DNA of 64,000 bases from Streptomyces pactum (GTDB lineage: Bacteria > Actinomycetota > Actinomycetes > Streptomycetales > Streptomycetaceae), in contig NZ_CP019724.1 of assembly GCF_002005225.1 (NCBI RefSeq), positions 1,922,001 to 1,986,000 of the forward strand, given 5' to 3'. The notes under the pieces are model-generated. The model saw only the letters and a list, made by a program, of their open reading frames with translations. It did no database searches and was not told where the DNA came from. Numbering within the stretch: position 1 is the stretch's first letter; every line of letters starts with the position of its first letter. Positions 1 to 64,000 of this stretch are shown here, piece by piece. Made by a program: the position numbers and the translations under genes.

Positions 1-119
1 AGCGGGTGAACACCAAGTTCGAGGCCTGGCGGGACCTGATCGCCGACATCACCGCCCTGCGTCTCGACTCGTTCGCAGTGGCCGAACGGCTCCGCTCGCT
101 GCGCCTGCCGGCGGCCTGA
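1..119 (+). CDS. C-terminal fragment of an unknown protein (runs off the left edge)
   Basis: An open frame runs from the window edge (first full codon at 3) to a TGA at 117-119 and encodes about 38 residues ending RLRSLRLPAA. The segment has a coding-like high GC3 and looks helical, with Trp, Asp and Leu-rich heptads. It carries no motif that I recognise. It ends 78 bp before the leader-distal repeat of CRISPR array 1. The upstream sequence would be needed to name it. Confidence 0.4.
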   Translation, partial: RVNTKFEAWRDLIADITALRLDSFAVAERLRSLRLPAA

Positions 120-197
120 CCCCGCTGTCCGCCACATCCAGGGCTCCCGTAGACGGTCGGAAGGCCGGTGGAGGTAACAGGCGGGACGTCTTGTTGA

Positions 198-286
198 GGA
201 CCATCCCCGCGGGTGCGGGGAGCAGTTCACCGCGCCGATCGCGGCCAGGTAGGCGCCGGGACCATCCCCGCGGGTGCGGGGAGCAG
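198..286 (-). CRISPR. CRISPR array 1, type I-E, two repeats and one spacer
   Basis: Two identical 28-bp repeats at 198-225 and 259-286 (plus-strand reading GGACCATCCCCG followed by CGGGTGCGGGGAGCAG) enclose one 33-bp spacer. The shared 75-bp leader lies on the right, so the array is transcribed leftward on the minus strand, where each repeat begins CTGCTCCCCGC. The repeat has the CCATCC allele, as in array 2. Its single spacer next to an intact leader makes it either a young or a collapsed array. It is 18 kb from the cas genes. Confidence 0.9.
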
Positions 287-361
287 ACTGCTTGACCTGC
301 GTGTTTATGGCCGCAGAGACGCGGTTTCGGTGACTTTCACCGGTTCCGGCAAATAGGGCAT
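287..361 (-). promoter_or_regulatory. CRISPR leader of array 1
   Basis: This 75-bp stretch directly follows the last repeat and matches the other three leaders. On the plus strand the repeat-proximal block is ACTGCTTGACCTGCG and the distal block is TTCCGGCAAATAGGGCAT. The distance from repeat to the GGCAT end is 75 bp in all four copies. In the transcribed orientation it lies upstream of the array, as expected for a leader holding the promoter and the Cas1-Cas2 integration signals. Confidence 0.8.
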
Positions 362-450
362 CGGGGGCTCCATGGGTACTTGGAGGGCCAGCCGCTCATC
401 CTACTTCTTGGACGTTTCCTCTTCCCGCGAACTCTTCGAGCCGCGCTTCC

Positions 451-1587
451 TCAGCCTCTCTCCATAGGAGGCGTACGTCCGGAATCGAACGGTCGGGCGA
501 GACTTGCCCGGATCACGCTGTCGCTGGTGCGCACGATCGAAGTGAGTTCTGCTTGCGACTCGTTCGGCATGCCGCCTGCCCCGAGGGCGCAGGCACTCAC
601 CAGGTCGCGGCAATCCTGCGTTTGTCGGCTTGAGGCGATCGCGGTGAACAAAGGGTGCGCCAGGGTCTCGCGAGCCGCGTAGCCGTCCCGGGCGTTGATG
701 GTCCTGCGGTGAAGGTCGTCGACCATGCGGCGCGCGACAGATGGCTCGGTGGAGCCGGTCGCGTCGAGGATGGTGAGGCCGAACCGGATGTCGAAGACGG
801 TCATGCCCGGGTCGGTCTTCCGCCCGGTGTATGCCGTCACCAGGTCGGCCACGTGGCGGTCGACCGGCTGCCCGGCGTCGCGGCGGCACAGGACGGTCAG
901 GCAGGCCGTCACGGCCTGTTCCCACGGGTCGCCGGGCTTCGTCTCGGCGAGAAGGGCAGCGGCCCGGGTCGTGTCGCCGGCGGTGAGCGCGGCGATCACC
1001 GCGGTCTGGCGCCCGTCGAGCATCCGGCTGCCGACGCCGCGGTGGGCTTCGATGTGTGCTTCGGCCTCGGCCCATCGTCCTGTGGTGGTGAGAGTGCGGG
1101 TGCCGTCGGCGAGGAGGACGCGCCACAGCCACGCGCGGACCTCGTGGCGGTCCTCGTCGGTCGCGGTGAGGTCCGCCGGTACGGCGACGCCCTCGAACTG
1201 GGCAGCCGTACCCGCCTCGACCGCCGCGTACAGGTCGAGCAGCCGCTGTCGTCCCTCGTCCGCGCGGCCGGCGCGGATGTGGAGGCGGGCGAGGTTGACG
1301 ACCGGTTCCAGGCCCCGGATCGCGCTCATGCCGGGCAGGGGGCAGGCGTGAAGGTAGGCGGCGGCGTGCCGGCGGCACAGTTCGCGGGCGAGGTCGGGGA
1401 GGCCGGCGTCGGAGGCGGTGAGCGCGGCCTGGTTGCAGGCGGACGATGCGAGGCCCTGGTCGCTCTTCTCGACCGCGGTGCCGGCGAGTTCGACGAGGTT
1501 GCGTACGCGCTCGGGGAGAGGGAGACACGGAGGCCGGAATCGGGCGACGAGCGGGAAGCGCTGGGCTGCGGGTCCGTACGGGTCCAT
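451..1587 (-). CDS. Helical-repeat (TPR-like) hypothetical protein next to the FxLD cluster
   Basis: This 378-residue protein starts MDPYGPAAQ. The start at 1587 is chosen because a GGGGGA ribosome-binding site lies just upstream. It consists of repeated amphipathic helices rich in Ala, Leu and Arg, with TPR-like stretches such as LARLHIRAGRADEG, RWAEAEAHIEA and ALTAGDTTRAAALLAE. There is no signal peptide and no catalytic motif. It is the last leftward gene of the lanthipeptide block, but a strong hairpin (1626-1676) separates it from the methyltransferase, so it may need its own promoter or depend on read-through. A scaffold or regulatory role in the lanthipeptide system is inference only; position is the sole argument. 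Confidence 0.75.
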   Translation of the reverse strand: MDPYGPAAQRFPLVARFRPPCLPLPERVRNLVELAGTAVEKSDQGLASSACNQAALTASDAGLPDLARELCRRHAAAYLHACPLPGMSAIRGLEPVVNLARLHIRAGRADEGRQRLLDLYAAVEAGTAAQFEGVAVPADLTATDEDRHEVRAWLWRVLLADGTRTLTTTGRWAEAEAHIEAHRGVGSRMLDGRQTAVIAALTAGDTTRAAALLAETKPGDPWEQAVTACLTVLCRRDAGQPVDRHVADLVTAYTGRKTDPGMTVFDIRFGLTILDATGSTEPSVARRMVDDLHRRTINARDGYAARETLAHPLFTAIASSRQTQDCRDLVSACALGAGGMPNESQAELTSIVRTSDSVIRASLARPFDSGRTPPMERG

Positions 1588-1625
1588 GGGTCCCCCGGGC
1601 GTGAGTGGGAGCTGGAGCGCTGCTG

Positions 1626-1676
1626 GGACGGTGGGTGCCCGTCCGCCGTACGTCGGCGGGCGGGCACCCACCGTCC
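1626..1676 (-). terminator. Strong hairpin terminator after the FxLD methyltransferase gene
   Basis: A perfect 16-bp stem pairs GGACGGTGGGTGCCCG (1626-1641) with CGGGCACCCACCGTCC (1661-1676), and an inner CCGCC/GGCGG stem lies inside the loop. It starts 15 bp past the methyltransferase stop codon and has no clear U-tract, which is common in Streptomyces. It probably ends the fxl transcript before the helical-repeat gene. Confidence 0.7.
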
Positions 1677-1691
1677 GCTACGCGTGGTGCG

Positions 1692-3770
1692 TCAGCGCCA
1701 GTCGACGACGATGCGGTTCAGCGGGGTGTCGAGAGCAAAGTGGCCGGGGCGCTGCTCGATGGCGGGGGCGTCGAGGGGCTGGATCTCGAAGGTGGCCTCA
1801 CGGCCGCGGTACTCCCGGTCCCAGGTGCGGATGGCCTCGGCGGCCTTCGCGGCCAGCTCGTCGCTGCAGGGGCCGTGACCGATCACGCCGAACTCCCAGA
1901 GCCTGCCGCCCTCCGGCGTCTTCCGTTCCGACAAGCGCCGCGCCAGGTAGGCGACGGCGCCCTTGTCGACCGCCGCGGTCGACGAGGGGTAGGGGTCCTC
2001 CGTGAGCAGAGTGCCCTTGGCGGTCTGGGGGAACAGCAGCCGGATCAGGCCCGAGGGGAGGGAGCAGGTCACGAACAGTTCCATCCACTCGGGCGACTCC
2101 ATGGCGCGGACCGTCACGCCGGTCCACTCCTCGGTGCGCGGCTGGTACAGGACGCCGGCGAGGGCGTCGGCGTCGATGTTCTGCCCGGCCGGGGCCTGCA
2201 GGCGTACGGTGCCGTCCGTGCTCAGCGGGATGACGCTGCGGTCGTCGTCGGCGATGCCCCTGCGAAGCGGCATGAAGGTGTTCATCTCGCTGCCGAGGGA
2301 CGCCCATCGGCCGTCGCGCTGCTCGTAGGCGATGGAGCGGGAGACGGTGCCCTTGAGGCGCTGGGGGACGAGGAGCCGGCCGCCGGGTGCGAGCTGCTGC
2401 AGCCAGGCGTGCGGCACGCCGTGCGCGCCGACGGTGGCGATGATGCGGTCGTACGGTGCGCCTTCGGCGTGGCCGAGGGCCCCGTCGCGGGTCACCGCCG
2501 TGACGTTGCCGATCCCTGCGGCGGCGAGATGCGCGCGGGCGCCCTCCACCAGGTCGTCGTCGACGTCGAGGGTGGTCACGTGTCCGCTGTCGCCGACCAG
2601 GTGGGCGAGGAGAGCGGCGTTGTAGCCGGTGCCGGTGCCGAGTTCGAGGACGCGCTCGCCGGGCCGGGCATCGAGCTGGTCCAGCATGAGGGCGACGACG
2701 CCCGGCTGGGAGGCGCAGGAGATCGAGGTGCCGTCGGTGTCGTACTTGATGTGCACGGGCGCGTTGGCGTAGGCGTCCTCGAGCGGCGCCTCGGGCACGA
2801 ACACGTGGCGCGGGACGGTCCGCAGTGCGTTTTCGACGGCGGGCGTACGGGCGTGCCCGTCCGCGCGCAACTGGTCGACCAGGGTGTTCCGGAGGCGCTC
2901 GGCGTCCGCTTCGGGTGCGGCGAGCGTGTCGTTAATGACGTGGACGCGCTGCGCGCCGGTCGCTGCTTCGCCGGACGGTGTGGGGCTGTCGCTCGTTCCC
3001 ATGACTACCTCTCGTGCGATGTCGGACATTGCGCTCTGGTCGCCTCTGAGGAGGCCGGCGCGGTTGGAGTGGAAGATCGCGTGGTGGGCGACGACGGCTC
3101 GAAGACCGCGTGTGAGGGCACCACGATCAGCGAGGGAAGCCAGCTCGGCACCTGCCCTCTCGAACGCGGCCACCCATCCGCCGTGCCCGGCGAGCGGGCC
3201 GCCCGGGCGGCACAGGCCCTGGGCGTCCACGGTCATCAGCTTGCGCATCGCGGGCACCAGTTCGGCGGCCCGTGCGGAGGGCGGACGGCCGGTGACCGGC
3301 CGGAGGGCGGCGACCTTCGCCCACACGTCACCCTGCTCGAACCAGTCCAGGCCTGCCGCCCGCATCATCGCGCTCGCCAGCAGTACGGCGGTTTCCCGGC
3401 GCCCGAGGTGCTCCGGCCCGGGCCGGTGGGTGAGCAGGTGGCGGCTGTCCTCGTGGAACAGCTCGTGAGCGGCTTCCATGGCCTCGGTCCCGCCGAATGC
3501 CTCGGTCTCGGGCTCGTAGATGCTCGGCAACCATGACACGACCGTGCCGTCCTGGACGAGGTCGCTCAGCATCGTCTCGACGGCGGGTGATGGCTCGTCG
3601 GCGCGGTACCGAAGCGGCCAGGGCTGCTTGTTCATGAACCACCAGCCCGTGAGCTGCCCGTCCTGTTCGGCGGCGAGGAGGGCGGGGGCGATGCGTTCGG
3701 CGATGGCGCGCCGGGCGCTCTCGCGGTCGGCGAAGGTGACGTTGTGCTGCTGCCAGGGGTCCGGGGGCAT
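1692..3770 (-). CDS. fxlM: FxLD-system methyltransferase fused to a thiopeptide-type biosynthesis domain
   Basis: The protein has 692 residues in two parts. Residues 1-260 resemble the C-terminal elimination-type domain of LanB dehydratases (thiopeptide-type bacteriocin biosynthesis domain), with GWWFMNKQPWPLRY near residue 42. Residues 290-690 are a protein-L-isoaspartate methyltransferase-like SAM domain with HVFVPEAPLEDAYANAP and motif I VLELGTGTGYN (374-384). This arrangement is known for the methyltransferase of FxLD lanthipeptide clusters, where it is thought to modify the precursor, probably at an Asp/isoAsp site. The start has AAGGA upstream. It lies 24 bp downstream of the cyclase gene, in the same transcript, and is followed by a strong terminator. 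The activity itself is inferred from the family. Confidence 0.9.
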   Translation of the reverse strand: MPPDPWQQHNVTFADRESARRAIAERIAPALLAAEQDGQLTGWWFMNKQPWPLRYRADEPSPAVETMLSDLVQDGTVVSWLPSIYEPETEAFGGTEAMEAAHELFHEDSRHLLTHRPGPEHLGRRETAVLLASAMMRAAGLDWFEQGDVWAKVAALRPVTGRPPSARAAELVPAMRKLMTVDAQGLCRPGGPLAGHGGWVAAFERAGAELASLADRGALTRGLRAVVAHHAIFHSNRAGLLRGDQSAMSDIAREVVMGTSDSPTPSGEAATGAQRVHVINDTLAAPEADAERLRNTLVDQLRADGHARTPAVENALRTVPRHVFVPEAPLEDAYANAPVHIKYDTDGTSISCASQPGVVALMLDQLDARPGERVLELGTGTGYNAALLAHLVGDSGHVTTLDVDDDLVEGARAHLAAAGIGNVTAVTRDGALGHAEGAPYDRIIATVGAHGVPHAWLQQLAPGGRLLVPQRLKGTVSRSIAYEQRDGRWASLGSEMNTFMPLRRGIADDDRSVIPLSTDGTVRLQAPAGQNIDADALAGVLYQPRTEEWTGVTVRAMESPEWMELFVTCSLPSGLIRLLFPQTAKGTLLTEDPYPSSTAAVDKGAVAYLARRLSERKTPEGGRLWEFGVIGHGPCSDELAAKAAEAIRTWDREYRGREATFEIQPLDAPAIEQRPGHFALDTPLNRIVVDWR

Positions 3771-3794
3771 GCGGATGTCCTTCGGTCGATGGGG

Positions 3795-5060
3795 TCAGGC
3801 GACGAGCAGGCAGGCGTCCCAGGCGGACCGGGGCGGTGCGGCGGCGTTGGTCGCGAGGAGGGCCAGAGCGATGCCGGCTGCGCCGTCGAGGAGGCCGGGG
3901 CCACGCGCTTCGTCCTGGACGATCGCCGTGGCGGTGTGCACGGGGTCGGTGCCCGGCGGATGGACGGCGGCCAGGAGTGCCGGGATCACGGCGCGGAGCC
4001 GTCGGGAGGTCGAGGGGTGGGCGTCGTCGGCCGCGCGGGCCGCGATGTGGGCGAGGCCGGCGAATCCGTGGCACAGGGCGTTGTCCCTCGTCGCCTTGAG
4101 CTGGGCGGGGTCGGTGAGGGCGGCCACGAGCGCGTTCTCGGCGTCCAGCCGGCGGCGGGTGTCGCCGAGGGCGAGTGCGGCGAGTTGCCGGGCCCGGGCG
4201 AGACCTGCGGTGCCGTAGCACCATGACGGCCGCCGTGGCGCGGACGGGGCGGGGTGGCCGGCGCGCAGCTCGGCCCGGGTGATCCAGTACGGCCAGGTCG
4301 GCCCGCTACCGTCCTCCCAGTGGTCCAGCCAGGTCAGGATGCGGTCCAGTGCTTCGCCGTGCCCGGCGACGAAGGTGCCGTACCGGGCAGCGAGCGCCAG
4401 CAGGGCGAGTACACCGCCTACGCCGTGCGCCATGCCGCTGTTGGCGTGTCCGCCTGGGAAGCGTTCGTCCGGGCGGCCCGAGGGGCCCGTTTCCGTCCAC
4501 CAGCCCGGCAGGGTGTCTCCGTCCTGGGTGATCGGCCGGGTGAGGCGTACGCAATAGCCGAGGACGGCGCGCAGGGCGGACGAGTCGGGGTTGCGGCGCA
4601 GGAGGTGGGCGCCGTAGCCGGACAGGCCCCGGATGGTGTCGAACTCGGCGAGCGCCGGGAGGCGCCCGGTGTCGATGCGGTGGTGAGCGGCGTCGACGCG
4701 GCGGATCGCATCGGCCGCCGTCTGCCGGTCCAGGGTGTCGAGAGCGCGTCGGTAGGCACCGGGCAGGTGATCGGCGGCGCAGGCCAGGGCGTGCGCGAAG
4801 GCGGACGCCCCGTAGAACGGGTGGCTGTCGGGGCCGCTGGTGAGCGGTGCGCGGGATGCTGCGGCGAGCCAGTCGTGGGCGCGCTGCCACGGGCCGAGGC
4901 CGGCCGCGGCCCGCTCGATGTGCAGCAGCGCGATGCCGGGGAGGCCGTGGGCGAGGTGCTGCCGGTGTGCCGCCGGCAGGAGCACACTGCCGGGGTCGGT
5001 GAGCTGCTGGGCGACGGCGTCGACCAGGTCGAGCGGGGCCTGTGCGGCCTGTGCGGTCAT
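3795..5060 (-). CDS. lanC: Lanthionine synthetase C-like cyclase (LanC)
   Basis: This 421-residue protein is a LanC-type alpha-toroid. It should catalyse zinc-assisted addition of Cys thiols to dehydrated Ser/Thr in the precursor peptide. The predicted zinc ligands are present: Cys281 in WCYGTAG, and Cys330-His331 in ALCHGFAG, matching the NisC pattern. Other LanC landmarks are FPGGHANSGMAHGVGG (about 201-216) and the C-terminal GLLDGAAGIALALL. The ATG at 5060 overlaps the dehydratase stop by four bases (ATGA), so the two are translationally coupled. The protein is cytoplasmic and acts after LanB. Confidence 0.93.
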   Translation of the reverse strand: MTAQAAQAPLDLVDAVAQQLTDPGSVLLPAAHRQHLAHGLPGIALLHIERAAAGLGPWQRAHDWLAAASRAPLTSGPDSHPFYGASAFAHALACAADHLPGAYRRALDTLDRQTAADAIRRVDAAHHRIDTGRLPALAEFDTIRGLSGYGAHLLRRNPDSSALRAVLGYCVRLTRPITQDGDTLPGWWTETGPSGRPDERFPGGHANSGMAHGVGGVLALLALAARYGTFVAGHGEALDRILTWLDHWEDGSGPTWPYWITRAELRAGHPAPSAPRRPSWCYGTAGLARARQLAALALGDTRRRLDAENALVAALTDPAQLKATRDNALCHGFAGLAHIAARAADDAHPSTSRRLRAVIPALLAAVHPPGTDPVHTATAIVQDEARGPGLLDGAAGIALALLATNAAAPPRSAWDACLLVA

Positions 5061-8000
5061 GGCGTTCTCCCAGTAGGTGTTCTCCCAGTGGTGCGTGCGG
5101 ACCACGCCAGGGCGGCAGCGCGGGCGAGGTGGAGGCATATCTCCTCTTCGGGGAAGTTCACCGCGATGTGCCGTACGAAATGGACGTGCAGCAGCGAAGT
5201 CAGGACGTCGTCGAGGGCGATGCCCTGCGTGTGGGGTCCGGGCAGGTGCCGCCGGTAGGCGGCGAGCGCCGCGTCCCGGTCCGCCCACGCCGACACGACG
5301 GCCGCTCCTCCGGGTACGGCGCGCAGTGCCGACCAGTCGTCGCCGGGGTCGGCCAGACGTACGGCTTCGGTGAACTGCGGGCGCGGCACGGGCCCGGGCG
5401 CCACGGGCGGCACGTGGTCGATCAGCCAGCGCGTCCCGGCTTCCGTGCCGCCGAGGAACGCGGAGGTGATGGAGACGGCGTTCGCGGCCACCAGCGTGCG
5501 CCGGTGCGGACGCCGCCGTTGGGAGAGCTGGGCCAGGACGGCGCGCGAGTCCGCGCGGAACACGTCCTCGGCCGCATCCCATGCGTCGCCGGAGCCCCAG
5601 CGCCCCGTCTCCCGATAGGAGGTCGGGTACCGCAGGTCCGCCAACAGCCCTGCACCGCGCAGCTCGTCGGCCCACGTACTCACTGTCCGGGCCGTCCCGG
5701 CGAACGCCTCGGGAGTGGGGAGCGCGATGCGCAGGCGCACGTGCTGCTCGGGGTCGCGGAAGCGGATGAACCACCACGGCGGTCCACCGAGTCGTTCGAG
5801 CAGATCAGGCAGGTGGCGGGAGAGCAGCGCGTCCTGGCGGCGGGGGTCTCCGTACAACGCGGCCAGCAGTACCGGCGAAGTGGCCGGGGTCTGCGTCTGG
5901 GCATGGGAGAGGGCGCGTGCGGGAGTGGGGGCGGGCAGCTCCGGCCACGACGACGGCCGGGTCGCCTTGAGCGGCACCACCACCTCGTGGGCCCGGCCGT
6001 CGCACCAGCCGAACGCCCCCGGTTCCGCCGCCTCCTCGAGCAGGGCCTGGCGCACTCGGTCGAGATGGTGGCGCAGCAGCGTCCGGTGGCCGGCCTCGTC
6101 GAGGTCGAGGAAGAGGCGCCGGTCGTCCTCCACGAGGTGGACCCGCCGAGGCAGCCGCCGCCGTGCCCGCCAGTCGGTGAGGGCGGCGTCCCATTCGGTC
6201 CGGGGATGCGCGCGACCAGGCAGCTCGGATGCCTCGAGTCGCCAGCGGGCCGGAACGAGCACGATGCGCCCGTACCGCAGGCGCGGCAGGAACGGCATCG
6301 CCGCCGCGGCGCCCCAGTCGAACACGGTGACCTGCGCGCTCTGGGCGCGGGGCAACTCGGCGAGGAACCGCACGAGCGGCGGAGTGTGCGTATGGAGGTT
6401 CAACGCGTGCATCCCGACGGCCTCGACGCGCCGGCCACGCTCCGGGAGGGCCAGATACATGCGGCGGCCGTCGCACCCCACCGCCAAGTCCGCGGGTCCG
6501 AGGACGTCGTCGGCGAGGGCGCGGTGTTCCTGGAGGCTGATCACGGTCGGCAGGACCCGCGGGGCCCGCGCGACGTGGGCACTCTCCGGCAGGAGCGGCG
6601 GAAAGGAGAGCTGGGCGGGCACGGTGTCGCCGTCGGCGGTCGGAAGGCCGGACAGTTCGGCGGCCAAGGCCGCACGGTCGGCCGGGGCCAGAACGCCGAG
6701 GAAGCGGCCCGTGGTCACGCCGACGCCGCGGGACACGCTCACGATCTCCAGCCGGAACCTCCCGCGCTGCAACGCGTCCACGCTGCCGGCATGGACCCGT
6801 ACCCCCATCTCCAGGTGCGGTGGCAGTCGGGGTTCGTCGGGCCCTGCGTCCAGGCCGTCGATCGACTCGTCGGTGAGGACCACCTCGTCACTGCCGTCGA
6901 GCGCGGCGGCCTGCGCCAGCCGTACGAGGGCGTCGTCACGGGCGGAGAGGCGCGGCCGGCGGGCGCCGGGCGAGGTACCCGGGTAGCCCTCGGGGTAACC
7001 GATGCCGCTGTCGGCGACGACTTCCTGAAGCGGCACCATGGTGCCGATGCCGTACCGCTCGTAGAACCGCTGGTGGTACGCACCCCACGCCGCGGTGCCG
7101 TACGGGCGACCGCTGAGCCTGGTCAGGATCAGTGCGGCGCGCTCGGTCTCGCGGGCGACCGCGTCCGGCAGTACGAGCTGCGCGTCCAGGCGCAGGTCGA
7201 GTGCGACGGGGTGGCGGCGCAGCCCCGGCACGAGAGCCCTCATCCGCGCTGCCGCGCTGTCGCGCCCACCGCGCGAGGCGCACTCCGTCAGCATGGCCCG
7301 GGTCTCCCCCAGTTCGCGCGCGGTCTCGGCCAGAGCCGGGAGGTCAGCGGCGTCGATGGTGCGGAGCCGGTCGAGCAGGTGTCCGAGGGCGTCGGTCTCG
7401 GTGCTCGGCGCGTGCAGGCCCGTGATCAGCACCCGTCGTCGGACCAGCTCCGCCAGCAGTCGGCGTACCTTCTCCGGCCCGGCCTCGGGAAACTCCGCCT
7501 GGAGCTTGTCCACGAGTTCACCGCCCCGGACCGGCTCCCGCGCCACGGCGAGGACCGCGCGCACGGGCTCGGTCAGGGCGAGGGACGCCTCCACCGCGCG
7601 AGTCCGCTCGCTCCGGTCGTCGGATTGGAACGGCACGACGAACCGGTCGCCGCGGCTCGTCACGGTGTTGTTGACGACAACGGGCAGTCGTTCGAAGAGG
7701 CCCGGGCAGGACTCCAGCCGCTCGACGACAGCGGCCAGCCACTCCGCGCCCGCATGGCCGACGGCCACGTGCTCGCCACCCCAGCTCGCGCGCGCCTGCG
7801 GGCCGAATCCCGCGACGGTCACACCGGCGAAGAGCCCGAACGGCGTAGCCCTGTGCCGGGAACGCAGCAGGTAGCGCGCCACGGACAGCGCCACACGCCC
7901 CACCTGCCGCGCGGACGGCTCAACGCGCGCCGTGGACGGTGCAACGCGCGCCGTGGACGGTTCAACGGACGTGCACACGCTCCGTACCCTCGCGGCCAGA

Positions 8001-8197
8001 ACCGGGCTGGCGTACTCCAGGGCTTCGGCGAGGTCGTAGTCGGCGAGGACGGTACGCAGCCACGCGATGCAGGCGGCGACTCCGTCGGCGGAGCGGTCGT
8101 CGGGGTCGGGAAGCGGAGGACACGGCGGTTCCGGGCGGGCAACGGCTCGTACGAAAGCGGTCGTGCCGGCACGGAACGCCGGATACGGATCAGCCAC
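5057..8197 (-). CDS. lanB: Lantibiotic dehydratase (LanB), full length
   Basis: The protein has about 1046 residues. The N-terminal two thirds are the glutamylation domain that activates Ser/Thr with glutamyl-tRNA (YLLRSRHRATPFGLFAGVTVAGFG near the N-terminus is typical of the family). The C-terminal about 280 residues are the SpaB_C/thiopeptide elimination domain (LLSRHLPDLLERL, WWFIRFRDPEQHVRLRIAL). I chose the second of two adjacent GTG codons (8197) because GGAGG at 8203-8207 sits five bases upstream; the first GTG at 8200 is the alternative. It follows the precursor gene and overlaps lanC by four bases. A 21-bp in-frame duplication (7921-7962) inserts P-S-T-A-R repeats near residue 85. 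Confidence 0.92.
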   Translation of the reverse strand: MADPYPAFRAGTTAFVRAVARPEPPCPPLPDPDDRSADGVAACIAWLRTVLADYDLAEALEYASPVLAARVRSVCTSVEPSTARVAPSTARVEPSARQVGRVALSVARYLLRSRHRATPFGLFAGVTVAGFGPQARASWGGEHVAVGHAGAEWLAAVVERLESCPGLFERLPVVVNNTVTSRGDRFVVPFQSDDRSERTRAVEASLALTEPVRAVLAVAREPVRGGELVDKLQAEFPEAGPEKVRRLLAELVRRRVLITGLHAPSTETDALGHLLDRLRTIDAADLPALAETARELGETRAMLTECASRGGRDSAAARMRALVPGLRRHPVALDLRLDAQLVLPDAVARETERAALILTRLSGRPYGTAAWGAYHQRFYERYGIGTMVPLQEVVADSGIGYPEGYPGTSPGARRPRLSARDDALVRLAQAAALDGSDEVVLTDESIDGLDAGPDEPRLPPHLEMGVRVHAGSVDALQRGRFRLEIVSVSRGVGVTTGRFLGVLAPADRAALAAELSGLPTADGDTVPAQLSFPPLLPESAHVARAPRVLPTVISLQEHRALADDVLGPADLAVGCDGRRMYLALPERGRRVEAVGMHALNLHTHTPPLVRFLAELPRAQSAQVTVFDWGAAAAMPFLPRLRYGRIVLVPARWRLEASELPGRAHPRTEWDAALTDWRARRRLPRRVHLVEDDRRLFLDLDEAGHRTLLRHHLDRVRQALLEEAAEPGAFGWCDGRAHEVVVPLKATRPSSWPELPAPTPARALSHAQTQTPATSPVLLAALYGDPRRQDALLSRHLPDLLERLGGPPWWFIRFRDPEQHVRLRIALPTPEAFAGTARTVSTWADELRGAGLLADLRYPTSYRETGRWGSGDAWDAAEDVFRADSRAVLAQLSQRRRPHRRTLVAANAVSITSAFLGGTEAGTRWLIDHVPPVAPGPVPRPQFTEAVRLADPGDDWSALRAVPGGAAVVSAWADRDAALAAYRRHLPGPHTQGIALDDVLTSLLHVHFVRHIAVNFPEEEICLHLARAAALAWSARTTGRTPTGRTP
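7921..7962 (-). repeat. 21-bp in-frame tandem repeat inside lanB
   Basis: Two adjacent 21-bp units, CAACGCGCGCCGTGGACGGT plus one base, differ only in the last base (7921-7941 and 7942-7962). Partial copies flank them. On the coding strand they encode seven-residue units of the type (V/A)(E/A)PSTAR. The expansion keeps frame and lies between two conserved N-terminal segments of the dehydratase. Confidence 0.8.
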
Positions 8198-8289
8198 CAC
8201 TACCTCCGTGGGTGAGGGACGGCGACTGGTGCCGCCACGCCACACGGCGCGGCAGCACCAGCCCGCGAAGACGCGAAGCCCTGGGGTGG

Positions 8290-8469
8290 TCAGGCGACGT
8301 TCGTGGTGCAGGCGCCGCAGGTGGATCCGCAGTTGTCGTCGGTCAGGTTGACCAGGCCCGCCGGGTCGGCCACCTCGACGAGGGAGACGTCCAGGTCGAA
8401 GCCGTCCGACGGCCTCGGCGTCCGCCCGTTCACCTGCGTGTTGCTCGGGACTACGGTGCTGCGTGTCAT
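8290..8469 (-). CDS. FxLD-family lanthipeptide precursor
   Basis: This 59-residue peptide starts MTRSTVVPSNTQVNG. It has the diagnostic FDLD motif at residues 24-27 in the leader and a Cys/Thr-rich core, TDDNCGSTCGACTTNVA, with Cys47, Cys51 and Cys54 plus Thr43, Ser49, Thr50, Thr55 and Thr56 as candidate ring partners. A GGAG site precedes the ATG at 8469. Downstream in the same direction come the dehydratase, cyclase and methyltransferase. No dedicated exporter or leader protease is encoded in the cluster. Ring topology and bioactivity cannot be read from sequence. Confidence 0.93.
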   Translation of the reverse strand: MTRSTVVPSNTQVNGRTPRPSDGFDLDVSLVEVADPAGLVNLTDDNCGSTCGACTTNVA

Positions 8470-8642
8470 GCCAACTCCTCTACGTCGGAATGCTTCTGTG
8501 CGGTGCAGCCCGCCTCCGGCCGTACGGCACGGCGCCGCCTGATCGGGGCGGGAGTCTGGTGAGACGGCAGCCGGCCGTCGCTTTCGAGAGGTCATGCGGA
8601 GGCGGATGACGTCCGGAAAGCCCGAGGCCGCCACGGAGGTGC

Positions 8643-9089
8643 TCACCCGTCTGTCTTCATCAGGAGTTCGGCCCAGACCTCCTTGCCCCACGGGCTCCTG
8701 TGCGGGCCGTGCAGGTCATAGCCCCAGCGGTCGGCGATGCCATCGATCAGGAGCAGGCCACGCCCTGACTCGTCGTCCTCGCCGGCCCGGCCGAGGACCG
8801 GCAGGCGGTATGGCGCCCGGTCCACCACCCCGGCCCGTACCCGTGCCGCGCTCGGCCGCCCGACGATCAGACGGATCGATCGGCACGGCGTGTGCGTGAC
8901 GGCGTTCGCAATCAGCTCCGACATGATCAGCGCGGTGACCTCGGCGAGGTCGTCGAGGTGCCATGCACCGAGGGCGTCACGAACGAGCGTCCGGCCGGCT
9001 TCGGCAGTGGACGGCTCGCACGGGAAGGTCTGGCTGTAGGCGGGATGCCCGGTGGCAGCGGATTGCATGAGCGTGATCAGACTCGTCAT
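8643..9089 (-). CDS. ATP-binding protein, anti-sigma/SpoIIAB-like histidine-kinase fold
   Basis: This 148-residue protein starts MTSLITLMQSAATG. The central IMSELIANAVTHTP is the N-box and GRGLLLIDGIADRWGY the G-box of the HATPase_c_2 family found in small Streptomyces regulators. Such proteins bind ATP and typically act on anti-anti-sigma or XRE/DUF397 partners. The start at 9089 is preceded by GAGGG. It is divergent from the XRE/TPR regulator at 9330 and upstream of the FxLD precursor. A regulatory role for the cluster is inferred from position. Confidence 0.85.
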   Translation of the reverse strand: MTSLITLMQSAATGHPAYSQTFPCEPSTAEAGRTLVRDALGAWHLDDLAEVTALIMSELIANAVTHTPCRSIRLIVGRPSAARVRAGVVDRAPYRLPVLGRAGEDDESGRGLLLIDGIADRWGYDLHGPHRSPWGKEVWAELLMKTDG

Positions 9090-9329
9090 CGGGGTTGAGC
9101 CCTCGCGTCGTCTCGGTGTCCGGCCCACTCCTGAGAAGCCGCGAGGAGGAGGCCGGACGGTCAACAGCCGCTCGCTCCGGAGGAGAGGGCGAGCAGCCAC
9201 CAACCAGACAACTCGCTTCTGGGGCCTGGTGGTTAGGGCGATTCGCCGTCCACTCCGAGGAAAGGCCTAGGATGATTTGACTTTCCCTTTACCTGGTGGA
9301 TGAGGGGGCGTCAGAGCTACCGTTCGGGC

Positions 9330-10616
9330 ATGGACACCACGCGCAACGCCGTTCTCGAGGCGTGGATGGCCGAACACGGCTACAGCTCCAACAGCCTCGC
9401 CGACGCCGTGAACGGGGCCCTCGAGCGGCTGACCGGCCGGCCTGGCGGACTCGACGGCTCGTCGGTCCGAGCCTGGAAGGCGGGCCGTGTCATGTGGCCC
9501 AAATCAGCCACCCGCAAGGCGATCGAGGACGTCAGCGGCCTGCCCGCCGTCGCTCTGGGGTTCGTGCCACGGGGCCGGCCTTCGTCCACCCCCTCCCCAC
9601 CGCAGCAGGAGGACCCCGACATGAAGCGCCGCACCCTCGTCGGCGGCATCGCTGCTGCCGCCGCAGCAGCAGCGGCCGCGCCAGGCGCCGCAGGGCCCCG
9701 CCGCATCGGCATGAGCGACGTGGACCGCCTGAACAAGCGCTTCGCCGAGATCATCGCCAGCGACCACCGACACGGCGGACAGCTCGGCATCGAACAGCGG
9801 GCGGCCGCGCTCGCCGACGAGGCTCTGAACCTGCAGAACGCCGGCAGTGCCACCCAGCGCGTACGCAGCAACCTCTACGCCTCCGCGGCGGCGTTCCGCT
9901 CGTCGGCGATGTGGGCCGCCATCGACGGCCGCCGCTACGACGTCGCCAAGGCGCACATGCGTGAGGCTCAGGCCCTCGCCGAGATGTCCGGTGACCAGGC
10001 CATCAAGTTCCGTATCTGGAGCCACACGGGCACCATGTACCGCCACATGGGCCGGCCCGCCGACGCGTTCGCCGCCAACGACGTCGCCCGCAACCTGTAC
10101 ATCACGCGCCGCGACCCGATGTTCGCTTCCCTCGGCATGGCCCGGCATGCGGCGATCCACGGCGCGGCGCACGACCGCACCGGCACCCGCCGTGCGTTCG
10201 ACCAGGCGCAGGAAGCCATGCTGCGTGCCGACCCCGGCGACTACCGGCCCGTATGGCTGCTCGCCTTCTACGACCAGGCCGAGCTGCACTCCCTGGCCCT
10301 GTCCGCCCATCTGGCACTCGGCGACTACTCGACCGCCGAGTACCACGCCCACCGCTGCCTCTCCGCCCTGCGGCCGCACATGGTCCGGTCCCGGTCCATC
10401 ACCACGACCCGTCTCGCGCACGCCCAGCTCGCACAGGGTGCAGCCGACGCCGCCACGAGCACCGCGATGAAGGTCCCCGCCGACGCCGCCACCCGGCACG
10501 CCCGGGTGACGCGCATGCTGCAGGAGTTCGGGGCCGCGCTGCGCGCCACCGCGCCCCGCAGCTCCACCGTGCAGACCTGGACCGAGCACACCGCCTCCTG
10601 GAGGATGGCCGCATGA
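9330..10616 (+). CDS. Helix-turn-helix regulator with TPR-like C-terminus
   Basis: The 428-residue protein starts MDTTRNAVLEAW. Residues 1-75 form an XRE-like helical DNA-binding region (SSNSLADAVNGAL, SSVRAWKAGRVMW). A short hydrophobic Ala-rich segment preceded by KRR follows at about 109-125 and may be a linker or membrane contact. Residues 140-428 are TPR-like helices (AKAHMREAQALAEM, MYRHMGRPADAFAAND, AHLALGDYSTAEYHAHRCL). This architecture is common among Streptomyces regulators that sense small molecules or peptides. It is divergent from the ATP-binding protein and overlaps the following acetyltransferase gene by ATGA. Control of the FxLD cluster is inference. Confidence 0.8.
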   Translation: MDTTRNAVLEAWMAEHGYSSNSLADAVNGALERLTGRPGGLDGSSVRAWKAGRVMWPKSATRKAIEDVSGLPAVALGFVPRGRPSSTPSPPQQEDPDMKRRTLVGGIAAAAAAAAAAPGAAGPRRIGMSDVDRLNKRFAEIIASDHRHGGQLGIEQRAAALADEALNLQNAGSATQRVRSNLYASAAAFRSSAMWAAIDGRRYDVAKAHMREAQALAEMSGDQAIKFRIWSHTGTMYRHMGRPADAFAANDVARNLYITRRDPMFASLGMARHAAIHGAAHDRTGTRRAFDQAQEAMLRADPGDYRPVWLLAFYDQAELHSLALSAHLALGDYSTAEYHAHRCLSALRPHMVRSRSITTTRLAHAQLAQGAADAATSTAMKVPADAATRHARVTRMLQEFGAALRATAPRSSTVQTWTEHTASWRMAA

Positions 10617-11152
10617 CCACGGCGCCCGCCATCGAACTGCGCACGTTCACCACCCTCGACACCGCCCGCGGCGACCTCCTCGACGTCTACGCCGACGTGC
10701 GCGCCCCGCTTCTCCACCTGCCCAATTACGCGGTCACCGCCTTCGGCGAGCGCCTGGACCGGCACGGCGGCGAGCCGGGATTCACCGCAGTCCTCGCCTA
10801 CGCGGACGAGCATCCGGTCGGATACGCCTACGCCAACACCATCGAGCACGGCGACCGCTACTGGCAGCGCACCAGCCCGGCGCCTGCGGCCCCATACGCC
10901 GAGCGCCCGGCCGTGGCTCTGAAGGAGATCGGCGTCCGGCCGGCGTGGCGGAAGACCGGCACTGCCCGGCGTATCCACGACGCCCTCCTCGCCACGCGCG
11001 ACGAACCGTTCGTCACGCTGATGGTCAACCCGGCCGCCGGGGACGGAAAGGTCCACGCTCTCTACCGGTCGTGGGGGTACGAGGACATCGGACAGAGCCA
11101 GCCGTCACCGGCGTCGCCGGTCCTGACTGTGATGGTCCGTGCCGTGCGCTGA
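10613..11152 (+). CDS. GNAT-family N-acetyltransferase
   Basis: This 179-residue protein has the GNAT layout: VLAYADEHPVGYAYANT as beta strands, LKEIGVRPAWRKTGTARRIHDALLA as motif A (acetyl-CoA pyrophosphate loop, with KTGTAR in place of the usual Q/RxxGxG/A), and LYRSWGYEDIG near the C-terminus. It is translationally coupled to the upstream regulator through a four-base overlap. The substrate is unknown; acetylation of the lanthipeptide or self-protection is possible but not supported by anything beyond location. The gene ends 70 bp before CRISPR array 2. Confidence 0.85.
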   Translation: MTTAPAIELRTFTTLDTARGDLLDVYADVRAPLLHLPNYAVTAFGERLDRHGGEPGFTAVLAYADEHPVGYAYANTIEHGDRYWQRTSPAPAAPYAERPAVALKEIGVRPAWRKTGTARRIHDALLATRDEPFVTLMVNPAAGDGKVHALYRSWGYEDIGQSQPSPASPVLTVMVRAVR

Positions 11153-11222
11153 CCGGGGCGCGGGGCACGGCAGAACGCTGCTGCGCGACGGCGTCAGCAG
11201 TTGAGCGCCTCGTCGCCATGAG

Positions 11223-12225
11223 ACGGCAACCCTGCGGGTGCGGGGAGCAGATGGCTGGCCTCCAGCGCGACGCCGACGACCGGGGGCCATCCCTGCGGGT
11301 GCAGGGAGCAGTTCGGCGCTCACGGGCGCACGTCCTTGCCGCTGGGACCATCCCCGCGGGTGCGAGGAGCAGGCCAGGCCCGTACGTGCTGGGGGCCGTG
11401 AGCGGGACCATCCCCGCGGGTGCGGGGAGCAGGTGGCGCGCTGGTCGGTGGTGATGGGGGCCGCGGGACCATCCCCGCGGGTGCGGGGAGCAGGCGTCCC
11501 CGTCGCCGGACCGGCGCGCCTGGTGGGGACCATCCCCGCGGGTGCGGGGAGCAGTAGCCCTCCGGGGCTGGTCGGCCGTACTACGTGGGACCATCCCCGC
11601 GGGTGCGGGGAGCAGCGGTACAGCGTGAAGCTGGTGGAGCGGCCTCGGGGACCATCCCCGCGGGTGCGGGGAGCAGGTCGTAGCCCGGTCGATTCGTGAC
11701 GCGGTGCCGGGACCATCCCCGCGGGTGCGGGGAGCAGGTCGGCATCGGCGTGGACGAGGTGACCGGCGAGGGACCATCCCCGCGGGTGCGGGGAGCAGTG
11801 GGTGAGAGGGATAGCAGAACGCGCCGGAGGTGGACCATCCCCGCGGGTGCGGGGAGCAGAAGTTCATGTGGGAGTCCGTCCTCAAGCCGCTGGGACCATC
11901 CCCGCGGGTGCGGGGAGCAGTCCCTTTCGTGGATTACCCCATCGTCCCGAAGGGGACCATCCCCGCGGGTGCGGGGAGCAGGGCACATCGGAAAGCTGAA
12001 CATCAAGGCGACCGGGACCATCCCCGCGGGTGCGGGGAGCAGACTCAAGGCGGCGGGGGTGACCCCGCCGGGGGGGGACCATCCCCGCGGGTGCGGGGAG
12101 CAGGGATCCGCCAACTCCGGCCAGGCCCACCGATGGGGACCATCCCCGCGGGTGCGGGGAGCAGGTGGACGCCGGGTACATCACGGTGAACCCGCTGGGA
12201 CCATCCCCGCGGGTGCGGGGAGCAG
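11223..12225 (-). CRISPR. CRISPR array 2, type I-E, 17 repeats and 16 spacers
   Basis: Repeats start at 11223, 11284, 11345, 11405, 11466, 11527, 11588, 11649, 11710, 11771, 11832, 11893, 11954, 12015, 12076, 12137 and 12198, each 28 bp. Spacers are 33 bp except 11373-11404 (32 bp). The three leftmost repeats are degenerate, marking the leader-distal end; the leader lies on the right (12226-12300), so transcription is leftward. All intact repeats carry the CCATCC allele. I saw no spacer that matches the rest of the window by eye. Confidence 0.97.
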
Positions 12226-12300
12226 ACTGTTCGACCTGCGAGTTTATGACCGCCGAAGCGTGTTCTCAGGGACTTTAAGGGATTCCGGCAAATGAGGCAT
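12226..12300 (-). promoter_or_regulatory. CRISPR leader of array 2
   Basis: The 75-bp copy of the shared leader begins ACTGTTCGACCTGCGAGTTT beside the last repeat and ends GATTCCGGCAAATGAGGCAT. Only the two end blocks and a central ACTTT are strongly conserved relative to the other three leaders; the rest has drifted. It is upstream of the array in the transcribed (minus) orientation. Confidence 0.8.
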
Positions 12301-12554
12301 TGCAGCCGATTACGTACTGGGGTCGAGCGGGCTGCGTCCTACGTCAACCTCGCACTGATCCGTGTCCCGAAGGAACGGTGATGACACGACAACCTCCTCT
12401 ACTCCCATTCTCGCCCAGGACGGCCGCTCCCACCTGTAGGGCCTGTCCTTCTGGCTCAACACCGAGCCCTAGGTGGTTATCCACAGGGCGCCCTGCGTTG
12501 TCTTCACCGAGTGAGACGATCTCTGCCTGACTGAGCGAGACATGGAGTATCGGA

Positions 12555-12968
12555 GTGTCACTACCAGACACGTTGAAGCCCTTGGACGCGTCCCTGGATT
12601 CGACGGACCGTGCCCAGGTCATGGCAGCCGCCTGGGAAGCCTTCGCCGTGGCCGAACAGGTGGCGGACGCTGTCGCTTTTGAGGAAGTCGGCGACGAGCT
12701 CCAGGCCCTGATGGCCGCGCAGGCGAGTGCGGCCGGCCGGAGCCTCCTGCCGCTGCCTGGGCTCGGTCGCCCCGTCGACGTGCCGCCCCTGTCGCCTGGT
12801 GCCGAAGGGCTCGCCCCATACGTGGAGCTACTGCGCCACGTCCAGGCGGCCCTCGAGCATACGGCTGCCGAGCCGGGGACGGAAGAAGGCGGCCGAGCGG
12901 CGGTGCGGGAGGCTGCTGACAAAGCTGCAACCGCCGCCGGGGCGCTCCTCGCTACCCGGGAGCGATAG
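12555..12968 (+). CDS. Small helical hypothetical protein between CRISPR arrays
   Basis: The frame encodes 137 residues from a GTG at 12555 (MSLPDTLKPLDASLDS when read as Met), with GGAG seven bases upstream. It is acidic and Ala-rich, with long helices (AQVMAAAWEAFAVAEQVADAVAFEE and a C-terminal AADKAATAAGALLATRER). It has no motif that I recognise. The stop is two bases before the next ATG, so the two genes form an operon. The similar composition suggests that the two products work together; function is unknown. Confidence 0.65.
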   Translation: MSLPDTLKPLDASLDSTDRAQVMAAAWEAFAVAEQVADAVAFEEVGDELQALMAAQASAAGRSLLPLPGLGRPVDVPPLSPGAEGLAPYVELLRHVQAALEHTAAEPGTEEGGRAAVREAADKAATAAGALLATRER

Positions 12969-12970
12969 GC

Positions 12971-14636
12971 ATGCCCACCACGCTGAGAGAGCTGAGCGAG
13001 ACCGCCAGCCGCAACCTGCGCGAGGTCATCTCCGACACCCTCATGCCGGACGATGCCCGAGAACAGTCCGTCGTGGTCCGACAGCTGACCAACCTGGTCA
13101 GGCACCTGCAGACCGCACTGGAGAGCGCCGGGGAGCGGCCCCGGCGGGCGAACCCCGGGCCCGCCACCCATCTGGCCACCGCCCAGAGCGCTCTGCGCCG
13201 CGCGGCCGGACGATTGCCCGCCCTCGACGACGAGGTTGCCGCCCTGCACCACGGCACTCCGCTGGCCCGTGCGGTCCAGGCGGCGGCCGCCGTACAGGAC
13301 CTCATCGCCAGCCATCGCGGGCGGGACGGCATCCCGGTGACGCCGTACGCCCTGGCGTTCACCGAACGCCCCGCCCGGTCCTACCTGGTGCACTGCTCGG
13401 CGGACCTGGCCTGGGGAGCGGCCCGAGTGGCTCACGCGTTGGGCGAGGCCGTCACCAACGAGGGCACCGCGGTGCAGCTGTACGTCGCGCGCGGAAGCCT
13501 CGACCAAGCCTCGGTGTTCGGCCGCACCGCCGGCGGACAGATGAACCGGGCTACTGAGGCGTTCCCGCATGTGCCGCCGCTCGATCCCCGCCCGGCTCTG
13601 CCCACCGATGCTCCCGAGAGCATCACCGCGCATCTCGCCGACGACTGCGAGCGCCTGTCCCGGGTTGCCTTCGAGGCCCTGCACGGCCGCGGCGAGTCCG
13701 GCTTGAGCGGGTCCGACGTGCAGCAACTGACTCGATGGCGGGCGATGAGTGACCTGCTGTCCGGCCGTATCCTGCTGCACGTCGCCACGTCCGTCGATCC
13801 GCACACCGCCGAGCCGCTGCGGGAGGCCGCCGGCCGGCTGCGGGAGACGGCACAGGCCTGGCAAGAGAGCGCGGCGCAGTGGCACCGGGTCGTCGATCTC
13901 TCCGACCCTCGCGTCCACCCGAAGCTGCCGCTGCCCAGCTACCACCTCGCGCGCAGCGGTCAGTTCACACACCTGCCCAAGACGCCTCCGCACCCCGCCC
14001 TGCTCACCGCGCACTCGCATACGACACGCCTCGGTCAGCTGCTCTACGGCATGGCCTGGAACCCGGAGACACCAGGGCGCCCGGTCCAGCGCGACACCCG
14101 GGAGGTGCTTGCCGACGCCGGAGGCCTCGCGGAGCTGACGCACACGATGTACCGGGTGGCAGCTTGCCGCGGCCATGCCCTCCGTCGTCAGGCGGATCGA
14201 ATCCACTCTGGTGACCGACAACGTGGATCACCGTCCTCCGGAGGCCGTGCATCGCTTCTACCCGCTGCCCAGCCACCAGACGAGACGCCTCGTAGAGCGC
14301 TACGAGCCCGCCGTGAGGGCCGAGCAGGCAGCCGCCGCCAGCATCCTGCGCACGGCTGCCCGTACGGGCATGGACACCGCGCGCGCCCGGCTGGACGCGG
14401 CCGCCCACAGACAGATCCGGTCCGGTCAGCCGTGGCTGCCCGTCGACGTGGCGGCGGAACAGCAGTCGGGGCCCACGCTCCCCGCGGCCTCGACTGCCCG
14501 CCCCAGTGCTGCGGCGGCGCGCAGCCGGTCGACAACCGGCACCCGTTCCCCGAGCACGAAGCCCACGACGTCCGGTCCTGTCACCGCCCACCGGTCCGGC
14601 GACGGCATCGAGCACCGCCCCGGTCGCAGCAGATAG
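12971..14636 (+). pseudogene. Large helical hypothetical protein, interrupted by a frameshift near 14160
   Basis: Frame 2 codes convincingly from ATG 12971 to about 14158 (MPTTLRELSETASRNLREV to THTMYRVA), then turns into Arg/Gly-rich nonsense up to a stop at 14794. Good coding character resumes in another frame from about 14160 (QLAAAMPSVVRRIESTLV, VERYEPAVRAEQAAAAS) and stops at 14636. Joined, the product would have about 555 residues: mostly helical, without a signal peptide or known domain, and with a Ser/Thr-rich tail. The break is equivalent to one extra or two missing bases near GTGGCAGCTT. It is either a real pseudogene or a sequencing error. It is paired with the upstream 137-residue gene. 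Confidence 0.6.
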
Positions 14637-15036
14637 CCCCGGGAAAGGTGAGGTGCTTCACAGCGCCCAAGACATTCCTCACGGTGCGCCACCCGGCCGG
14701 GCAGCCGCCCTCTTCACCCGCAAACCCTCAAGAGGAAAGTGACCACTCCGATGTTGAGGAAGTGGCCGCCCCGGGCGACCGCCCGGCCGGGTAACTCTGC
14801 GCAATGGCAGCCAACTCCCATTGCGGGAACGATGGGTTGACGGTCGGTGCGGTTTCTCATCCGGGCCGCTAAGTGACTGTTTGAGTACCAAAGCACCTGA
14901 CCGTCGCGGGGTGTTGTTTCAGGCGGCGGCAGGCCTCTGCGTTGCTTGGACAGGTTCACCAGGTCACCTGAAAGCGGAAACACAACTGCCACTTTCCGCA
15001 CTTGAGTGATCAGTGACCCGACCATCACCTAGAGTC
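14637..15036. other. Intergenic region upstream of the secreted protease
   Basis: No convincing gene was seen here. Up to 14794 the region only holds the out-of-frame tail of the preceding frameshifted gene. It is somewhat richer in A/T than its neighbours from 14800 onward. A TAGAGT at 15030-15035 could be a -10 element for the protease gene, with the hairpin at 15037-15061 falling at the start of the transcript; no well-spaced -35 was evident. Confidence 0.4.
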
Positions 15037-15061
15037 ACACCAGTGCAATCCGCACTGGTGT
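15037..15061 (+). promoter_or_regulatory. Perfect inverted repeat upstream of the S1 protease gene
   Basis: ACACCAGTGC (15037-15046) and GCACTGGTGT (15052-15061) form perfect 10-bp arms around a five-base loop. It lies just after a possible -10 element and 33 bp before the GTG start of the protease. It could be a repressor operator or an mRNA-stabilising 5' hairpin. Confidence 0.5.
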
Positions 15062-15093
15062 TCCACTGGCTTCAATCGGCCTTGGAGGCTGCC

Positions 15094-16203
15094 GTGAATC
15101 ATCACTGGCAGAAGTTCTTACAGGTCCCCGTCGTTGCGCTTCTGGCAACGGTAGCTGCAACTACGCCGGCATCCGCTGAGGATGGTCCCGCGCCGCTCAC
15201 CAGTCCGACGCGGGCGGCGGCGCTTGTGGCCGAGCTCGGCGGCCACCGCACCGGAGGCGTGTACTACGAGGATGGGCGTCTCGTCGTAGCGGTTACTGAT
15301 CAAGCGGCAGCCCGAACGGTCCGGAATGCGGGCGGTGCTGCGAAGGTTGTGACCCGCAGCGCAGATGAGTTGGCATCCATCCACGACAAGCTCGACCAAC
15401 TGGGAAACATCCCAAATACGGCATGGGGTGTTGAAGCCGCCACCAACCAGGTGAACGTCGAGATCTTCGACGGTGCACCTTCTGATGCTCGTTCCCGAAT
15501 CGAGAAGATTGCGGCTGCCCACCCGGGCGCCGTAGAGATCAGCCGGATCAACAGCAGGTTGGTGTTCAAGGAACGGCTCCTCGGAGCCGTCGGCATCACA
15601 TCCGATGGATGGCTGTGTTCTGCCGGGTTCAACGCCAAGAACTCGTCGGGGGCAATCTACGTACTCACCGCCGGTCACTGCGTGCCGGGTACCGGCAACA
15701 TCTGGTACATGAACTGGAACAACGAGAGGATCGGCGTCCAAAACGCCTACGCCAACGGCTACGGCACCAGCGGCTGGTGCGATGGTGTAGACCGCGGCTG
15801 CGACTGGGCCACCATCCGGGCAGACGGTTCCACGATCAAGCCGGTCGAGGGTGTCCGATACTTCAACGGCACCGTCAAGGACATCACCACCTCCCGATTC
15901 GCGGCTGAACGGGAGGACTCAGACCGGATCGGCACCATGAGTGAGGACACGACAGGGTTCATCACGAAGACAAGCGTGACCGTCAACATCAGCGGCAAAA
16001 CCATGCACGGCATGTACGAGTCAAACCACTGCGCCCTAGGAGGCGACAGCGGTGGGCCGCTCTTCCACGGATCGACGGCTCTGGGCCTGCTCTCAGGGGG
16101 CACTGCCGAGACGACCTGCAACTCCTCGTCTTCCGGCGAGTACCGCAACTACTACACGAGGGTGCAGACGGTAGTGAACGAACGCGGCCTCCGCATCTAC
16201 TGA
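15094..16203 (+). CDS. Secreted S1-family serine protease (streptogrisin/alpha-lytic type)
   Basis: The 369-residue preproprotein starts at GTG 15094, with GGAGG six bases upstream. Residues 1-29 are a signal peptide (VPVVALLATVAATTPASA). A prosegment of about 135 residues follows, and then the chymotrypsin-like domain with the complete triad: His195 in VLTAGHC, Asp237 in CDWATIR and Ser319 in GGDSGGP. Cysteines occur in the positions expected for the disulfides of this family. It is exported and probably self-processed. It stands alone between CRISPR arrays 2 and 3; a role in trimming the FxLD lanthipeptide leader outside the cell is conceivable but untested. Confidence 0.92.
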   Translation: MNHHWQKFLQVPVVALLATVAATTPASAEDGPAPLTSPTRAAALVAELGGHRTGGVYYEDGRLVVAVTDQAAARTVRNAGGAAKVVTRSADELASIHDKLDQLGNIPNTAWGVEAATNQVNVEIFDGAPSDARSRIEKIAAAHPGAVEISRINSRLVFKERLLGAVGITSDGWLCSAGFNAKNSSGAIYVLTAGHCVPGTGNIWYMNWNNERIGVQNAYANGYGTSGWCDGVDRGCDWATIRADGSTIKPVEGVRYFNGTVKDITTSRFAAEREDSDRIGTMSEDTTGFITKTSVTVNISGKTMHGMYESNHCALGGDSGGPLFHGSTALGLLSGGTAETTCNSSSSGEYRNYYTRVQTVVNERGLRIY

Positions 16204-16305
16204 CGCTATGCCTCAGCGGACCGTCTCCGCTGGAGAACCTATCGTGCACCAACTGCGTCAGAGGTACGAGCCGTCGCCACTCTGCAGTTCTCTCTGGAGG
16301 TCACC

Positions 16306-17202
16306 ATGCGCATCAAGGCCATGCACTCTGTCGGCTTGTTGACCACGGTGACTGTCGTCGGGCTGACCGTCTCCGCTTGTGGCAGTCAGTCGGACGAAAA
16401 GGCTGAGGCCGATGCAAAAGCGGTGTCGCACCGCGCCGAGCAAGTAGCCGCAGCCTGGGATGGGTCAACCGCAGCCGACAAGTGGCGTGCTGGTTACTAC
16501 CCGATGGGTGATGTGGTTCAGTTGCCCCATGGTGGTCTGCGCAGCAAAGTTGATGAGCAGGCATATAAGGACCGCAGCTTTGTTCTGCGAGGCAAGTTGC
16601 CCACCGACTGGCCAAAAAGTGGCCGGGTGAATTGGGCTGGCGATGAGTCGCTCACTCGCCCCCTGTCGGGGGCGGAGGAGTCGTACAGGTCCCTGTCTGG
16701 GGGGCTCGCCGACGGCGAGACCGGCCTCACGGTGACTGGCGCGAAGCTGGGCACCATGACGCTGGCCACCAGCCGCGGACCGGCGACCGTCCCCGCCTGG
16801 CTTTTCACTCTTGATGGCTACACCTCCCCCCTCAAGAGGGCAGCTGCCGACCCATCGCAGCTCCCCCCGTCACCGATCGGCCGAGCGCGTGACATCCCCG
16901 TACGGCAACTGAATGGGCTGGTCGACATTGCCGAGGACGGGCGATCAGTCACTGTGATCGCTCTCCGTGGTGTCTGTCACGACGGGGCGACGGTGGAGGC
17001 CCTGGAAACCGTCCGCAGTGTGGTCCTATCGTCCTCCGTCAAGCAGCAGAAGGACAATGAGAAGTGCACGAAACAGGCTAGGTTGCGACAAGTTTCGGTA
17101 GAACTTGAGCACCCCTTGGGGGACCGTATTCTGTTGGACGCGAAGTCGGGCCAGCCGGTTCCTTACAAACCGCCGTATGGACCCTCACCAAGCTGGAGCT
17201 GA
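16306..17202 (+). CDS. Secreted lipoprotein of unknown function
   Basis: The 298-residue protein starts MRIKAMHSVG after a good TGGAGGT site. It has a lipoprotein signal peptide with the lipobox LTVSAC, so Cys25 or so should be acylated and the mature protein anchored outside the membrane. The rest is a soluble domain with no motif that I recognise (WRAGYYPMGD, GRVNWAGDESL, VTVIALRGVCHDGATVEALE). The codon usage is slightly less GC-biased than in neighbouring genes. It may be co-regulated with the protease located 100 bp upstream. Confidence 0.8.
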   Translation: MRIKAMHSVGLLTTVTVVGLTVSACGSQSDEKAEADAKAVSHRAEQVAAAWDGSTAADKWRAGYYPMGDVVQLPHGGLRSKVDEQAYKDRSFVLRGKLPTDWPKSGRVNWAGDESLTRPLSGAEESYRSLSGGLADGETGLTVTGAKLGTMTLATSRGPATVPAWLFTLDGYTSPLKRAAADPSQLPPSPIGRARDIPVRQLNGLVDIAEDGRSVTVIALRGVCHDGATVEALETVRSVVLSSSVKQQKDNEKCTKQARLRQVSVELEHPLGDRILLDAKSGQPVPYKPPYGPSPSWS

Positions 17203-17390
17203 ATTTCTCGAAGTCGTCCATCTCCTGCGCCGTCCACCGTGGCGGCCTTGCCTCATGCGACATGACGTCTCCCCTATTCTCCTTCGGGTTGCTGCACAAC
17301 AACACGCCTGCGGGCAGGTCTGCTGATCCGTAGTCTCCGCCGGGCGGGCACGGGTCTCCGCCCGCTCCCAACCGTTGTCAGGAGGACCTC

Positions 17391-17588
17391 ATGCCGCTCC
17401 CGCCCACGGGCTGGTACAAGAGCAGCTACAGCACCGACTTCGAGGAAGCCTGCGTGGAGGCCTGCGTTGCCGCGGTTGGCGCCGGCGTACTGGTCCGTGA
17501 CGCCAAGGACCGCGATCGCCGCCCCTTTCCCGTCTCTGCCCCCGCATGGAGCAGCTTCTTGAGCGCGCTGCGCCCCGACGGCGTCTGA
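17391..17588 (+). CDS. DUF397-domain protein
   Basis: This 65-residue protein starts MPLPPTGWYKSSYS, after AGGAGG. The motifs WYKSSYS, CVEACV and VLVRDAKDRDRRPFPVSAPAW are those of DUF397, small proteins usually paired with an XRE regulator in Streptomyces. No intact XRE partner is adjacent, so this is an orphan or works with a remote one. The stop lies only 19 bp before the leader-distal repeat of CRISPR array 3. Confidence 0.9.
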   Translation: MPLPPTGWYKSSYSTDFEEACVEACVAAVGAGVLVRDAKDRDRRPFPVSAPAWSSFLSALRPDGV

Positions 17589-17607
17589 CCAGACAGCCCT
17601 CGTCGCG

Positions 17608-18245
17608 GGACCATCCCCGCGGGTGCGGGGAGCAGAAATTCGTGGCCGCGTTCGTGCCCCGCCAGCAGGGACTATCCCCGCGGGTGCGGGGAGCAGCGGG
17701 ATCAGCAAGGTAGTGCGAACTGGGGTCAGGGACTATCCCCGCGGGTGCGGGGAGCAGATCTGCGCGTCGTAGGCGCTGCGGTTGGCGTCGGGACTATCCC
17801 CGCGGGTGCGGGGAGCAGGGGAGGTAGACGATGCCGCCCATCACGCACGCGGGACTATCCCCGCGGGTGCGGGGAGCAGGAGCCGTCGCAGCGGGAGCAG
17901 GACCGGCAGGCGGGACTATCCCCGCGGGTGCGGGGAGCAGATCATCTGCGGGATCGTCACCGCAGGATCAGCGGGACTATCCCCGCGGGTGCGGGGAGCA
18001 GGGGACCGTGCCTACCCCAGCGCTCGGTTCCCGGGGACTATCCCCGCGGGTGCGGGGAGCAGTTGTAGCAGCCGATCGCGGGCGGGCACATGACGGGACT
18101 ATCCCCGCGGGTGCGGGGAGCAGTTGTAGCAGCCGATCGCGGGCGGGCACATGACGGGACTATCCCCGCGGGTGCGGGGAGCAGCGCCAGGGAGCGGGGC
18201 CCGTGGCCTTGGATTCGGGACTATCCCCGCGGGTGCGGGGAGCAG
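17608..18245 (-). CRISPR. CRISPR array 3, type I-E, 11 repeats and 10 spacers
   Basis: Repeats of 28 bp start every 61 bp from 17608 to 18218, with 33-bp spacers. The leader is on the right, so transcription is leftward, away from cas3. Only the leader-distal repeat (17608) has the ancestral CCATCC allele; the other ten read CTATCC. Two neighbouring spacers, 18063-18095 and 18124-18156, are identical (TTGTAGCAGCCGATCGCGGG at their start). Confidence 0.97.
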
Positions 18246-18320
18246 ACTGTTTGACCTGCGAGTTTACTGAGGCAGAAGTGTACTTTCAGCGACTTTCACA
18301 GATTCCGACAAATTAGACAT
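18246..18320 (-). promoter_or_regulatory. CRISPR leader of array 3
   Basis: The 75-bp leader begins ACTGTTTGACCTGCGAGTTT beside the last repeat and ends GATTCCGACAAATTAGACAT. It separates array 3 from the cas operon and, in the minus orientation, drives array 3 leftward. The cas3 gene starts 135 bp further right, so this interval must also hold the cas promoter, in which I could not identify a confident -35/-10 pair. Confidence 0.8.
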
Positions 18321-18454
18321 ATGGCGTCCTTCGATCCGCAAGTGGTCCCGGAAGTAGCCGATCATCGTACGGCTTGAGAGCGCCGTCTCCCTGCGAACCC
18401 TTCAGTTTTCTCGTTCTGGCGTGTGGAACCGGGTTTTCCCTGTATCAATCACTC

Positions 18455-21385
18455 ATGAGGAGGGATGGGAGGAACGCCCGTTCTGGCCTGCTACGTCGGC
18501 TTGGGGAGCCGGCTAGGTCGGTATGGGCCAAGCACGATTATGACACCGACGGTTGGCTGCCGTTATGGCGGCACATGGAGGACAGTGCCGCGGTGGCGGG
18601 CTTGTTGTGGGACCGGTGGCTGCCCGCAGGAGTGCGGAAGCTGATCGCCGAGGCGTTGCCGCAGGGGGAGCCGGACGCGCGTGCCCTTGCCGTATGGCTT
18701 GCCGGTGTGCACGACGTCGGCAAGGCCACCCCGGCGTTCGCGTGCCAGGTCGACCTGCTCGCCGACGCGATGCGCGATCAAGGGCTGGAGATGCGTTCCG
18801 TGCGGGCGCTGGGGCCGGATCGTCGGGTGGCGCCGCATGGCCTGGCCGGACAGGTATTGCTGGGGGAATGGCTGGAGGAACGGCACGGGTGGGCGTCCGC
18901 GCGGACCGGGCAGTTCACGGTTGTTGTCGGAGGGCATCACGGCGTGCCGCCCGAGCACGGTCAGATCAAGGCCCTCTACGAACATGAGGAGTTGCTCCGC
19001 ACTCCCGGTGCGGGCAGCCGGGTCTGGCGACAGGTGCAGACCGAGCTGCTCGATGCCTGTGCGGAACAGTTCGGCGTGGCCGAACGGCTGGGGCAATGGC
19101 GGCAGGTCAGGCTGCCGCAGCCGGTGCAGGTGCTGCTCACCGCGCTGGTCATCGTCTCCGACTGGATCGCCAGCAATCCGGACCTGTTCCCGTACTTCCC
19201 CGACGGCGCGTCCCGCGGCGACCAGGAGCGTCTTGCCGCGGCCTGGCAGGGTCTGGACCTGCCGGAACCGTGGCGGGCCGAGGAACTGGACCGCAGTGCC
19301 CAGGAGCTGTTCACCTCACGGTTCGAACTGCCGGCGGGAGCCGAGATACGTCCCGTCCAGGACGCGGCCGTGGAACTCGCCCGGGAGATGGAGACGCCCG
19401 GGCTGATGGTCGTCGAGGCGCCGATGGGTGAGGGGAAGACGGAGGCGGCCCTCGCCGTGGCCGAGATCTTCGCGGCGCGCTCGGGTGCGGGTGGGGTGTT
19501 CTTCGCCCTGCCCACCATGGCCACGGGCAACGCAATGTTTCCCCGCCTGCTCGACTGGCTGGACCGGTTGCCGGGGGTGGCCGGCTCACGTCACTCGGTG
19601 CACCTGGCCCACTCCAAGGCGGCTCTCAACGAGGACTTCGCCGGCCTGATGGCCCGTACGGGAGGGGTCGCGGCCGTCGGCGTGGACGAAGCGGCGCCGG
19701 CCTCCCGACAGAGGCCGGAGGAGCGGCACCGCGCGGGGGGCGAGCTCGTGGCGCATGCCTGGCTACGGGGGCGTAAGAGGGCCATGCTGGCCTCCTTCGT
19801 CGCGGGCACCATCGACCAGTTGCTGTTCGCCGGGCTGAAGAGCAGGCACCTGGCGCTGCGGCACCTCGCTGTGGCCGGCAAGGTCGTCGTCATCGACGAG
19901 GCGCACGCCTACGACACGTACATGAGCGTGTACCTGGACCGGGTGCTGTCCTGGCTGGGCGCGTACCGGGTTCCGGTGGTGGTGCTGTCCGCCACGCTGC
20001 CGGCCTCACGCAGGCGTGAGCTGGTCGCGGCGTACTCCGGCCGGAACGAAGCCGTAGCCGGAGAGACGGGCGCGGCTGCGGCGGACGCGTACCCGCTGCT
20101 GACCGCCGTTGCTCCGGGTGGTGGTCCCCTGGTCCGCCGCCCGCAGGCGTCTGCCCGCTCCTCGGAGGTGCGGGTGGAGCCGCTCGCCGACGGCCTGGAC
20201 GTCCTCGCCGACCGGCTGGAGAACGAGCTGATCGACGGCGGGTGTGTCCTGGTGATCCGGAACACGGTCAGACGGGTGCTGGAAACGGCTCGCGCATTGC
20301 GCGACAGGTTCGGTGCCGAGAACGTGACCGTCGCCCACTCGTGCTTCGTCGACCTCGACCGGGCGGGCAAGGACAAGGAACTGCTCCGCCTCTTCGGGCC
20401 TCCGGAGAAGACGGACGCCAGGCCCTCGGGCCGGCACATCGTGGTGGCCAGCCAGGTCGCCGAGCAGTCCCTGGACGTCGACTTCGACCTGCTGGTCAGC
20501 GACCTGTGCCCGGTCGACCTGCTCCTGCAGCGCATGGGCCGCCTGCACCGCCACTGGCGCGGACCAGGCCAACAAGAGCGGCCCGAACGCCTGCGCACAC
20601 CACGCTGTCTGGTGGCGGGAGCCGACTGGACCGCGGACGTACCCGCTCCGGTACGGGGGTCGGTCGCCGTGTATGGGCAGCACGCCCTGCTGCGGTCGGC
20701 CGCGGTGCTCCTTCCCCACCTGGAAGGCGGGTCTCGGCGCCCGGTGAGGCTCCCAGCGGACATCAGCACACTCGTACAAGAAGCGTACGGGGAAGCCCCG
20801 GTCGGGCCGGACCACTGGCAGGAGGCCATGAAGACGGCGGGCGAGCGGTTCGAGCGGCACCGCGACGACCAGGCCGAACGCGCCGCCGTGTTCCGTCTGG
20901 GGGACGTCGGCAAACCGGAACGGCCGTTGTTCGGCTGGGTCGCCGCCGGCGTAGGAGACACCGACGACACCCCCACCGGGCGTGCACAGGTCCGCGACAG
21001 CCGGGACAGCCTGGAGGTCGTGGTGGTCCAGCGGCGTGGGGACGGCAGCCTCGCCACCCTGCCGTGGCTCGAGGCGGACGGCAAGGGACGCCGGCGCGCG
21101 GGCCTCGAGTTACCGCAGGACGCGACGCCGACGCGGTTCGCGGCCCGAACGGCCGCGAGCTGCGGGCTGCGGCTCCCCCTGCAGTTCTCCGGCGAGACGA
21201 TGGACCGGGCCATCGAGGAGCTGGAGCAGCTGTACCTGCCCAACTGGCAGGGCAAGAACAGTCCTTGGCTCTCCGACCATCTGATTCTCGCTCTCGACGA
21301 GGACTGTCAGACCCACCTGGCAGGGTTCGTACTCAGCTACAGCCCGAGTGACGGTCTTGAGGTGACCCGTGACGCAGACGACTGA
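18455..21385 (+). CDS. cas3: Type I-E CRISPR nuclease-helicase Cas3
   Basis: The 976-residue protein has an N-terminal HD nuclease with His40, His86-Asp87 (GVHDVGK), His161-His162 (GGHHGV) and SDW at about 235. A superfamily 2 helicase follows: Walker A APMGEGKT (322-329), DEAH (481-484), LSATLP (511-516) and QRMGRLHR (692-699). It is recruited by Cascade and degrades target DNA. The ATG at 18455 is chosen because the protein conserved in the family begins soon after; an upstream in-frame ATG at 18374 would add 27 residues. The gene overlaps cse1 by 17 bp. Confidence 0.96.
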   Translation: MRRDGRNARSGLLRRLGEPARSVWAKHDYDTDGWLPLWRHMEDSAAVAGLLWDRWLPAGVRKLIAEALPQGEPDARALAVWLAGVHDVGKATPAFACQVDLLADAMRDQGLEMRSVRALGPDRRVAPHGLAGQVLLGEWLEERHGWASARTGQFTVVVGGHHGVPPEHGQIKALYEHEELLRTPGAGSRVWRQVQTELLDACAEQFGVAERLGQWRQVRLPQPVQVLLTALVIVSDWIASNPDLFPYFPDGASRGDQERLAAAWQGLDLPEPWRAEELDRSAQELFTSRFELPAGAEIRPVQDAAVELAREMETPGLMVVEAPMGEGKTEAALAVAEIFAARSGAGGVFFALPTMATGNAMFPRLLDWLDRLPGVAGSRHSVHLAHSKAALNEDFAGLMARTGGVAAVGVDEAAPASRQRPEERHRAGGELVAHAWLRGRKRAMLASFVAGTIDQLLFAGLKSRHLALRHLAVAGKVVVIDEAHAYDTYMSVYLDRVLSWLGAYRVPVVVLSATLPASRRRELVAAYSGRNEAVAGETGAAAADAYPLLTAVAPGGGPLVRRPQASARSSEVRVEPLADGLDVLADRLENELIDGGCVLVIRNTVRRVLETARALRDRFGAENVTVAHSCFVDLDRAGKDKELLRLFGPPEKTDARPSGRHIVVASQVAEQSLDVDFDLLVSDLCPVDLLLQRMGRLHRHWRGPGQQERPERLRTPRCLVAGADWTADVPAPVRGSVAVYGQHALLRSAAVLLPHLEGGSRRPVRLPADISTLVQEAYGEAPVGPDHWQEAMKTAGERFERHRDDQAERAAVFRLGDVGKPERPLFGWVAAGVGDTDDTPTGRAQVRDSRDSLEVVVVQRRGDGSLATLPWLEADGKGRRRAGLELPQDATPTRFAARTAASCGLRLPLQFSGETMDRAIEELEQLYLPNWQGKNSPWLSDHLILALDEDCQTHLAGFVLSYSPSDGLEVTRDADD

Positions 21386-23138
21386 ACCCCCCGGTGCCGG
21401 CGTGGGTGGGGGTGAAGTGGTGTCCTTCGATCTGACCAGCCGGCCGTGGATCTGCGTGCTGCGGCGTGACGGCTCCCAGGATGAGCTGTCACTCGGCCAG
21501 GTCTTTGCCCAGGCCGATGACCTGCGGTGCGTCGTGGGGGAACTGGCCACACATGAGTTCTCCCTGGTCCGCCTTCTCCTGGCCGTTGCGCATGATGCCT
21601 TGGACGGTCCCGGCGACATCGAGGACTGGACGGAGCTGTGGGAAGACCCTGACTGCTTCGCTCCGGTCCAGGCATACCTGGAGCAGCAGCGCGAGCGGTT
21701 CGATCTCTTGCACCCCGTCACACCGTTCATGCAGACCGCCGGGCTGCACACGGCGAGGGACGAGGTGTTCTCCCTCAACCGGATCGTGGCCGACGTGCCG
21801 GCCGGGGAGCCGTTCTTCAGCACACGGATGCCGGACGTGGAACGGCTGTCTTTTGCCGAGGCCGCGCGCTGGGTCGTTCACGTCCATGCCTACGACACCT
21901 CCGGCATCAAGTCCGGCGTGGTCGGCGACGACCGAGTCAAGAGCGGCAAGGTCTACCCGCTCGGCACTGGGTGGGCGGGGGGCCTGGGCGGCGTCTTCGT
22001 GGAGGGCGGCACCCTGCGCGAGACCCTGCTGCTCAACCTGGTGGCGGCGGACACCGAGGAGCTCGCCTTCTCCGGCGACGACCGGCCGGCCTGGCGCCGT
22101 GAGCCTTGCGGGCCGGGCTCCGACGGGCGAGCCGCGACCGGCCTGCGTGACCTGTACACCTGGCAGTCACGCCGGGTGCTTCTGCACCACGACCCGGACG
22201 GTGTCCACGGTGTCGTCCTCGGCTACGGCGATCCCCTCGCTTCGCGGAACCTACACCGCAGCGAGCCGATGACCGCATGGCGGCGCAGCCCCACGCAGGA
22301 GAAGAAGCTGGGGCAGTCGCCCGTGTATCTGCCGCTCGAACACGATCCGGGCCGATCGGCCTGGCGGGGTATCGCCGCGCTCCTCGCCGACCGGCTGGAG
22401 GAGGGCGGAGGCGCAGAGGGGCCCTCGCGGCTGCGGCCGCGGATCCTCGAGTGGGTCGCGCGGCTGGTGACAGAGGGGCACTTGCCCCGTCGTTTCCTCG
22501 TCCGTGCCCGGGTGGCGGGTGTCAGGTACGGGACCCAGCAGTCCGTGGTCGATGAGGTGGTCGACGACCGCCTGGAGATGCCGGTCGTCCTGCTGCACGG
22601 GCGAGATCCCGCTTACGCCGCGCAGGTCATCGCGGCGGCCGAGGACGCCGACAGGGCGGTGCGGGTCTTAGGGGATCTTGCGGCCGATCTGGCCCGGGCG
22701 ACCGGGTCCGAGCAGGAGGGGCCGAAGTCTGCGGCCCGGGCCGGAGGATTCGACGCGTTGGATCATGGCTACCGCGGTTGGCTGTCCGAGATGGCGGAGG
22801 CCCCCGACCCCTTCGAGCACCGGCAGACCTGGCAGCGACAGGTGCGGCAGGCGGTGGGCCGTCTCGGTGACCGTCTCATCGCCGCCGCGGGCGACTCGGC
22901 CTGGGAGGGCCGGATGCACACCGACAACAGGGGCAGCACCCACTGGCTGAACGCGGGCCTGGCCGACGTGTGGTTCCGGGGACGCCTGGCCAGGGCGCTG
23001 GGAGACCCCGACGCACCAGGCTCCGCCGACTCCGGCGCGAAGGCCACCACCTCGGCCGACGGCGGCCCGCCCGGGCCGGAGCCCACCGGCCCGCCAGGAA
23101 CCGAACACGCCGTGACCGAACCGGAGGTGCACGTATGA
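21369..23138 (+). CDS. casA: Cascade large subunit Cse1 (CasA/Cas8e)
   Basis: The 589-residue protein is the large subunit of the type I-E effector, which recognises the PAM and recruits Cas3. The family hallmark SFDLTSRPWICVLRRDG lies near the N-terminus, followed by HPVTPFMQTAGL and SGIKSGVVGDDRVKSGKVYP. The start used here is GTG 21369, inside the end of cas3 and with GAGG upstream. GTG codons at 21417 or 21420 immediately before the conserved SFDLT segment are plausible alternatives. The C-terminal 40 residues are Pro/Gly/Ala-rich and unlikely to be conserved. It overlaps casB by four bases. Confidence 0.95.
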   Translation: MTQTTEPPGAGVGGGEVVSFDLTSRPWICVLRRDGSQDELSLGQVFAQADDLRCVVGELATHEFSLVRLLLAVAHDALDGPGDIEDWTELWEDPDCFAPVQAYLEQQRERFDLLHPVTPFMQTAGLHTARDEVFSLNRIVADVPAGEPFFSTRMPDVERLSFAEAARWVVHVHAYDTSGIKSGVVGDDRVKSGKVYPLGTGWAGGLGGVFVEGGTLRETLLLNLVAADTEELAFSGDDRPAWRREPCGPGSDGRAATGLRDLYTWQSRRVLLHHDPDGVHGVVLGYGDPLASRNLHRSEPMTAWRRSPTQEKKLGQSPVYLPLEHDPGRSAWRGIAALLADRLEEGGGAEGPSRLRPRILEWVARLVTEGHLPRRFLVRARVAGVRYGTQQSVVDEVVDDRLEMPVVLLHGRDPAYAAQVIAAAEDADRAVRVLGDLAADLARATGSEQEGPKSAARAGGFDALDHGYRGWLSEMAEAPDPFEHRQTWQRQVRQAVGRLGDRLIAAAGDSAWEGRMHTDNRGSTHWLNAGLADVWFRGRLARALGDPDAPGSADSGAKATTSADGGPPGPEPTGPPGTEHAVTEPEVHV

Positions 23139-23899
23139 CCCCGGCTCTCACCGGCTCCGACTACGAACCGGCAACTGAGGCCCGTAGAAAGGATGGTGGA
23201 CCAGTGACGACCACCGTATCCACCCCGCCCGCCGCAGCCGCAGTTCAGCAGCAGGTCGCGGATCTCGCCGCCACACGCATCGCCTCCTGGCAGGAGGGAT
23301 ACCTCAAGGACAGGTCCCCCGCCGTCGCCGCTCTCGCGCGACTGCGCCGTGGCGCGGGCCGTGAGGCGGGCGAGACGCCCGACCTGTGGAGCCTGGTCGA
23401 CACCGATCCGCTCCACACTCCGGTCGAGGGGATGCGGCCGTTGAGCGAGCAGGAGCTGGAGCGTGCCGAGAACGCGCTGCACGCGGCTCTCACCCTGTGG
23501 GCGTTCCACCAGCAGTCCCGCGGCGTCCCCATGCACCGTCGGCACACCCGTGAACGGCCGGGCGGCCTCGGCGCGGCGGTCCGGCGTCTGATGCCGGCCG
23601 ACGGCACAGACGCTCCCGTCCGTAAGCGCCTGGTCCGCGCGGGCACCGCCCCCGACCTCGCCACCCTCACCCAGCGGCTGCGCGACATCGTCGCCTTGCT
23701 GCGCGCTGCCAAGGATCCGGTCCCACTCGACTACGCGCTCCTCGCAGGCCAGCTCTACGTCTGGCAGTGGGCCGACGGACCCGCCGCCGTGCGCCGCCGG
23801 TGGGGCCGTTCCTTCCACGAACAGGTGCGGACCCTGCCGGGCACCGCCCCGGCCTCCAACGAGAAGAACACCCCGGACACCGACAAGGACGCCTCGTGA
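23135..23899 (+). CDS. casB: Cascade small subunit Cse2 (CasB/Cas11e)
   Basis: The 254-residue helical protein is the small subunit that dimerises along the Cascade belly and stabilises the R-loop. Typical segments are SWQEGYLKDRSPAVAALARLRRG, ALTLWAFHQQS and RLRDIVALLRAA, ending with LLAGQLYVWQWADG. The ATG at 23135 has GGAGG nine bases upstream and overlaps the casA stop. A GTG at 23203 just before the conserved core is an alternative. The N-terminal 25 residues are probably unconserved. It overlaps cas7 by four bases. Confidence 0.94.
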   Translation: MTPALTGSDYEPATEARRKDGGPVTTTVSTPPAAAAVQQQVADLAATRIASWQEGYLKDRSPAVAALARLRRGAGREAGETPDLWSLVDTDPLHTPVEGMRPLSEQELERAENALHAALTLWAFHQQSRGVPMHRRHTRERPGGLGAAVRRLMPADGTDAPVRKRLVRAGTAPDLATLTQRLRDIVALLRAAKDPVPLDYALLAGQLYVWQWADGPAAVRRRWGRSFHEQVRTLPGTAPASNEKNTPDTDKDAS

Positions 23900-25092
23900 A
23901 CCGCATCTTCCTGGACGTGCACGCCCTGCAGACCGTCCCGCCCAGCAACCTCAACCGGGACGACACGGGCGCGCCCAAGACGGCCGTCTACGGCGGAGTC
24001 CCCCGGGCCCGTGTCTCCAGCCAGGCGTGGAAGCGGGCCATCCGCACCTGCTTCAAGGACGAGCACCTGCTCGACCCCGCCGAGCTGGGCGTGCGGACCA
24101 AGAAGATCGTGGAGCTGCTGGCCGACCGGATCACCGGGCTCGACCAGCCCGTCGAGCAGGAGACGGCCTTGAAGCTCGCCGACGAGACGGTGCGGGCCGC
24201 CGGCTTCAAAACCGAGGTCCCCAAGCGGAAAGCCGACCAGGCGAAGAAGGACGGAGGCCCCGCCCCCGCCCCCGAGAGCAAGTACCTGGTCTTCCTCAGC
24301 TCCCGGCAGCTCGACGGTCTGGCGCGCCTGGCGCTGGAAGGGGCGGACGACATCACGGGGTTCTTGAAGACGAAGGAGAACAAGGCCCGGGCCAAGGAGC
24401 TCGCGGACACCCGGCACTCCGTGGACATCGCCCTCTTCGGCCGGATGGTCGCCGACGTGGCCGACATCAACGTGGACGCCGCCGTGCAGGTCGCCCACGC
24501 CCTCAGCGTCCACCGGGTCGACAACGAGTCCGACTACTACACGGCCGTGGACGACGAGAACACCGACGAGGAGACCGGCGCCGGAATGATCGGCACCGTC
24601 GACTTCAACTCCGCAACGCTCTACCGTTACGCCGCCCTCGGCGTGCACCTGCTCGCCGGCAACCTCGGCCAGGGCCTGCGCGACGACGAACCGCGCACCG
24701 AGCCGGTTCGCCGCGCCGTCGAGGCGTTCGTGCGGGCCTTCGTCGACTCGCTCCCCACCGGGAAGATCAACACCTTCGGTCACCACACCGAGCCCGACGC
24801 CGTGGTCGTCAAGCTCCGCACCACACGCCCCATCAGTTACGTCGCGGCCTTCGAGGACCCGGTCCGCAGCGACGGCGGCGGACATCTGCGCGAGGCCGCC
24901 GACCGGCTCGCCGCCTACGCCGCCGACGTCGAGCGCGCCTACGGCGACCCCGAGACCACCCTCACGTGGGTCCTGCGGGTCGGCCCCGCCACGCAGAAGC
25001 TCGCCGATCTGGGCACCGAGGCCGGAACGTTGCGCGAACTCGCCGCCGCCGTCGGACAGGCCGTCGCCGAACGCCTGGAGAAGCCCGCATGA
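23896..25092 (+). CDS. cas7e: Cascade backbone subunit Cas7e (CasC/Cse4)
   Basis: The 398-residue RAMP-fold protein forms the six-subunit crRNA-binding backbone of Cascade. It begins NRIFLDVHALQTVPPSNLNRDD and carries [11 protein letters not shown], both characteristic. Later segments include RHSVDIALFGRMVAD, NSATLYRYAALGVHLL and NTFGHHTEPDAVVVKL. The GTG start at 23896 overlaps the cse2 stop (GTGA), which indicates translational coupling. It is the most conserved member of the effector block, and all expected segments are present. Confidence 0.96.
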   Translation: MNRIFLDVHALQTVPPSNLNRDDTGAPKTAVYGGVPRARVSSQAWKRAIRTCFKDEHLLDPAELGVRTKKIVELLADRITGLDQPVEQETALKLADETVRAAGFKTEVPKRKADQAKKDGGPAPAPESKYLVFLSSRQLDGLARLALEGADDITGFLKTKENKARAKELADTRHSVDIALFGRMVADVADINVDAAVQVAHALSVHRVDNESDYYTAVDDENTDEETGAGMIGTVDFNSATLYRYAALGVHLLAGNLGQGLRDDEPRTEPVRRAVEAFVRAFVDSLPTGKINTFGHHTEPDAVVVKLRTTRPISYVAAFEDPVRSDGGGHLREAADRLAAYAADVERAYGDPETTLTWVLRVGPATQKLADLGTEAGTLRELAAAVGQAVAERLEKPA

Positions 25093-25832
25093 GCCGCACC
25101 GGCGTGCTCGTCCTTCGCCTGGCAGGCCCCCTGCAGTCCTGGGGGGCCTCCTCCCGCTTCACCCGCCGCACCACCGAATCCGCCCCGACCAAGAGCGGCG
25201 TCGTCGGCCTTCTCGCCGCGGCGGCCGGCATCGAACGCGGCGACGACACGCGCCTGGCGCCCCTGGCGGCACTGCGGTTCGGGGTCCGCATCGACCAGCC
25301 CGGCACCCGCATCCGGGACTTCCACACCGCCCACCACGGCGTCACCGGGGCGTCTATGCCGCTGTCCGAGCGGTTCTACCTAGCCGACGCCGTCTTCGTT
25401 GCCGTCGTCGAAGGCGACCACGCCCTCCTCACCGGCCTGCACGACGCCCTGCGCGCCCCGGTCTACCCCCCGTACCTCGGCCGGCGTTCGTGCCCGCCTT
25501 CCGAGCCGGTCGACCTCGGACGATACGAGGACGCGACGCTCGAGGACGCACTGACGAGCGCGCCGTGGCAGGCCTCCGCCTGGTACCGCAGACGCCACCG
25601 GCCCCCGCAGACCCTGACCGTACTGCGCGAGACCACCACCACCGAGTCTGCCGAGTCTGCCGACGTCCTGCGCGACCAGCCCGTCAGCTTCGACGCCGCC
25701 CACCGCCGGCACGCGCTGCGCACCGTCGTCACCACCGCCGTACCCACTCCCCTCCCCGCAGGCGACGGCAGCCCGCACGGCACGCACGACCCGTTCGCCG
25801 CCCTCGACGACCTGGAGAATGAGAGAGCCTGA
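25089..25832 (+). CDS. cas5e: Cascade subunit Cas5e (CasD)
   Basis: The 247-residue RAMP protein caps the 5' handle of the crRNA. It shows the family signature VLRLAGPLQSWGASSRFTRR and PTKSGVVGLLAAAAGIERGD, then RIDQPGTRIRDFHTAHH and PPYLGRRSCPPSEPV. The C-terminal 40 residues are low in complexity. It overlaps cas7e by ATGA and shares the TGATG stop/start with cas6e. Confidence 0.95.
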   Translation: MSRTGVLVLRLAGPLQSWGASSRFTRRTTESAPTKSGVVGLLAAAAGIERGDDTRLAPLAALRFGVRIDQPGTRIRDFHTAHHGVTGASMPLSERFYLADAVFVAVVEGDHALLTGLHDALRAPVYPPYLGRRSCPPSEPVDLGRYEDATLEDALTSAPWQASAWYRRRHRPPQTLTVLRETTTTESAESADVLRDQPVSFDAAHRRHALRTVVTTAVPTPLPAGDGSPHGTHDPFAALDDLENERA

Positions 25833-26620
25833 TGTTCCTCTCCCGCTTCCGCGTCAACACCGCGCGGCCCGGCGCTCGCCGCCTGCTGTCCTCACCCCAG
25901 GCCATGCACGCGGCCGTCATGTCCTCCTTCCCTCACATCCTGCCCTCCGACAGCCCGCAGCCCGACGCACCACGTGTGCTGTGGCGTCTGGACCAGCGAG
26001 CCCGCGCCGAGGTGCTGCTGTACGTCGTCAGCCCCGACCGTCCCGACCTGACGCACCTGGTCGAGCAGGCCGGGTGGCCCGCCGTCGCCGGACCCGAGAA
26101 CCCCGGCTGGCAGACCCGGCCTTACGCTCCACTGCTCGACCGCCTGGCGACCGGTGACCGTTGGGCGTTCCGGCTGACCGCGAACCCCGTGCACACGGTC
26201 CGCCGCAAGGAGGGCGAACCCCGCAAGCTCACCGCCCACCTCACGCCCGTCCACCAGATGGGCTGGCTGCTCGACGAGGAACGCCAGAAGCGTCTCGGTT
26301 TCCGCGTCTGCGAGAAGCCGGCCGACCGGCGGCTGCTGCCCGACGGCACCACCCACCACAAACAGCCCCACCCCGGCGACCGCTACGAGCTGGCCGTACA
26401 GGACACCCGGTCCCTCGCCTTCGACAAGTCCCGCGGCTCCGGCGGCCGCCGGGACAAGTCGGTCATCGTCGTCACCGTCACCTTCGAAGGACGGCTGGAA
26501 GTCACCGATCCCGCAGCACTGCGCCGCACCCTCACCCAGGGCATCGGCCGGGCCCGCGCCTACGGCTGCGGCCTCCTCACCCTGGCACCCGTCACCCAGC
26601 CCACCCACGCACAGCCATGA
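25832..26620 (+). CDS. cas6e: CRISPR RNA endonuclease Cas6e (CasE/Cse3)
   Basis: The 262-residue protein cleaves the repeat hairpin of the pre-crRNA and stays bound to the 3' handle. It begins MFLSRFRVNTARPGARRLL; His26 in AMHAAV is at the position of the catalytic His of the family. A Gly-rich C-terminal loop (LTQGIGRARAYGCGLLTLAP) binds RNA. The start shares one base with the cas5e stop. Its substrate here is the CCCCGC-ACC-GCGGGG hairpin of the repeats; the allele switch seen in arrays 3 and 4 lies outside that stem. Confidence 0.95.
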   Translation: MFLSRFRVNTARPGARRLLSSPQAMHAAVMSSFPHILPSDSPQPDAPRVLWRLDQRARAEVLLYVVSPDRPDLTHLVEQAGWPAVAGPENPGWQTRPYAPLLDRLATGDRWAFRLTANPVHTVRRKEGEPRKLTAHLTPVHQMGWLLDEERQKRLGFRVCEKPADRRLLPDGTTHHKQPHPGDRYELAVQDTRSLAFDKSRGSGGRRDKSVIVVTVTFEGRLEVTDPAALRRTLTQGIGRARAYGCGLLTLAPVTQPTHAQP

Positions 26621-27585
26621 GCACGGTCTCCCGCCGCCCGGCGCTCACTCCCAGGCAGCTCACCCGCACCGGCGAACGCCTCTCCTTCGTCTACCTGGAA
26701 CGCTGCACGGTCCATCGCGACGCCAACGCCATCACGGCTCAGGACGCGGAAGGCACCACTCACATCCCCTCGGCGACCATCGGCACCCTCCTCCTCGGCC
26801 CCGGCACCCGCGTCACCCACCAGGCCATGAGCGTGCTCGGTGAGACCGGCGCGGCGGTCTGCTGGGTCGGCGAACACGGCGTGCGCTACTACGCGTCCGG
26901 CCGCGCCCTCAGCCGCTCCTCCGCCCTCATGGAAGCCCAGGCCAGGCAATGGGCCAACCCGCGCAGCCGTCTCGCCGTGGCGCGAGCGATGTACCGGTTG
27001 CGCTTCCCGGACGAGGACCCCTCCGGTCTCACCCGGCACGAGCTCCTCGGCCGCGAGGGAAAACGGGTCAAGGACTGCTACCGGGCCCAGGCCGCCCGCA
27101 CCGGCGTCCCCTGGCGCGGCCGCCGCTACACCCCCGGCGACTTCACCAGCGGCGACGCCGTCAACCAGGCCATCACCGCCGCCGCCCAGTGCATGTACGG
27201 CATCGCCCACGCCGTCGTCACCTCCCTGGGCTGCAGCCCGGCCCTCGGTTTCATCCACTCCGGACACGAACTGTCCTTCGTCCTGGACATCGCCGACCTC
27301 TACAAGACGGAGCTCGGCATCCCGCTCGCCTTCGCCGTGGCCGCACAGGACGAGGAAGACACCGGCCCTCGCACCCGCCGCGCACTACGCGACCGCATCA
27401 ATGAAACGTCCCTGCTGAACCGATGCGTCGACGACATCAAACACCTCCTCCTCCCGGAATCGACCGGCTCCGCCGCCCCGGGCGACGACCGGGACGTAGT
27501 CACCCTCCAGAGCGACCACGGCCACCAGGTCGCCTCAGGCGTCAACCACGATGGCCCAGAGGACTACGGAGACGAGCTCTGGTGA
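26617..27585 (+). CDS. cas1: CRISPR integrase Cas1e
   Basis: The 322-residue protein is the catalytic subunit of the adaptation complex. The N-terminal half is the beta-sandwich (SFVYLERCTVHRDANAIT, IPSATIGTLLLGPGT); the C-terminal helical half carries the metal site: Glu in LLGREGKRVKDCYR, His in FIHSGHELSFVLDIADLYK, and Asp in the same segment. The last 30 residues form an acidic tail. It is coupled by a four-base overlap both to cas6e and to cas2. All residues needed for integration are visible, so adaptation is probably functional. Confidence 0.96.
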   Translation: MSTVSRRPALTPRQLTRTGERLSFVYLERCTVHRDANAITAQDAEGTTHIPSATIGTLLLGPGTRVTHQAMSVLGETGAAVCWVGEHGVRYYASGRALSRSSALMEAQARQWANPRSRLAVARAMYRLRFPDEDPSGLTRHELLGREGKRVKDCYRAQAARTGVPWRGRRYTPGDFTSGDAVNQAITAAAQCMYGIAHAVVTSLGCSPALGFIHSGHELSFVLDIADLYKTELGIPLAFAVAAQDEEDTGPRTRRALRDRINETSLLNRCVDDIKHLLLPESTGSAAPGDDRDVVTLQSDHGHQVASGVNHDGPEDYGDELW

Positions 27586-27944
27586 CCGTCATCGTCCTGA
27601 CCAACTGCCCGGCCGGCCTACGCGGCTTCCTCACACGCTGGCTGCTGGAGATCTCCGCCGGCGTGTTCGTGGGCAATCCCTCCGCCCGGGTCCGCGACGC
27701 CCTCTGGGAAGAAGTCCGCCAGTACGCAGACCAGGGCCGCGCCCTGCTGGCCCACACCATGAACAACGAGCAGGGCTTCACCTTCCGCACCCACGACCAC
27801 GCCTGGCACCCGACCGACCACGAAGGCGTCACCCTGATCCACCGCCCAGACCCGAACGCACCCACCGCCGCCCCAACTCCCCGGAACGGTCCGCCATCCG
27901 GCTGGAGCAGAGCCTCCAAACGCCGACGCTTCGGCAGAGGCTGA
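27582..27944 (+). CDS. cas2: CRISPR adaptation protein Cas2e
   Basis: The 120-residue protein starts at GTG 27582, overlapping cas1. It has the Cas2e pattern VIVLTNCPAGLRGFLTRWLLEISAGVFVG and later NEQGFTFRTHDHAWHPTDHEG. It forms the central dimer of the Cas1-Cas2 integrase. The C-terminal 25 residues are Pro/Arg-rich. The stop is 17 bp before the leader of array 4, so the cas transcript could run into that array. Confidence 0.95.
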   Translation: MTVIVLTNCPAGLRGFLTRWLLEISAGVFVGNPSARVRDALWEEVRQYADQGRALLAHTMNNEQGFTFRTHDHAWHPTDHEGVTLIHRPDPNAPTAAPTPRNGPPSGWSRASKRRRFGRG

Positions 27945-27961
27945 TGCAAGTCGAGCCACGT

Positions 27962-28036
27962 ATGCCCTATTTGTCAGAATCAAAGCAAGTACTCGAAAAC
28001 GGCCCGCAGCGCCAGTAAAGCCGCAGGTCATCCAGT
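27962..28036 (+). promoter_or_regulatory. CRISPR leader of array 4
   Basis: In the transcribed (plus) orientation the leader begins ATGCCCTATTTGTCAGAATC and ends CGCAGGTCATCCAGT beside the first repeat. Reverse-complemented, it matches the other three leaders with the same 75-bp length. It lies right after cas2 and points rightward, so the leaders of arrays 3 and 4 both abut the cas operon in inverted orientation. Confidence 0.8.
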
Positions 28037-28985
28037 CTGCTCCCCGCACCCGCGGGGATAGTCCCGGAGAGCAGTAAATGGAATTCACGATCTCGACCTG
28101 CTCCCCGCACCCGCGGGGATAGTCCCGGACGGATGGAGTGGACGGACGGGGACGGAGCCTGCTCCCCGCACCCGCGGGGATAGTCCCGCCTGCCCGACCA
28201 CATTGTGGGAGCGCCTCCTCTGCTCCCCGCACCCGCGGGGATAGTCCCGCCGGTGGCTCGCTGAAGAGGAGGTCGGCGCTCTGCTCCCCGCACCCGCGGG
28301 GATAGTCCCCCGCTGGCAGCCTGATGGCTGTCACGTTCGAGCTGCTCCCCGCACCCGCGGGGATAGTCCCCTGGCCCGCATCGCGCTCCGCAAGATGTGC
28401 CTCTGCTCCCCGCACCCGCGGGGATAGTCCACCCGGCGGCCGCGAGGCGGTCCGTCGTGCGGGCTGCTCCCCGCACCCGCGGGGATAGTCCCGGGGCGCG
28501 AGTTTGGGAGCGGACGGCCCGGAGCTGCTCCCCGCACCCGCGGGGATAGTCCCGACCGGGGCCTGAAGGGGTGCGGCCGGTCCGCCTGCTCCCCGCACCC
28601 GCGGGGATAGTCCCGGGTCCGGGTCCGGGTCCGGGTCCGGGTCCGGGCGCTGATGCTCCTGCTCCCCGCACCCGCGGGGATGGTCCCTCACGTGCTGGCC
28701 CGCCTCATACCGCCACACACTGCTCCCCGCACCCGCGGGGATGGTCCCGCCATCGACGGCTTCACCCTCGAGAACACGCCCTGCTCCCCGCACCCGCGGG
28801 GATGGTCCCGGTCATCTATCTCCTTCGGTGGCGGGTGCCTTCTGCTCCCCGCACCCGCGGGGATGGTCCCGACTCCGTCACCACGGACGCGTCCGGCTGC
28901 TCCCCGCACCCGCCGGGATGGCCCCTGGGCCATGATCTGCGCGGCCTGGTCCAGTTCCTGCTCCCCGCACCCGCGGGCCTGGACC
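28037..28985 (+). CRISPR. CRISPR array 4, type I-E, 16 repeats and 15 spacers
   Basis: Repeats of 28 bp start at 28037, 28098, 28159, 28220, 28281, 28342, 28403, 28464, 28525, 28586, 28659, 28720, 28781, 28842, 28897 and 28958. Repeats 1-10 (leader side) read GGGATAGTCC; repeats 11-14 read GGGATGGTCC; 15 and 16 are degenerate ends. Spacers are 33 bp except the tenth (28614-28658, 45 bp, five GGGTCC units) and the fourteenth (28870-28896, 27 bp). Transcription is rightward. Confidence 0.97.
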
Positions 28986-29095
28986 CTCGGCCGAGCCCGC
29001 CGGCCCCGCGCTTGATCGACGTCCTGTCCACAGAGCAGACTGCTTCTCATGGGATCAGTGGGCATGGCCACCAGGCTGCGGATCGGACAGTGCCG

Positions 29096-29629
29096 ATGAG
29101 TGCCGCCCTGCCCTTCTTCCGTTATCACCCAGACCCCCTTGCAAGCGGGTCCATCTGCGCGGCCGCCGAGACGTGTGCCTGCTGCCGGCGCGACAGAGGA
29201 TGGATCTACACGGCAACCTTCTACTCCGCTCAGGACGTCAGCGGTCGGTTCTGCCCTTGGTGCATCGCAGACGGGAGCGCAGCGGAACGCTTTGCGGGTG
29301 AATTCACTGACTCCTACGGGCTCGACGGTGTCAGCGAGGACGTATTGCACGAGGTCACCCGCCGCACCCCGGGATTCCACGCCTGGCAGGATCCGCACTG
29401 GCTCGTCCACTGTCAGGACGCGGCCGCCTTCGTGGGCGAAGTCGGATACGCCGAGCTGGCGGCGCATCCCGAAGCGCTAGACCAGCTTCGGACCGACATG
29501 CGTCTCGACGGCTTGCACGACGAAAGCCGGCTTGAGCGCTTCCCGACCAGCCTGGGCGAGGGGGCAACCGTCATGCTCTTCCGCTGGACCGGCTGCGGAA
29601 GCCACCTCGCCTACGCTGACGCGTCCTGA
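29096..29629 (+). CDS. CbrC (UPF0167) family protein
   Basis: The 177-residue protein starts MSAALPFFRYHPDPLASGSI. It has the CbrC/UPF0167 hallmarks: the N-terminal PxFxYHPDPLAxGSI, CACCRRDRGWIYTATFYS, and FCPWCIADGSAAERFAGEFTD, with paired cysteines suggesting zinc binding. In Escherichia coli CbrC is linked to colicin E2 tolerance; the function in Streptomyces is not known. The start at 29096 is the first ATG after the degenerate end of array 4; an open frame extends upstream through the array but is an artefact of the repeats. Confidence 0.88.
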   Translation: MSAALPFFRYHPDPLASGSICAAAETCACCRRDRGWIYTATFYSAQDVSGRFCPWCIADGSAAERFAGEFTDSYGLDGVSEDVLHEVTRRTPGFHAWQDPHWLVHCQDAAAFVGEVGYAELAAHPEALDQLRTDMRLDGLHDESRLERFPTSLGEGATVMLFRWTGCGSHLAYADAS

Positions 29630-29789
29630 ATATCGTCCGTGCGGATGAGCCTGCGGGAGCAGATGAGAGTGCGGGCGATGCCGGCGAAGGCGAGAAAGCG
29701 GGTGGCCTTCCCCCACAGCTCATCCGGCACGAAGCACCCAGCAACCGGCACGTCGGAAGGCTTTCCGACGCGCCGATCTAGACGGCCTA

Positions 29790-30296
29790 TCAGGCAGTGG
29801 CCTTGATCGTGGAGACCCAGTCGGTCATCCCACGGTCGTCGTACACCGTGATCGTTACGCTCCTGCCCTCCGGGATGTCCAGATTCACCTTCTTGACATC
29901 CCAGATGTCGGACGAGCCCGGGGGCATGTACAGCCCGTACCGTCCACCATCACCTTCGTAGGACACCTTGTAGTAGAGGCCGTCATCGTCGTTGGCGACG
30001 TCGTACATCCACAGCACTTCATCGTAAGGATGGAATTCGACCTTCGCCAACGCGTAACCACTCTGATTACCGAAGACAACTTTACTTCCTACCCCGCCGT
30101 CATCCTTCTGGAAATAGGTTCCGTCGATGTCGTCGTTGAACCGGCACGGGCAGTAGACCGTCAGCGCCGAGTCTCTCTGAATGACCCTCGGGTCAGGGCT
30201 GTAGGCGCTTGCCGGCACGGTAGTCACGGTACTGACGGCGACCGCGGCAGATGCCACTGCGACAAGGGACGCGATTACTCGATTGCGCATCTTCAT
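29790..30296 (-). CDS. Small secreted protein of unknown function
   Basis: The 168-residue protein has a clear signal peptide (MKMRNRVIASLVAVASAAVA, then cleavage near VPASA-YS). The mature part is a compact, aromatic-rich domain (TVYCPCRFNDDIDGTYFQ, KVEFHPYDEVLWMYDV, YGLYMPPGSSDIWDVKKVNL) without a known motif. The second ATG, at 30290, sits six bases after AAGG and may be the true start. It is the last of a leftward group with the peptidoglycan-binding, M15-like and DUF1906 genes. The codon use is less GC-rich than in its neighbours. Confidence 0.75.
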   Translation of the reverse strand: MKMRNRVIASLVAVASAAVAVSTVTTVPASAYSPDPRVIQRDSALTVYCPCRFNDDIDGTYFQKDDGGVGSKVVFGNQSGYALAKVEFHPYDEVLWMYDVANDDDGLYYKVSYEGDGGRYGLYMPPGSSDIWDVKKVNLDIPEGRSVTITVYDDRGMTDWVSTIKATA

Positions 30297-30439
30297 CCTT
30301 CGATTGCTGCGATTTGACAGGATTCCGTGCTTTCCTCAGGCGCCTGACCTCTGATTGCGAGTGCGGCAGCTACCGCAATTCACTTGCAAGCACACCGGCG
30401 GCTTCTCTGCGTTGCTTCAGGCGAGGACGAGCGCCAAGC

Positions 30440-30883
30440 TCAGGTCACGTTGGCCATCCGCCTGAACGCCGCCTTGGTCCCCGGCCCGGCGACCCCATCA
30501 ATCGCGCCGGTGTAGCGGTACCAGGTCTTGAGGTAGCGCTGCAACGCCTTCACCGTTCCCGTGCCGACGATTCCGTCGATCGATCCGGTGTAGCCCCAGT
30601 TCTCCTTGAGGAGACGCTGCATCGCCTTCCAGCTGTTGGTGCCGAGTTGCCCGTCGATCGCGCCGGTGTAGCCCCAGGACCTCAGGAACTTGCCCTGGAG
30701 GCTTTTGGCCTCAGAGGTCGTCAGACCGAGGTTGACCACAGCCAGTGGGGCGAACGCCTCCGCACTCTCCACCGGCTTCTTCTCCGGGGCCGCCGCGAAG
30801 CTGGTTCCTGCGGCGGCCAGGCTTCCGGCGGCGATCCCTACGACAGTCGTGACACTGACGAGCGTCCTCATCATGGCTCGCAT
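30440..30883 (-). CDS. Secreted peptidoglycan-binding-domain protein
   Basis: The 147-residue protein starts MRAMMRTLVS after a strong GGGAGGG site. A signal peptide ends near GTSFAAA. Three related segments follow: WGYTGAIDGQLGTNSWKAMQ, WGYTGSIDGIVGTGTVKAL and YRYTGAIDGVAGPGTKAAF. This is the repeat signature of PG_binding_1-type domains, which attach enzymes to cell-wall peptides. No catalytic domain is present, so it is a stand-alone wall-binding protein, or a partner of the neighbouring M15-like and DUF1906 proteins. Confidence 0.88.
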   Translation of the reverse strand: MRAMMRTLVSVTTVVGIAAGSLAAAGTSFAAAPEKKPVESAEAFAPLAVVNLGLTTSEAKSLQGKFLRSWGYTGAIDGQLGTNSWKAMQRLLKENWGYTGSIDGIVGTGTVKALQRYLKTWYRYTGAIDGVAGPGTKAAFRRMANVT

Positions 30884-31119
30884 GCGTATTCCCTCCCTTG
30901 ACCGGAACCACCCGCTGCGGGCGGCTCGGTGATCAGTTTTCGGGCGGTGATGCACGGACCGCAACAGTCGCCGCCCAAGTGACGTACGCCCGAGACGTCC
31001 CATGCGCTGACCTGCGGGGACTTCGATCCCAGCGGGACACGGTGGGACGGCTGGGACCACCGTGAAGGCCTCTGGCGCGGTCACCCGCGGGTGCACCGGA
31101 CGAGACGTCGCCCGGACTG

Positions 31120-31818
31120 CTACCGGTTCTGCCGGTTGCGCAGGTCCCTGGCCCGGACTCGCCGCCGGGTTGCGAAGACGTCGGGGACCACTCCGGCACC
31201 GGCGCCGGGCCGGGACTCCCACCCCCTGATCCGGGCGGCGACGTCCGTCAGCTTCGGGTCTCGCGGCGCGACGTCGATCTGGAAGTGGGACTCCTTGGCC
31301 GGATCGAAGTCGCCGCCCCACTTCACCAGGCCCTCCAGTTCCGCCAGGATGTCCCGTATCGTGGCGAGGTCCTGGGGGTAGACATTCCCCTTCGCCCCTG
31401 CGGGGTACAGGGCCGGGAAGATGGTGATGGCCGTCCCGGAGAGGTAGTTGCTCTCGTACCGCCGGCCGAGGACGCGTTCGGTCGTGTGCCCGGTGATGTC
31501 CCGGGGGGTGATCGCGCGTACTTCGTAGTGGTAGCGGCGCGCCAGGTGGAGCAGGACGGTGGCGACGTCGCCACCGAGGCAGGAGACACCGGTGTTCCCT
31601 GCACCTTCGATCCTGTGTTCCGGGGTCTCGTCGATGACGGGCCAGCCGTTGGCGCTGCGTCTGCCGTTCCACGGCCCGGCCGGGGACGCGTCCGCCGCGA
31701 CGGCGGCCGTTCCGGGGGCGGACCACAGTACGGCCCCGCCGGCCACGCCGAGTGCGGCGGCGACGACATGACGGCGCTTGAGGGTTCCGTGCGGTGCGAC
31801 GTATTCGTGCTGGTTCAC
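31120..31818 (-). CDS. Tat-exported M15 peptidase-like protein with altered zinc-site residues
   Basis: The 232-residue protein starts at GTG 31818. A twin-arginine signal (TLKRRHVVAAALGVAGG) is followed by a D,D-peptidase-like domain of the M15 family. The WGGDFDPAKESHFQIDV segment, with the conserved C-terminal His at about 178, is intact. The upstream SxHxxGxAxD motif reads SNYLSGTAIT (123-132): the ligand His is Tyr125 and the Asp is Thr132. If the alignment is right it cannot hold zinc in the usual way and may only bind peptidoglycan. The C-terminus is Arg-rich. It lies 37 bp downstream of the DUF1906 gene in the same direction. Confidence 0.7.
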   Translation of the reverse strand: MNQHEYVAPHGTLKRRHVVAAALGVAGGAVLWSAPGTAAVAADASPAGPWNGRRSANGWPVIDETPEHRIEGAGNTGVSCLGGDVATVLLHLARRYHYEVRAITPRDITGHTTERVLGRRYESNYLSGTAITIFPALYPAGAKGNVYPQDLATIRDILAELEGLVKWGGDFDPAKESHFQIDVAPRDPKLTDVAARIRGWESRPGAGAGVVPDVFATRRRVRARDLRNRQNR

Positions 31819-31855
31819 TGGCGACCTGCCTCTTGAGCGGGGATGGAGTGCACTC

Positions 31856-34171
31856 TCAGCCAACCTGTCCGTGGAGGACTTCGGCGAACCCGCGGAGGAA
31901 TTCGTCGAGCTTGTCGGACGGCAGCATGTCGGGCACAGGCGTGCCGACGCCTGCGGTCAGCTGGATGAGCCCCGTTCGCCCGAGTGAGATCATGGCGCTG
32001 TCCGTGGTGAGCATGTCCCGGGCCAGCTCGATGGTGTTCGCGACGGTCCCGAAACGCCGACGGCGGTAGTCGCTGAACCGGTCGTCGTTCCCGCCGGTCT
32101 CGTAGTGGTGGCGGACCGCGGTGACGATGTCGGTACCGGCCCTGACGCGCTTGCTGATCAAGTAGCCGTCCGCGTCCTCAATGAGGTCCGAGTAGCCGAA
32201 GGTCGAGGAGACATTGATCTTCGCCAGCCGCTCCACGCAGTACTGGTAACCGGACGAGTAGCCGGCGCGATCTCGTTGCCACTCCGCGTAGAACGTGATG
32301 AGGTCCCCGCCCCAGCCGGCGACGTCACCGTGATTGACCCACCCGGTATCGGCGGGCTGCGGGTAGCGGTAGTGGCCGTTGCAAGTGGCCATCAGATGTT
32401 CCATGCCGATTTCCTGGCCGGTGGCGCTGTCGACGAACTCGACCTTCCAGGGCGCGCCGTTTTCCTCGACGTAGGCGACGAAGTCACGGTCCAGCGTGCC
32501 GATGAGACCGGTCCACGTGAGATCGCTGTAGGACCTGTGCCGGACGTACTCCATGACGAGCTGGTTGGGGTCGCCCTGATTGTAGGAGCGGGCCAGGTCG
32601 TAGAGCTCGGCGATGTAGTCGACGAAGTCCCTGGAGGGGGATACGGGGTCGTTGACGCTTCCCTGACCGGAGTCCGTGCCCGGCCGATGTGCGTTGTTGT
32701 CAAGATCGAAGGAGTCGGAACCGTTGAGGAAGCGAAATTCCTTGATCTGATTGAAGGCCCAGTTGGCCGGCAACGGGAAACCGAGGTTGCCGGAGAATCC
32801 CCAGGACATACCGGATACGAATGACCAGCGGGCGTAGGTGGCGTCGGTGATCCGTGCGCACACGTTGCGAGATCCGTAGACTCCGTATACGTAGCGCTTC
32901 CCCTTTCTGGCCAGCCCGCCGGCGACTCCTTGGAAATAGGGAATGATGTTGGAGGTGATCTCCGGGTCGGTGGCGTCGTAATCAACGGCGAAGTAGATCA
33001 CCGTGCCACGGTTGAAACCGTAACCGACAGCTCGGTTGTGTGCCTCCAAGGCGTGCTGGTATCCCGTGTTGTAGGTGAAGTCGGAAAGCTGACGCGCGTT
33101 GTCCTGGTAGATCGGGAAGACGCGGAGCTGGTTGCCGAAGATGTTGTCGAGCTCGCCGGGCTGGATCTCCTTGTCAAGAGTGCTGCCCGGCGGGTCGTAT
33201 ATGTAGCGCCCCACGTACTTGTAGCCTTCTGCGGCCAGGGCCCGCGCGCGGGAGTCGGTGATAGTGAAGCGGGTGTCGCAGGCGTCGACACGGCGCTCCG
33301 GGTCTCCCGTAGACACCAGCAGTTGAGCCCAGGTCTGGTAGTCGGCTCCCCCGTGGTCCTCCAGCAGGGAGAATCTCTGAAAGGCTTTCACGAAAAGAGC
33401 GAGATCGGAATCGTAGGTGTCCTTGAAGGAAGTTCTGTATTGCGTATCCCCTGCGGGGACGGGTTCGTTGAAGACGCATGACGCAGAGAAAAGTCGCACG
33501 AGGGTCCCCGTAGCCCCCTTCGACAGAGTGTTGGCCTTCAGCCCCGCCTGGGTGGCGGGGCCGAAGTTCCCGTTGGCCTGGTCCTCGGGGATGCCCACCG
33601 TGTACTGGATGGCCTTCATGAGGGCCTTCTGTACGTCGCGTGAGTAGTGGCCGTCGCAGGGACCTATGAAGAAGGTCGATCTGTCCAGGTAGTTGCGGTT
33701 GAGCCACTGCTGAATGGTGCGGACCTTCTCGGAGCCGCCTGCGAGGACGATGTAGGCGTCCATGGTGAGCAGTGCTTTGAATACCTTCGGAGTGACCGTG
33801 CCGCCGTGGCCGGTCAGACCCATGTCCGTCGTGAGGCTGATGACGGCGTTGAGGGTGGCGGTGTCGTACTGGCCGTTCCCGCTGCCGCCCCAGTAGCCCT
33901 TGCAGAACAGGGCGTGCTGGATGAGGTTGACCATGTTGGCGTTCGTGTGCCCCGGGCCGATGTCGCCGTAGGCGGTCAGCCGCGACAGGGTGGTGGGGCC
34001 GAAAGCCGCGACGAGAGGGCTGATGCCCAGTTCGTGCTGAAGTCCCATGGTGAGGGAGTGCATGGTGTTCCAGCCCGTCTGCCCGTCCTCGGCGCAGGGC
34101 CTGTAGCCGGGGACGTCACCGTAAGTGCTGTTCACCCATTTCTGCGCTTCCAGGACCTTGGCGTCTGCCAC
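31856..34171 (-). CDS. DUF1906 (Rv2525c-like glycosidase) protein with N-terminal binding modules and an unassigned C-terminal domain
   Basis: The 771-residue protein starts at GTG 34171 with GGAG upstream. Residues 1-290 hold two or three peptidoglycan-binding-like modules (TMGLQHELGISPLV, FGPTTLSRLTAYGDIGPGHT, YSRDVQKALMKAIQY). Residues 300-530 form a DUF1906 glycoside-hydrolase-like barrel (VGRYIYDPPGS, VIYFAVDYDATDPE, VYGVYGSRNVC). Residues 535-771 are a separate domain that I do not recognise (EHLMATCNGHYRYPQPADTG, VAGWGGDLITFYAEWQRDR). No signal peptide is visible, which is odd for a wall-acting protein. It heads the leftward group of wall-related genes. Confidence 0.85.
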   Translation of the reverse strand: MADAKVLEAQKWVNSTYGDVPGYRPCAEDGQTGWNTMHSLTMGLQHELGISPLVAAFGPTTLSRLTAYGDIGPGHTNANMVNLIQHALFCKGYWGGSGNGQYDTATLNAVISLTTDMGLTGHGGTVTPKVFKALLTMDAYIVLAGGSEKVRTIQQWLNRNYLDRSTFFIGPCDGHYSRDVQKALMKAIQYTVGIPEDQANGNFGPATQAGLKANTLSKGATGTLVRLFSASCVFNEPVPAGDTQYRTSFKDTYDSDLALFVKAFQRFSLLEDHGGADYQTWAQLLVSTGDPERRVDACDTRFTITDSRARALAAEGYKYVGRYIYDPPGSTLDKEIQPGELDNIFGNQLRVFPIYQDNARQLSDFTYNTGYQHALEAHNRAVGYGFNRGTVIYFAVDYDATDPEITSNIIPYFQGVAGGLARKGKRYVYGVYGSRNVCARITDATYARWSFVSGMSWGFSGNLGFPLPANWAFNQIKEFRFLNGSDSFDLDNNAHRPGTDSGQGSVNDPVSPSRDFVDYIAELYDLARSYNQGDPNQLVMEYVRHRSYSDLTWTGLIGTLDRDFVAYVEENGAPWKVEFVDSATGQEIGMEHLMATCNGHYRYPQPADTGWVNHGDVAGWGGDLITFYAEWQRDRAGYSSGYQYCVERLAKINVSSTFGYSDLIEDADGYLISKRVRAGTDIVTAVRHHYETGGNDDRFSDYRRRRFGTVANTIELARDMLTTDSAMISLGRTGLIQLTAGVGTPVPDMLPSDKLDEFLRGFAEVLHGQVG

Positions 34172-34245
34172 TACTGTCTCCGTATGTCTGTGGGTGGTAT
34201 GGATCAGGGACCCATGGGCTTCTCGTCCAGGACGCAGCGGACGCG

Positions 34246-34452
34246 TCAGGCGCCGAAGCAGCCGCGGACGATGTGTGGCCGCACGGAGCCGTGCGACAGG
34301 GCGGTGAGGTCGAGCTCGTGCTGGAGGCAGCAAGTGAGGGCGTACAGGGAGCCCCCCAGCCCGGTGATGCCCTCCTTGACCCCGGTGGGTATGCCGGCGA
34401 CGTCGCAGGTGTCGATGAAGTCATGTGCCCGCAGGACGAGCTCGTCTGCCAT
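34246..34452 (-). CDS. 68-residue truncated paralogue of the DUF1906 protein N-terminus
   Basis: The frame from ATG 34452 encodes ADELVLRAHDFIDTCDVAG, then LYALTCCLQHELDLTALSHG. It aligns over its whole length with the first 60-odd residues of the next gene (ADAKVLEAQKWVNSTYGDV, MHSLTMGLQHELGISPLV). It then stops where the larger protein continues with FGPTTLSRLTA. It is either a decayed duplicate or a small stand-alone binding module. The ribosome-binding site is weak. It lies 75 bp upstream of the DUF1906 gene and is divergent from the XRE-DUF2690 regulator. Confidence 0.55.
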   Translation of the reverse strand: MADELVLRAHDFIDTCDVAGIPTGVKEGITGLGGSLYALTCCLQHELDLTALSHGSVRPHIVRGCFGA

Positions 34453-34689
34453 GGATACCCATTCGCCTGGTCGGACCGATTGATGGACGCGCGTGCCCGC
34501 CACTGCGGCCTCGCGGTGATCGAGTGGGCCGGTCCGGCAGGTGTCCGCGGTCTTCCTGTCGGGGCGGGTGATCACATGCTCGCTTCGGGGACGGCAACGC
34601 CGGTAGAGCAGTGGGACCGGGTGGGACATGATGGGAAGCGGGACGCGGCAACAGGCCCTGTATCAGGGGGACAAGACGAGGGAGGACGA

Positions 34690-35670
34690 GTGGTGGCGGG
34701 ACAGGCTGGGAGACCCCGGGCCAGTGGAGCGCCCGGGGAAGCCGAACTTCTGACCGAGCAGCTGAGGCTGCTGCGGCGGCGCAGCGGAATGACCCTGGCC
34801 ACGCTCGCCGGCCGGACGAGCTACAGCAAGTCGTCGTGGGGGCGTTACCTCAGCGGGAAGGCACTTCCGCCCCGACAGGCAGTGCGGGAATTCGCCCAGG
34901 CGATCTCTGTCAAACCCGACCGCCTGCTCCTTCTGCTGGAGATCGCCGAGCGCGGGCAGCCGGACGGCAAGCCTCCGGAGAGCACCGATCCCGTCGAGCG
35001 CTCCGACGCCTCCGGCACACCGCCGACGGTAGTCACCGGTCCAGATCCCGACCGCGATCCCGATCCCGAACCGGTTTCGAGCACGGGCACCTCCGTGGCC
35101 CCGGACGCGGAGCCGCCCATGACGCAGCCGCCGAAGCAGCCCACCACCTCCGCGACGCTCCGCCGGCCGCGGCGCTGGGGCCTCGCTCTCGGGGCCGCCG
35201 CCACCGGTGTGGGAGCGGCCGTGGGACTGCTCGCGGGAATGCTCATCGGCGCCCCGGCGAGCCAGGGAGAGCCCATGACCAAGGGCAGCCTCACGAAGTG
35301 CAGCGGTTTCGAGTGCCGGAACAAGGACTCCCAGCGCATGGAATGCCACATCGGAGTGTGGACCGCTGCGGCAGCGAAGGTCGACGGCGTCCACCTGGAA
35401 CTGCGCTACAGCCCGCGCTGCGGAGCCGCGTGGGCCAGGATCACCGAGGGCCAGGTCGGGGACACGGCGAGGGTCGAGGGGCCGCACAACCACTCGGCCA
35501 CCCGCTCGATCACCTACGACCGGGACACCTACTCACCCATGGTCGAAGCCCCCTACCCCGCGGCCGCACGCGCCTGCGTGGTCCTCAAGGACGGGGGCAA
35601 GGAGGTCTGCACCCCGCACGGTGGCGCCTCGCCGCTGCCTGCCGCGGTCACCGACGAGAGCAAGCCGTAG
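34690..35670 (+). CDS. XRE-family regulator with transmembrane segment and DUF2690 domain
   Basis: The protein has about 326 residues. An N-terminal helix-turn-helix (LTEQLRLLRRRSGMTLATLAG, SYSKSSWGRYLSGKALPPRQ) is followed by an acidic DPDRDPDPEP linker, one transmembrane helix (LALGAAATGVGAAVGLLAGM) and an extracytoplasmic DUF2690 domain with paired cysteines (KCSGFECRNKDSQRMECH, LRYSPRCGAAWARI). Known relatives are membrane-bound regulators of Streptomyces; the outer domain may sense the cell envelope. Two adjacent GTG starts (34690, 34693) follow GGAGGA. It is divergent from the wall-related gene group and so is a candidate regulator of it. Confidence 0.88.
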   Translation: MVAGQAGRPRASGAPGEAELLTEQLRLLRRRSGMTLATLAGRTSYSKSSWGRYLSGKALPPRQAVREFAQAISVKPDRLLLLLEIAERGQPDGKPPESTDPVERSDASGTPPTVVTGPDPDRDPDPEPVSSTGTSVAPDAEPPMTQPPKQPTTSATLRRPRRWGLALGAAATGVGAAVGLLAGMLIGAPASQGEPMTKGSLTKCSGFECRNKDSQRMECHIGVWTAAAAKVDGVHLELRYSPRCGAAWARITEGQVGDTARVEGPHNHSATRSITYDRDTYSPMVEAPYPAAARACVVLKDGGKEVCTPHGGASPLPAAVTDESKP

Positions 35671-35736
35671 CCACTGGCCGCCCGCGTCCGGACTGACCCT
35701 AGGTTGCGCGGCCGGCCGCAGAGCAACCCTCCCCCG

Positions 35737-36207
35737 CTACAGCGGCGGTCCGCTTCGGCGGTCATCCGCTGTAGCTCCGCCTCGGCCGGGTGCCTCGCCG
35801 GGGCGGTGGTGTCTGGTGTCGCCCGAGGTGGCCAGGTACGGCTCCCGCTCCTCCTCGGCTCCCGGGTCCGGCGGCGGGGGCGGCTCCTGGTGGCCGCCCG
35901 CGCAGGCGGGAGGCTTCATGTGCGGCCTGGAGGCGTGCAGCGTGTTGATCCACTCGGCCTCGGCGAGCTCGCGTCCCGGCGTCTTCTCGCCCGCGTAGGT
36001 GCGCAGCCGGCCCAGGTGGAGGGCGGTGAGCATCTCCCGCGTCCAGCGGTGCCGGTACCAGCAGGGTGGGAGGTCGTTGTGCAGCTCGGCGGTGCGGCGC
36101 AGCCACTGGACCCAGGTGCGCAGTTCGCGCCGGCAGGCCCGACGTTCGGACGGGGCACGATGACCGACCCGGCGCGGCGGTGGCGCTTCGGCCGGTGTCG
36201 GAGGCAC
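35737..36207 (-). CDS. Hypothetical protein resembling DUF4913-type mobile-element proteins
   Basis: The 156-residue frame contains a credible conserved-looking core, LRTWVQWLRRTAELHNDLPP, then CWYRHRWTREMLTALHLGRL. This resembles small proteins (DUF4913-like) common on Streptomyces plasmids and integrative elements. The flanks are Pro/Arg-rich and probably not conserved, and the start (GTG 36207) has no good ribosome-binding site, so the gene may be truncated. A transposase remnant lies just upstream on the other strand. The family assignment is from memory of the motif and is weak. Confidence 0.45.
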   Translation of the reverse strand: MPPTPAEAPPPRRVGHRAPSERRACRRELRTWVQWLRRTAELHNDLPPCWYRHRWTREMLTALHLGRLRTYAGEKTPGRELAEAEWINTLHASRPHMKPPACAGGHQEPPPPPDPGAEEEREPYLATSGDTRHHRPGEAPGRGGATADDRRSGPPL

Positions 36208-36434
36208 TGTGGGCTACAGGGACGCCGGGTGGTTGTCCAGGAAGCGGTGCTCGCGAACTTCCAGGGCATCACCTCATCAACGGGGCTGTTCGATGGATAG
36301 CCTTCCCGCGTGATCCTGGTCTCTTGGTATATCAACGGCTCTACTGGCCACCGCCTGGCGCCCACCGTCGCGCAGGCCCGGAACGCTGTGTCCGCGGCCC
36401 TGGACGCAGAGGCTGCGACAGCTCGAACCCTTGC

Positions 36435-36557
36435 TACGAACGCCTCCCGCAGCACTCCGAAGCACACCTGAACTGGGCACTCATCACCACGATGACCAGG
36501 TGCCTCACCCGCCAGAACCCGCGAACCAGCCAGTGGACGAAACGGCCAGCCGGTTGA
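36435..36557 (+). pseudogene. C-terminal remnant of an IS5-like DDE transposase
   Basis: The plus-strand frame ending at TGA 36555-36557 reads YERLPQHSEAHLNWALITTM, then TRCLTRQNPRTSQWTKRPAG. YERLPQHSEA followed by MTRRLTR is the usual end of Streptomyces IS5-family transposases. Nothing upstream in this frame resembles the DDE core, so only about 41 codons survive. It marks an old insertion or recombination point between the wall-gene group and the methyltransferase gene. Confidence 0.6.
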
Positions 36558-36662
36558 CCTGGCAGGGCTGGTGCTTTTGGCAGCCGAGCAGCGCCTGTGC
36601 GAGCCTGCTGCCACTCCTCCGAAAGGGCTCACCCTGATGCTCGGCATGGTTGTCTGGGACGT

Positions 36663-36690
36663 CCGCTCTCGCGCTTCGACGCGAGAGCGG
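36663..36690 (+). promoter_or_regulatory. Strong hairpin upstream of the methyltransferase gene (1 of 2)
   Basis: CCGCTCTCGCG (36663-36673) and CGCGAGAGCGG (36680-36690) form a perfect 11-bp stem with a six-base loop. It may end transcription from the left or form half of an attenuator with the next hairpin. Confidence 0.5.
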
Positions 36691-36713
36691 TAACGGCCAC
36701 CTGCCTCAACGCA

Positions 36714-36738
36714 CACGCCTGTCCGATGGACAGGCGTG
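36714..36738 (+). promoter_or_regulatory. Strong hairpin upstream of the methyltransferase gene (2 of 2)
   Basis: CACGCCTGTCC (36714-36724) and GGACAGGCGTG (36728-36738) form a perfect 11-bp stem with a GAT loop, 23 bp after the previous hairpin and 68 bp before the start codon. The tight three-base loop suggests a DNA operator or a stable RNA hairpin. Confidence 0.5.
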
Positions 36739-36805
36739 GGTTCACGCCTGCTCCTCGTCGAAGTGCTCTTCGTGCCCCTGCACGTTCGACCACGAGGAGT
36801 ACGTG

Positions 36806-37942
36806 GTGTCCACCATCCACTGGACCGAAAACCACACCCACCAGTCCGCCCGCTGGCACTCCGAGAACGCCGCCCCTCTTCCCCAGCGAACCATCGTCGC
36901 CGACGACCGAACTAAGGCCGACGACGCCTACCGACAGGCGTGCGAAGGAACGGCTCTGCTCTGGCGAGGCGACTTCCACAACGCCCGGCAACTGCTACAG
37001 GCGATGGGCCGCCGCATCGACCGCAAGCCGCCCAGGCTCAGCACGTCCCCGAGCGAGAACTTCCACCTGCACCGACGCAGCAGCAGTCACCGCGCCCGTG
37101 TCCTCGGAAAGCTCCTGGTGCCGTTGGACGACGACTACACCTTGACGTTGCGCCGAGCCCCGAACGTCCGCCAGGCGTGCCTGGAAGCCTACGGCCCCTC
37201 AAAGGGACCCATGGCGGTGTCCCTGCGAGAGCTGCTGGGAGTGATCGGTGCTCACCAGTGGCGCCTGAAAGGGATCGACGTGCCGGCGCTCGGGACTCGC
37301 ATCCACCCCCACTACGGCGTGTTCGCACCCGTCAGAGGCGAGTACGTCGACCTGGTCGCCCACACGCCACTGCCGCCCGCAGCCCGGCACAGTGCCGCCA
37401 CCAGTACGGCATTCGACCTCGGCACCGGAACCGGCGTCCTCGCCGCGGTCCTGGCCCACCGCGGTATCAACCGCGTCATGGCCACCGACATCAGCCCACG
37501 CGCGCTGGCCTGTGCCAGAGAGAACGTCCACCGGCTCGCATTGACCGACCGTATCGACGTGTCGGGCCCCGGCCTGTTCCCCGAAGGCCGCGCCGACCTC
37601 ATCGTTTGCAACCCGCCCTGGCTCCCCGCCCGTCCGACCGGCCCCATCGAACAAGGCGTCTACGACCCGGACAGCACCATGCTCCACAGCTTCCTCGCCG
37701 GACTGCCCGCCCACCTCCGACCAGGCGGCGAGGGCTGGCTCATCCTGTCCGACCTGGCAGAGCACCTCGACCTCCGAACTCGTCAGCAGCTACTCGACGC
37801 CCTCCAGGCAGCACAGCTCCACGTCGTGGGCAAGATCGATACCCAGCCCCGGCACCCACGCTCCCAGGACGCCGCCGACCCACTCCACACAGCACGAAGC
37901 GCCGAGACCACGTCCCTCTGGCGTCTGATCCCGGCACCATGA
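36806..37942 (+). CDS. Class I SAM-dependent methyltransferase with NPPW motif
   Basis: The 378-residue protein starts at GTG 36806, six bases after GAGGAG. The N-terminal half (AYRQACEGTALLWRGDFHNA, LLQAMGRRID) is unassigned. The C-terminal half is an MTS-type methyltransferase: motif I AFDLGTGTGVLAAVLAHRG, MATDISPRALACARENV, and the catalytic NPPW in LIVCNPPWLPARP. NPPW/NPPY enzymes methylate exocyclic or amide nitrogens in DNA, RNA or protein glutamine. The N-terminal part may recognise the target. The substrate is unknown; it stands alone beside a transposase remnant. Confidence 0.88.
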   Translation: MSTIHWTENHTHQSARWHSENAAPLPQRTIVADDRTKADDAYRQACEGTALLWRGDFHNARQLLQAMGRRIDRKPPRLSTSPSENFHLHRRSSSHRARVLGKLLVPLDDDYTLTLRRAPNVRQACLEAYGPSKGPMAVSLRELLGVIGAHQWRLKGIDVPALGTRIHPHYGVFAPVRGEYVDLVAHTPLPPAARHSAATSTAFDLGTGTGVLAAVLAHRGINRVMATDISPRALACARENVHRLALTDRIDVSGPGLFPEGRADLIVCNPPWLPARPTGPIEQGVYDPDSTMLHSFLAGLPAHLRPGGEGWLILSDLAEHLDLRTRQQLLDALQAAQLHVVGKIDTQPRHPRSQDAADPLHTARSAETTSLWRLIPAP

Positions 37943-38322
37943 CCGGCACCCGGGCCAGGCAGCAGCATCGCGCCTCCCAGTTCACCAGGTGAGCACATCC
38001 CGTGGGCGACTTTGCCGCACTCACGGGATGACCAGCCAGAGGCTCGAAAACACCTACTGAAGAGCGTTTTGTCCCGTCAGGGTTGTTCTTATGGCGCTTC
38101 GATGGGCGAATGGGTCTGTGACTGCTGAGGCAAGAGTGGTCAATGCGGCCTGTAAGGCAGGAGACTCCATGCCTCTGCCCGTTTGAGTCGGGTCGCTCCT
38201 GTCTGATCCCAAAGCGCCCCTGGTTGACGCTGTTTGCGCCCTGTGGGCGCGACGTGCACGACGGTACTACCGAAACATGACGGCGCCGACCCTGGACCGC
38301 CGGGCCGGACGGTGCCGCGGCA
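37943..38322. other. Intergenic region with a hairpin, no gene seen
   Basis: This stretch holds the inverted repeat CATCCCGTG (37996-38004) with CACGGGATG (38022-38030), which may terminate the methyltransferase transcript. The remainder is AT-richer than the flanks and shows no frame with coding character. It coincides with the change from accessory genes on the left to ordinary chromosomal genes on the right, so it is a plausible island edge, but I could not find a matching direct repeat. Confidence 0.4.
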
Positions 38323-38976
38323 TCAGCCGCCCGCGTCCACGCTGTTGTCGGGTGCTCCGTCACCGAACGGGGGCAGGTCGCCGCGCTCCACCGGTGCGCT
38401 GGGCGCGGGTTCGGCGGAGGGCAGGAGGCCGGCGGCCTCGGCGGCGTCGGGGCGGTGGGCGGCCAGGGCGGCCTCGCGCAGGACGTCGCGCGGTACGGCG
38501 TCCGCCTCGCCCGAGACGCGCACGACGTGGCCCTCCTCGAGCACGGCGTACTCGTGGCGTCCGGCCCCGGTGCGGTACCAGGCGTCGCCGTCGCGCTCGC
38601 AGGTCGTGCGCTCACCGGACATGTCGCCGACCGGCTGCCCGGGGCAGGTGGCGGCCGTGATCGAGCCCCGGTCGACGGAGAGGCGCAGTTGGGCGCCGGT
38701 CTCGCCGGAGACCCAGGTGGCGGAGAAGCCGTCGTCGCCGAGGACGCCGACGGACTGCCGGGCCAGGCTGAAACCGGGGGCCTCGGTGACGTAGACCAGT
38801 TCGGGCGCGATGCCCAGCGCCTGTGCTCGGGCGTCGAGTTCACCCTGGTCGGCGGCCTCGGCCGACCGCGTGGAGGAGCCGGACGCGGGGTCGGCGTCCG
38901 CCTTCTCGGAGCCGCAGGCGGTGAGCAGCAGCGGGGCCAGCAGCAGCACCGGCAGGACGCGCGTGGGACGAATCAT
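38323..38976 (-). CDS. Lipoprotein of unknown function
   Basis: The 217-residue protein starts MIRPTRVLPVLLLAPLLLTA with lipobox LTAC, so it should be lipid-anchored outside the membrane. The mature part holds a single soluble domain (AQALGIAPELVYVTEAPGFS, TCPGQPVGDMSGERTTCERD, WYRTGAGRHEYAVLEEGHVV) and a Pro-rich tail. Two conserved-looking cysteines may form a disulfide. I do not recognise the family. It is convergent with nothing on its left and divergent from the VOC gene at 39037. Confidence 0.85.
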   Translation of the reverse strand: MIRPTRVLPVLLLAPLLLTACGSEKADADPASGSSTRSAEAADQGELDARAQALGIAPELVYVTEAPGFSLARQSVGVLGDDGFSATWVSGETGAQLRLSVDRGSITAATCPGQPVGDMSGERTTCERDGDAWYRTGAGRHEYAVLEEGHVVRVSGEADAVPRDVLREAALAAHRPDAAEAAGLLPSAEPAPSAPVERGDLPPFGDGAPDNSVDAGG

Positions 38977-39036
38977 GCGGCCATCCTGCCGCACAGGCGT
39001 TCCACAGGTGGGCCGGGCCGCCTACGCTCGGCCGCG

Positions 39037-39666
39037 ATGAGCGCCCTTCCCGCCCTGCTGGACCACCTGGTCCTGGCGACCCCCGATCTCGCGGCCACGG
39101 TCGCCGACTTCACCCGGCGCACCGGTGTCGCCCCCGCGCCCGGTGGTGCGCACCTCGGCCTGGGCACCCGCAACCACCTCGTGGGGCTGGGCGGCACCGC
39201 CTACCTGGAGATCATCGGCCCCGATCCGGACCGGTCCCCGCCGAACGGGCCGCGCCCCGTGTGGCTCGAGCGGCTCACCGCCCCGCGGTTCGTGTCCTGG
39301 GCGATCCGCCCGCCCGAGCTGGACGCGGCGGTGGCGGCGGCCCGGGCACGCGGTCACGATCCCGGCGCGGTACACCGGATGAGCCGGAGCCGCCCCGGCG
39401 GTGCGCTCCTCGAGTGGCGCCTGACCGACGGCGCCCACCCTTCCGGCCTGGTGCCCTTCCTCATCGACTGGGGCACGACACCCCATCCCTCGTCAGGCCT
39501 GCCCGTCACTCCCCTGCTAGCCCTCACCGCGACCGCCCCCGACCCGGCCGTGATCCGCCCGCTGCTGTCCGCGCTCGGCACCGCGCTCCCGCTCACCGCC
39601 GGTCCGACGGGCCTGTGCTGCACGGTGGACACACCGCGGGGGCCGGTGTCGTTCGGCCCGCCGTAA
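39037..39666 (+). CDS. VOC-superfamily (glyoxalase-like) protein
   Basis: The 209-residue protein starts MSALPALLDHLVLATPDL. The beta-alpha-beta-beta-beta layout of the vicinal-oxygen-chelate fold is visible: DHLVLATPDLAATVADFTRR with a metal-ligand His, AHLGLGTRNHLVGLGGTAYLEIIGPD, and GALLEWRLTDG. It resembles the Glyoxalase_3 subgroup. The substrate is unknown. It is a single gene between divergent and convergent neighbours. Confidence 0.85.
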   Translation: MSALPALLDHLVLATPDLAATVADFTRRTGVAPAPGGAHLGLGTRNHLVGLGGTAYLEIIGPDPDRSPPNGPRPVWLERLTAPRFVSWAIRPPELDAAVAAARARGHDPGAVHRMSRSRPGGALLEWRLTDGAHPSGLVPFLIDWGTTPHPSSGLPVTPLLALTATAPDPAVIRPLLSALGTALPLTAGPTGLCCTVDTPRGPVSFGPP

Positions 39667-39686
39667 GAGCGGCGGGGGCCGTCGGG

Positions 39687-40016
39687 TCAGGGGCGGTGCG
39701 CCGCGGCGTCCTTCGTGAGCTGGACGGCAGCGACCAGGCTGAGGCCGGGGGCCGCCTCGCGGAGGACCTTGACGGCCCGCACGGAATCGGCCGGGCCCTG
39801 GTAACCGGCCATGGCGAAGCGTTCGTGGACCCAGCGGGCGCGCAGCTCGGCGTCACAGGCCCCGGCGGCCCGCTCGGCCAGGGCAGCGGCGAGCTCCAGT
39901 CCGGGCCGCTGCTCGGGCGTCGCCTCGGCGAGCGCCTGGCGGATGCCGTGGGCCATGACGTCCGCGTCGCGCAGGACGAGGACGTTGAGTTCCGGTTGTC
40001 TGCCGCGTCCGAACAT
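39687..40016 (-). CDS. Small hypothetical protein (ribosomal L7/L12-like C-terminal fold possible)
   Basis: The 109-residue protein starts MFGRGRQPELNVLVLRDADV. Its second half, AVKVLREAAPGLSLVAAVQL with TKDAAAHRP, resembles the C-terminal L7/L12-like segment that occurs in small actinobacterial proteins (usually IKxVRxxTGLGLKEAK). The likeness is weak. It is convergent with the VOC gene, with a 20-bp gap. Confidence 0.75.
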   Translation of the reverse strand: MFGRGRQPELNVLVLRDADVMAHGIRQALAEATPEQRPGLELAAALAERAAGACDAELRARWVHERFAMAGYQGPADSVRAVKVLREAAPGLSLVAAVQLTKDAAAHRP

Positions 40017-40164
40017 GGAGCCATGATCGGTGCCGAGGCCTGTGCGGTTCAAGTGACTTGAGGAGCTCCTGAGGCACGGACCACCCGGCGGCCCTTCCGG
40101 GCCCGTCCCGCGCGTGTCCGATTCTTTCAAGACCGGTCTCGCGGGCCCTGCCTACGGTGGCCCC

Positions 40165-40569
40165 ATGACCGCACGATTCAACGCCATCAGTCTCATCGTC
40201 GCCGACATGGCCGCCTCCGTGGCCTTCTACCGCCGGCTCGGCTTCGCGTTCCCCGAGGGCGCCGGGGGCCGGCCGCACGCCGAGGCCGGACTGCCGGGCG
40301 GAATCCGGCTGCTGCTCGACACCGAGGAGTCCGTCCGCTCCTTCACGCCCGGGTGGCAGCCGCCGGCCGGCGGCGGTCGGCACTCGCTCGCCCTGCTGTG
40401 CGACACGCCGGCGGAAGTCGACGCGCTGTACGAGGAGCTGACCGGCGCCGGCTGCCACGGCGAGCGCGAGCCCTGGGACGCCGTCTGGGGGCAGCGGTAC
40501 GCCGTCCTGAGCGACCCGGACGGCCACGGCGTCGACCTGTTCGCGCCGCTAGCCGCGTCGGCCCAGTAG
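40165..40569 (+). CDS. VOC family protein (glyoxalase/bleomycin-resistance type)
   Basis: The 134-residue protein starts [20 protein letters not shown]. It has two VOC half-domains ([53 protein letters not shown]). The C-terminal [10 protein letters not shown] is the typical metal-site strand. The gene overlaps the AraC gene on the opposite strand by 21 bp at its 3' end. The substrate is unknown. Confidence 0.9.
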
Positions 40570-41238
40570 CTCCCCGGGCGCCACGCCCGCCAACTCCCGT
40601 ACGTCCCGCGTCAGATGGGCCTGGTCCGCGTAACCGGACCGGACGGCCGTCTCGGCGAGGGACGTGCCGGCCCGGGCCAGGGCGAGGGCGCGCTGCAACC
40701 GCAGTACGCGGGCCAGCGTCTTGGGCCCGTAGCCGAAGGCGGCCAGCGAGCGGCGGTGCAACTGACGTGCGCTCACGCCCAGTTCGTCGGCGGTGGCGGC
40801 GACCGTGCGGCCCGCGTCGAGGGCGGTCACGACCCGGCGCAGCAGCGGGTCGGGGGGCTCGGTGTCGGCCGCCCGGGACAGCGCCGCCTCCTCCAGGCCG
40901 CTCGCCGGGTCGGGGGCCGCGTTCACCCGTGCGGTCAGGCGCCGCACCCGGGCGGCCGGCCAGAGGTCGGTGAGGTCGACGCGCCGGTCGCGCAGTGCGT
41001 GGGCGGGGACGCCGAGGAGGGCGGGTGCGGTGCCGGGGTAGAGGCGGACGCCCGCCCAGGGGCCGGGTGATCCCCCGGTGGCGTGGGCGCGGGTGTCGGG
41101 GCCCGCGACCAGCAGCCGGCCGTCGTGCCAGAGCAGGTCCATGCAGCCGTCGGGCAGGACACGTCCCGGTCCGGGCGCGGTCGGGGTGTTGGTCCACACC
41201 ACGGCGCCGTTCAGCCGGGAGGCCCGTTCCGCGTACAC
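40549..41238 (-). CDS. AraC-family transcriptional regulator
   Basis: The 229-residue protein begins with a DUF6597-like domain ([40 protein letters not shown]) and ends with an AraC double helix-turn-helix ([40 protein letters not shown]). The start codon is GTG at 41238. It is followed on its left by the convergent VOC gene and lies 10 bp downstream of the second AraC gene, so the two form a leftward pair. Confidence 0.88.
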
Positions 41239-41248
41239 GCCTGCCAGG

Positions 41249-42181
41249 CTACGCCGGGGTGCGGTACTCCTGCGGGCTGACGCCGTACACCCGTTTGAAG
41301 GCCGTGGACAGGGCGAACGCGCTGCCGTAGCCGACCTGGCGGGCGATCGCGCCGAGCGTGTCCTGGGTGTCGCGCAGCCGGTCGGCGGCGAGGGCGAGGC
41401 GCCAGCCGGTGAGGTACGCCATCGGGGGTTCGCCCACCAGGTCGGTGAAGCGCCGGGCGAGCGCGGCGCGGGAGACCCCTGCCTCGGCGGCGAGGGACGC
41501 CACCGTCCAGGGGTGCGCCGGGTCGTCCTGGAGCTGCCGCAGCGCCCGGCCGACGACCGGGTCGCCCAGCGCCCGGTACCAGGCGGGCGGCTCGGCCCGC
41601 GGCCCGGCGAACCAGGCGCGCAGAGCGGCGATGACCAGCAGGTCGAGGAGCCGGTCCAGGACGACTTCCTGGCCCGGCTCGTCCCGCGTGACCTCCGTCG
41701 TCAGCAGCGGCGTGAGCGGGCAGTCCCACTGGTCGGAGTCGAGGGACAGCAGCGGCGGCAGGGCGTCCAGCAGCCGGCCGCCGATCTCGCCCCGCACCAG
41801 GTAGGTGCCGATCAGCAGCACCGCGCCGCCGTCGGGACGGTCGCCCCAGGTGCGCACGCCCAGGTCCATCGAGCCGTTGAGGGGGCGTCCGTCGGGGTAA
41901 CCGCACGCGCCGCCCGGAAGGATCACCGCCTGCGGCGGGGTGCCGGGGTCGTCGGCGCAGGTGTACGGGTCCGGGCCGCGCGCGATGGCGAGGTCGCCGG
42001 CCCGCAGCCGCAGCCGGTCCCCCGTGTCCGGCACGATCCAGGCGTCGCCGCGGACCATCAGCATCACCGTCAGGGGCGCCCGGTCCTCGACGCGCACGGC
42101 CCACGGCGGGTCGAAACAGGCGCGGATCATGAACGCGCCACGGGCGCGGGGGCCCTCCAGCAGACCGGCGAGTGCGTCCAT
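41249..42181 (-). CDS. AraC-family regulator with cupin N-domain
   Basis: The 310-residue protein has a cupin_6-type sensor domain ([56 protein letters not shown] segment) followed by the AraC helix-turn-helix pair ([58 protein letters not shown]). It is divergent from the NmrA-like oxidoreductase gene with an 82-bp gap. That layout is typical of a regulator controlling its divergent neighbour. Confidence 0.9.
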
Positions 42182-42263
42182 GGCGTCACAGCGTAGACGC
42201 ACGCGTATGGGAGCGAGCCCTTCGGCGATGGGAACGTACGGCGCCCGGCAGTTGACTGGAGCC

Positions 42264-43118
42264 ATGACGGACACGAGGACACACGGGGACATGACGGTCG
42301 TGGTGACGGGGGCCTCCGGTCGCACCGGACGACGGGTGGCCGAGGCGGCACGGGCGGCCGGGCTGACGGTGCGGGCGGCGTCCCGGGCGACGGGCTTCGA
42401 CTGGCGGGACCCGTCGACCTGGGCGGACGTCCTGCGCGGCGCCGACGCGGCCTACCTGGCCCACCCGACCGACGTCGGCGCCCCCGACGCCGCCGGGGCG
42501 GTCGGCGCGCTGGCTCGCGAGGCGGCCGGGCTCGGCGTACGGCGGCTGGTGCTGCTGTCGGCGCGGGGTGAGGAGCAGGCGCGGCCCACCGAGGAGGCGC
42601 TGGCCGGGGCGGGCGCGGACTGGACGGTCGTGCGGGCCGCCTGGTTCGCGCAGAACTTCAGCGAGGGCCCGCTGGTCGAGGAGTTGCGGCAGCACGGGGA
42701 GCTGGTCTTCCCCGGCGGTGGGGTCGGGGAGCCGTTCGTGGACCTGCGGGACGTCGCGGACGTGGTGGTGGCGGCGCTGACCTCCGGCGACCGGTATGCC
42801 GGGCGGGTGCTGGAGGTGTCGGGGCCGCGGCTGCTGACCTTCGGGGAGGCGGTCGCCGAGATCGCCGGGGAGACGGGCCGCGCGCTGAGGTACCGCGCCG
42901 TGTCAGCGCACGAGTACGGCGAGAACCTGGCCGGGTTCGGGGTGCCGGAGGAGGAGGCCGCGTTCCTCGTGGAGCTGTTCGGCGCCATGCTCGACGGCCG
43001 CAACGCCCACCTGTCGGACGGCGTCCAGCAGGTGCTGGGCCGTCCGCCGAGGGACTTCGCGGACTTCGTCCGGGACGGGGCGGCGGCGGGGACGTGGCGG
43101 GCGGCGCCCGTGTCGTAG
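42264..43118 (+). CDS. NmrA-like NAD(P)-binding oxidoreductase
   Basis: The 284-residue protein starts MTDTRTHGDMTVVVTGASGR; GASGRTGRRVAE is the atypical Rossmann nucleotide loop of NmrA/HSCARG and quinone-oxidoreductase-2 relatives. Further segments include AAYLAHPTDVGAPDAAGAVG, VRRLVLLSARGEEQ and WFAQNFSEGPLVEEL. It probably binds NADP(H) and acts as a redox enzyme or sensor. It is divergent from a cupin-AraC regulator, which probably controls it. Confidence 0.9.
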   Translation: MTDTRTHGDMTVVVTGASGRTGRRVAEAARAAGLTVRAASRATGFDWRDPSTWADVLRGADAAYLAHPTDVGAPDAAGAVGALAREAAGLGVRRLVLLSARGEEQARPTEEALAGAGADWTVVRAAWFAQNFSEGPLVEELRQHGELVFPGGGVGEPFVDLRDVADVVVAALTSGDRYAGRVLEVSGPRLLTFGEAVAEIAGETGRALRYRAVSAHEYGENLAGFGVPEEEAAFLVELFGAMLDGRNAHLSDGVQQVLGRPPRDFADFVRDGAAAGTWRAAPVS

Positions 43119-43199
43119 CGCCCCCGCCGGGGCAGCGGCGCGCGCCGTTGTCCCGCGGGCCGCCCTTCGCGCTGGACGACGGCGCGGGGTCGGCCGGAT

Positions 43200-44393
43200 C
43201 TACGAGGCCTCCGGCTTGTTGTGGTTCGCCTTGTCGTGGTTGGTGCTGCCGTGGTTGACGTTGTTGTGGTTCACGTTGTCGTGGTGCGCGGGCGGCGTGC
43301 TCTTCACGTGGGTGCGCAGGCGGGACGTGACGTCCTCCGGGGGCAGGAAGCGGGACCAGCGTTCCGGGAACTCGGAGGGCATGTCGGGGTCCGACTCGCC
43401 GCTCGCGGCGGTGCGGGCCACGTACTCGGCGACCTGGGCCTGGCGCAGCCGCTCGTTGGCCTCACGGGCGGCGGCGGTGGCCGCGGCCGGCCAGACCCGG
43501 TCGATGGCCGCGTTGACCGCGGCCCCGACGAGCACCGCGAACGCGGACACGCCGATCCACAGCAGCACGGCGACGGGCGCGGCGAGCGAGCCGTAGATGG
43601 TGGGGCCCTCCACGGTGCTGGTCAGGTAGATGCGCAGCAGGAAGCTGCCGAGCACCCACATGGCGAGGGCGACCAGCGCGCCGGGCACGTCCTCGATCCA
43701 CGGGGAGCGCACGGGCACGGAGACGTGGTACAGCGTGGTCAGGAAGGCGACGGACAGGATGATGACGACCGGCCAGTAGAGCACCTGGACGACCGTCGTC
43801 GACCAGGGCACGATCCGCACCACGGCGTCCGGCCCGGCCACCATCAGCGGCAGCGCGACCGACCCGATCAGCAGGGCCACGAGGAACAGCAGGAAGGCCA
43901 TCAGGCGGGTCTTGACGATCCCCCGGACGCCGTCCAGGCCGTACATCACGGTGATGGTGTCGATGAAGACGTTCACCGCGCGGGAGCCCGACCACAGGGC
44001 GAACAGGAAGCCGAGGGAGATGACGTCGGGCCGGCCGCCCTTCATCACGTCGTCCAGGATCGGCTCGGTGATCTGCTCGACGCCCCGCTCGGAGAGCACC
44101 GCGCGGGAGGCGTCCAGGATGCTGGTGCGCAGGCTGTCGGTGGTGTCGGCGCCGATCCACAGGTCGACGTAGCCGAGCAGACCGATGACGCTCAGCAGCA
44201 GTGGCGGCACCGACAGCAGCGTGAAGAACGCCGCCTCGGCCGCCAGGCCGAGGATGCGGTACTCCATGCACGAGTTGACGGTGTCCTTGAGCAGCAGCCA
44301 GGCGGTCCTGCGTTTGGAGACGTTCCGGTACAGGACCCGGACGCGATGGAGCCGGCCGGAGGGCCGTTCGGGGGATTCACTTGCTGGCTGCAC
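43200..44393 (-). CDS. YihY/BrkB-family inner membrane protein with Asn/His-rich tail
   Basis: The 397-residue protein has the six-helix YihY/BrkB core (ILGLAAEAAFFTLLSVPPLL, ISLGFLFALWSGSRAVNVFI, GVRGIVKTRLMAFLLFLVAL, GSLAAPVAVLLWIGVSAFAV). The cytoplasmic tail is unusual: after THVKSTPPA come runs of NVNHNNVNHGSTNHDKANHN encoded by degenerate GTGGTT-type repeats at about 43215-43290. Function is unknown for the family. The start codon is GTG 44393, with a weak ribosome-binding site. It is divergent from the acyl-CoA dehydrogenase gene. Confidence 0.9.
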   Translation of the reverse strand: MQPASESPERPSGRLHRVRVLYRNVSKRRTAWLLLKDTVNSCMEYRILGLAAEAAFFTLLSVPPLLLSVIGLLGYVDLWIGADTTDSLRTSILDASRAVLSERGVEQITEPILDDVMKGGRPDVISLGFLFALWSGSRAVNVFIDTITVMYGLDGVRGIVKTRLMAFLLFLVALLIGSVALPLMVAGPDAVVRIVPWSTTVVQVLYWPVVIILSVAFLTTLYHVSVPVRSPWIEDVPGALVALAMWVLGSFLLRIYLTSTVEGPTIYGSLAAPVAVLLWIGVSAFAVLVGAAVNAAIDRVWPAAATAAAREANERLRQAQVAEYVARTAASGESDPDMPSEFPERWSRFLPPEDVTSRLRTHVKSTPPAHHDNVNHNNVNHGSTNHDKANHNKPEAS

Positions 44394-44492
44394 GACCTAA
44401 AGGTATCCGTCGCGGGGGGTCGCACTCATCCGCGGACGCCCACCGACCGGTGCCGGCCCCCCTCGGGTCCCCGGCGCGGTAGGTTCACGGTC

Positions 44493-46142
44493 ATGGCAGG
44501 CAGTACCCACACCGTGACGAATCAGGCGCCGCCGCTGGTCGGCTACGACGTCTTCACCGCCGACCGGGCCCTGACGGCCGCGGTCGAGCGGCATCTGGCA
44601 CCCGAGCTGCTCGACGAGGCCCTGGAGGAGCTGTCGGGCCTGGGCCGCGGCTGCGGGTCGGTCCAGACGCAGGAGTGGGGCGCGCAGGCCGATCGGAACC
44701 CGCCGGTCCTGCGCACCCACGACCGCTACGGCCACCGGATCGACGAGGTCGGCTTCCACCCGGCCTGGCACCGGCTGCTGGGCAAGGGCGTCTCGGCCGG
44801 CCTGACCGCGGCCTGGTCCCGGCCGGGGGGGCACGTGCGGCGTGCGGCCGGTTTCCTCATGTGGACCCAGGTCGAGGCCGGCAACTGCTGCCCGCTGTCG
44901 ATGACCCACGCGGCGGTCCCGGCCCTGCGCGCCGACCCGGACCTCGCCGCCGAGTGGGAGCCGCGGCTCACCTCCCGGGTGTACGACCGGGAGCTGCGGC
45001 CCGCCCACCTCAAGGCCGGGGCGCTGTTCGGGATGGGCATGACGGAGAAGCAGGGCGGCAGCGACGTACGGGCGAACACCACCTCGGCACGCCCGCTGGC
45101 CGAGGACGGCACCTACGAGCTGACCGGGCACAAGTGGTTCTGTTCGGCGCCGATGTCGGACGCCTTCCTGGTCCTGGCCCGGGCTCCGGGAGGGCTGACC
45201 TGCTTCCTGGTGCCGCGCGTGCTGGCCGACGGCACCCGCAACGTGTTCCTGCTCCAGCGGCTCAAGGACAAGCTGGGCAACCGGTCCAACGCCTCCGCCG
45301 AGGTCGAGTTCGCCGGGACCTGGGCGCGCCGGGTCGGCGAGGAGGGGCGCGGGGTGCGCACCGTCATCGGCATGGTGGCGGCGACCCGGCTGGACTGCGT
45401 ACTGGGTTCGGCCGGCCTGATGCGGCAGGCCGTCGCGCAGGCGGTGCACCACTGCACCTACCGGGAGACCTTCGGCGCGAAGCTGGTCGACCAGCCGCTG
45501 ATGCGCAACGTCCTCGCGGACCTCGCCGTCGAGTCCGAGGCGGCCACCACGCTCGCCCTGCGGCTCGCGGCGGCCCAGGACGCCGCCGACGGCGGGGACG
45601 AGCGGGAACGGGCGCTGCTGCGGATCGCGGTGCCGGTGGCCAAGTACTGGGTGACCAAGCGGTGTGCGCCGGTGGCGGTGGAAGCGGCCGAGTGCCTGGG
45701 GGGCAACGGATACGTCGAGGAGTCGGGGATGCCCCGGCTGGTGCGCGAGTCGCCGCTGAACTCGATCTGGGAGGGCGCCGGCAACGTGCAGGCGCTGGAC
45801 GTGCTGCGGGCGCTCGGGCGGGAGCCGCGGGCGATGGACGCGTATCTGACGGAGGTGGGCCTGACGCGCGGCGCCGACCACCGGCTGGACGCGGCGATCA
45901 GGGGCCTGCTGACGGAGCTGGCCGACCTGGGTGCCGCCGAGGGGCGGGCGCGGCGGCTGGTGGAGCGGCTGGCGCTGGTGCTCCAGGGCTCACTGCTGGT
46001 CCGGTACGCGCCGCCGGAGGTCGCCGACGCGTTCTGCGCCGCGCGGCTGGGCGGTGACGGGGGCGCGGCCTTCGGCACACTGCCGCCCACGCTGGACCTG
46101 GCGTCGGTGGTGGAGCGGGCCCGGCCGGTGGCGCCGGCCTGA
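44493..46142 (+). CDS. AidB-like acyl-CoA dehydrogenase
   Basis: The 549-residue flavoprotein starts MAGSTHTVTNQAPPLVGYDV. Its MTEKQGGSDVRANTTSA segment is the signature of the AidB group, and the FAD-domain segments GHKWFCSAPMSDAFLVLARA, CLGGNGYVEESGMPRLVRES and PLNSIWEGAGNVQALDVLRA are all present. The length is close to E. coli AidB (about 540). AidB protects DNA against alkylation and binds DNA; whether this one does is inferred. A strong terminator follows 13 bp after the stop. Confidence 0.92.
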   Translation: MAGSTHTVTNQAPPLVGYDVFTADRALTAAVERHLAPELLDEALEELSGLGRGCGSVQTQEWGAQADRNPPVLRTHDRYGHRIDEVGFHPAWHRLLGKGVSAGLTAAWSRPGGHVRRAAGFLMWTQVEAGNCCPLSMTHAAVPALRADPDLAAEWEPRLTSRVYDRELRPAHLKAGALFGMGMTEKQGGSDVRANTTSARPLAEDGTYELTGHKWFCSAPMSDAFLVLARAPGGLTCFLVPRVLADGTRNVFLLQRLKDKLGNRSNASAEVEFAGTWARRVGEEGRGVRTVIGMVAATRLDCVLGSAGLMRQAVAQAVHHCTYRETFGAKLVDQPLMRNVLADLAVESEAATTLALRLAAAQDAADGGDERERALLRIAVPVAKYWVTKRCAPVAVEAAECLGGNGYVEESGMPRLVRESPLNSIWEGAGNVQALDVLRALGREPRAMDAYLTEVGLTRGADHRLDAAIRGLLTELADLGAAEGRARRLVERLALVLQGSLLVRYAPPEVADAFCAARLGGDGGAAFGTLPPTLDLASVVERARPVAPA

Positions 46143-46155
46143 TCCGCCGGGTGGA

Positions 46156-46193
46156 GCGGGGGTGGTGCCGCGCCGACACGGCACCACCCCCGC
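46156..46193 (+). terminator. Perfect-stem terminator after the AidB-like gene
   Basis: GCGGGGGTGGTGCCG (46156-46170) pairs fully with CGGCACCACCCCCGC (46179-46193) around an eight-base loop. It lies 13 bp after the stop codon and separates the dehydrogenase from the GAF regulator. Confidence 0.75.
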
Positions 46194-46397
46194 CACACAG
46201 GCCCGTACAGGCCGCGTACGCCGCTCGGGGCGACGTGGTTCAAGTCTGGCCGCCGGTACGGCCGTCCACCAGGGTTGCAGGGGGTTGCAACTTGCTGCCG
46301 ACTGTGTGCGGACTGTGCCCTCGCGGCCCGGGCGGGCAGTGAGTACCGGACGAACATCTGAGTATTCGGACATCCGGCTTCGGGAGGACGGGGACCA

Positions 46398-47687
46398 GTG
46401 GCGCTCTCGCCGATGGACGTGACGCAGTTCGCCGCCGTCGACACGGCGCGTGCGGCGCGGATGCTCAACGAGGTCCGTTCCGCGACACTCTCGGGCGGAC
46501 GGGCCCCGGTGCCGCCGCGTCCGGTGATCGAGCAGTCCTGGGCGCGGATGCTGCGCAGCGGTGTCGATCCCGAGCACGACTTCCGCTCCGGGCTCCTGTC
46601 CCCCGAGGAGGTACGGCGGCGGCGGGAGGCGTCGGCGCTGCGGCATGTGCTGCCGGTGCTGCGGGAGGGTCTGCTGTCGGTCGCGGACGTGGCGCACCAC
46701 ATCATGGTGGTCGCCGACGACGAGGGCCGGGTGCTGTGGCGGGAGGGCAGCGCGCGGGTGCTGCGCAAGGCCGACGGTCTCGGCTTCGAGCTGGGCGCGG
46801 ACTGGCGCGAGGAGGTGGTCGGCACCAACGGCGTGGGCACGCCGGCCGTGACCCGGCGGCCCGTGCAGGTCTTCGCCGCCGAGCACTTCGTACGGTCCCA
46901 GGCGGCCTGGACCTGCGCCGGGGCGCCGATCACCGACCCGCGCAGCGGCCGGCTGCTCGGTGTGGTCGACGTGAGCGGGCCGCTGGAGACGATGCACCCG
47001 GCGACGCTCGCCTGGGTCGACTCGGTGGCCAAGCTCGCCGAGGCCCGGCTGCGTGAGCTGCACGTGCTGTCGCTGGAGCGCCTGCGGGCGGTGGCCGCGC
47101 CGGTGCTGGCCCGGCTGGACGGGCGGGCCCTGGTGACGGACCGGGAGGGCTGGACGGCGGCGGTGACGGGGATGCCGTACGTGGACCGGGTGGTGCTGCC
47201 CAAGTCCCCGGCGGCGGGGCCGAGGTGGCTGCCGGCGATCGGGGCGTGCACCGTGGAGCCGCTGGGCGAGGGGTGGCTGGTGCGGGCGGCCGGGGAACCG
47301 GTGCCGCGGGGCGCCACCCGGATCGTGCTGGACCTCGGGCAGCCGCGCCGCTGGTCGGTCCGGGTGCTGGGCGGCGCGGAGACCTGGGTCCGGGAACTGA
47401 GTCCCCGGCACGCCGAGTTGCTGTACCTGCTGGCCGTCCACCGCGCCGGCCGCAGCGCGGCGGGGCTGGCCGAGGACGTGTTCGGCGACCCGGCCCGCAC
47501 GGTGACGGTACGGGCCGAGATGTCACGGGTGCGGAGGTACCTCGGGGCCTACCTGGAACACCGGCCGTATCGTTTCTGCGAGCACGCGGAAGTCGAGGTG
47601 GTCCTCCCCGACGACCCGTGCGACCTGCTTCCCCACTCGACGGCACCCGCGGTGGCGGAGCGCCGGGCGTCCCGGCCGGCCCCCTGA
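46398..47687 (+). CDS. GAF-domain transcriptional regulator
   Basis: The 429-residue protein starts at GTG 46398 after GGAGG. The N-terminal two thirds match the sensor part of GAF regulators (RPVIEQSWARMLRSGVDPEH, DWREEVVGTNGVGTPAVTRR, HFVRSQAAWTCAGAPITDPR, LLGVVDVSGPLETMHP). The C-terminal region has a winged-helix-like segment (RELSPRHAELLYLLAVHRAG, TVTVRAEMSRVRRYLGAYLE). It lacks an AAA+ sigma-54 domain. In actinobacteria such proteins often control a neighbouring dehydrogenase gene; here the AidB-like gene is the nearest candidate. Confidence 0.88.
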   Translation: MALSPMDVTQFAAVDTARAARMLNEVRSATLSGGRAPVPPRPVIEQSWARMLRSGVDPEHDFRSGLLSPEEVRRRREASALRHVLPVLREGLLSVADVAHHIMVVADDEGRVLWREGSARVLRKADGLGFELGADWREEVVGTNGVGTPAVTRRPVQVFAAEHFVRSQAAWTCAGAPITDPRSGRLLGVVDVSGPLETMHPATLAWVDSVAKLAEARLRELHVLSLERLRAVAAPVLARLDGRALVTDREGWTAAVTGMPYVDRVVLPKSPAAGPRWLPAIGACTVEPLGEGWLVRAAGEPVPRGATRIVLDLGQPRRWSVRVLGGAETWVRELSPRHAELLYLLAVHRAGRSAAGLAEDVFGDPARTVTVRAEMSRVRRYLGAYLEHRPYRFCEHAEVEVVLPDDPCDLLPHSTAPAVAERRASRPAP

Positions 47688-48074
47688 GGAAGGCCGCGGT
47701 CCCCCGGCGGCCCGGGACCGTGTCCGGCACGCGGCTCCGCCGGGCGGGCGCGATCAGCCACGACGCCCCCGTCCGCCCCGGCCCGCACCCACCACAGGGT
47801 CCGCCCCACGGTCCGCCACTCCCGAGCCCTCGCGCACACCCCGCCGCCGGACCGTCGTCCCGTCCCGTCCCGCCGCCGGGCCCCGCACCTGCGGGCCCCG
47901 GTCCCGACGGGCCGTCCCGGATGGCCGGAAAGACGGTTCGTCTTCGCATATTTGCAGCGTCCGCGTCCGCGAACCCCTCCGTCTGTCGTAGCATCCTCTA
48001 CGGACCGTCCCATCCGCTCCTCGGTCAACGTGGCCACCGTCGAGCCCAGTTGGTCCGGTGTCCGTGGAGGTCGT
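47688..48074. other. Intergenic region between the GAF regulator and a secreted protein, no gene seen
   Basis: The region is very Pro/Gly-codon-like GC-rich sequence without a supported frame until about 47935. There the composition dips (TCTTCGCATATTTGCAG), which may be the promoter area of the following gene. No -35/-10 pair with standard spacing was convincing. Confidence 0.4.
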
Positions 48075-49382
48075 ATGAAGCAGCGCGGCAGACACCGCCG
48101 GCGCAGGCGGGGCAGGGCGCTGCGTGCGGCCCTGACCGGGGCCGCGCTCGCCCTGACGGGTGCCGCCACGCTGATCAGCGCCTCGCAGGCCACGGTCGCC
48201 GACGACCCCGGCGCCCTCAAGCCCCTCACCTCCGCCGCCGACACCGACGCGCTGCGGCTGACGGAGCACCGCGTACCGCGGCCCTGGCTCGACCGGCTCT
48301 CCGACTCGATGGGTGCACCGGTGGGCGTCGACGCCGTCCTCGACTCCGCCGACCACACGCTGCGCGACGCCGCCGACTGCACGGCCGACGACCGGGAGAC
48401 CCTGCCGGTCTTCCCCGCGGCGACCCGCGCCTACTGCTGGGAGGAGGACGACACCGAGGACTGGCGGCCCGGCGCGGTCACCACCTCCGGCGACGCCGAC
48501 GAGGACGGACGCTGGGGCGCCCACCGCGTCATCCTCTCCGCCTGGACCCGCGACGACGGGACCCCCGAGGGCGGGCTCGCCCGGATCTCCTTCGTCGACG
48601 CCGACGATCCCGACCGTCTGAGCTACACCTCGGCGCTCCTCGCCGTCCCGGTCGACGGCGGCCACGACTACCGGGGGCTCGCCTCCCCCGTCTCCGGCAT
48701 GGTCTGGTACCAGGACAAGCTGCTGGTCACCGCCGGTTCCGGGGACCGCGACGCGCTGTACGTGTACGACGTGGAGCGGGTCCAGCGCGCCACCGCCGAG
48801 GCGGACGCCGTCGGGCGGGTCCCCGGGGGCTGGGCGGCGAACGGCCAGCCCTACGTGCTGCCCGCCGTCGCCTCGTACCGGCTCCCCGACACCGACGACG
48901 CCGCACGCCCCGGCGCGATCTCCCTGGACCGCGGCACGGCCCCCGACAGCCTGGTGGCCAGCGAGCGGGTGCCCGCCGACGTCGACCGCCCCACCCGGCT
49001 GTGGCGCTACGCGTTCGGCACGGACCCGGCCCGCTCCGGACTGCCGGCCGCCGACTCCGCCGGGCGGGTCGACGCGGTGGAGGCGTACGCGACCGGGGCC
49101 ACCGAGGTCGGGGGCGTGCTGTCGTACCGCCCGCCCGGGGCGGCGCGGTCGGACTGGTACCTGGGACGCGCGGCCGGCGGGCACGACGGGCGCGGGACCC
49201 TGTGGCGCCAGGACACGGAGGGCGCCCGGGCCACGGAGTGCGGCGCCGACCGCTCGCAGCGGTGCTGGAGCGGGCAGGCGGGCTCCCTGTCCTATTGGGC
49301 GCGGACCGGTGAGGTCTGGTCCCAGTCGGGCCGCATGCTGTTCGCGCTCCCGCTGACCTCGATCGAGGACGCGCTCGACTGA
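48075..49382 (+). CDS. Large secreted protein of unknown function
   Basis: The 435-residue protein starts MKQRGRHRRRRRGRALRAAL after GGAGG. An Arg-rich n-region and a hydrophobic core (ALTGAALALTGAATLI, cleavage near ASQATVA) form a signal peptide. The mature part looks like a repeated beta structure (GMVWYQDKLLVTAGSGDRDA, LYVYDVERVQRAT, YLGRAAGGHDGRGTLWRQD, SQRCWSGQAGSLSYWARTGE), possibly a beta-propeller. No catalytic motif was seen. Similar secreted proteins are frequent in Streptomyces. Confidence 0.88.
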   Translation: MKQRGRHRRRRRGRALRAALTGAALALTGAATLISASQATVADDPGALKPLTSAADTDALRLTEHRVPRPWLDRLSDSMGAPVGVDAVLDSADHTLRDAADCTADDRETLPVFPAATRAYCWEEDDTEDWRPGAVTTSGDADEDGRWGAHRVILSAWTRDDGTPEGGLARISFVDADDPDRLSYTSALLAVPVDGGHDYRGLASPVSGMVWYQDKLLVTAGSGDRDALYVYDVERVQRATAEADAVGRVPGGWAANGQPYVLPAVASYRLPDTDDAARPGAISLDRGTAPDSLVASERVPADVDRPTRLWRYAFGTDPARSGLPAADSAGRVDAVEAYATGATEVGGVLSYRPPGAARSDWYLGRAAGGHDGRGTLWRQDTEGARATECGADRSQRCWSGQAGSLSYWARTGEVWSQSGRMLFALPLTSIEDALD

Positions 49383-49452
49383 CGGCCGCCGCACCGGGGA
49401 CCGCTCGGGCGGGGATCGACAGATCGTCGGACCGGATGGTTCCCTGACCGGC

Positions 49453-50025
49453 ATGACCAACATCGCCGTGACCACGTGGTCGCTGGAGCAGACGGCGCCG
49501 ACGGACCTGCTGCCGGCCGCCGCCCCGGAGGGGGACGTCCGGATCGTCCGCGCCGAGGTGCCCTCCCCCGAGTTCAGCCGCTTCCTGTACGCCTCGGTCG
49601 GCGGCGACATCCGCTGGACCGACCGGCTGGGCTGGAGTTACGCGCGGTGGCAGGAGCACCTGGAGCGGCCCGGCGTGGAGACCTGGGTCGCCCATGACCA
49701 CGGCACGCCCGCCGGATACGTGGAGCTGACGCCCGGGGACGACGGGGTCGTGGAGATCGAGTACTTCGGCCTGATCCCGGCCTTCCGGGGCCGGCGCATC
49801 GGCGGCCACCTGCTCTCGCAGGGCGCCGCCCGCGCCTGGGACCTGGCCGACCGGTGGCCGGGACTGGCCACGACCAAGCGGGTGTGGCTGCACACGTGCA
49901 GCAAGGACGGCGAGTACGCGATGGACAACTACCAGCGCCGCGGCTTCCGGCTGTTCGACACCAAGGTCGAGGAGGAGGCGGATGTGGCCACCCCGGGGCC
50001 CTGGCCCGGAGCGTTCCCCGCCTGA
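49453..50025 (+). CDS. GNAT-family N-acetyltransferase
   Basis: The 190-residue protein starts MTNIAVTTWSLEQTAPTDLL. The acetyl-CoA-binding motif A is clear (EIEYFGLIPAFRGRRIGGHL followed by LSQGAARAW), and YQRRGFRLFDTK is the usual C-terminal motif B. The substrate is unknown. The 3' end of the gene runs into the 44-bp tandem repeat at 50020. Confidence 0.9.
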   Translation: MTNIAVTTWSLEQTAPTDLLPAAAPEGDVRIVRAEVPSPEFSRFLYASVGGDIRWTDRLGWSYARWQEHLERPGVETWVAHDHGTPAGYVELTPGDDGVVEIEYFGLIPAFRGRRIGGHLLSQGAARAWDLADRWPGLATTKRVWLHTCSKDGEYAMDNYQRRGFRLFDTKVEEEADVATPGPWPGAFPA

Positions 50026-50130
50026 CCAGACTCCCCTTCCGGCCTGACCCGACGCCCCTCCCTGCCTGACCAGACACCCCTTCCGGCCTGACCCGACGCC
50101 CCTCCCTGCCTGACCAGACACCCCTTCCGG
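50020..50130. repeat. 44-bp tandem repeat, about 2.5 copies
   Basis: A unit of 44 bp made of two related halves (GCCTGACCCGACGCCCCTCC and GCCTGACCAGACACCCCTTC, each plus a base or two) begins at 50041 and 50085, with a half unit at 50020. The array starts within the last codons of the GNAT gene and ends 110 bp before the sulfur-operon leader peptide. It is non-coding. Copy number probably varies between strains. Confidence 0.85.
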
Positions 50131-50151
50131 AGCGGTCCGTCTGTGATCCAC

Positions 50152-50186
50152 GACACCCTTGTCCCGCTCTACGAGACAAGGGTGTC
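50152..50186 (+). terminator. 12-bp perfect inverted repeat before the sulfur-operon leader
   Basis: GACACCCTTGTC (50152-50163) and GACAAGGGTGTC (50175-50186) form a perfect 12-bp stem with an 11-base loop. It could terminate the GNAT transcript or serve as an operator for the sulfur operon; the arms are themselves long enough to bind a dimeric regulator. Confidence 0.55.
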
Positions 50187-50514
50187 CGCATCTTGGACGA
50201 AGCTGGACTGTGTCCAGATCGCCGTGCCAGGCTTCCGCCATGCCTGGAACTGGAATTGCCTTGGTGAGTCGGCGGCACGTCGACCTCGGCCGCATGTCCA
50301 GCGCCATCTGTCCGGCCCGCTGAGAGCGCCCTCCAGCACCCCGGATTCCCCTTCACTCGCCTGATCCCGCGCAACGACGCGCACGTATGCCACACGTATG
50401 TCATGCGCCGTGCGCGCAGGTCAGAGCCGCCCTCCCGTCACCCGACCGCCACTGCCCCACCGACGGCGCTCCGCGCCGGCCCAATCCATCGCTGTCCCGA
50501 AGGACGTGTCAACC
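50187..50514 (+). promoter_or_regulatory. Upstream region of the sulfate-assimilation operon
   Basis: This interval holds the conserved 27-codon leader ORF (50240-50323), the small inverted repeat CCAGGC/GCCTGG around 50226-50246, and a direct CACGTATG repeat near 50385-50401. The main gene starts at 50515. It is therefore a long regulatory leader; no standard promoter pair was unambiguous. Confidence 0.5.
50240..50323 (+). CDS. Conserved Streptomyces putative leader peptide of the sulfur operon
   Basis: A 27-codon ORF reads MPGTGIALVSRRHVDL, then GRMSSAICPAR and stop. This exact type of peptide (SRRHVDL followed by SSAIC near the end) is known from Streptomyces as a short ORF upstream of sulfur-metabolism genes and transporters. 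The Cys codon (TGT) four codons from the end fits a cysteine-responsive attenuation or translation-coupling model, which is inference. It is too short for routine gene finders. The first structural gene starts 191 bp downstream. Confidence 0.8.
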   Translation: MPGTGIALVSRRHVDLGRMSSAICPAR

Positions 50515-52212
50515 ATGGCCGCCACCCCGCCGAAGCCCGCTGCCGCGACCCCCCGCCGCAAGGTGAGCCGTCACCGCGGCGAGGGTCAGTGGGCGGCCGG
50601 ACACTTCACCCCGCTCAACGGCAACGAGCAGACCAAGAAGGACGACGACGGTCTCAACGTACGGACACGTATTGAGACGATCTACTCCAAGCGGGGTTTC
50701 GACTCGATCGACCCCGGTGATCTGCGCGGACGGATGCGCTGGTGGGGTCTGTACACCCAGCGCAAGCAGGGCATCGACGGCGGAAAGACGGCCGTCCTGG
50801 AGCCGGAGGAGCTGGACGACAGCTACTTCATGCTGCGCGTCCGCATCGACGGCGGCGCGCTGACCACCGCGCAGCTCCGCGTCGTCGGCGAGATCTCCCA
50901 GGAGTTCGCGCGCGGCACCGCCGACATCACGGACCGGCAGAACGTCCAGTACCACTGGATCCGCATCGAGGACGTGCCCGAGATCTGGAACCGTCTGGAG
51001 GGCGTCGGCCTGTCCACGGTCACCGCCTGCGGCGACACGCCCCGCGTGATGATCGGCTCGCCGGTCGCGGGCATCGCCGAGGACGAGATCATCGACGGCA
51101 CGCCGGCACTCGAGGAGATGAAGCGCCGGGTGCTGAACAACCCGGCGTACTCGAACCTGCCGCGGAAGTTCAAGACCGCGATCTCCGGGTCGCCGGTGCT
51201 GGACGTGGTGCACGAGATCAACGACGTCGCCTTCGTCGGCGTCGACCACCCCGAGCACGGGCCGGGCTTCGACCTGTGGGTCGGCGGCGGCCTGTCCACC
51301 AACCCCAAGCTGGGCGTGCGCCTCGGCGCCTGGGTGCCGATCGAGGACGTCCCCGACGTCTACGAGGGCGTCATCTCGATCTTCCGCGACTACGGCTACC
51401 GCCGGCTGCGCAACCGCGCCCGTCTGAAGTTCCTGGTCGCCGACTGGGGCGCGGAGAAGTTCCGCCAGGTGCTGGAGGACGAGTACCTGAAGCGGAAGCT
51501 GACCGACGGACCGGCGCCCGCCGACCCGACCAGCCGCTGGCGTGACCACATCGGCGTGCACCGGCAGAAGGACGGCCGCTACTACGTCGGCTTCGCCCCG
51601 CGCGTCGGCCGCGTCGACGGCACGATCCTGACCAAGGTCGCCGACCTGGCGGAGGCGCACGGCTCGGGCCGGGTGCGTACCACGGTCGAGCAGAAGATGA
51701 TCGTCCTCGACGTCGAGGAGGGGCAGGTCGACTCCCTGGTCGAGTCCCTGGAGGCGCTGGACCTCACCGCCCGGCCCTCCACCTTCCGGCGCGGCACCAT
51801 GGCCTGCACCGGCATCGAGTTCTGCAAGCTCGCCATCGTCGAGACCAAGGCGCGCGGCGCCTCGCTGATCGACGAGCTGGAACGCAGGCTCCCCGAGTTC
51901 GACGAGCCCCTCACCATCAACCTCAACGGCTGCCCGAACGCCTGCGCCCGCATCCAGACCGCGGACATCGGTCTCAAGGGCCAGCTAGTCCTCAACGACC
52001 GGGGCGAGCAGGTCGAGGGCTACCAGGTGCACCTGGGCGGCGCGCTCGGCCTGGAGCCCGGCTTCGGCCGCAAGGTGCGCGGCCTGAAGGTCACGGCGGA
52101 GGAGCTGCCGGACTACGTGGAGCGCGTCCTGAAGCGCTACCAGGCCGAGCGCGAGGACGGCGAGCGGTTCGCCACCTGGGCGGCCCGCGCCCCCGAGGAG
52201 GCCCTGTCATGA
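50515..52212 (+). CDS. Assimilatory sulfite (nitrite)/ferredoxin reductase
   Basis: The 565-residue siroheme enzyme reduces sulfite to sulfide (six electrons, ferredoxin as donor). Two ferrodoxin-reductase repeats are visible: RGTADITDRQNVQYHWIRIE, GDTPRVMIGSPVAGI and HIGVHRQKDGRYYVGFAPRV. The 4Fe-4S/siroheme cysteines are Cys431 and Cys437 (MACTGIEFCK) and Cys471 and Cys475 (NGCPNACAR). The sequence fits the Sir/NirA family; the cys genes downstream argue for sulfite. The ATG at 50515 is chosen for the family N-terminus. It overlaps the small zinc-ribbon gene by ATGA. Confidence 0.94.
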   Translation: MAATPPKPAAATPRRKVSRHRGEGQWAAGHFTPLNGNEQTKKDDDGLNVRTRIETIYSKRGFDSIDPGDLRGRMRWWGLYTQRKQGIDGGKTAVLEPEELDDSYFMLRVRIDGGALTTAQLRVVGEISQEFARGTADITDRQNVQYHWIRIEDVPEIWNRLEGVGLSTVTACGDTPRVMIGSPVAGIAEDEIIDGTPALEEMKRRVLNNPAYSNLPRKFKTAISGSPVLDVVHEINDVAFVGVDHPEHGPGFDLWVGGGLSTNPKLGVRLGAWVPIEDVPDVYEGVISIFRDYGYRRLRNRARLKFLVADWGAEKFRQVLEDEYLKRKLTDGPAPADPTSRWRDHIGVHRQKDGRYYVGFAPRVGRVDGTILTKVADLAEAHGSGRVRTTVEQKMIVLDVEEGQVDSLVESLEALDLTARPSTFRRGTMACTGIEFCKLAIVETKARGASLIDELERRLPEFDEPLTINLNGCPNACARIQTADIGLKGQLVLNDRGEQVEGYQVHLGGALGLEPGFGRKVRGLKVTAEELPDYVERVLKRYQAEREDGERFATWAARAPEEALS

Positions 52213-52388
52213 GCGAGCGTGCCGTGCCGTTCCACTGCCCCTACTGCGGCGACGAGGACCTGCGCCCGCACGAGGAAGGTCACGGCGCCTGGGAATGCGG
52301 GGCGTGCAACCGCGCATTCCAGTTGAAGTTCCTCGGGCTCCTCGCCCGGGGCCTTCAGCCCAACTCGACGGGAGGGGAACCGATATGA
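52209..52388 (+). CDS. 59-residue zinc-ribbon protein in the sulfur operon
   Basis: The ATG at 52209 overlaps the reductase stop and the TGA at 52386-52388 overlaps the cysH start, so the gene is firmly in the operon. The product begins MSERAVPFHCPYCGDEDLRP and contains CPYCGDE and WECGACNRAF, two CxxC pairs forming a rubredoxin/zinc-ribbon knuckle, followed by QLKFLGLLARGL. It may be an accessory protein for the reductase or for thiol handling. Function is not known to me; the conserved position is the argument. Confidence 0.85.
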   Translation: MSERAVPFHCPYCGDEDLRPHEEGHGAWECGACNRAFQLKFLGLLARGLQPNSTGGEPI

Positions 52389-53095
52389 CGACGGTTCAGG
52401 AAGAGCGTACGACCGAGGAACTCAAGGCGCTCGCCGAGCGTGCGGGCCGTGAGCTGGAGGACGCCTCCGCGCTGGAGATCCTCCGGTGGGCGGCCGACAC
52501 CTTCGGCAGCCGCTTCTGCGTGACCTCCTCGATGGAGGACGCGGTCGTCGCCCACCTCGCCTCCCGCGCCCTGCCCGGCGTGGACGTGGTGTTCCTCGAC
52601 ACCGGCTACCACTTCCCGGAGACCATCGGCACCCGGGACGCGGTGGAGGCCGTGATGGACGTGAACGTCATCACGCTCACGCCCAGGCAGACGGTCGCCG
52701 AGCAGGACGCCGAGTACGGTCCGAGGCTGCACGACCGCGACCCCGACCTGTGCTGCGCGCTGCGCAAGGTGAAGCCGCTGGAGGAGGGCCTGAAGGGCTA
52801 CCAGGCCTGGGCGACCGGCCTGCGCCGCGACGAGTCCGAGACCCGGGCGGACACCCCGGTGGTCGGCTGGGACGACAAGCGCCGGAAGGTGAAGATCTCC
52901 CCCATCGCGAAGTGGTCACAGGAAGATGTGCAAACGTACGTCGCCGAGCACGGTGTCCTCACCAACCCGCTGCTGATGGACGGCTATGCCTCCGTGGGCT
53001 GCGCGCCCTGCACCCGCCGTGTGCTGGAGGGCGAGGACGCCCGCGCCGGGCGCTGGGCGGGCCGCTCCAAGACCGAGTGCGGACTGCACGGCTGA
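52385..53095 (+). CDS. cysH: Phosphoadenylyl/adenylyl-sulfate reductase CysH
   Basis: The 236-residue thioredoxin-dependent enzyme reduces activated sulfate (APS or PAPS) to sulfite. The PP-loop segment SRFCVTSSMEDAVVAHLASR and DVVFLDTGYHFPETIGTRD are typical. The Cys pairs LCCALRKVKPL and VGCAPCTRRV, with TECGLHG at the C-terminus, indicate the 4Fe-4S type that prefers APS. It overlaps the zinc-ribbon gene upstream, and cysC follows. It acts one step before sulfite reductase. Confidence 0.95.
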   Translation: MTTVQEERTTEELKALAERAGRELEDASALEILRWAADTFGSRFCVTSSMEDAVVAHLASRALPGVDVVFLDTGYHFPETIGTRDAVEAVMDVNVITLTPRQTVAEQDAEYGPRLHDRDPDLCCALRKVKPLEEGLKGYQAWATGLRRDESETRADTPVVGWDDKRRKVKISPIAKWSQEDVQTYVAEHGVLTNPLLMDGYASVGCAPCTRRVLEGEDARAGRWAGRSKTECGLHG

Positions 53096-53153
53096 CATGA
53101 CGACGACCACCGGACCGACAACCACCGGACCATCGAGATCCAGGGAGAACCAC

Positions 53154-53690
53154 GTGACGACCGGAGCCACCGTCTGGCTCACGGGGCTGCCCAGCGCCGG
53201 CAAGACCACCATCGCCCGCGAGCTGGCCGGCCGCCTCCGTGAGGAGGGCCGGCGCGTCGAGCTCCTCGACGGCGACGAGATCCGCGAGTTCCTCTCGGCC
53301 GGCCTCGGCTTCGACCGCGCGGACCGGCACACCAACGTGCAGCGCATCGGCTTCGTGGCCGAACTGCTCGCCCGCAACGGCGTCACGGCGCTGGTCCCGG
53401 TCATCGCGCCGTACGCGGACAGCCGCGACGCGGTGCGCGGGCGCCACGAGGCGAACGGCACGCCGTACGTCGAGGTGCACGTGGCCACGCCCGTGGAGGT
53501 CTGCTCGGTGCGCGACGTGAAGGGCCTGTACGCCAAGCAGGCCGCGGGTGAGCTGACGGGGCTCACCGGGGTGGACGACCCGTACGAGGAGCCCGTCAAG
53601 CCCGACCTGCGCATCGAGTCGCAGGACCAGACCGTCCAGGAGTCCGCCGCGGCGGTCCACGCCCTGCTCACCGAAAGGGGACTGGCATGA
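53154..53690 (+). CDS. cysC: Adenylyl-sulfate kinase CysC
   Basis: The 178-residue kinase phosphorylates APS to PAPS. Walker A is GLPSAGKTT at residues 10-18, and DGDEIREFL, GFDRADRHTNVQRIG, VIAPYADSRDAVR and KGLYAKQAAGEL are family landmarks. The GTG at 53154 has a strong AGGGAG site seven bases upstream; an ATG at 53097 right after the cysH stop would add 19 Thr-rich residues. It overlaps cysD by four bases. With a 4Fe-4S-type CysH the PAPS branch may serve sulfation rather than assimilation. Confidence 0.93.
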   Translation: MTTGATVWLTGLPSAGKTTIARELAGRLREEGRRVELLDGDEIREFLSAGLGFDRADRHTNVQRIGFVAELLARNGVTALVPVIAPYADSRDAVRGRHEANGTPYVEVHVATPVEVCSVRDVKGLYAKQAAGELTGLTGVDDPYEEPVKPDLRIESQDQTVQESAAAVHALLTERGLA

Positions 53691-54625
53691 CGACGTCCGT
53701 GGCCACAGTGGCGGAGGGTACGGACAGCCCGTACGCCCTCTCGCACCTCGACGCCCTCGAGTCCGAGGCGGTGCACATCTTCCGTGAGGTGGCGGGTGAG
53801 TTCGAGCGGCCGGTGATCCTGTTCTCCGGCGGCAAGGACTCGATCCTGATGCTGCACCTGGCGCTGAAGGCGTTCGCGCCCGCGGCGGTGCCGTTCTCGC
53901 TGCTGCACGTGGACACCGGGCACAACTTCCCCGAGGTCCTCGACTACCGCGACCGCACGGTCGACAAGCACGGTCTGCGTCTGCATGTGGCCTCCGTGCA
54001 GGACTACATCGACCGCGGTGTGCTCAAGGAGCGTGCGGACGGTACCCGCAACCCGCTGCAGACGCTGCCGCTGACCGAGAAGATCCAGGCGGAGAGGTTC
54101 GACGCGGTCTTCGGCGGCGGGCGCCGCGACGAGGAGAAGGCGCGGGCCAAGGAGCGGGTGTTCTCGCTGCGGGACGAGTTCTCCCAGTGGGACCCGCGCC
54201 GCCAGCGCCCCGAGCTGTGGAACCTGTACAACGGCCGGCACGCCCCCGGCGAGCACGTGCGGGTGTTCCCGCTGTCCAACTGGACCGAGCTGGACGTGTG
54301 GCAGTACATCGCGCGTGAGGGCATCGAGCTGCCGGCGATCTACTACGCCCACGAGCGCGAGGTCTTCGCCCGTGCGGGGATGTGGCTGACCGCGGGTGAG
54401 TGGGGCGGGCCGAAGGACGGCGAGAGGGTCGTCAAGCGGCGGGTGCGCTACCGCACGGTCGGTGACATGTCCTGCACCGGCGCCGTCGACTCGGACGCCG
54501 ACAGCATCGAGAAGGTGATCGCGGAGATCGCCGTCTCCCGGCTCACCGAGCGCGGCGCGACGCGTGCCGACGACAAGATGTCCGAGGCCGCGATGGAAGA
54601 CCGCAAGCGCGAGGGGTACTTCTAA
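53687..54625 (+). CDS. cysD: Sulfate adenylyltransferase subunit CysD
   Basis: The 312-residue subunit of ATP sulfurylase joins sulfate to ATP to give APS. It shows the PP-loop SGGKDSILMLHLALKAF, HVDTGHNFPEVLDYRD, FDAVFGGGRRDEEKARAKER and YRTVGDMSCTGAVDSDADS, all conserved in CysD. It begins with ATG overlapping the cysC stop, and cysN follows two bases after its own stop. The pair CysD-CysN forms the GTP-driven enzyme. Confidence 0.96.
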   Translation: MTTSVATVAEGTDSPYALSHLDALESEAVHIFREVAGEFERPVILFSGGKDSILMLHLALKAFAPAAVPFSLLHVDTGHNFPEVLDYRDRTVDKHGLRLHVASVQDYIDRGVLKERADGTRNPLQTLPLTEKIQAERFDAVFGGGRRDEEKARAKERVFSLRDEFSQWDPRRQRPELWNLYNGRHAPGEHVRVFPLSNWTELDVWQYIAREGIELPAIYYAHEREVFARAGMWLTAGEWGGPKDGERVVKRRVRYRTVGDMSCTGAVDSDADSIEKVIAEIAVSRLTERGATRADDKMSEAAMEDRKREGYF

Positions 54626-54627
54626 CC

Positions 54628-56007
54628 ATGACCAGCACCACCGAACCCACCGAACCCACCGAGCCTGCCGAGGCCGCCGAGGCGTTTTCGGTCTGGCAGT
54701 TGTCGGAGACGACCCTGCTGCGGTTCGCCACCGCCGGTTCCGTCGACGACGGCAAGTCCACCCTGGTCGGGCGCCTGCTGCACGACTCCAAGTCGGTCCT
54801 CACCGACCAGTTGGAGGCCGTGGAGCGCGCCTCCGCCGGCCGCGGCCAGGACGCCCCGGACCTCGCGCTGCTCACCGACGGCCTGCGGGCCGAACGCGAG
54901 CAGGGCATCACCATCGACGTGGCCTACCGCTACTTCGCCACCCCCCGCCGGCGCTTCATCCTGGCCGACACCCCCGGGCACGTGCAGTACACCCGGAACA
55001 TGGTCACCGGCGCCTCCACGGCCGAGCTGACGGTCATCCTGGTCGACGCCCGCAACGGCGTCGTCGAGCAGACCCGCCGGCACGCCGCGATCGCCGCCCT
55101 GCTGCGCGTGCCGCACGTCGTCCTCGCCGTCAACAAGATGGACCTGGTCGACTACCAAGAGCCCGTGTTCGCCGCCATCGCCGAGGAGTTCACGGCCTAC
55201 GCCCTCGAGCTGGGCGTCCCGGAGGTCACCGCCATCCCGATCTCGGCCCTCGCCGGGGACAACGTGGTGGAGCCGTCCGCGGTCATGGACTGGTACGGCG
55301 GCCCGACCGTCCTGGAGCACCTGGAGACCGTCCCGGTCAGCCACGACCTGGCGCACTGCCACGCCCGGCTGCCCGTGCAGTACGTGATCCGCCCGCGCAC
55401 CGCCGAGCACCCCGACTACCGCGGCTACGCCGGACAGATCGCCGCCGGCACCTTCCGCATCGGCGACGAGGTCACCGTCCTGCCCTCGGGCCGCACCTCG
55501 ACGGTGTCCGGCATCGACCTGCTCGGCGAGCCCGTCGACGCCGCCTGGACACCGCAGTCGGTCACCCTGCTGCTCGCGGACGACATCGACATCTCGCGCG
55601 GCGACCTGATCGTGCCCAGCAAGGACGCCCCGGCCACCAGCCAGGACGTCGAGGCCACCGTCTGCCACGTCGCCGACGCCCCCCTCACGGTGGGCCACCG
55701 GGTGCTCCTCAAGCACGGCACCCGCACCGTCAAGGCGATCGTCAAGGACATCCCGGCCCGGCTCACGCTGGACGACCTGTCCCTGCACCCGCACCCCGGG
55801 CAGCTCGTCGCCAACGACATCGGCCGCGTCAAGATCCGCACCGCCGAACCGCTGCCCGCCGACTCCTACGCCGACTCCCGCCGCACCGGCTCGTTCATCC
55901 TGATCGACCCCAGCGACGGCACCACCCTCACCGCCGGCATGGCCGGCGAGTCGTTCGCCACCCCGGAGCCCGTCAAGGACGAGACCGACGACGGGTGGGA
56001 CTTCTAG
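54628..56007 (+). CDS. cysN: Sulfate adenylyltransferase GTPase subunit CysN
   Basis: The 459-residue elongation-factor-like GTPase drives ATP sulfurylase. G1 is ATAGSVDDGKSTLVGRLLHD, with REQGITIDVAYRYFATPRRR (G2), ADTPGHVQYTRNM (G3) and VNKMDLVDY (G4). The N-terminus has a TEPTEPTEPAE repeat. No CysC domain is fused, in line with the separate cysC gene. It ends the cys part of the operon; a 266-bp gap follows before the transporter genes. Confidence 0.96.
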   Translation: MTSTTEPTEPTEPAEAAEAFSVWQLSETTLLRFATAGSVDDGKSTLVGRLLHDSKSVLTDQLEAVERASAGRGQDAPDLALLTDGLRAEREQGITIDVAYRYFATPRRRFILADTPGHVQYTRNMVTGASTAELTVILVDARNGVVEQTRRHAAIAALLRVPHVVLAVNKMDLVDYQEPVFAAIAEEFTAYALELGVPEVTAIPISALAGDNVVEPSAVMDWYGGPTVLEHLETVPVSHDLAHCHARLPVQYVIRPRTAEHPDYRGYAGQIAAGTFRIGDEVTVLPSGRTSTVSGIDLLGEPVDAAWTPQSVTLLLADDIDISRGDLIVPSKDAPATSQDVEATVCHVADAPLTVGHRVLLKHGTRTVKAIVKDIPARLTLDDLSLHPHPGQLVANDIGRVKIRTAEPLPADSYADSRRTGSFILIDPSDGTTLTAGMAGESFATPEPVKDETDDGWDF

Positions 56008-56009
56008 GC

Positions 56010-56141
56010 ATGGGCCCCCTCGACTTCTACTCCACGTTCGCGAAGGAGGGCGGCCGCGTCGGCTGGGGGTCCCCCCGGACGAAGACTGGGGGAGGTGCCC
56101 TGGGCAGCGGGCAGGGCGGCGTCGGGCGATGTGCGCGGTGA
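56010..56141 (+). other. Possible 43-residue ORF after cysN, with a Streptomyces-type intergenic element
   Basis: An ORF starting ATG 56010 reads MGPLDFYSTFAKEGGRVGWG, then runs into a GC-rich element at 56065-56100 (GGGGGTCCCCCCGG, GAAGACTGGGGGAGGT) that recurs between Streptomyces genes and forms a CCCCC/GGGGG stem. The first 20 residues look protein-like, but no ribosome-binding site is evident. It may be the degraded start of a gene or chance. The rest of the gap to 56273 shows no other gene. Confidence 0.3.
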
Positions 56142-56273
56142 CGTACGCGCACCGCACGCGCGCCCGCATCCCGCACCGCCGTAGACACAGACCCGCCGAT
56201 CTCCCGGCCACGACCTGACACCTCGGACCAACCGACAGGCGTGCGAGCCGGACCAACGAGAGGAACACCTCCC

Positions 56274-57380
56274 GTGCCTGCCACCACCGCCCCGCGCCGC
56301 GCCCTGGCGCTCCTTGCCGCCCTGCCGCTGCTGGTTCTCGCCGGCTGCGGATACGGCTCGCAGGCCAAGGACGACGGAGGTGTCCGGATCGCCGCCGGGG
56401 CCGAGAAGACCGACGGTCTGGACTCCGTCCGGATCGGCTACTTGGGCAACGTCACCCACGCCACCGCGCTGGTCGGCAACCAGAAGGGCTTCTTCCAGAA
56501 GGAACTGGGCGCCACCGAGGCCAAGTACGCGGTCTTCAACGCGGGCCCGTCCGCGATCGAGGCGCTGAACTCCGGCTCGATCGACATCGGCTGGATCGGC
56601 CCCTCCCCCGCGGTCAACGGCTATGCCCGGTCCGAGGGCAGGAACCTGCGGATCATCGGCGGGTCGGCCTCCGGCGGGGTGAAGCTGGTGGTGAACCCGG
56701 ACGAGATCAAGTCCCTGAAGGACGTCAAGGGCAAGCGCATCGCCACCCCTCAGCTCGGCAACACGCAGGACGTCGCGCTCCTCAACTGGATCGCCGCCGA
56801 GCAGGGCTGGAAGGTCGACGCGCAGAGCGGCAAGGGCGACGTGACGGTCGTCCGCAGCGACAACAAGGTGACCCCGGGCGCATACGAGTCCGGGTCCGTC
56901 GACGGCGCCTGGGTACCGGAGCCGACCGCGTCCCGGCTGGTCGCCCAGGGCGGCACAGTGCTGCTGGACGAATCGACGCTGTGGCCGGACGAGGAGTTCG
57001 TCACCACCAACATCGTCGTGCGCCAGGAGTTCCTCGAGGAGCACCCGAAGGCCGTGGCGGCGGTGCTGAAGGCCTCGGTGGACACCAACGAGTGGATCGG
57101 GGCCCACCCCGGCGAGGCCAAGGCCGCGGCGAACAAGCAGTTGGAGAAGGACACCGGCAAGGCACTGCCCGCCGACGTCCTGGACCCGGCGTGGAAGTCG
57201 ATCAGGGTGACCGACGACCCGCTGGCCGCCACCCTCGCCGCCCAGGCGGACCACGCCGTGGAGGCGGGCCTGCTGGAGCAGCCCGACCTCGACGGCATCT
57301 ACGACCTCACGCTGCTCAACAAGGTCCTCAAGGCCAAGGGCGAGCCCGCGGTCGACGACGCCGGTCTCGGCGTCCAGTAG
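56274..57380 (+). CDS. ABC transporter substrate-binding lipoprotein, aliphatic-sulfonate (SsuA/TauA) type
   Basis: The 368-residue protein starts at GTG 56274 (PATTAPRRALALLAALPLLV) with lipobox LAGC. The NMT1/SsuA-like domain is clear: SVRIGYLGNVTHATALVGNQ, FNAGPSAIEALNSGSIDIGW, GKRIATPQLGNTQDVALLNW, GSVDGAWVPEPTASRLVAQG. It delivers a sulfonate, sulfate ester or related anion to the permease. Its place after cysDN and before a sirohydrochlorin chelatase supports a sulfur source as cargo. The exact ligand cannot be read from the sequence. Confidence 0.92.
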   Translation: MPATTAPRRALALLAALPLLVLAGCGYGSQAKDDGGVRIAAGAEKTDGLDSVRIGYLGNVTHATALVGNQKGFFQKELGATEAKYAVFNAGPSAIEALNSGSIDIGWIGPSPAVNGYARSEGRNLRIIGGSASGGVKLVVNPDEIKSLKDVKGKRIATPQLGNTQDVALLNWIAAEQGWKVDAQSGKGDVTVVRSDNKVTPGAYESGSVDGAWVPEPTASRLVAQGGTVLLDESTLWPDEEFVTTNIVVRQEFLEEHPKAVAAVLKASVDTNEWIGAHPGEAKAAANKQLEKDTGKALPADVLDPAWKSIRVTDDPLAATLAAQADHAVEAGLLEQPDLDGIYDLTLLNKVLKAKGEPAVDDAGLGVQ

Positions 57381-57416
57381 GCCCGCATCCCGACCATTTC
57401 CCAGGAGGTGACGACC

Positions 57417-58211
57417 ATGGCCACGACCACGACCCTCGCCAAGGCCGGCGAGGACACCGCGGCGGCCACCCACGCCGCCCGGATCGAGCACGTCTCCAAG
57501 TCGTTCCCGGGCCCGGCCGGACAACAGCTCGTCCTGGACGACATCACCCTCGATGTCGCACCCGGCGAGTTCGTCACCCTCCTGGGCGCCTCCGGCTGCG
57601 GCAAGTCCACGCTGCTGAACCTGGTGGCGGGCCTGGACAAGCCGAGCGCCGGCGCGATCACCACGGACGGGCGGCCGGCCCTGATGTTCCAGGAGCACGC
57701 CCTGTTCCCCTGGCTGACCGCGGGCAAGAATATCGAACTCGCCCTGAAGCTGCGAGGCGTGCCCAAGTCCGAGCGCCGCGACAAGGCGGAGGAGCTGCTC
57801 GAACTCGTCCGGCTGAAGGGCGCGTACGGCAAGCGGGTGCACGAGCTGTCGGGCGGCATGCGCCAGCGGGTCGCGATGGCCCGGGCGCTCGCCCAGGAGA
57901 GCAGGCTGCTGCTGATGGACGAGCCGTTCGCGGCGCTGGACGCCATCACGCGAGACGTGCTGCACGACGAACTGACCCGGATCTGGCGCGAGACGAAGCT
58001 GTCGGTCCTGTTCGTCACGCACAACGTCCGCGAGGCCGTCCGGCTCGCGGAGCGCGTGGTGCTGCTCTCCTCCCGTCCCGGTCGCATCGCCCGCGAGTGG
58101 ACCGTCGGCATCCCGCATCCGCGCCGCATCGAGGACACCGCCGTGGCGGAACTGTCCGTCGAGATCACCGAAGAACTGCGTGGGGAGATCCGCCGCCATG
58201 GCCAGCACTGA
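57417..58211 (+). CDS. ABC transporter ATP-binding protein, sulfonate type
   Basis: The 264-residue ATPase starts at ATG 57417, eight bases after AGGAGG. Walker A is GASGCGKST, the Q-loop MFQEHALFPW, the signature LSGGMRQRVAMARAL and Walker B LLLMDEPFAALDA, with the switch His in FVTHNVREAVRLAER. It is closest to SsuB/TauB-type importers. It overlaps the permease gene by 14 bp. Confidence 0.95.
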   Translation: MATTTTLAKAGEDTAAATHAARIEHVSKSFPGPAGQQLVLDDITLDVAPGEFVTLLGASGCGKSTLLNLVAGLDKPSAGAITTDGRPALMFQEHALFPWLTAGKNIELALKLRGVPKSERRDKAEELLELVRLKGAYGKRVHELSGGMRQRVAMARALAQESRLLLMDEPFAALDAITRDVLHDELTRIWRETKLSVLFVTHNVREAVRLAERVVLLSSRPGRIAREWTVGIPHPRRIEDTAVAELSVEITEELRGEIRRHGQH

Positions 58212-59094
58212 CACGACGCGTCCCGCCCAGGACGGCGGCGACCTCGCCGGCCTCGAGGCGGGCCTGGACGCACTCGAGACGGTGCAGCAGGGCCGCAAGC
58301 CCTTCCGGCAGACCCTCGTGGAGAAGATCCTGCCGCCCGCCGCGGCCGTACTCCTGGTCCTCGCGGTATGGCAGGGGCTCGTCACCTTCGAGATCGTCGA
58401 CGACCCGACCAAACTGCCCGCCCCGTCCGACGTGTGGCACGTCCTGCACCAGGCATGGCTCGAGGGCGAACTGCTCGGCTACATCTGGACCAGCGTCTCG
58501 CGCGGCCTGTCCGGCTTCCTGCTGGCCCTCGTGATCGGCACACCACTGGGACTGCTCGTGGCACGGGTCAGGTTCGTCCGCGCGGCGATCGGCCCGATCC
58601 TCTCCGGCCTCCAGTCACTGCCCTCCGTGGCCTGGGTCCCGCCCGCCGTGATCTGGCTCGGCCTGAACAACTCGATGATGTACGCCGTCATCCTCCTCGG
58701 CGCCGTACCCTCCATCGCCAACGGCCTGGTCTCCGGCGTCGACCAGATCTCCCCCGTCTTCCTGCGCGCGGGCCGCACACTGGGCGCCACGGGACTGAAG
58801 GGCACCTGGCACATCGTCCTGCCGGCCGCGCTGCCCGGCTACGTCGCCGGCCTCAAGCAGGGCTGGGCGTTCTCCTGGCGCTCCCTGATGGCCGCCGAGA
58901 TCATCGCCTCCTTCCCCGACCTCGGCGTCGGACTCGGCCAGCTCCTCGAGAACGGCCGCAACGCCAGCGACATGGCCATGGTCTTCGAAGCCATCCTGCT
59001 GATCCTGACCGTCGGCATCGCCATCGACCTCCTCGTCTTCAGCCCTCTGGAGCGATGGGTCCTGCGCAGCCGCGGCCTGCTGGTGAGGAGCTGA
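58198..59094 (+). CDS. ABC transporter permease, sulfonate type
   Basis: The 298-residue membrane protein has about six helices (AAAVLLVLAVWQGLVTF, GLSGFLLALVIGTPLGLLVA, SMMYAVILLGAVPSIANGLV, AFEAILLILTVGIAIDLLVF-like). The EAA-loop is present in TLGATGLKGTWHIVLPAALP. The order substrate-binding protein, ATPase, permease is that of sulfonate importers. The ATG start at 58198 overlaps the ATPase gene; the chelatase gene follows eight bases after its stop. Confidence 0.93.
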   Translation: MASTDTTRPAQDGGDLAGLEAGLDALETVQQGRKPFRQTLVEKILPPAAAVLLVLAVWQGLVTFEIVDDPTKLPAPSDVWHVLHQAWLEGELLGYIWTSVSRGLSGFLLALVIGTPLGLLVARVRFVRAAIGPILSGLQSLPSVAWVPPAVIWLGLNNSMMYAVILLGAVPSIANGLVSGVDQISPVFLRAGRTLGATGLKGTWHIVLPAALPGYVAGLKQGWAFSWRSLMAAEIIASFPDLGVGLGQLLENGRNASDMAMVFEAILLILTVGIAIDLLVFSPLERWVLRSRGLLVRS

Positions 59095-59102
59095 CAGCCG
59101 TC

Positions 59103-59840
59103 ATGTCCGCGCCGGTCCTCCTGGTCATCGCCCACGGCAGCCGCGACCCGCGGCACGCCGCGACCGTGCACGCCCTGGTGCGCCGGGTCCGGTCACTGCG
59201 CCCCGACGTACGGGTGGAGACCGGCTTCCTGGACTTCAACGTGCCCTCGGTGCGGGGCGTGCTGGAGTCCCTGGAGACGGAGGGAGTGCGGGACGTGGTG
59301 GCGCTGCCGCTCCTGCTGACCCGCGCCTTCCACGCCAAGGCGGACATCCCGGCGGTCCTCGCGGACGCGCCGCCGCGGCTGCGGATCCGCCAGGCGGAGG
59401 TACTCGGCCCCTCCCCGCTGCTGCTGTCGGCGCTGGAACGGCGCCTGTACGAGGCGGGCCTGACGCCCGCCGACAAATCCTCGACCGGGGTCGTACTGGC
59501 CTCGGCGGGGTCCTCCGACCCGGAGGCGATCGCAGTGATCGCAGAAATCGCGCGGGAGTGGCGGCACACCGGTTGGTGCGCCGTGCGGCCTGCGTTCGCC
59601 TCCGCATCCCTTCCGCGCACCGAGGACGCGGTGCGTGAGCTGCGGGAGCTGGGCTGCGCCCGCGTCGCCGTGGCGCCGTACGTCCTGGCCCCGGGCTTCC
59701 TGCCGGACCGCATCGCGCGGGGTGCCGCCGGGGCGGACGTGCTGGCGGACGTCCTCGGCCCCTCGCCGGAGGTGGCGCGGGTGCTGCTGGAGCGGTACGA
59801 CGAGGCTCGGACACCGGTACTGGCGGCGGTCGGAGCCTGA
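59103..59840 (+). CDS. CbiX-type sirohydrochlorin chelatase
   Basis: The 245-residue protein starts MSAPVLLVIAHGSRDPRHAA. The metal-site His of the CbiX/SirB fold is in VIAHGSRDPRH, with a second in LLTRAFHAKADIPAVL. The duplicated half (VVLASAGSSDPEAIAVIAEI, VAVAPYVLAPGFLPDRIARG) makes it a long-type enzyme. It inserts Fe or Co into sirohydrochlorin, so here it would supply siroheme to the sulfite reductase at the head of the block. It closes the sulfur gene run. Confidence 0.93.
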   Translation: MSAPVLLVIAHGSRDPRHAATVHALVRRVRSLRPDVRVETGFLDFNVPSVRGVLESLETEGVRDVVALPLLLTRAFHAKADIPAVLADAPPRLRIRQAEVLGPSPLLLSALERRLYEAGLTPADKSSTGVVLASAGSSDPEAIAVIAEIAREWRHTGWCAVRPAFASASLPRTEDAVRELRELGCARVAVAPYVLAPGFLPDRIARGAAGADVLADVLGPSPEVARVLLERYDEARTPVLAAVGA

Positions 59841-59899
59841 TCGGCTCGTGGTCCGCCGCCGGGACGGTGGCCCGGTCCTCCTGCTCCTGCTGTCGCGAG

Positions 59900-60448
59900 T
59901 CAGGAAGCGGTCAGCTCCACGAGCTTGACGACGGTGTTCCAGTTGCGGGTGGTGGCGATCAGACCCTTGGTCACCCCGGGTCTGGCGAGGGCCTCGGCGA
60001 GCTTGGAGCGGCCGAGGCCGTCCGGTGCGTACAGGTACAGGGCGCGGTCGCCGAGACGGAACTCCTCCGGGAGGAAAGCCGGTCGGTCGACCGCCGCGAA
60101 GCGCTCCGTGCCGACCGGCGCGGAGAAGTAGGTGACGTGCAGTTGCCTGGCCTCCAGGTCGGCGGCCGGGAACGGACACGCCTCGGCGACCGCCCGCAGA
60201 TAGGCGTGGTCGCGCACGATCACGTCGACCGCGAAGCCGAAGCGTTCCTCGATCGCCCGCGTCAACTCGGCGGCCAGGGAGTCCTCGTCCCCGTGGCCGG
60301 ACGCGAACACGGCCTGCCCGCTCTGCAGGTACGTGCGTACGGCGTCATGGCCGAGGCCCTCCAGGAGGTCGCGCAGTTCGGCCATCGGCACCTTTCTCGC
60401 GCCGCCCACGTTGATCCCGCGCAGCAGCGCCGCGTACATCGTCGTCAT
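59900..60448 (-). CDS. DUF1697 family protein
   Basis: The 182-residue protein starts MTTMYAALLRGINVGGARKV, the typical opening of DUF1697 (ALLRGINVGG.KVPMAEL). Further on are GHDAVRTYLQSGQAVFASG and TRNWNTVVKLVELTAS, again diagnostic. The function is unknown. It is convergent with the chelatase gene (60-bp gap). Confidence 0.94.
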   Translation of the reverse strand: MTTMYAALLRGINVGGARKVPMAELRDLLEGLGHDAVRTYLQSGQAVFASGHGDEDSLAAELTRAIEERFGFAVDVIVRDHAYLRAVAEACPFPAADLEARQLHVTYFSAPVGTERFAAVDRPAFLPEEFRLGDRALYLYAPDGLGRSKLAEALARPGVTKGLIATTRNWNTVVKLVELTAS

Positions 60449-60631
60449 GCGCACACCATAGAGCGGCCGCCGTGCCCCGTGGGGGTGGGCACGGCGGCCG
60501 CGGCCACCCGCCGGGCGGGCGTGCGCGCCACTCTCGCCGATGCGCTGTGCGCGCTTCAACCACTACACGCGCCTGTGACTTATTCAACAACTCTGTGCAA
60601 GGAGTCCGGCCGAGCGTCGCACCCTGCTCCG

Positions 60632-60771
60632 GAACCCTGATCGACGCGACGATCGTCCGGAGCGTGCTGCTGCCGGCCGTGATGGCCCTGCTCGGCGAGC
60701 GCCCGGGACGACGAGGGCGAGCGGGTGGGGGGCGAGCGGGTGAGGGTGTGAGCGACCGCCTGGACGGTTGA
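60632..60771 (+). pseudogene. C-terminal remnant of an MMPL-family transporter
   Basis: The plus-strand frame reads GTLIDATIVRSVLLPAVMAL followed by LGERPGRRGR and a stop at 60769-60771. LIDATIVRxxLLPAVMALLGE is the last transmembrane helix of MMPL/RND-type lipid exporters of actinobacteria. Upstream in this frame the coding character is gone after about 12 codons, and no other MMPL segment is present. It is the stub of a lost transporter gene beside the erm-mgt pair. Confidence 0.65.
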
Positions 60772-60785
60772 CGCACGGCTGCGAG

Positions 60786-60838
60786 CCGAAGGGCCCGTCG
60801 GCTCCCGGGAGTTCTCCCGGGCCCGACGGGCCCTTCGG
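60786..60838 (-). terminator. Bulky hairpin terminator after mgt
   Basis: CCGAAGGGCCCGTCGG (60786-60801) pairs perfectly with CCGACGGGCCCTTCGG (60823-60838), and the loop contains a further CCCGGGAG/CTCCCGGG stem. It lies 23 bp after the mgt stop codon and should terminate the erm-mgt transcript. Confidence 0.8.
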
Positions 60839-60860
60839 CCTCTGCCGCTTCGGTACGCGG

Positions 60861-62063
60861 TCAGGCCCTCGCCGCCGCCAGCTCCGCCTCGATCAGGTCG
60901 GCGGCCCGTCGGGTGCCGCCCTCCTGCGCCATCCGGTCCTGGAGCTTCCGCAGACGCCCGGCCACCTCCGGGTCGTCGACGAGGGCGAGGGCTGCGGCGC
61001 GCAGCGCCTCGGCGGTCGCCTCCTCGATGGGCAGGTGTCGGGCGACGCCCAGCCCCTGGAGCATGTCCGCGTTGCCGAACTGGTCCACCGCCTGCGGTAC
61101 GGCGATCATCGGCGTGGCGGTGGCCATTCCCTCCTGGCTGCCGCCGGCGCCCGCGTGGGTGACGAACAGGTCGGCCTGCTTGAGGATCGCCAACTGCGGT
61201 ACCCAGGACCGCACTTCCACGTTGTCCGGTACGTCGCCCAGCTCCGCGGCGTCGACGTGCCTGCCGACCTGGAGCACCACGTGCCAGCCGGGCAGCTCGC
61301 CGAAGGCCTTGACGCACTCCCGGTAGAAGGCCGGCTGCTTGGTGAAGGACGACCCGAGGGAGACGAGGACGACCTTCTCGGCGCCGTCGGGACGCTGCCA
61401 CTCCCCCTCGGCGGAGCGATCGCCCTGGCAGGCGCCGACGAAGGTGTACGTCGTCTCGTCGACGCGGTCGGCGTTGGGCTGGAGCGCCTTCGGGATCAGC
61501 ACCAGGGAGCGGGCGGGGCGGCCGACGAACGGGTCGGGGTGCTCGGTGATCCCGTTCTCCTCCAGCCAGGCGTGGAAACGGGCGTAGTAGGACCGGCCGC
61601 GCTCGGTCTTCAGCGGCTCCTCCCACATCGGCTCACCGACCTCCTTCTCGTACCCCTCCCAGGCGACCAGGTTCGGCGAGAGGGAGACCACGGGCACGTT
61701 CCAGCGGTGACCGAGGACACGGGCCGGGTAGGAGGTGATGTCGTGCAGGACGAGGTCCGGCTCGTCGCCCTCGTACGCCTCGATGAGCTGCGGGAGCGCC
61801 TGGACGGCGTCGTTCAGGAACGGCTCGACGTTGTCGAGCAGTGTGGTCCCCCACGCCTCCGGGTCGGCATCGGGGCCGGGCAGCGTGCTGTTCCACAGCT
61901 TGGGTTCGGCGCCCGTCTCGGCGACCTTCTCCGCGAAGAGCGGCGGGATCGCGTACGTCACCCGGTGTCCTCGCGCGACGAGCTCGCGGATCACCTCCAG
62001 ACTGGGGTTCACGTGGCCGTGCGCGGCGATGGAGAACATGGCGATGTGAGCAGGGCTGGTCAT
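60861..62063 (-). CDS. mgt: Macrolide-inactivating glycosyltransferase
   Basis: The 400-residue GT1-family enzyme starts [20 protein letters not shown], where the His of AAHGHVNP is the catalytic base region of OleD/OleI/MgtA enzymes. The donor-binding C-terminal part holds [40 protein letters not shown] and [20 protein letters not shown]. These enzymes glucosylate the 2'-OH of the macrolide sugar. It lies 59 bp downstream of the erm gene, as in the lrm-mgt pair of S. lividans (from memory). A palindrome overlaps its start region, suggesting separate control. Confidence 0.93.
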
Positions 62064-62094
62064 GTCTCGACGATATGCGAGACGATACGTCTCG
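62062..62094 (-). promoter_or_regulatory. Palindromic operator candidate over the mgt start
   Basis: On the plus strand CGAGACG (62078-62084) and CGTCTCG (62088-62094) are perfect arms around ATA. A third half-site, GTCTCG (about 62064-62069), pairs with CGAGAC to give a second, wider palindrome that touches the start codon. The spacing and symmetry suit a TetR-like or MarR-like dimer. It lies in the 59-bp gap between erm and mgt. Confidence 0.5.
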
Positions 62095-62122
62095 TACAAC
62101 TTCTTTTCCCGTACGTTCCTCC

Positions 62123-62902
62123 TCATGCCGCCAGCTCCTCGTGCAGCCGCAGCCACCTCTCGGGCGTCACCTCGCCGACGAGCACGCCGGGGTCCAGGCG
62201 CGCGGCCCGGAAGGCCGCGTCCAACCGGCGCCTGGGGTGGGCGCGGCGCAGGGACGCGTGCAGCGAGCCGCCGACTCCCGAGAAGCCCAGGTCGACCAGG
62301 TCGTGCCAGCTCCGGTGGGCGGCGTCGGCGAGCAGCGGGGTGCGGCGGCGTTCGATGCGCAGGATTCCGGCGTCGACGCGTGGCGCCGGCCGGAAGCCGT
62401 ACCGGCTCACCCGCCCGGCGAGCCGCCACTCGTGGCGGGGCCAGGTCCGGACCGTCAGCAGGGTCCAGCGGCCGTAGTCGCCGGTGCGTTTGCGGGCGTA
62501 CTCGAGCTGGGTCAGCAGCGTGGCGTCGGTGAGGCCGGGTGCGGTGAGGCACCAGTCGACGATGTCCGCGGTGCGGGAGAAGGGCACGTTCCCGGCGACG
62601 GAGAACGGTGTGCGCGGGGGCCGCGCGGCGAGGAAGTCACCGGCGACCACGTGGACGTGGGGTGTGTCCGCGAAGCGGGCGCGGAGCACGGGGACGAGCC
62701 GGGGATCGATCTCGTAGGCGTGCAGTTCCCGGCTGCGACGGGCGAGCGGCTCGGTGAGGGCGCCCTTGCCGGCGCCCACTTCGAGGAGGAGGGGCCGGTG
62801 CCGGCGGTCGGGGGCGGCGAGCCGGGCGACCCGTTCGGCGGTGGCGCGGTCGGCGAGGAAGTTCTGCGAGAGCGTGCGGGCACGCTGGGTGGGGCGGGCC
62901 AT
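62123..62902 (-). CDS. erm(O): Erm-type 23S rRNA (adenine-N6) methyltransferase, ErmO/Lrm group
   Basis: The 259-residue protein starts [20 protein letters not shown]; SQNFLxD is the classic Erm/KsgA N-terminus. SAM motif I is [17 protein letters not shown], motif [11 protein letters not shown], motif [20 protein letters not shown] (N-P-F catalytic segment), and [20 protein letters not shown] follows. Erm enzymes methylate A2058 and give macrolide-lincosamide-streptogramin resistance; mono-methylation, as in Lrm, is likely but not visible in sequence. The ATG at 62902 has AAGGA nine bases upstream. It is preceded by a leader ORF and an attenuator-like inverted repeat. Confidence 0.93.
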
Positions 62903-62950
62903 GGCCTGCGGTCCTTGTCTTCCGTGAAGGGGGAAAAAGGGCAGCCGAAG

Positions 62951-63052
62951 GCCCTGACCGGAAGACGAAGGCGAAAAGGGATGCGGAGGCTCAGCCCCGC
63001 CGCGCGTGTGTCACGTGTGTCAGCGGCGGGGGGACCCCGGGCCGGTCAGGGC
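62951..63052 (-). promoter_or_regulatory. Attenuator-like long-range inverted repeat upstream of erm
   Basis: CCGGTCAGGGC (63042-63052 on the plus strand) is inside the end of the leader ORF, and its perfect 11-bp complement GCCCTGACCGG lies at 62951-62961, about 50 bp before the erm start. In the RNA the two would pair over an 80-base interval that also holds CCGCCG/CGGCGG stems. Ribosome stalling in the leader ORF would open the pairing. This is the general logic of known erm attenuators; the exact fold needs computation. Confidence 0.55.
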
Positions 63053-63133
63053 TCCGGGGCCACGACGCATCCTGATGGCGTACGTGCAGCCCCGGCCGAG
63101 ACCGGAGTTGATGATCGCGTTGAAAGCTGCCAC
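63020..63133 (-). CDS. Putative macrolide-responsive leader peptide of erm
   Basis: A 37-codon ORF from GTG 63133 to TGA 63022-63020 reads AAFNAIINSGLGRGCTYAI after the start, then RMRRGPGALTGPGSPRR. The R-M-R step matches the +x+ motif (as in RLR) at which macrolide-bound ribosomes stall in known Erm leader peptides. There is no ribosome-binding site; a promoter with -10 TAGTGT ends eight bases before the GTG, so the transcript should be leaderless. It ends 117 bp before the erm start. Confidence 0.6.
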   Translation of the reverse strand: MAAFNAIINSGLGRGCTYAIRMRRGPGALTGPGSPRR

Positions 63134-63140
63134 GGAGGGG

Positions 63141-63180
63141 ACACTAGGCGCCCGCGCGCCGGGCGGGCAACGGATTTTCC
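63141..63180 (-). promoter_or_regulatory. Candidate WblC/WhiB7-type promoter of the erm operon
   Basis: On the minus strand the order is GGAAAATCCG, then TTGCCC (-35, 63170-63165), an 18-bp spacer, and TAGTGT (-10, 63146-63141). A short A/T run directly upstream of -35 is the known hallmark of WhiB7/WblC-activated antibiotic-resistance promoters in actinobacteria. The predicted start point coincides with the leader GTG. The assignment is inference from the pattern. Confidence 0.55.
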
Positions 63181-63207
63181 ACCCGTCGCCGCCCGGCGCG
63201 GGAGCCG

Positions 63208-64000
63208 TCAGCGCTGGTAGCGGGCGAGGACGAGGTTTCCGTCCTCGACCAGGCGCTTGCGCAGCTCCGCCATGCCGATCGCGCCGCTGTAGTACTCCTG
63301 GAGCGCGGGCGTGGCCACCTTGTCCTTCCACTCGGGATAGCCCCTCACGGACTGGGCGGGTGCCGGGCGCAGATGGCCGGCGAGGGCGGTGCCCGTGGCC
63401 CAGCCGTGCTCGGCCGTGTGCAGGGCCGGGTCCTTCAGCGCCTCGGTACCGGTGGGCAGCATCCAGTCGCCGAGGGCGAGGCGCACCATGTTGTCCGGCT
63501 GGAGGAGGAAGTCGACGAAGGCCGCGGCCTCCTTCTTGTGCGGGCTGTCCTCCGCGATCGACAGGGTCTGCGGGCTGACGCCCTGAGTGAGCCCCTCGGC
63601 GCCCGCCGGGGCGGGCAGTACCCGCCAGTCGAAGCCCTCGGGTGCCTGCTGCTCGATCTGCTGGCGGTAGGAGAAGCCGAGCGGCACCATCGCGTACTTG
63701 CCCGCGAAGAAGCCGGGCAGGGTGTCGGAGCCGCCGCTGCCGAGGGTGGTGGAGGAGGCGCTGTGGTCGGTGTTGACCTGGTCGTGGATGGTGCGGGGCA
63801 CCACCCGGTCGCCCTCCTCGAACCGGACGGTGACCTTCCCGTCCGCGCCGCGGTGGAACAGTTTCCCTCCCGTGGACAGCGACAGGTTGAGCGTGGCGGA
63901 CACGGGCTCCTTGAGCGGCCAGGCCACCCCGTAGGTGCCGTCGCCGCTCAGCCGCTTCGTGACCTGGCGGAACTCCGCCCAGGACCACGGACGCCCGGGC
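63208..64000 (-). CDS. Extracellular solute-binding protein of a sugar-type ABC transporter (C-terminal part)
   Basis: The open frame enters from the right edge (first codons PGRPWSWAEFRQVTKRLSG) and stops at 63208; about 263 residues are present and the N-terminus is missing. It is a family 1 solute-binding domain: GDGTYGVAWPLKEPVSATL, SDTLPGFFAGKYAMVPLGFS, SIAEDSPHKKEAAAFVDFLL, WMLPTGTEALKDPALH, EYYSGAIGMAELRKRLVEDG. Export and lipid attachment cannot be checked here. It probably binds an oligosaccharide. The erm promoter lies in the 75 bp after its stop. Confidence 0.9.
   Translation of the reverse strand, partial: PGRPWSWAEFRQVTKRLSGDGTYGVAWPLKEPVSATLNLSLSTGGKLFHRGADGKVTVRFEEGDRVVPRTIHDQVNTDHSASSTTLGSGGSDTLPGFFAGKYAMVPLGFSYRQQIEQQAPEGFDWRVLPAPAGAEGLTQGVSPQTLSIAEDSPHKKEAAAFVDFLLQPDNMVRLALGDWMLPTGTEALKDPALHTAEHGWATGTALAGHLRPAPAQSVRGYPEWKDKVATPALQEYYSGAIGMAELRKRLVEDGNLVLARYQR

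Follow-up and report, generated by a model that had tools for sequence, protein, structure and literature searches.

The same one-base repeat switch in the two inverted CRISPR arrays that flank a type I-E cas block in Streptomyces pactum

How the several arrays of one CRISPR-Cas system keep an identical repeat is, to our knowledge, not settled. The question is raised by a 64-kb stretch of Streptomyces pactum DNA (71% GC; hereafter the window) that holds a single type I-E system, in which the same repeat base switches between the leader side and the distal end of both arrays next to the cas genes. All eight type I-E genes (cas3, cse1, cse2, cas7e, cas5e, cas6e, cas1e and cas2e) lie in one block at 18.4-27.9 kb. 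Array 3 stands on the cas3 side and array 4 on the cas2 side, both with leaders pointing to cas, and arrays 1 and 2 lie further left on the same strand as array 3 (Table 1). The 29-nt palindromic repeats, the spacers of mostly 32 nt and the adjoining leaders are those of a type I-E system, and the 28-nt repeat core has 41 exact copies genome-wide, all inside the window. Both flanking arrays were found in the window's orientation and within reach in 24 of the 59 loci compared (window included), so the layout is common in the genus, and the available parts of the S. avermitilis paper state that most actinomycete type I-E systems have two oppositely transcribed arrays (PMC4762764). How one base change came to stand in both flanking arrays is the subject of this analysis.

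Table 1. Positions of the arrays, leaders and cas genes in the window.
Feature	Position	Strand	Remarks
Array 1	197..286	-	2 repeats, both G24; comparison
Array 2	11222..12225	-	17 repeats, all G24; comparison
Array 3	17607..18245	-	11 repeats of 29 nt, 32-nt spacers
Array 3 terminal G24 repeat	17607-17635	-	
Array 3 A24 block	17668-18245	-	ten repeats
Array 3 leader	18246..18373	-	faces cas3; far limit approximate
cas3	18374..21385	+	open frame, start unrefined
cse1/casA	21369..23138	+	
cse2/casB	22970..23899	+	open frame, start unrefined
cas7e	23767..25092	+	open frame, start unrefined
cas5e	24027..25832	+	match = residues 360-568 of open frame
cas6e	25832..26620	+	
cas1e	26617..27585	+	
cas2e	27423..27944	+	match = residues 56-138 of open frame
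Array 4 leader	27945..28036	+	faces cas2; far limit approximate
Array 4, whole	28037-28986	+	16 repeats
Array 4 leader-side block	28037..28614	+	ten A24 repeats
Array 4 A/G junction spacer	28615..28658	+	44 nt = (GGGTCC)5 + 14 nt
Array 4 distal block	28659..28986	+	four intact G24 repeats (28659-28870), two degenerate

Each repeat of array 3 was read individually. Repeat position 24 is A in 10 of the 11 repeats, all on the leader side (A24), and G in the terminal repeat (G24), which is otherwise perfect. From its leader outwards, array 4 runs through ten A24 repeats, four intact G24 repeats and two degenerate G24 repeats (A24 in 10/16). Arrays 1 (2/2) and 2 (17/17) have G24 throughout; three leader-distal repeats of array 2 are degenerate at other sites. 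An earlier sequence-only reading had claimed this distribution over arrays 1-4, with coordinates one base off, and our repeat-by-repeat table agrees with it: the same derived base is present in both flanking arrays, and the ancestral base stands at both distal ends. Its view that the change spread by copying at the leader end is in our judgement right. The derived allele is contiguous from the leader and the ancestral allele distal, as in a variant stretch copied from the leader, with a distal side of one repeat in array 3. For array 4, the chance that the 4 G24 repeats among 14 intact ones would all fall at one given end is 1 in 1001. The sorting is weak in array 3 (G in 1/11), where the ancestral state is read from the terminal repeat alone.

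Two spacers in these arrays are unusual. Array 3 contains adjacent identical spacers (18063-18094 and 18124-18155), so one of its ten A24 repeats is there because a spacer was duplicated; tandem unit duplications are frequent in relatives, one of which (L121) repeats a run of 11 spacers. The 44-nt spacer of array 4 stands exactly at the A/G junction, a curious position. It would have the usual 32 nt with three copies of GGGTCC, so that slippage is likely. Spacers longer than 40 nt numbered 8 of 2346, this one counted, in a survey that took spacers of 20-50 nt.

We compared the alleles with those of related loci. Among the other loci listed with a Cas1 identity of at least 70% (rounded), the leader-side consensus was G24 in both flanking arrays in 20/20, and two plasmid systems whose Cas1 is 94% identical likewise have G24 on both sides of cas. 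The genome nearest by Cas1 in the genus sample (G176, 92%), which is also nearest by rpoB (95.5%, six genomes compared), has G24 in both arrays. A24 repeats occur in 9 of 391 other Streptomyces genomes, one or two copies each. A scan of an 84,980-species collection with a single exact 28-nt pattern, in which records very near the window's genome may be omitted, found A24 in 11 contigs, all titled Streptomyces. In 10 of these 11 the A24 copy lies inside a reported array, as one or two isolated copies, none of them leader-first; at locus L019 it lies outside the reported array. The plasmid loci also carry A24 in single, mostly degenerate repeats. As an array-wide allele, A24 was not found beyond the window in the 391 Streptomyces genomes or in the species-collection scan. 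A donor species with A24 as its main allele was sought in the same genomes and in the same scan with one 28-nt pattern, and none was found. Four leader-side alleles are limited to one genome, and A24 is the one that stands on both sides. Because the relatives have G24 on both sides and A24 elsewhere is isolated, A24 is, judged from these sequences, derived in the window's lineage.

How readily leader-side switches arise was estimated from a comparison set of 89 arrays (2127 repeats), with arrays 3 and 4 excluded. A switch was defined as a leader-side run of at least 3 repeats against a distal run of at least 2 with another base; repeat position 29, terminal repeats, arrays of fewer than 4 repeats and loci with Cas1 below 65% were excluded from the singleton and switch counts. 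Fifty such boundaries were observed, none at position 24. The resulting rate is rough, with degenerate arrays counted and the 50 boundaries concentrated in 20 of the 89 arrays. G24A made up 7 of 367 isolated variants (1.9%). If switches follow the spectrum of isolated variants, an independent G24A switch in a 16-repeat array would have a chance of roughly 0.7%. An independent second switch is thus improbable enough to favour a link between arrays 3 and 4.

Under the strict definition both arrays had switched in 2 of the 41 loci with both arrays, a set that includes near-identical strains, and in both cases the bases differed. The flanking arrays of L169 switched at positions 4 and 26, and those of L176 (S. 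clavifer plasmid, 13900-15453 and 3317-4259), which serves as a natural control, at 6 and 26. The window is the only locus with the same base switched in both arrays; it was added outside the strict rule, by which array 3, with a distal run of one terminal repeat, is not counted as a switch. Two patterns that the sequence-only reading had named as contrary to its proposal both occur in relatives: alleles scattered along arrays, as A24 is in single copies, and switches at different bases, as at L169 and L176. No tendency of partner arrays to switch alike was observed. In 19 other genomes, 6 flanking-array switches went towards the partner's base, 6 away from it and 2 neither way. Within a genome the two flanking arrays differ by 1.1 bases on average, compared to 1.375 for same-side arrays of the nearest relative, the within-genome difference being smaller in 13, larger in 5 and equal in 2 of 20 loci (window included). 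This closeness is weak support for a connection between arrays, and shared constraint by the Cas proteins could also explain it; the flanking-array statistics rest on 18 (consensus) and 20 (differences) of the 59 loci. The shared one-base switch is real, unusual in this sample and of a known kind.

The leaders limit the size of any tract that the two arrays could have exchanged. In an ungapped comparison over 80 nt, the leaders of arrays 3 and 4 share 64% identity, and 73% when gaps are allowed; the array 3 leader resembles the leaders of arrays 1 and 2 more closely (71% each). Over the 100 nt before its first repeat, array 4 matches the cas2-side leader of plasmid pM92 at 94% identity, and the array 4 leader is 82% like the cas2-side leader of NBC_00334. 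Typing of leaders by side is not clean in all relatives, which makes the argument weaker for array 3: compared with L056, the array 4 leader is nearer to the cas3-side leader (80% vs 67%), and compared with L103 the array 3 leader is nearer to the cas2-side one (75% vs 66%). Conversion through the leader of array 4 was considered and ruled out, as this leader stays of the pM92 type to a few bases before the repeat. Since the array 4 leader is unconverted, any exchange would have fallen within about 33 bp, that is, the repeat and the preceding CAGT. A shared tract with several linked sites, which would mark gene conversion, was not found between arrays 3 and 4: one site is shared and the array 4 leader keeps its own sequence. 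Gene conversion, which the sequence-only reading had offered, would have to spare this leader to within a few bases.

The best single reading of these data is an exchange of the leader-adjacent repeat between the two arrays, to which we give about an even chance. A24 would have arisen once, in either array 3 or array 4, and would have reached the first repeat of the other array through recombination between repeats, within the stretch of about 33 bp. As is known of CRISPR adaptation, the gain of a spacer copies the repeat next to the leader, and A24 would in this way have spread into later units. One possible route is an inversion through one crossover, 5' of base 24, between the receiving array's first repeat and an A24 repeat of the other array; by reasoning, this alone would put A at the two leader ends and G at the two distal ends, with no need for conversion. 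A very short conversion is the other, and either array may have been the donor. The claim of a transfer between arrays 3 and 4, made earlier from the sharing of the allele, is thus favoured by the estimate for a second independent switch, but the sharing alone is no proof, as G24A is recurrent. Against exchange, only one base is common to the two arrays.

That recurrence speaks for parallel mutation, in which G24A would have occurred separately in each leader-adjacent repeat and then been copied. A24 turns up in 9 of 391 genomes and in 11 contigs of the scan, and G24A accounts for 7 of the 367 isolated variants; leader-side switches themselves are common (50 boundaries in the 89 comparison arrays), and flanking arrays do not in general drift towards their partners. 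Such changes may have been aided by selection acting on the hairpin or on the 5' handle of the crRNA. Position 24 is presumably the third base of the 8-nt handle, a boundary that we take over from E. coli, and in folds of the free repeat A24 adds three hairpin pairs (-15.3 vs -14.3 kcal/mol); because A24 strengthens the fold, selection is kept as a possible helper of parallel change. Without selection, however, a switch of the second array at this base is expected in only about 0.7% of cases, the two other double-switch loci use different bases, and arrays 1 and 2 remained G24. We consider separate mutation unlikely, though still a serious competitor.

A single event would yield both boundaries if the arrays are chimeric, that is, if a cas block with A24 in both arrays was imported by recombination at the repeats, or A24 arrays were fused to resident G24 ones, leaving the old G24 units outermost. 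Replacement of cas loci by recombination at CRISPRs has been proposed for E. coli in the passages available of PMC2886076, and fusion or replacement fits the plasmid-bearing strains of S. anulatus and S. atratus described below; such systems are often plasmid-borne. The donor, however, must itself have had A24 in both arrays, and none with A24 arrays appeared among the 391 genomes or in the species scan. The same genome (G176) is nearest by cas1 DNA and by rpoB (six genomes), so that at this resolution nothing points to a foreign block. Import seems to us rather improbable, at somewhat under one chance in four. Far less probable still is a switch in array 4 alone, with a reversion in the final repeat of array 3 as the source of its G. 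Divergence is common in terminal repeats, according to the parts seen of PMC2886076 and PMC8047081, and the G of array 3 is one repeat; yet this repeat shows no other change, and the A24 with which array 3 begins at its leader is still derived with respect to near relatives, so that the sharing would still need explaining.

Exchange of the leader-adjacent repeat by an inversion crossover bears on the orientation of the cas block. The sequence-only reading had suggested that recombination between the arrays could flip this block, which is mechanically sound; a flip was not seen. In related plasmid systems with shared outer flanks, 19 pairs (10 + 9) keep one orientation and give no clear case of cas inversion; the pairs come from five groups and are therefore non-independent. 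One ambiguous hit, a 497-bp inverted match (78%) that joins the left flank of L176 to the right flanks of L171-L173, falls on a Uma2-family gene annotated on each side. It is possibly an old inversion or possibly a common gene, and it was not counted as an inversion. In three plasmids the Uma2-family gene lies just outside the cas2-side array; in another it lies on the opposite strand, outside the cas3-side array. The outer flanks of the window (up to 6 kb per side) had no match of at least 200 bases in the 59 fetched cas loci, and a protein-level comparison with 38 loci gave short, weak matches among the matches listed. For the 4.2 kb left of array 3, the best match in 391 Streptomyces genomes was 69% identical over about half the query; the right flank was sought in G176 and G205. 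In these comparisons no relative proved to have outer flanks close enough to those of the window for reading its orientation. In G176 the arrays are broken over contigs, and its contig C347, on which there is no repeat, matches window positions 9266-11140 at 81%. That paired inverted arrays swap the leader-adjacent repeat by a crossover within it, the repeats evolving in concert, the leaders staying distinct and the cas block being flipped in the same step, is a tentative idea that we would sooner doubt than accept.

Recombination of arrays was examined in relatives. At eight boundaries, two or more linked repeat sites switch together; in L110 (76-1934, 14200-15448), sites 12 and 14 run TG-AC-TG in one array and AC-TG in the other. 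A base returns in A-B-A order nine times, in six arrays, and such returns occur within single arrays (A-G-A at 12 in L105, A-T-A at 14 in L067, A-T-A at 22 in L057). They are not well explained by simple copying of the first repeat, and mutation plus copying is not always sufficient. Insertion within arrays, loss of intermediate units or array fusion could be other sources of returns and linked switches. In S. anulatus, where two different plasmids (L160 and L162) were compared, the final nine spacers of the cas-adjacent array of L162 recur among the last ten of a further array of L160 (5349-6680). The right flanks of S. atratus strains are 99.5% identical over 17.4 kb; two of the strains have a cas-adjacent array of 35 repeats, A12 throughout, and a third has one of 13, of which nine are G12. 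The 35- and 13-repeat arrays have only the last spacer in common, and the change may have gone either way. The further array, compared between one of the two A12 strains and the third, has G12 in both except in the terminal repeat. In these systems, then, arrays do recombine with one another or are replaced, at least where they are co-oriented. The strain-level exchanges involved co-oriented arrays or replacements, not inverted arrays.

The repeats that flank shared units were unchanged where strains could be compared in the same array, in 34/34 and 13/13 units of S. atratus and in 16/16 and 13/13 of the pair NBC_00963/NBC_00455. Repeat-by-repeat conversion is therefore infrequent. No spacer block was common to the two sides of a genome in the 59 loci, where L075 has one single spacer on both sides; in L162 one spacer is common to two of its arrays.

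The closest described system is the type I-E system of S. avermitilis, in which spacer acquisition is active. The portions consulted of that paper (PMC4762764) describe, as in the window, eight cas genes with a co-directional CRISPR downstream and an opposite one upstream, 29-bp repeats and 32-bp new spacers. The repeats of its two loci differ, whereas the window has identical leader-side repeats, both changed at one base. Runs of one repeat variant like those seen here are described in E. coli and Salmonella arrays and read as copying of the adjacent repeat; the passages available of PMC2886076 do not include a genome in which two arrays switch alike, as they do in the window. Deletion and duplication of units between CRISPR repeats (review, PMC8047081) resembles our reading in being repeat-mediated exchange, but the review passages concern rearrangement inside one array, whereas exchange between two inverted arrays is here suggested by one base. 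In the excerpts available, recombination between arrays is cited as rare (PMC11472070) and gene conversion is held insignificant for new motifs (PMC1892036). In the literature covered, as listings and excerpts and with most subscription journals outside the coverage, no genome was described in which two arrays had undergone a switch to one repeat allele.

A base at which two arrays switch alike offers a built-in marker of inter-array exchange, and it sets apart ten repeats in each array. Should exchange of the leader-adjacent repeat be confirmed, caution is needed wherever a genome's arrays are analysed as if independent. Should parallel mutation be confirmed instead, position 24, in what we take to be the crRNA 5' handle, would become a candidate for selection.

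Phage records gave no match to array 3 or array 4. The plasmid searches gave best matches that look like CRISPR arrays, with no protospacer resolved among them. Type I-E systems are frequently carried on plasmids: a Cas1 like that of the window (E 1e-60) was present in 89 plasmid records, 61 of them from Streptomyces; of the 89 records, 60 were listed and 20 fetched for comparison. Elsewhere in the window, the minus strand carries an open frame with a thiopeptide-type bacteriocin biosynthesis domain (5057-8245) and another that the PADLOC model mad2 matches in part (1692-3770), and direct repeats with a 22-nt spacing lie at 50015-50146.
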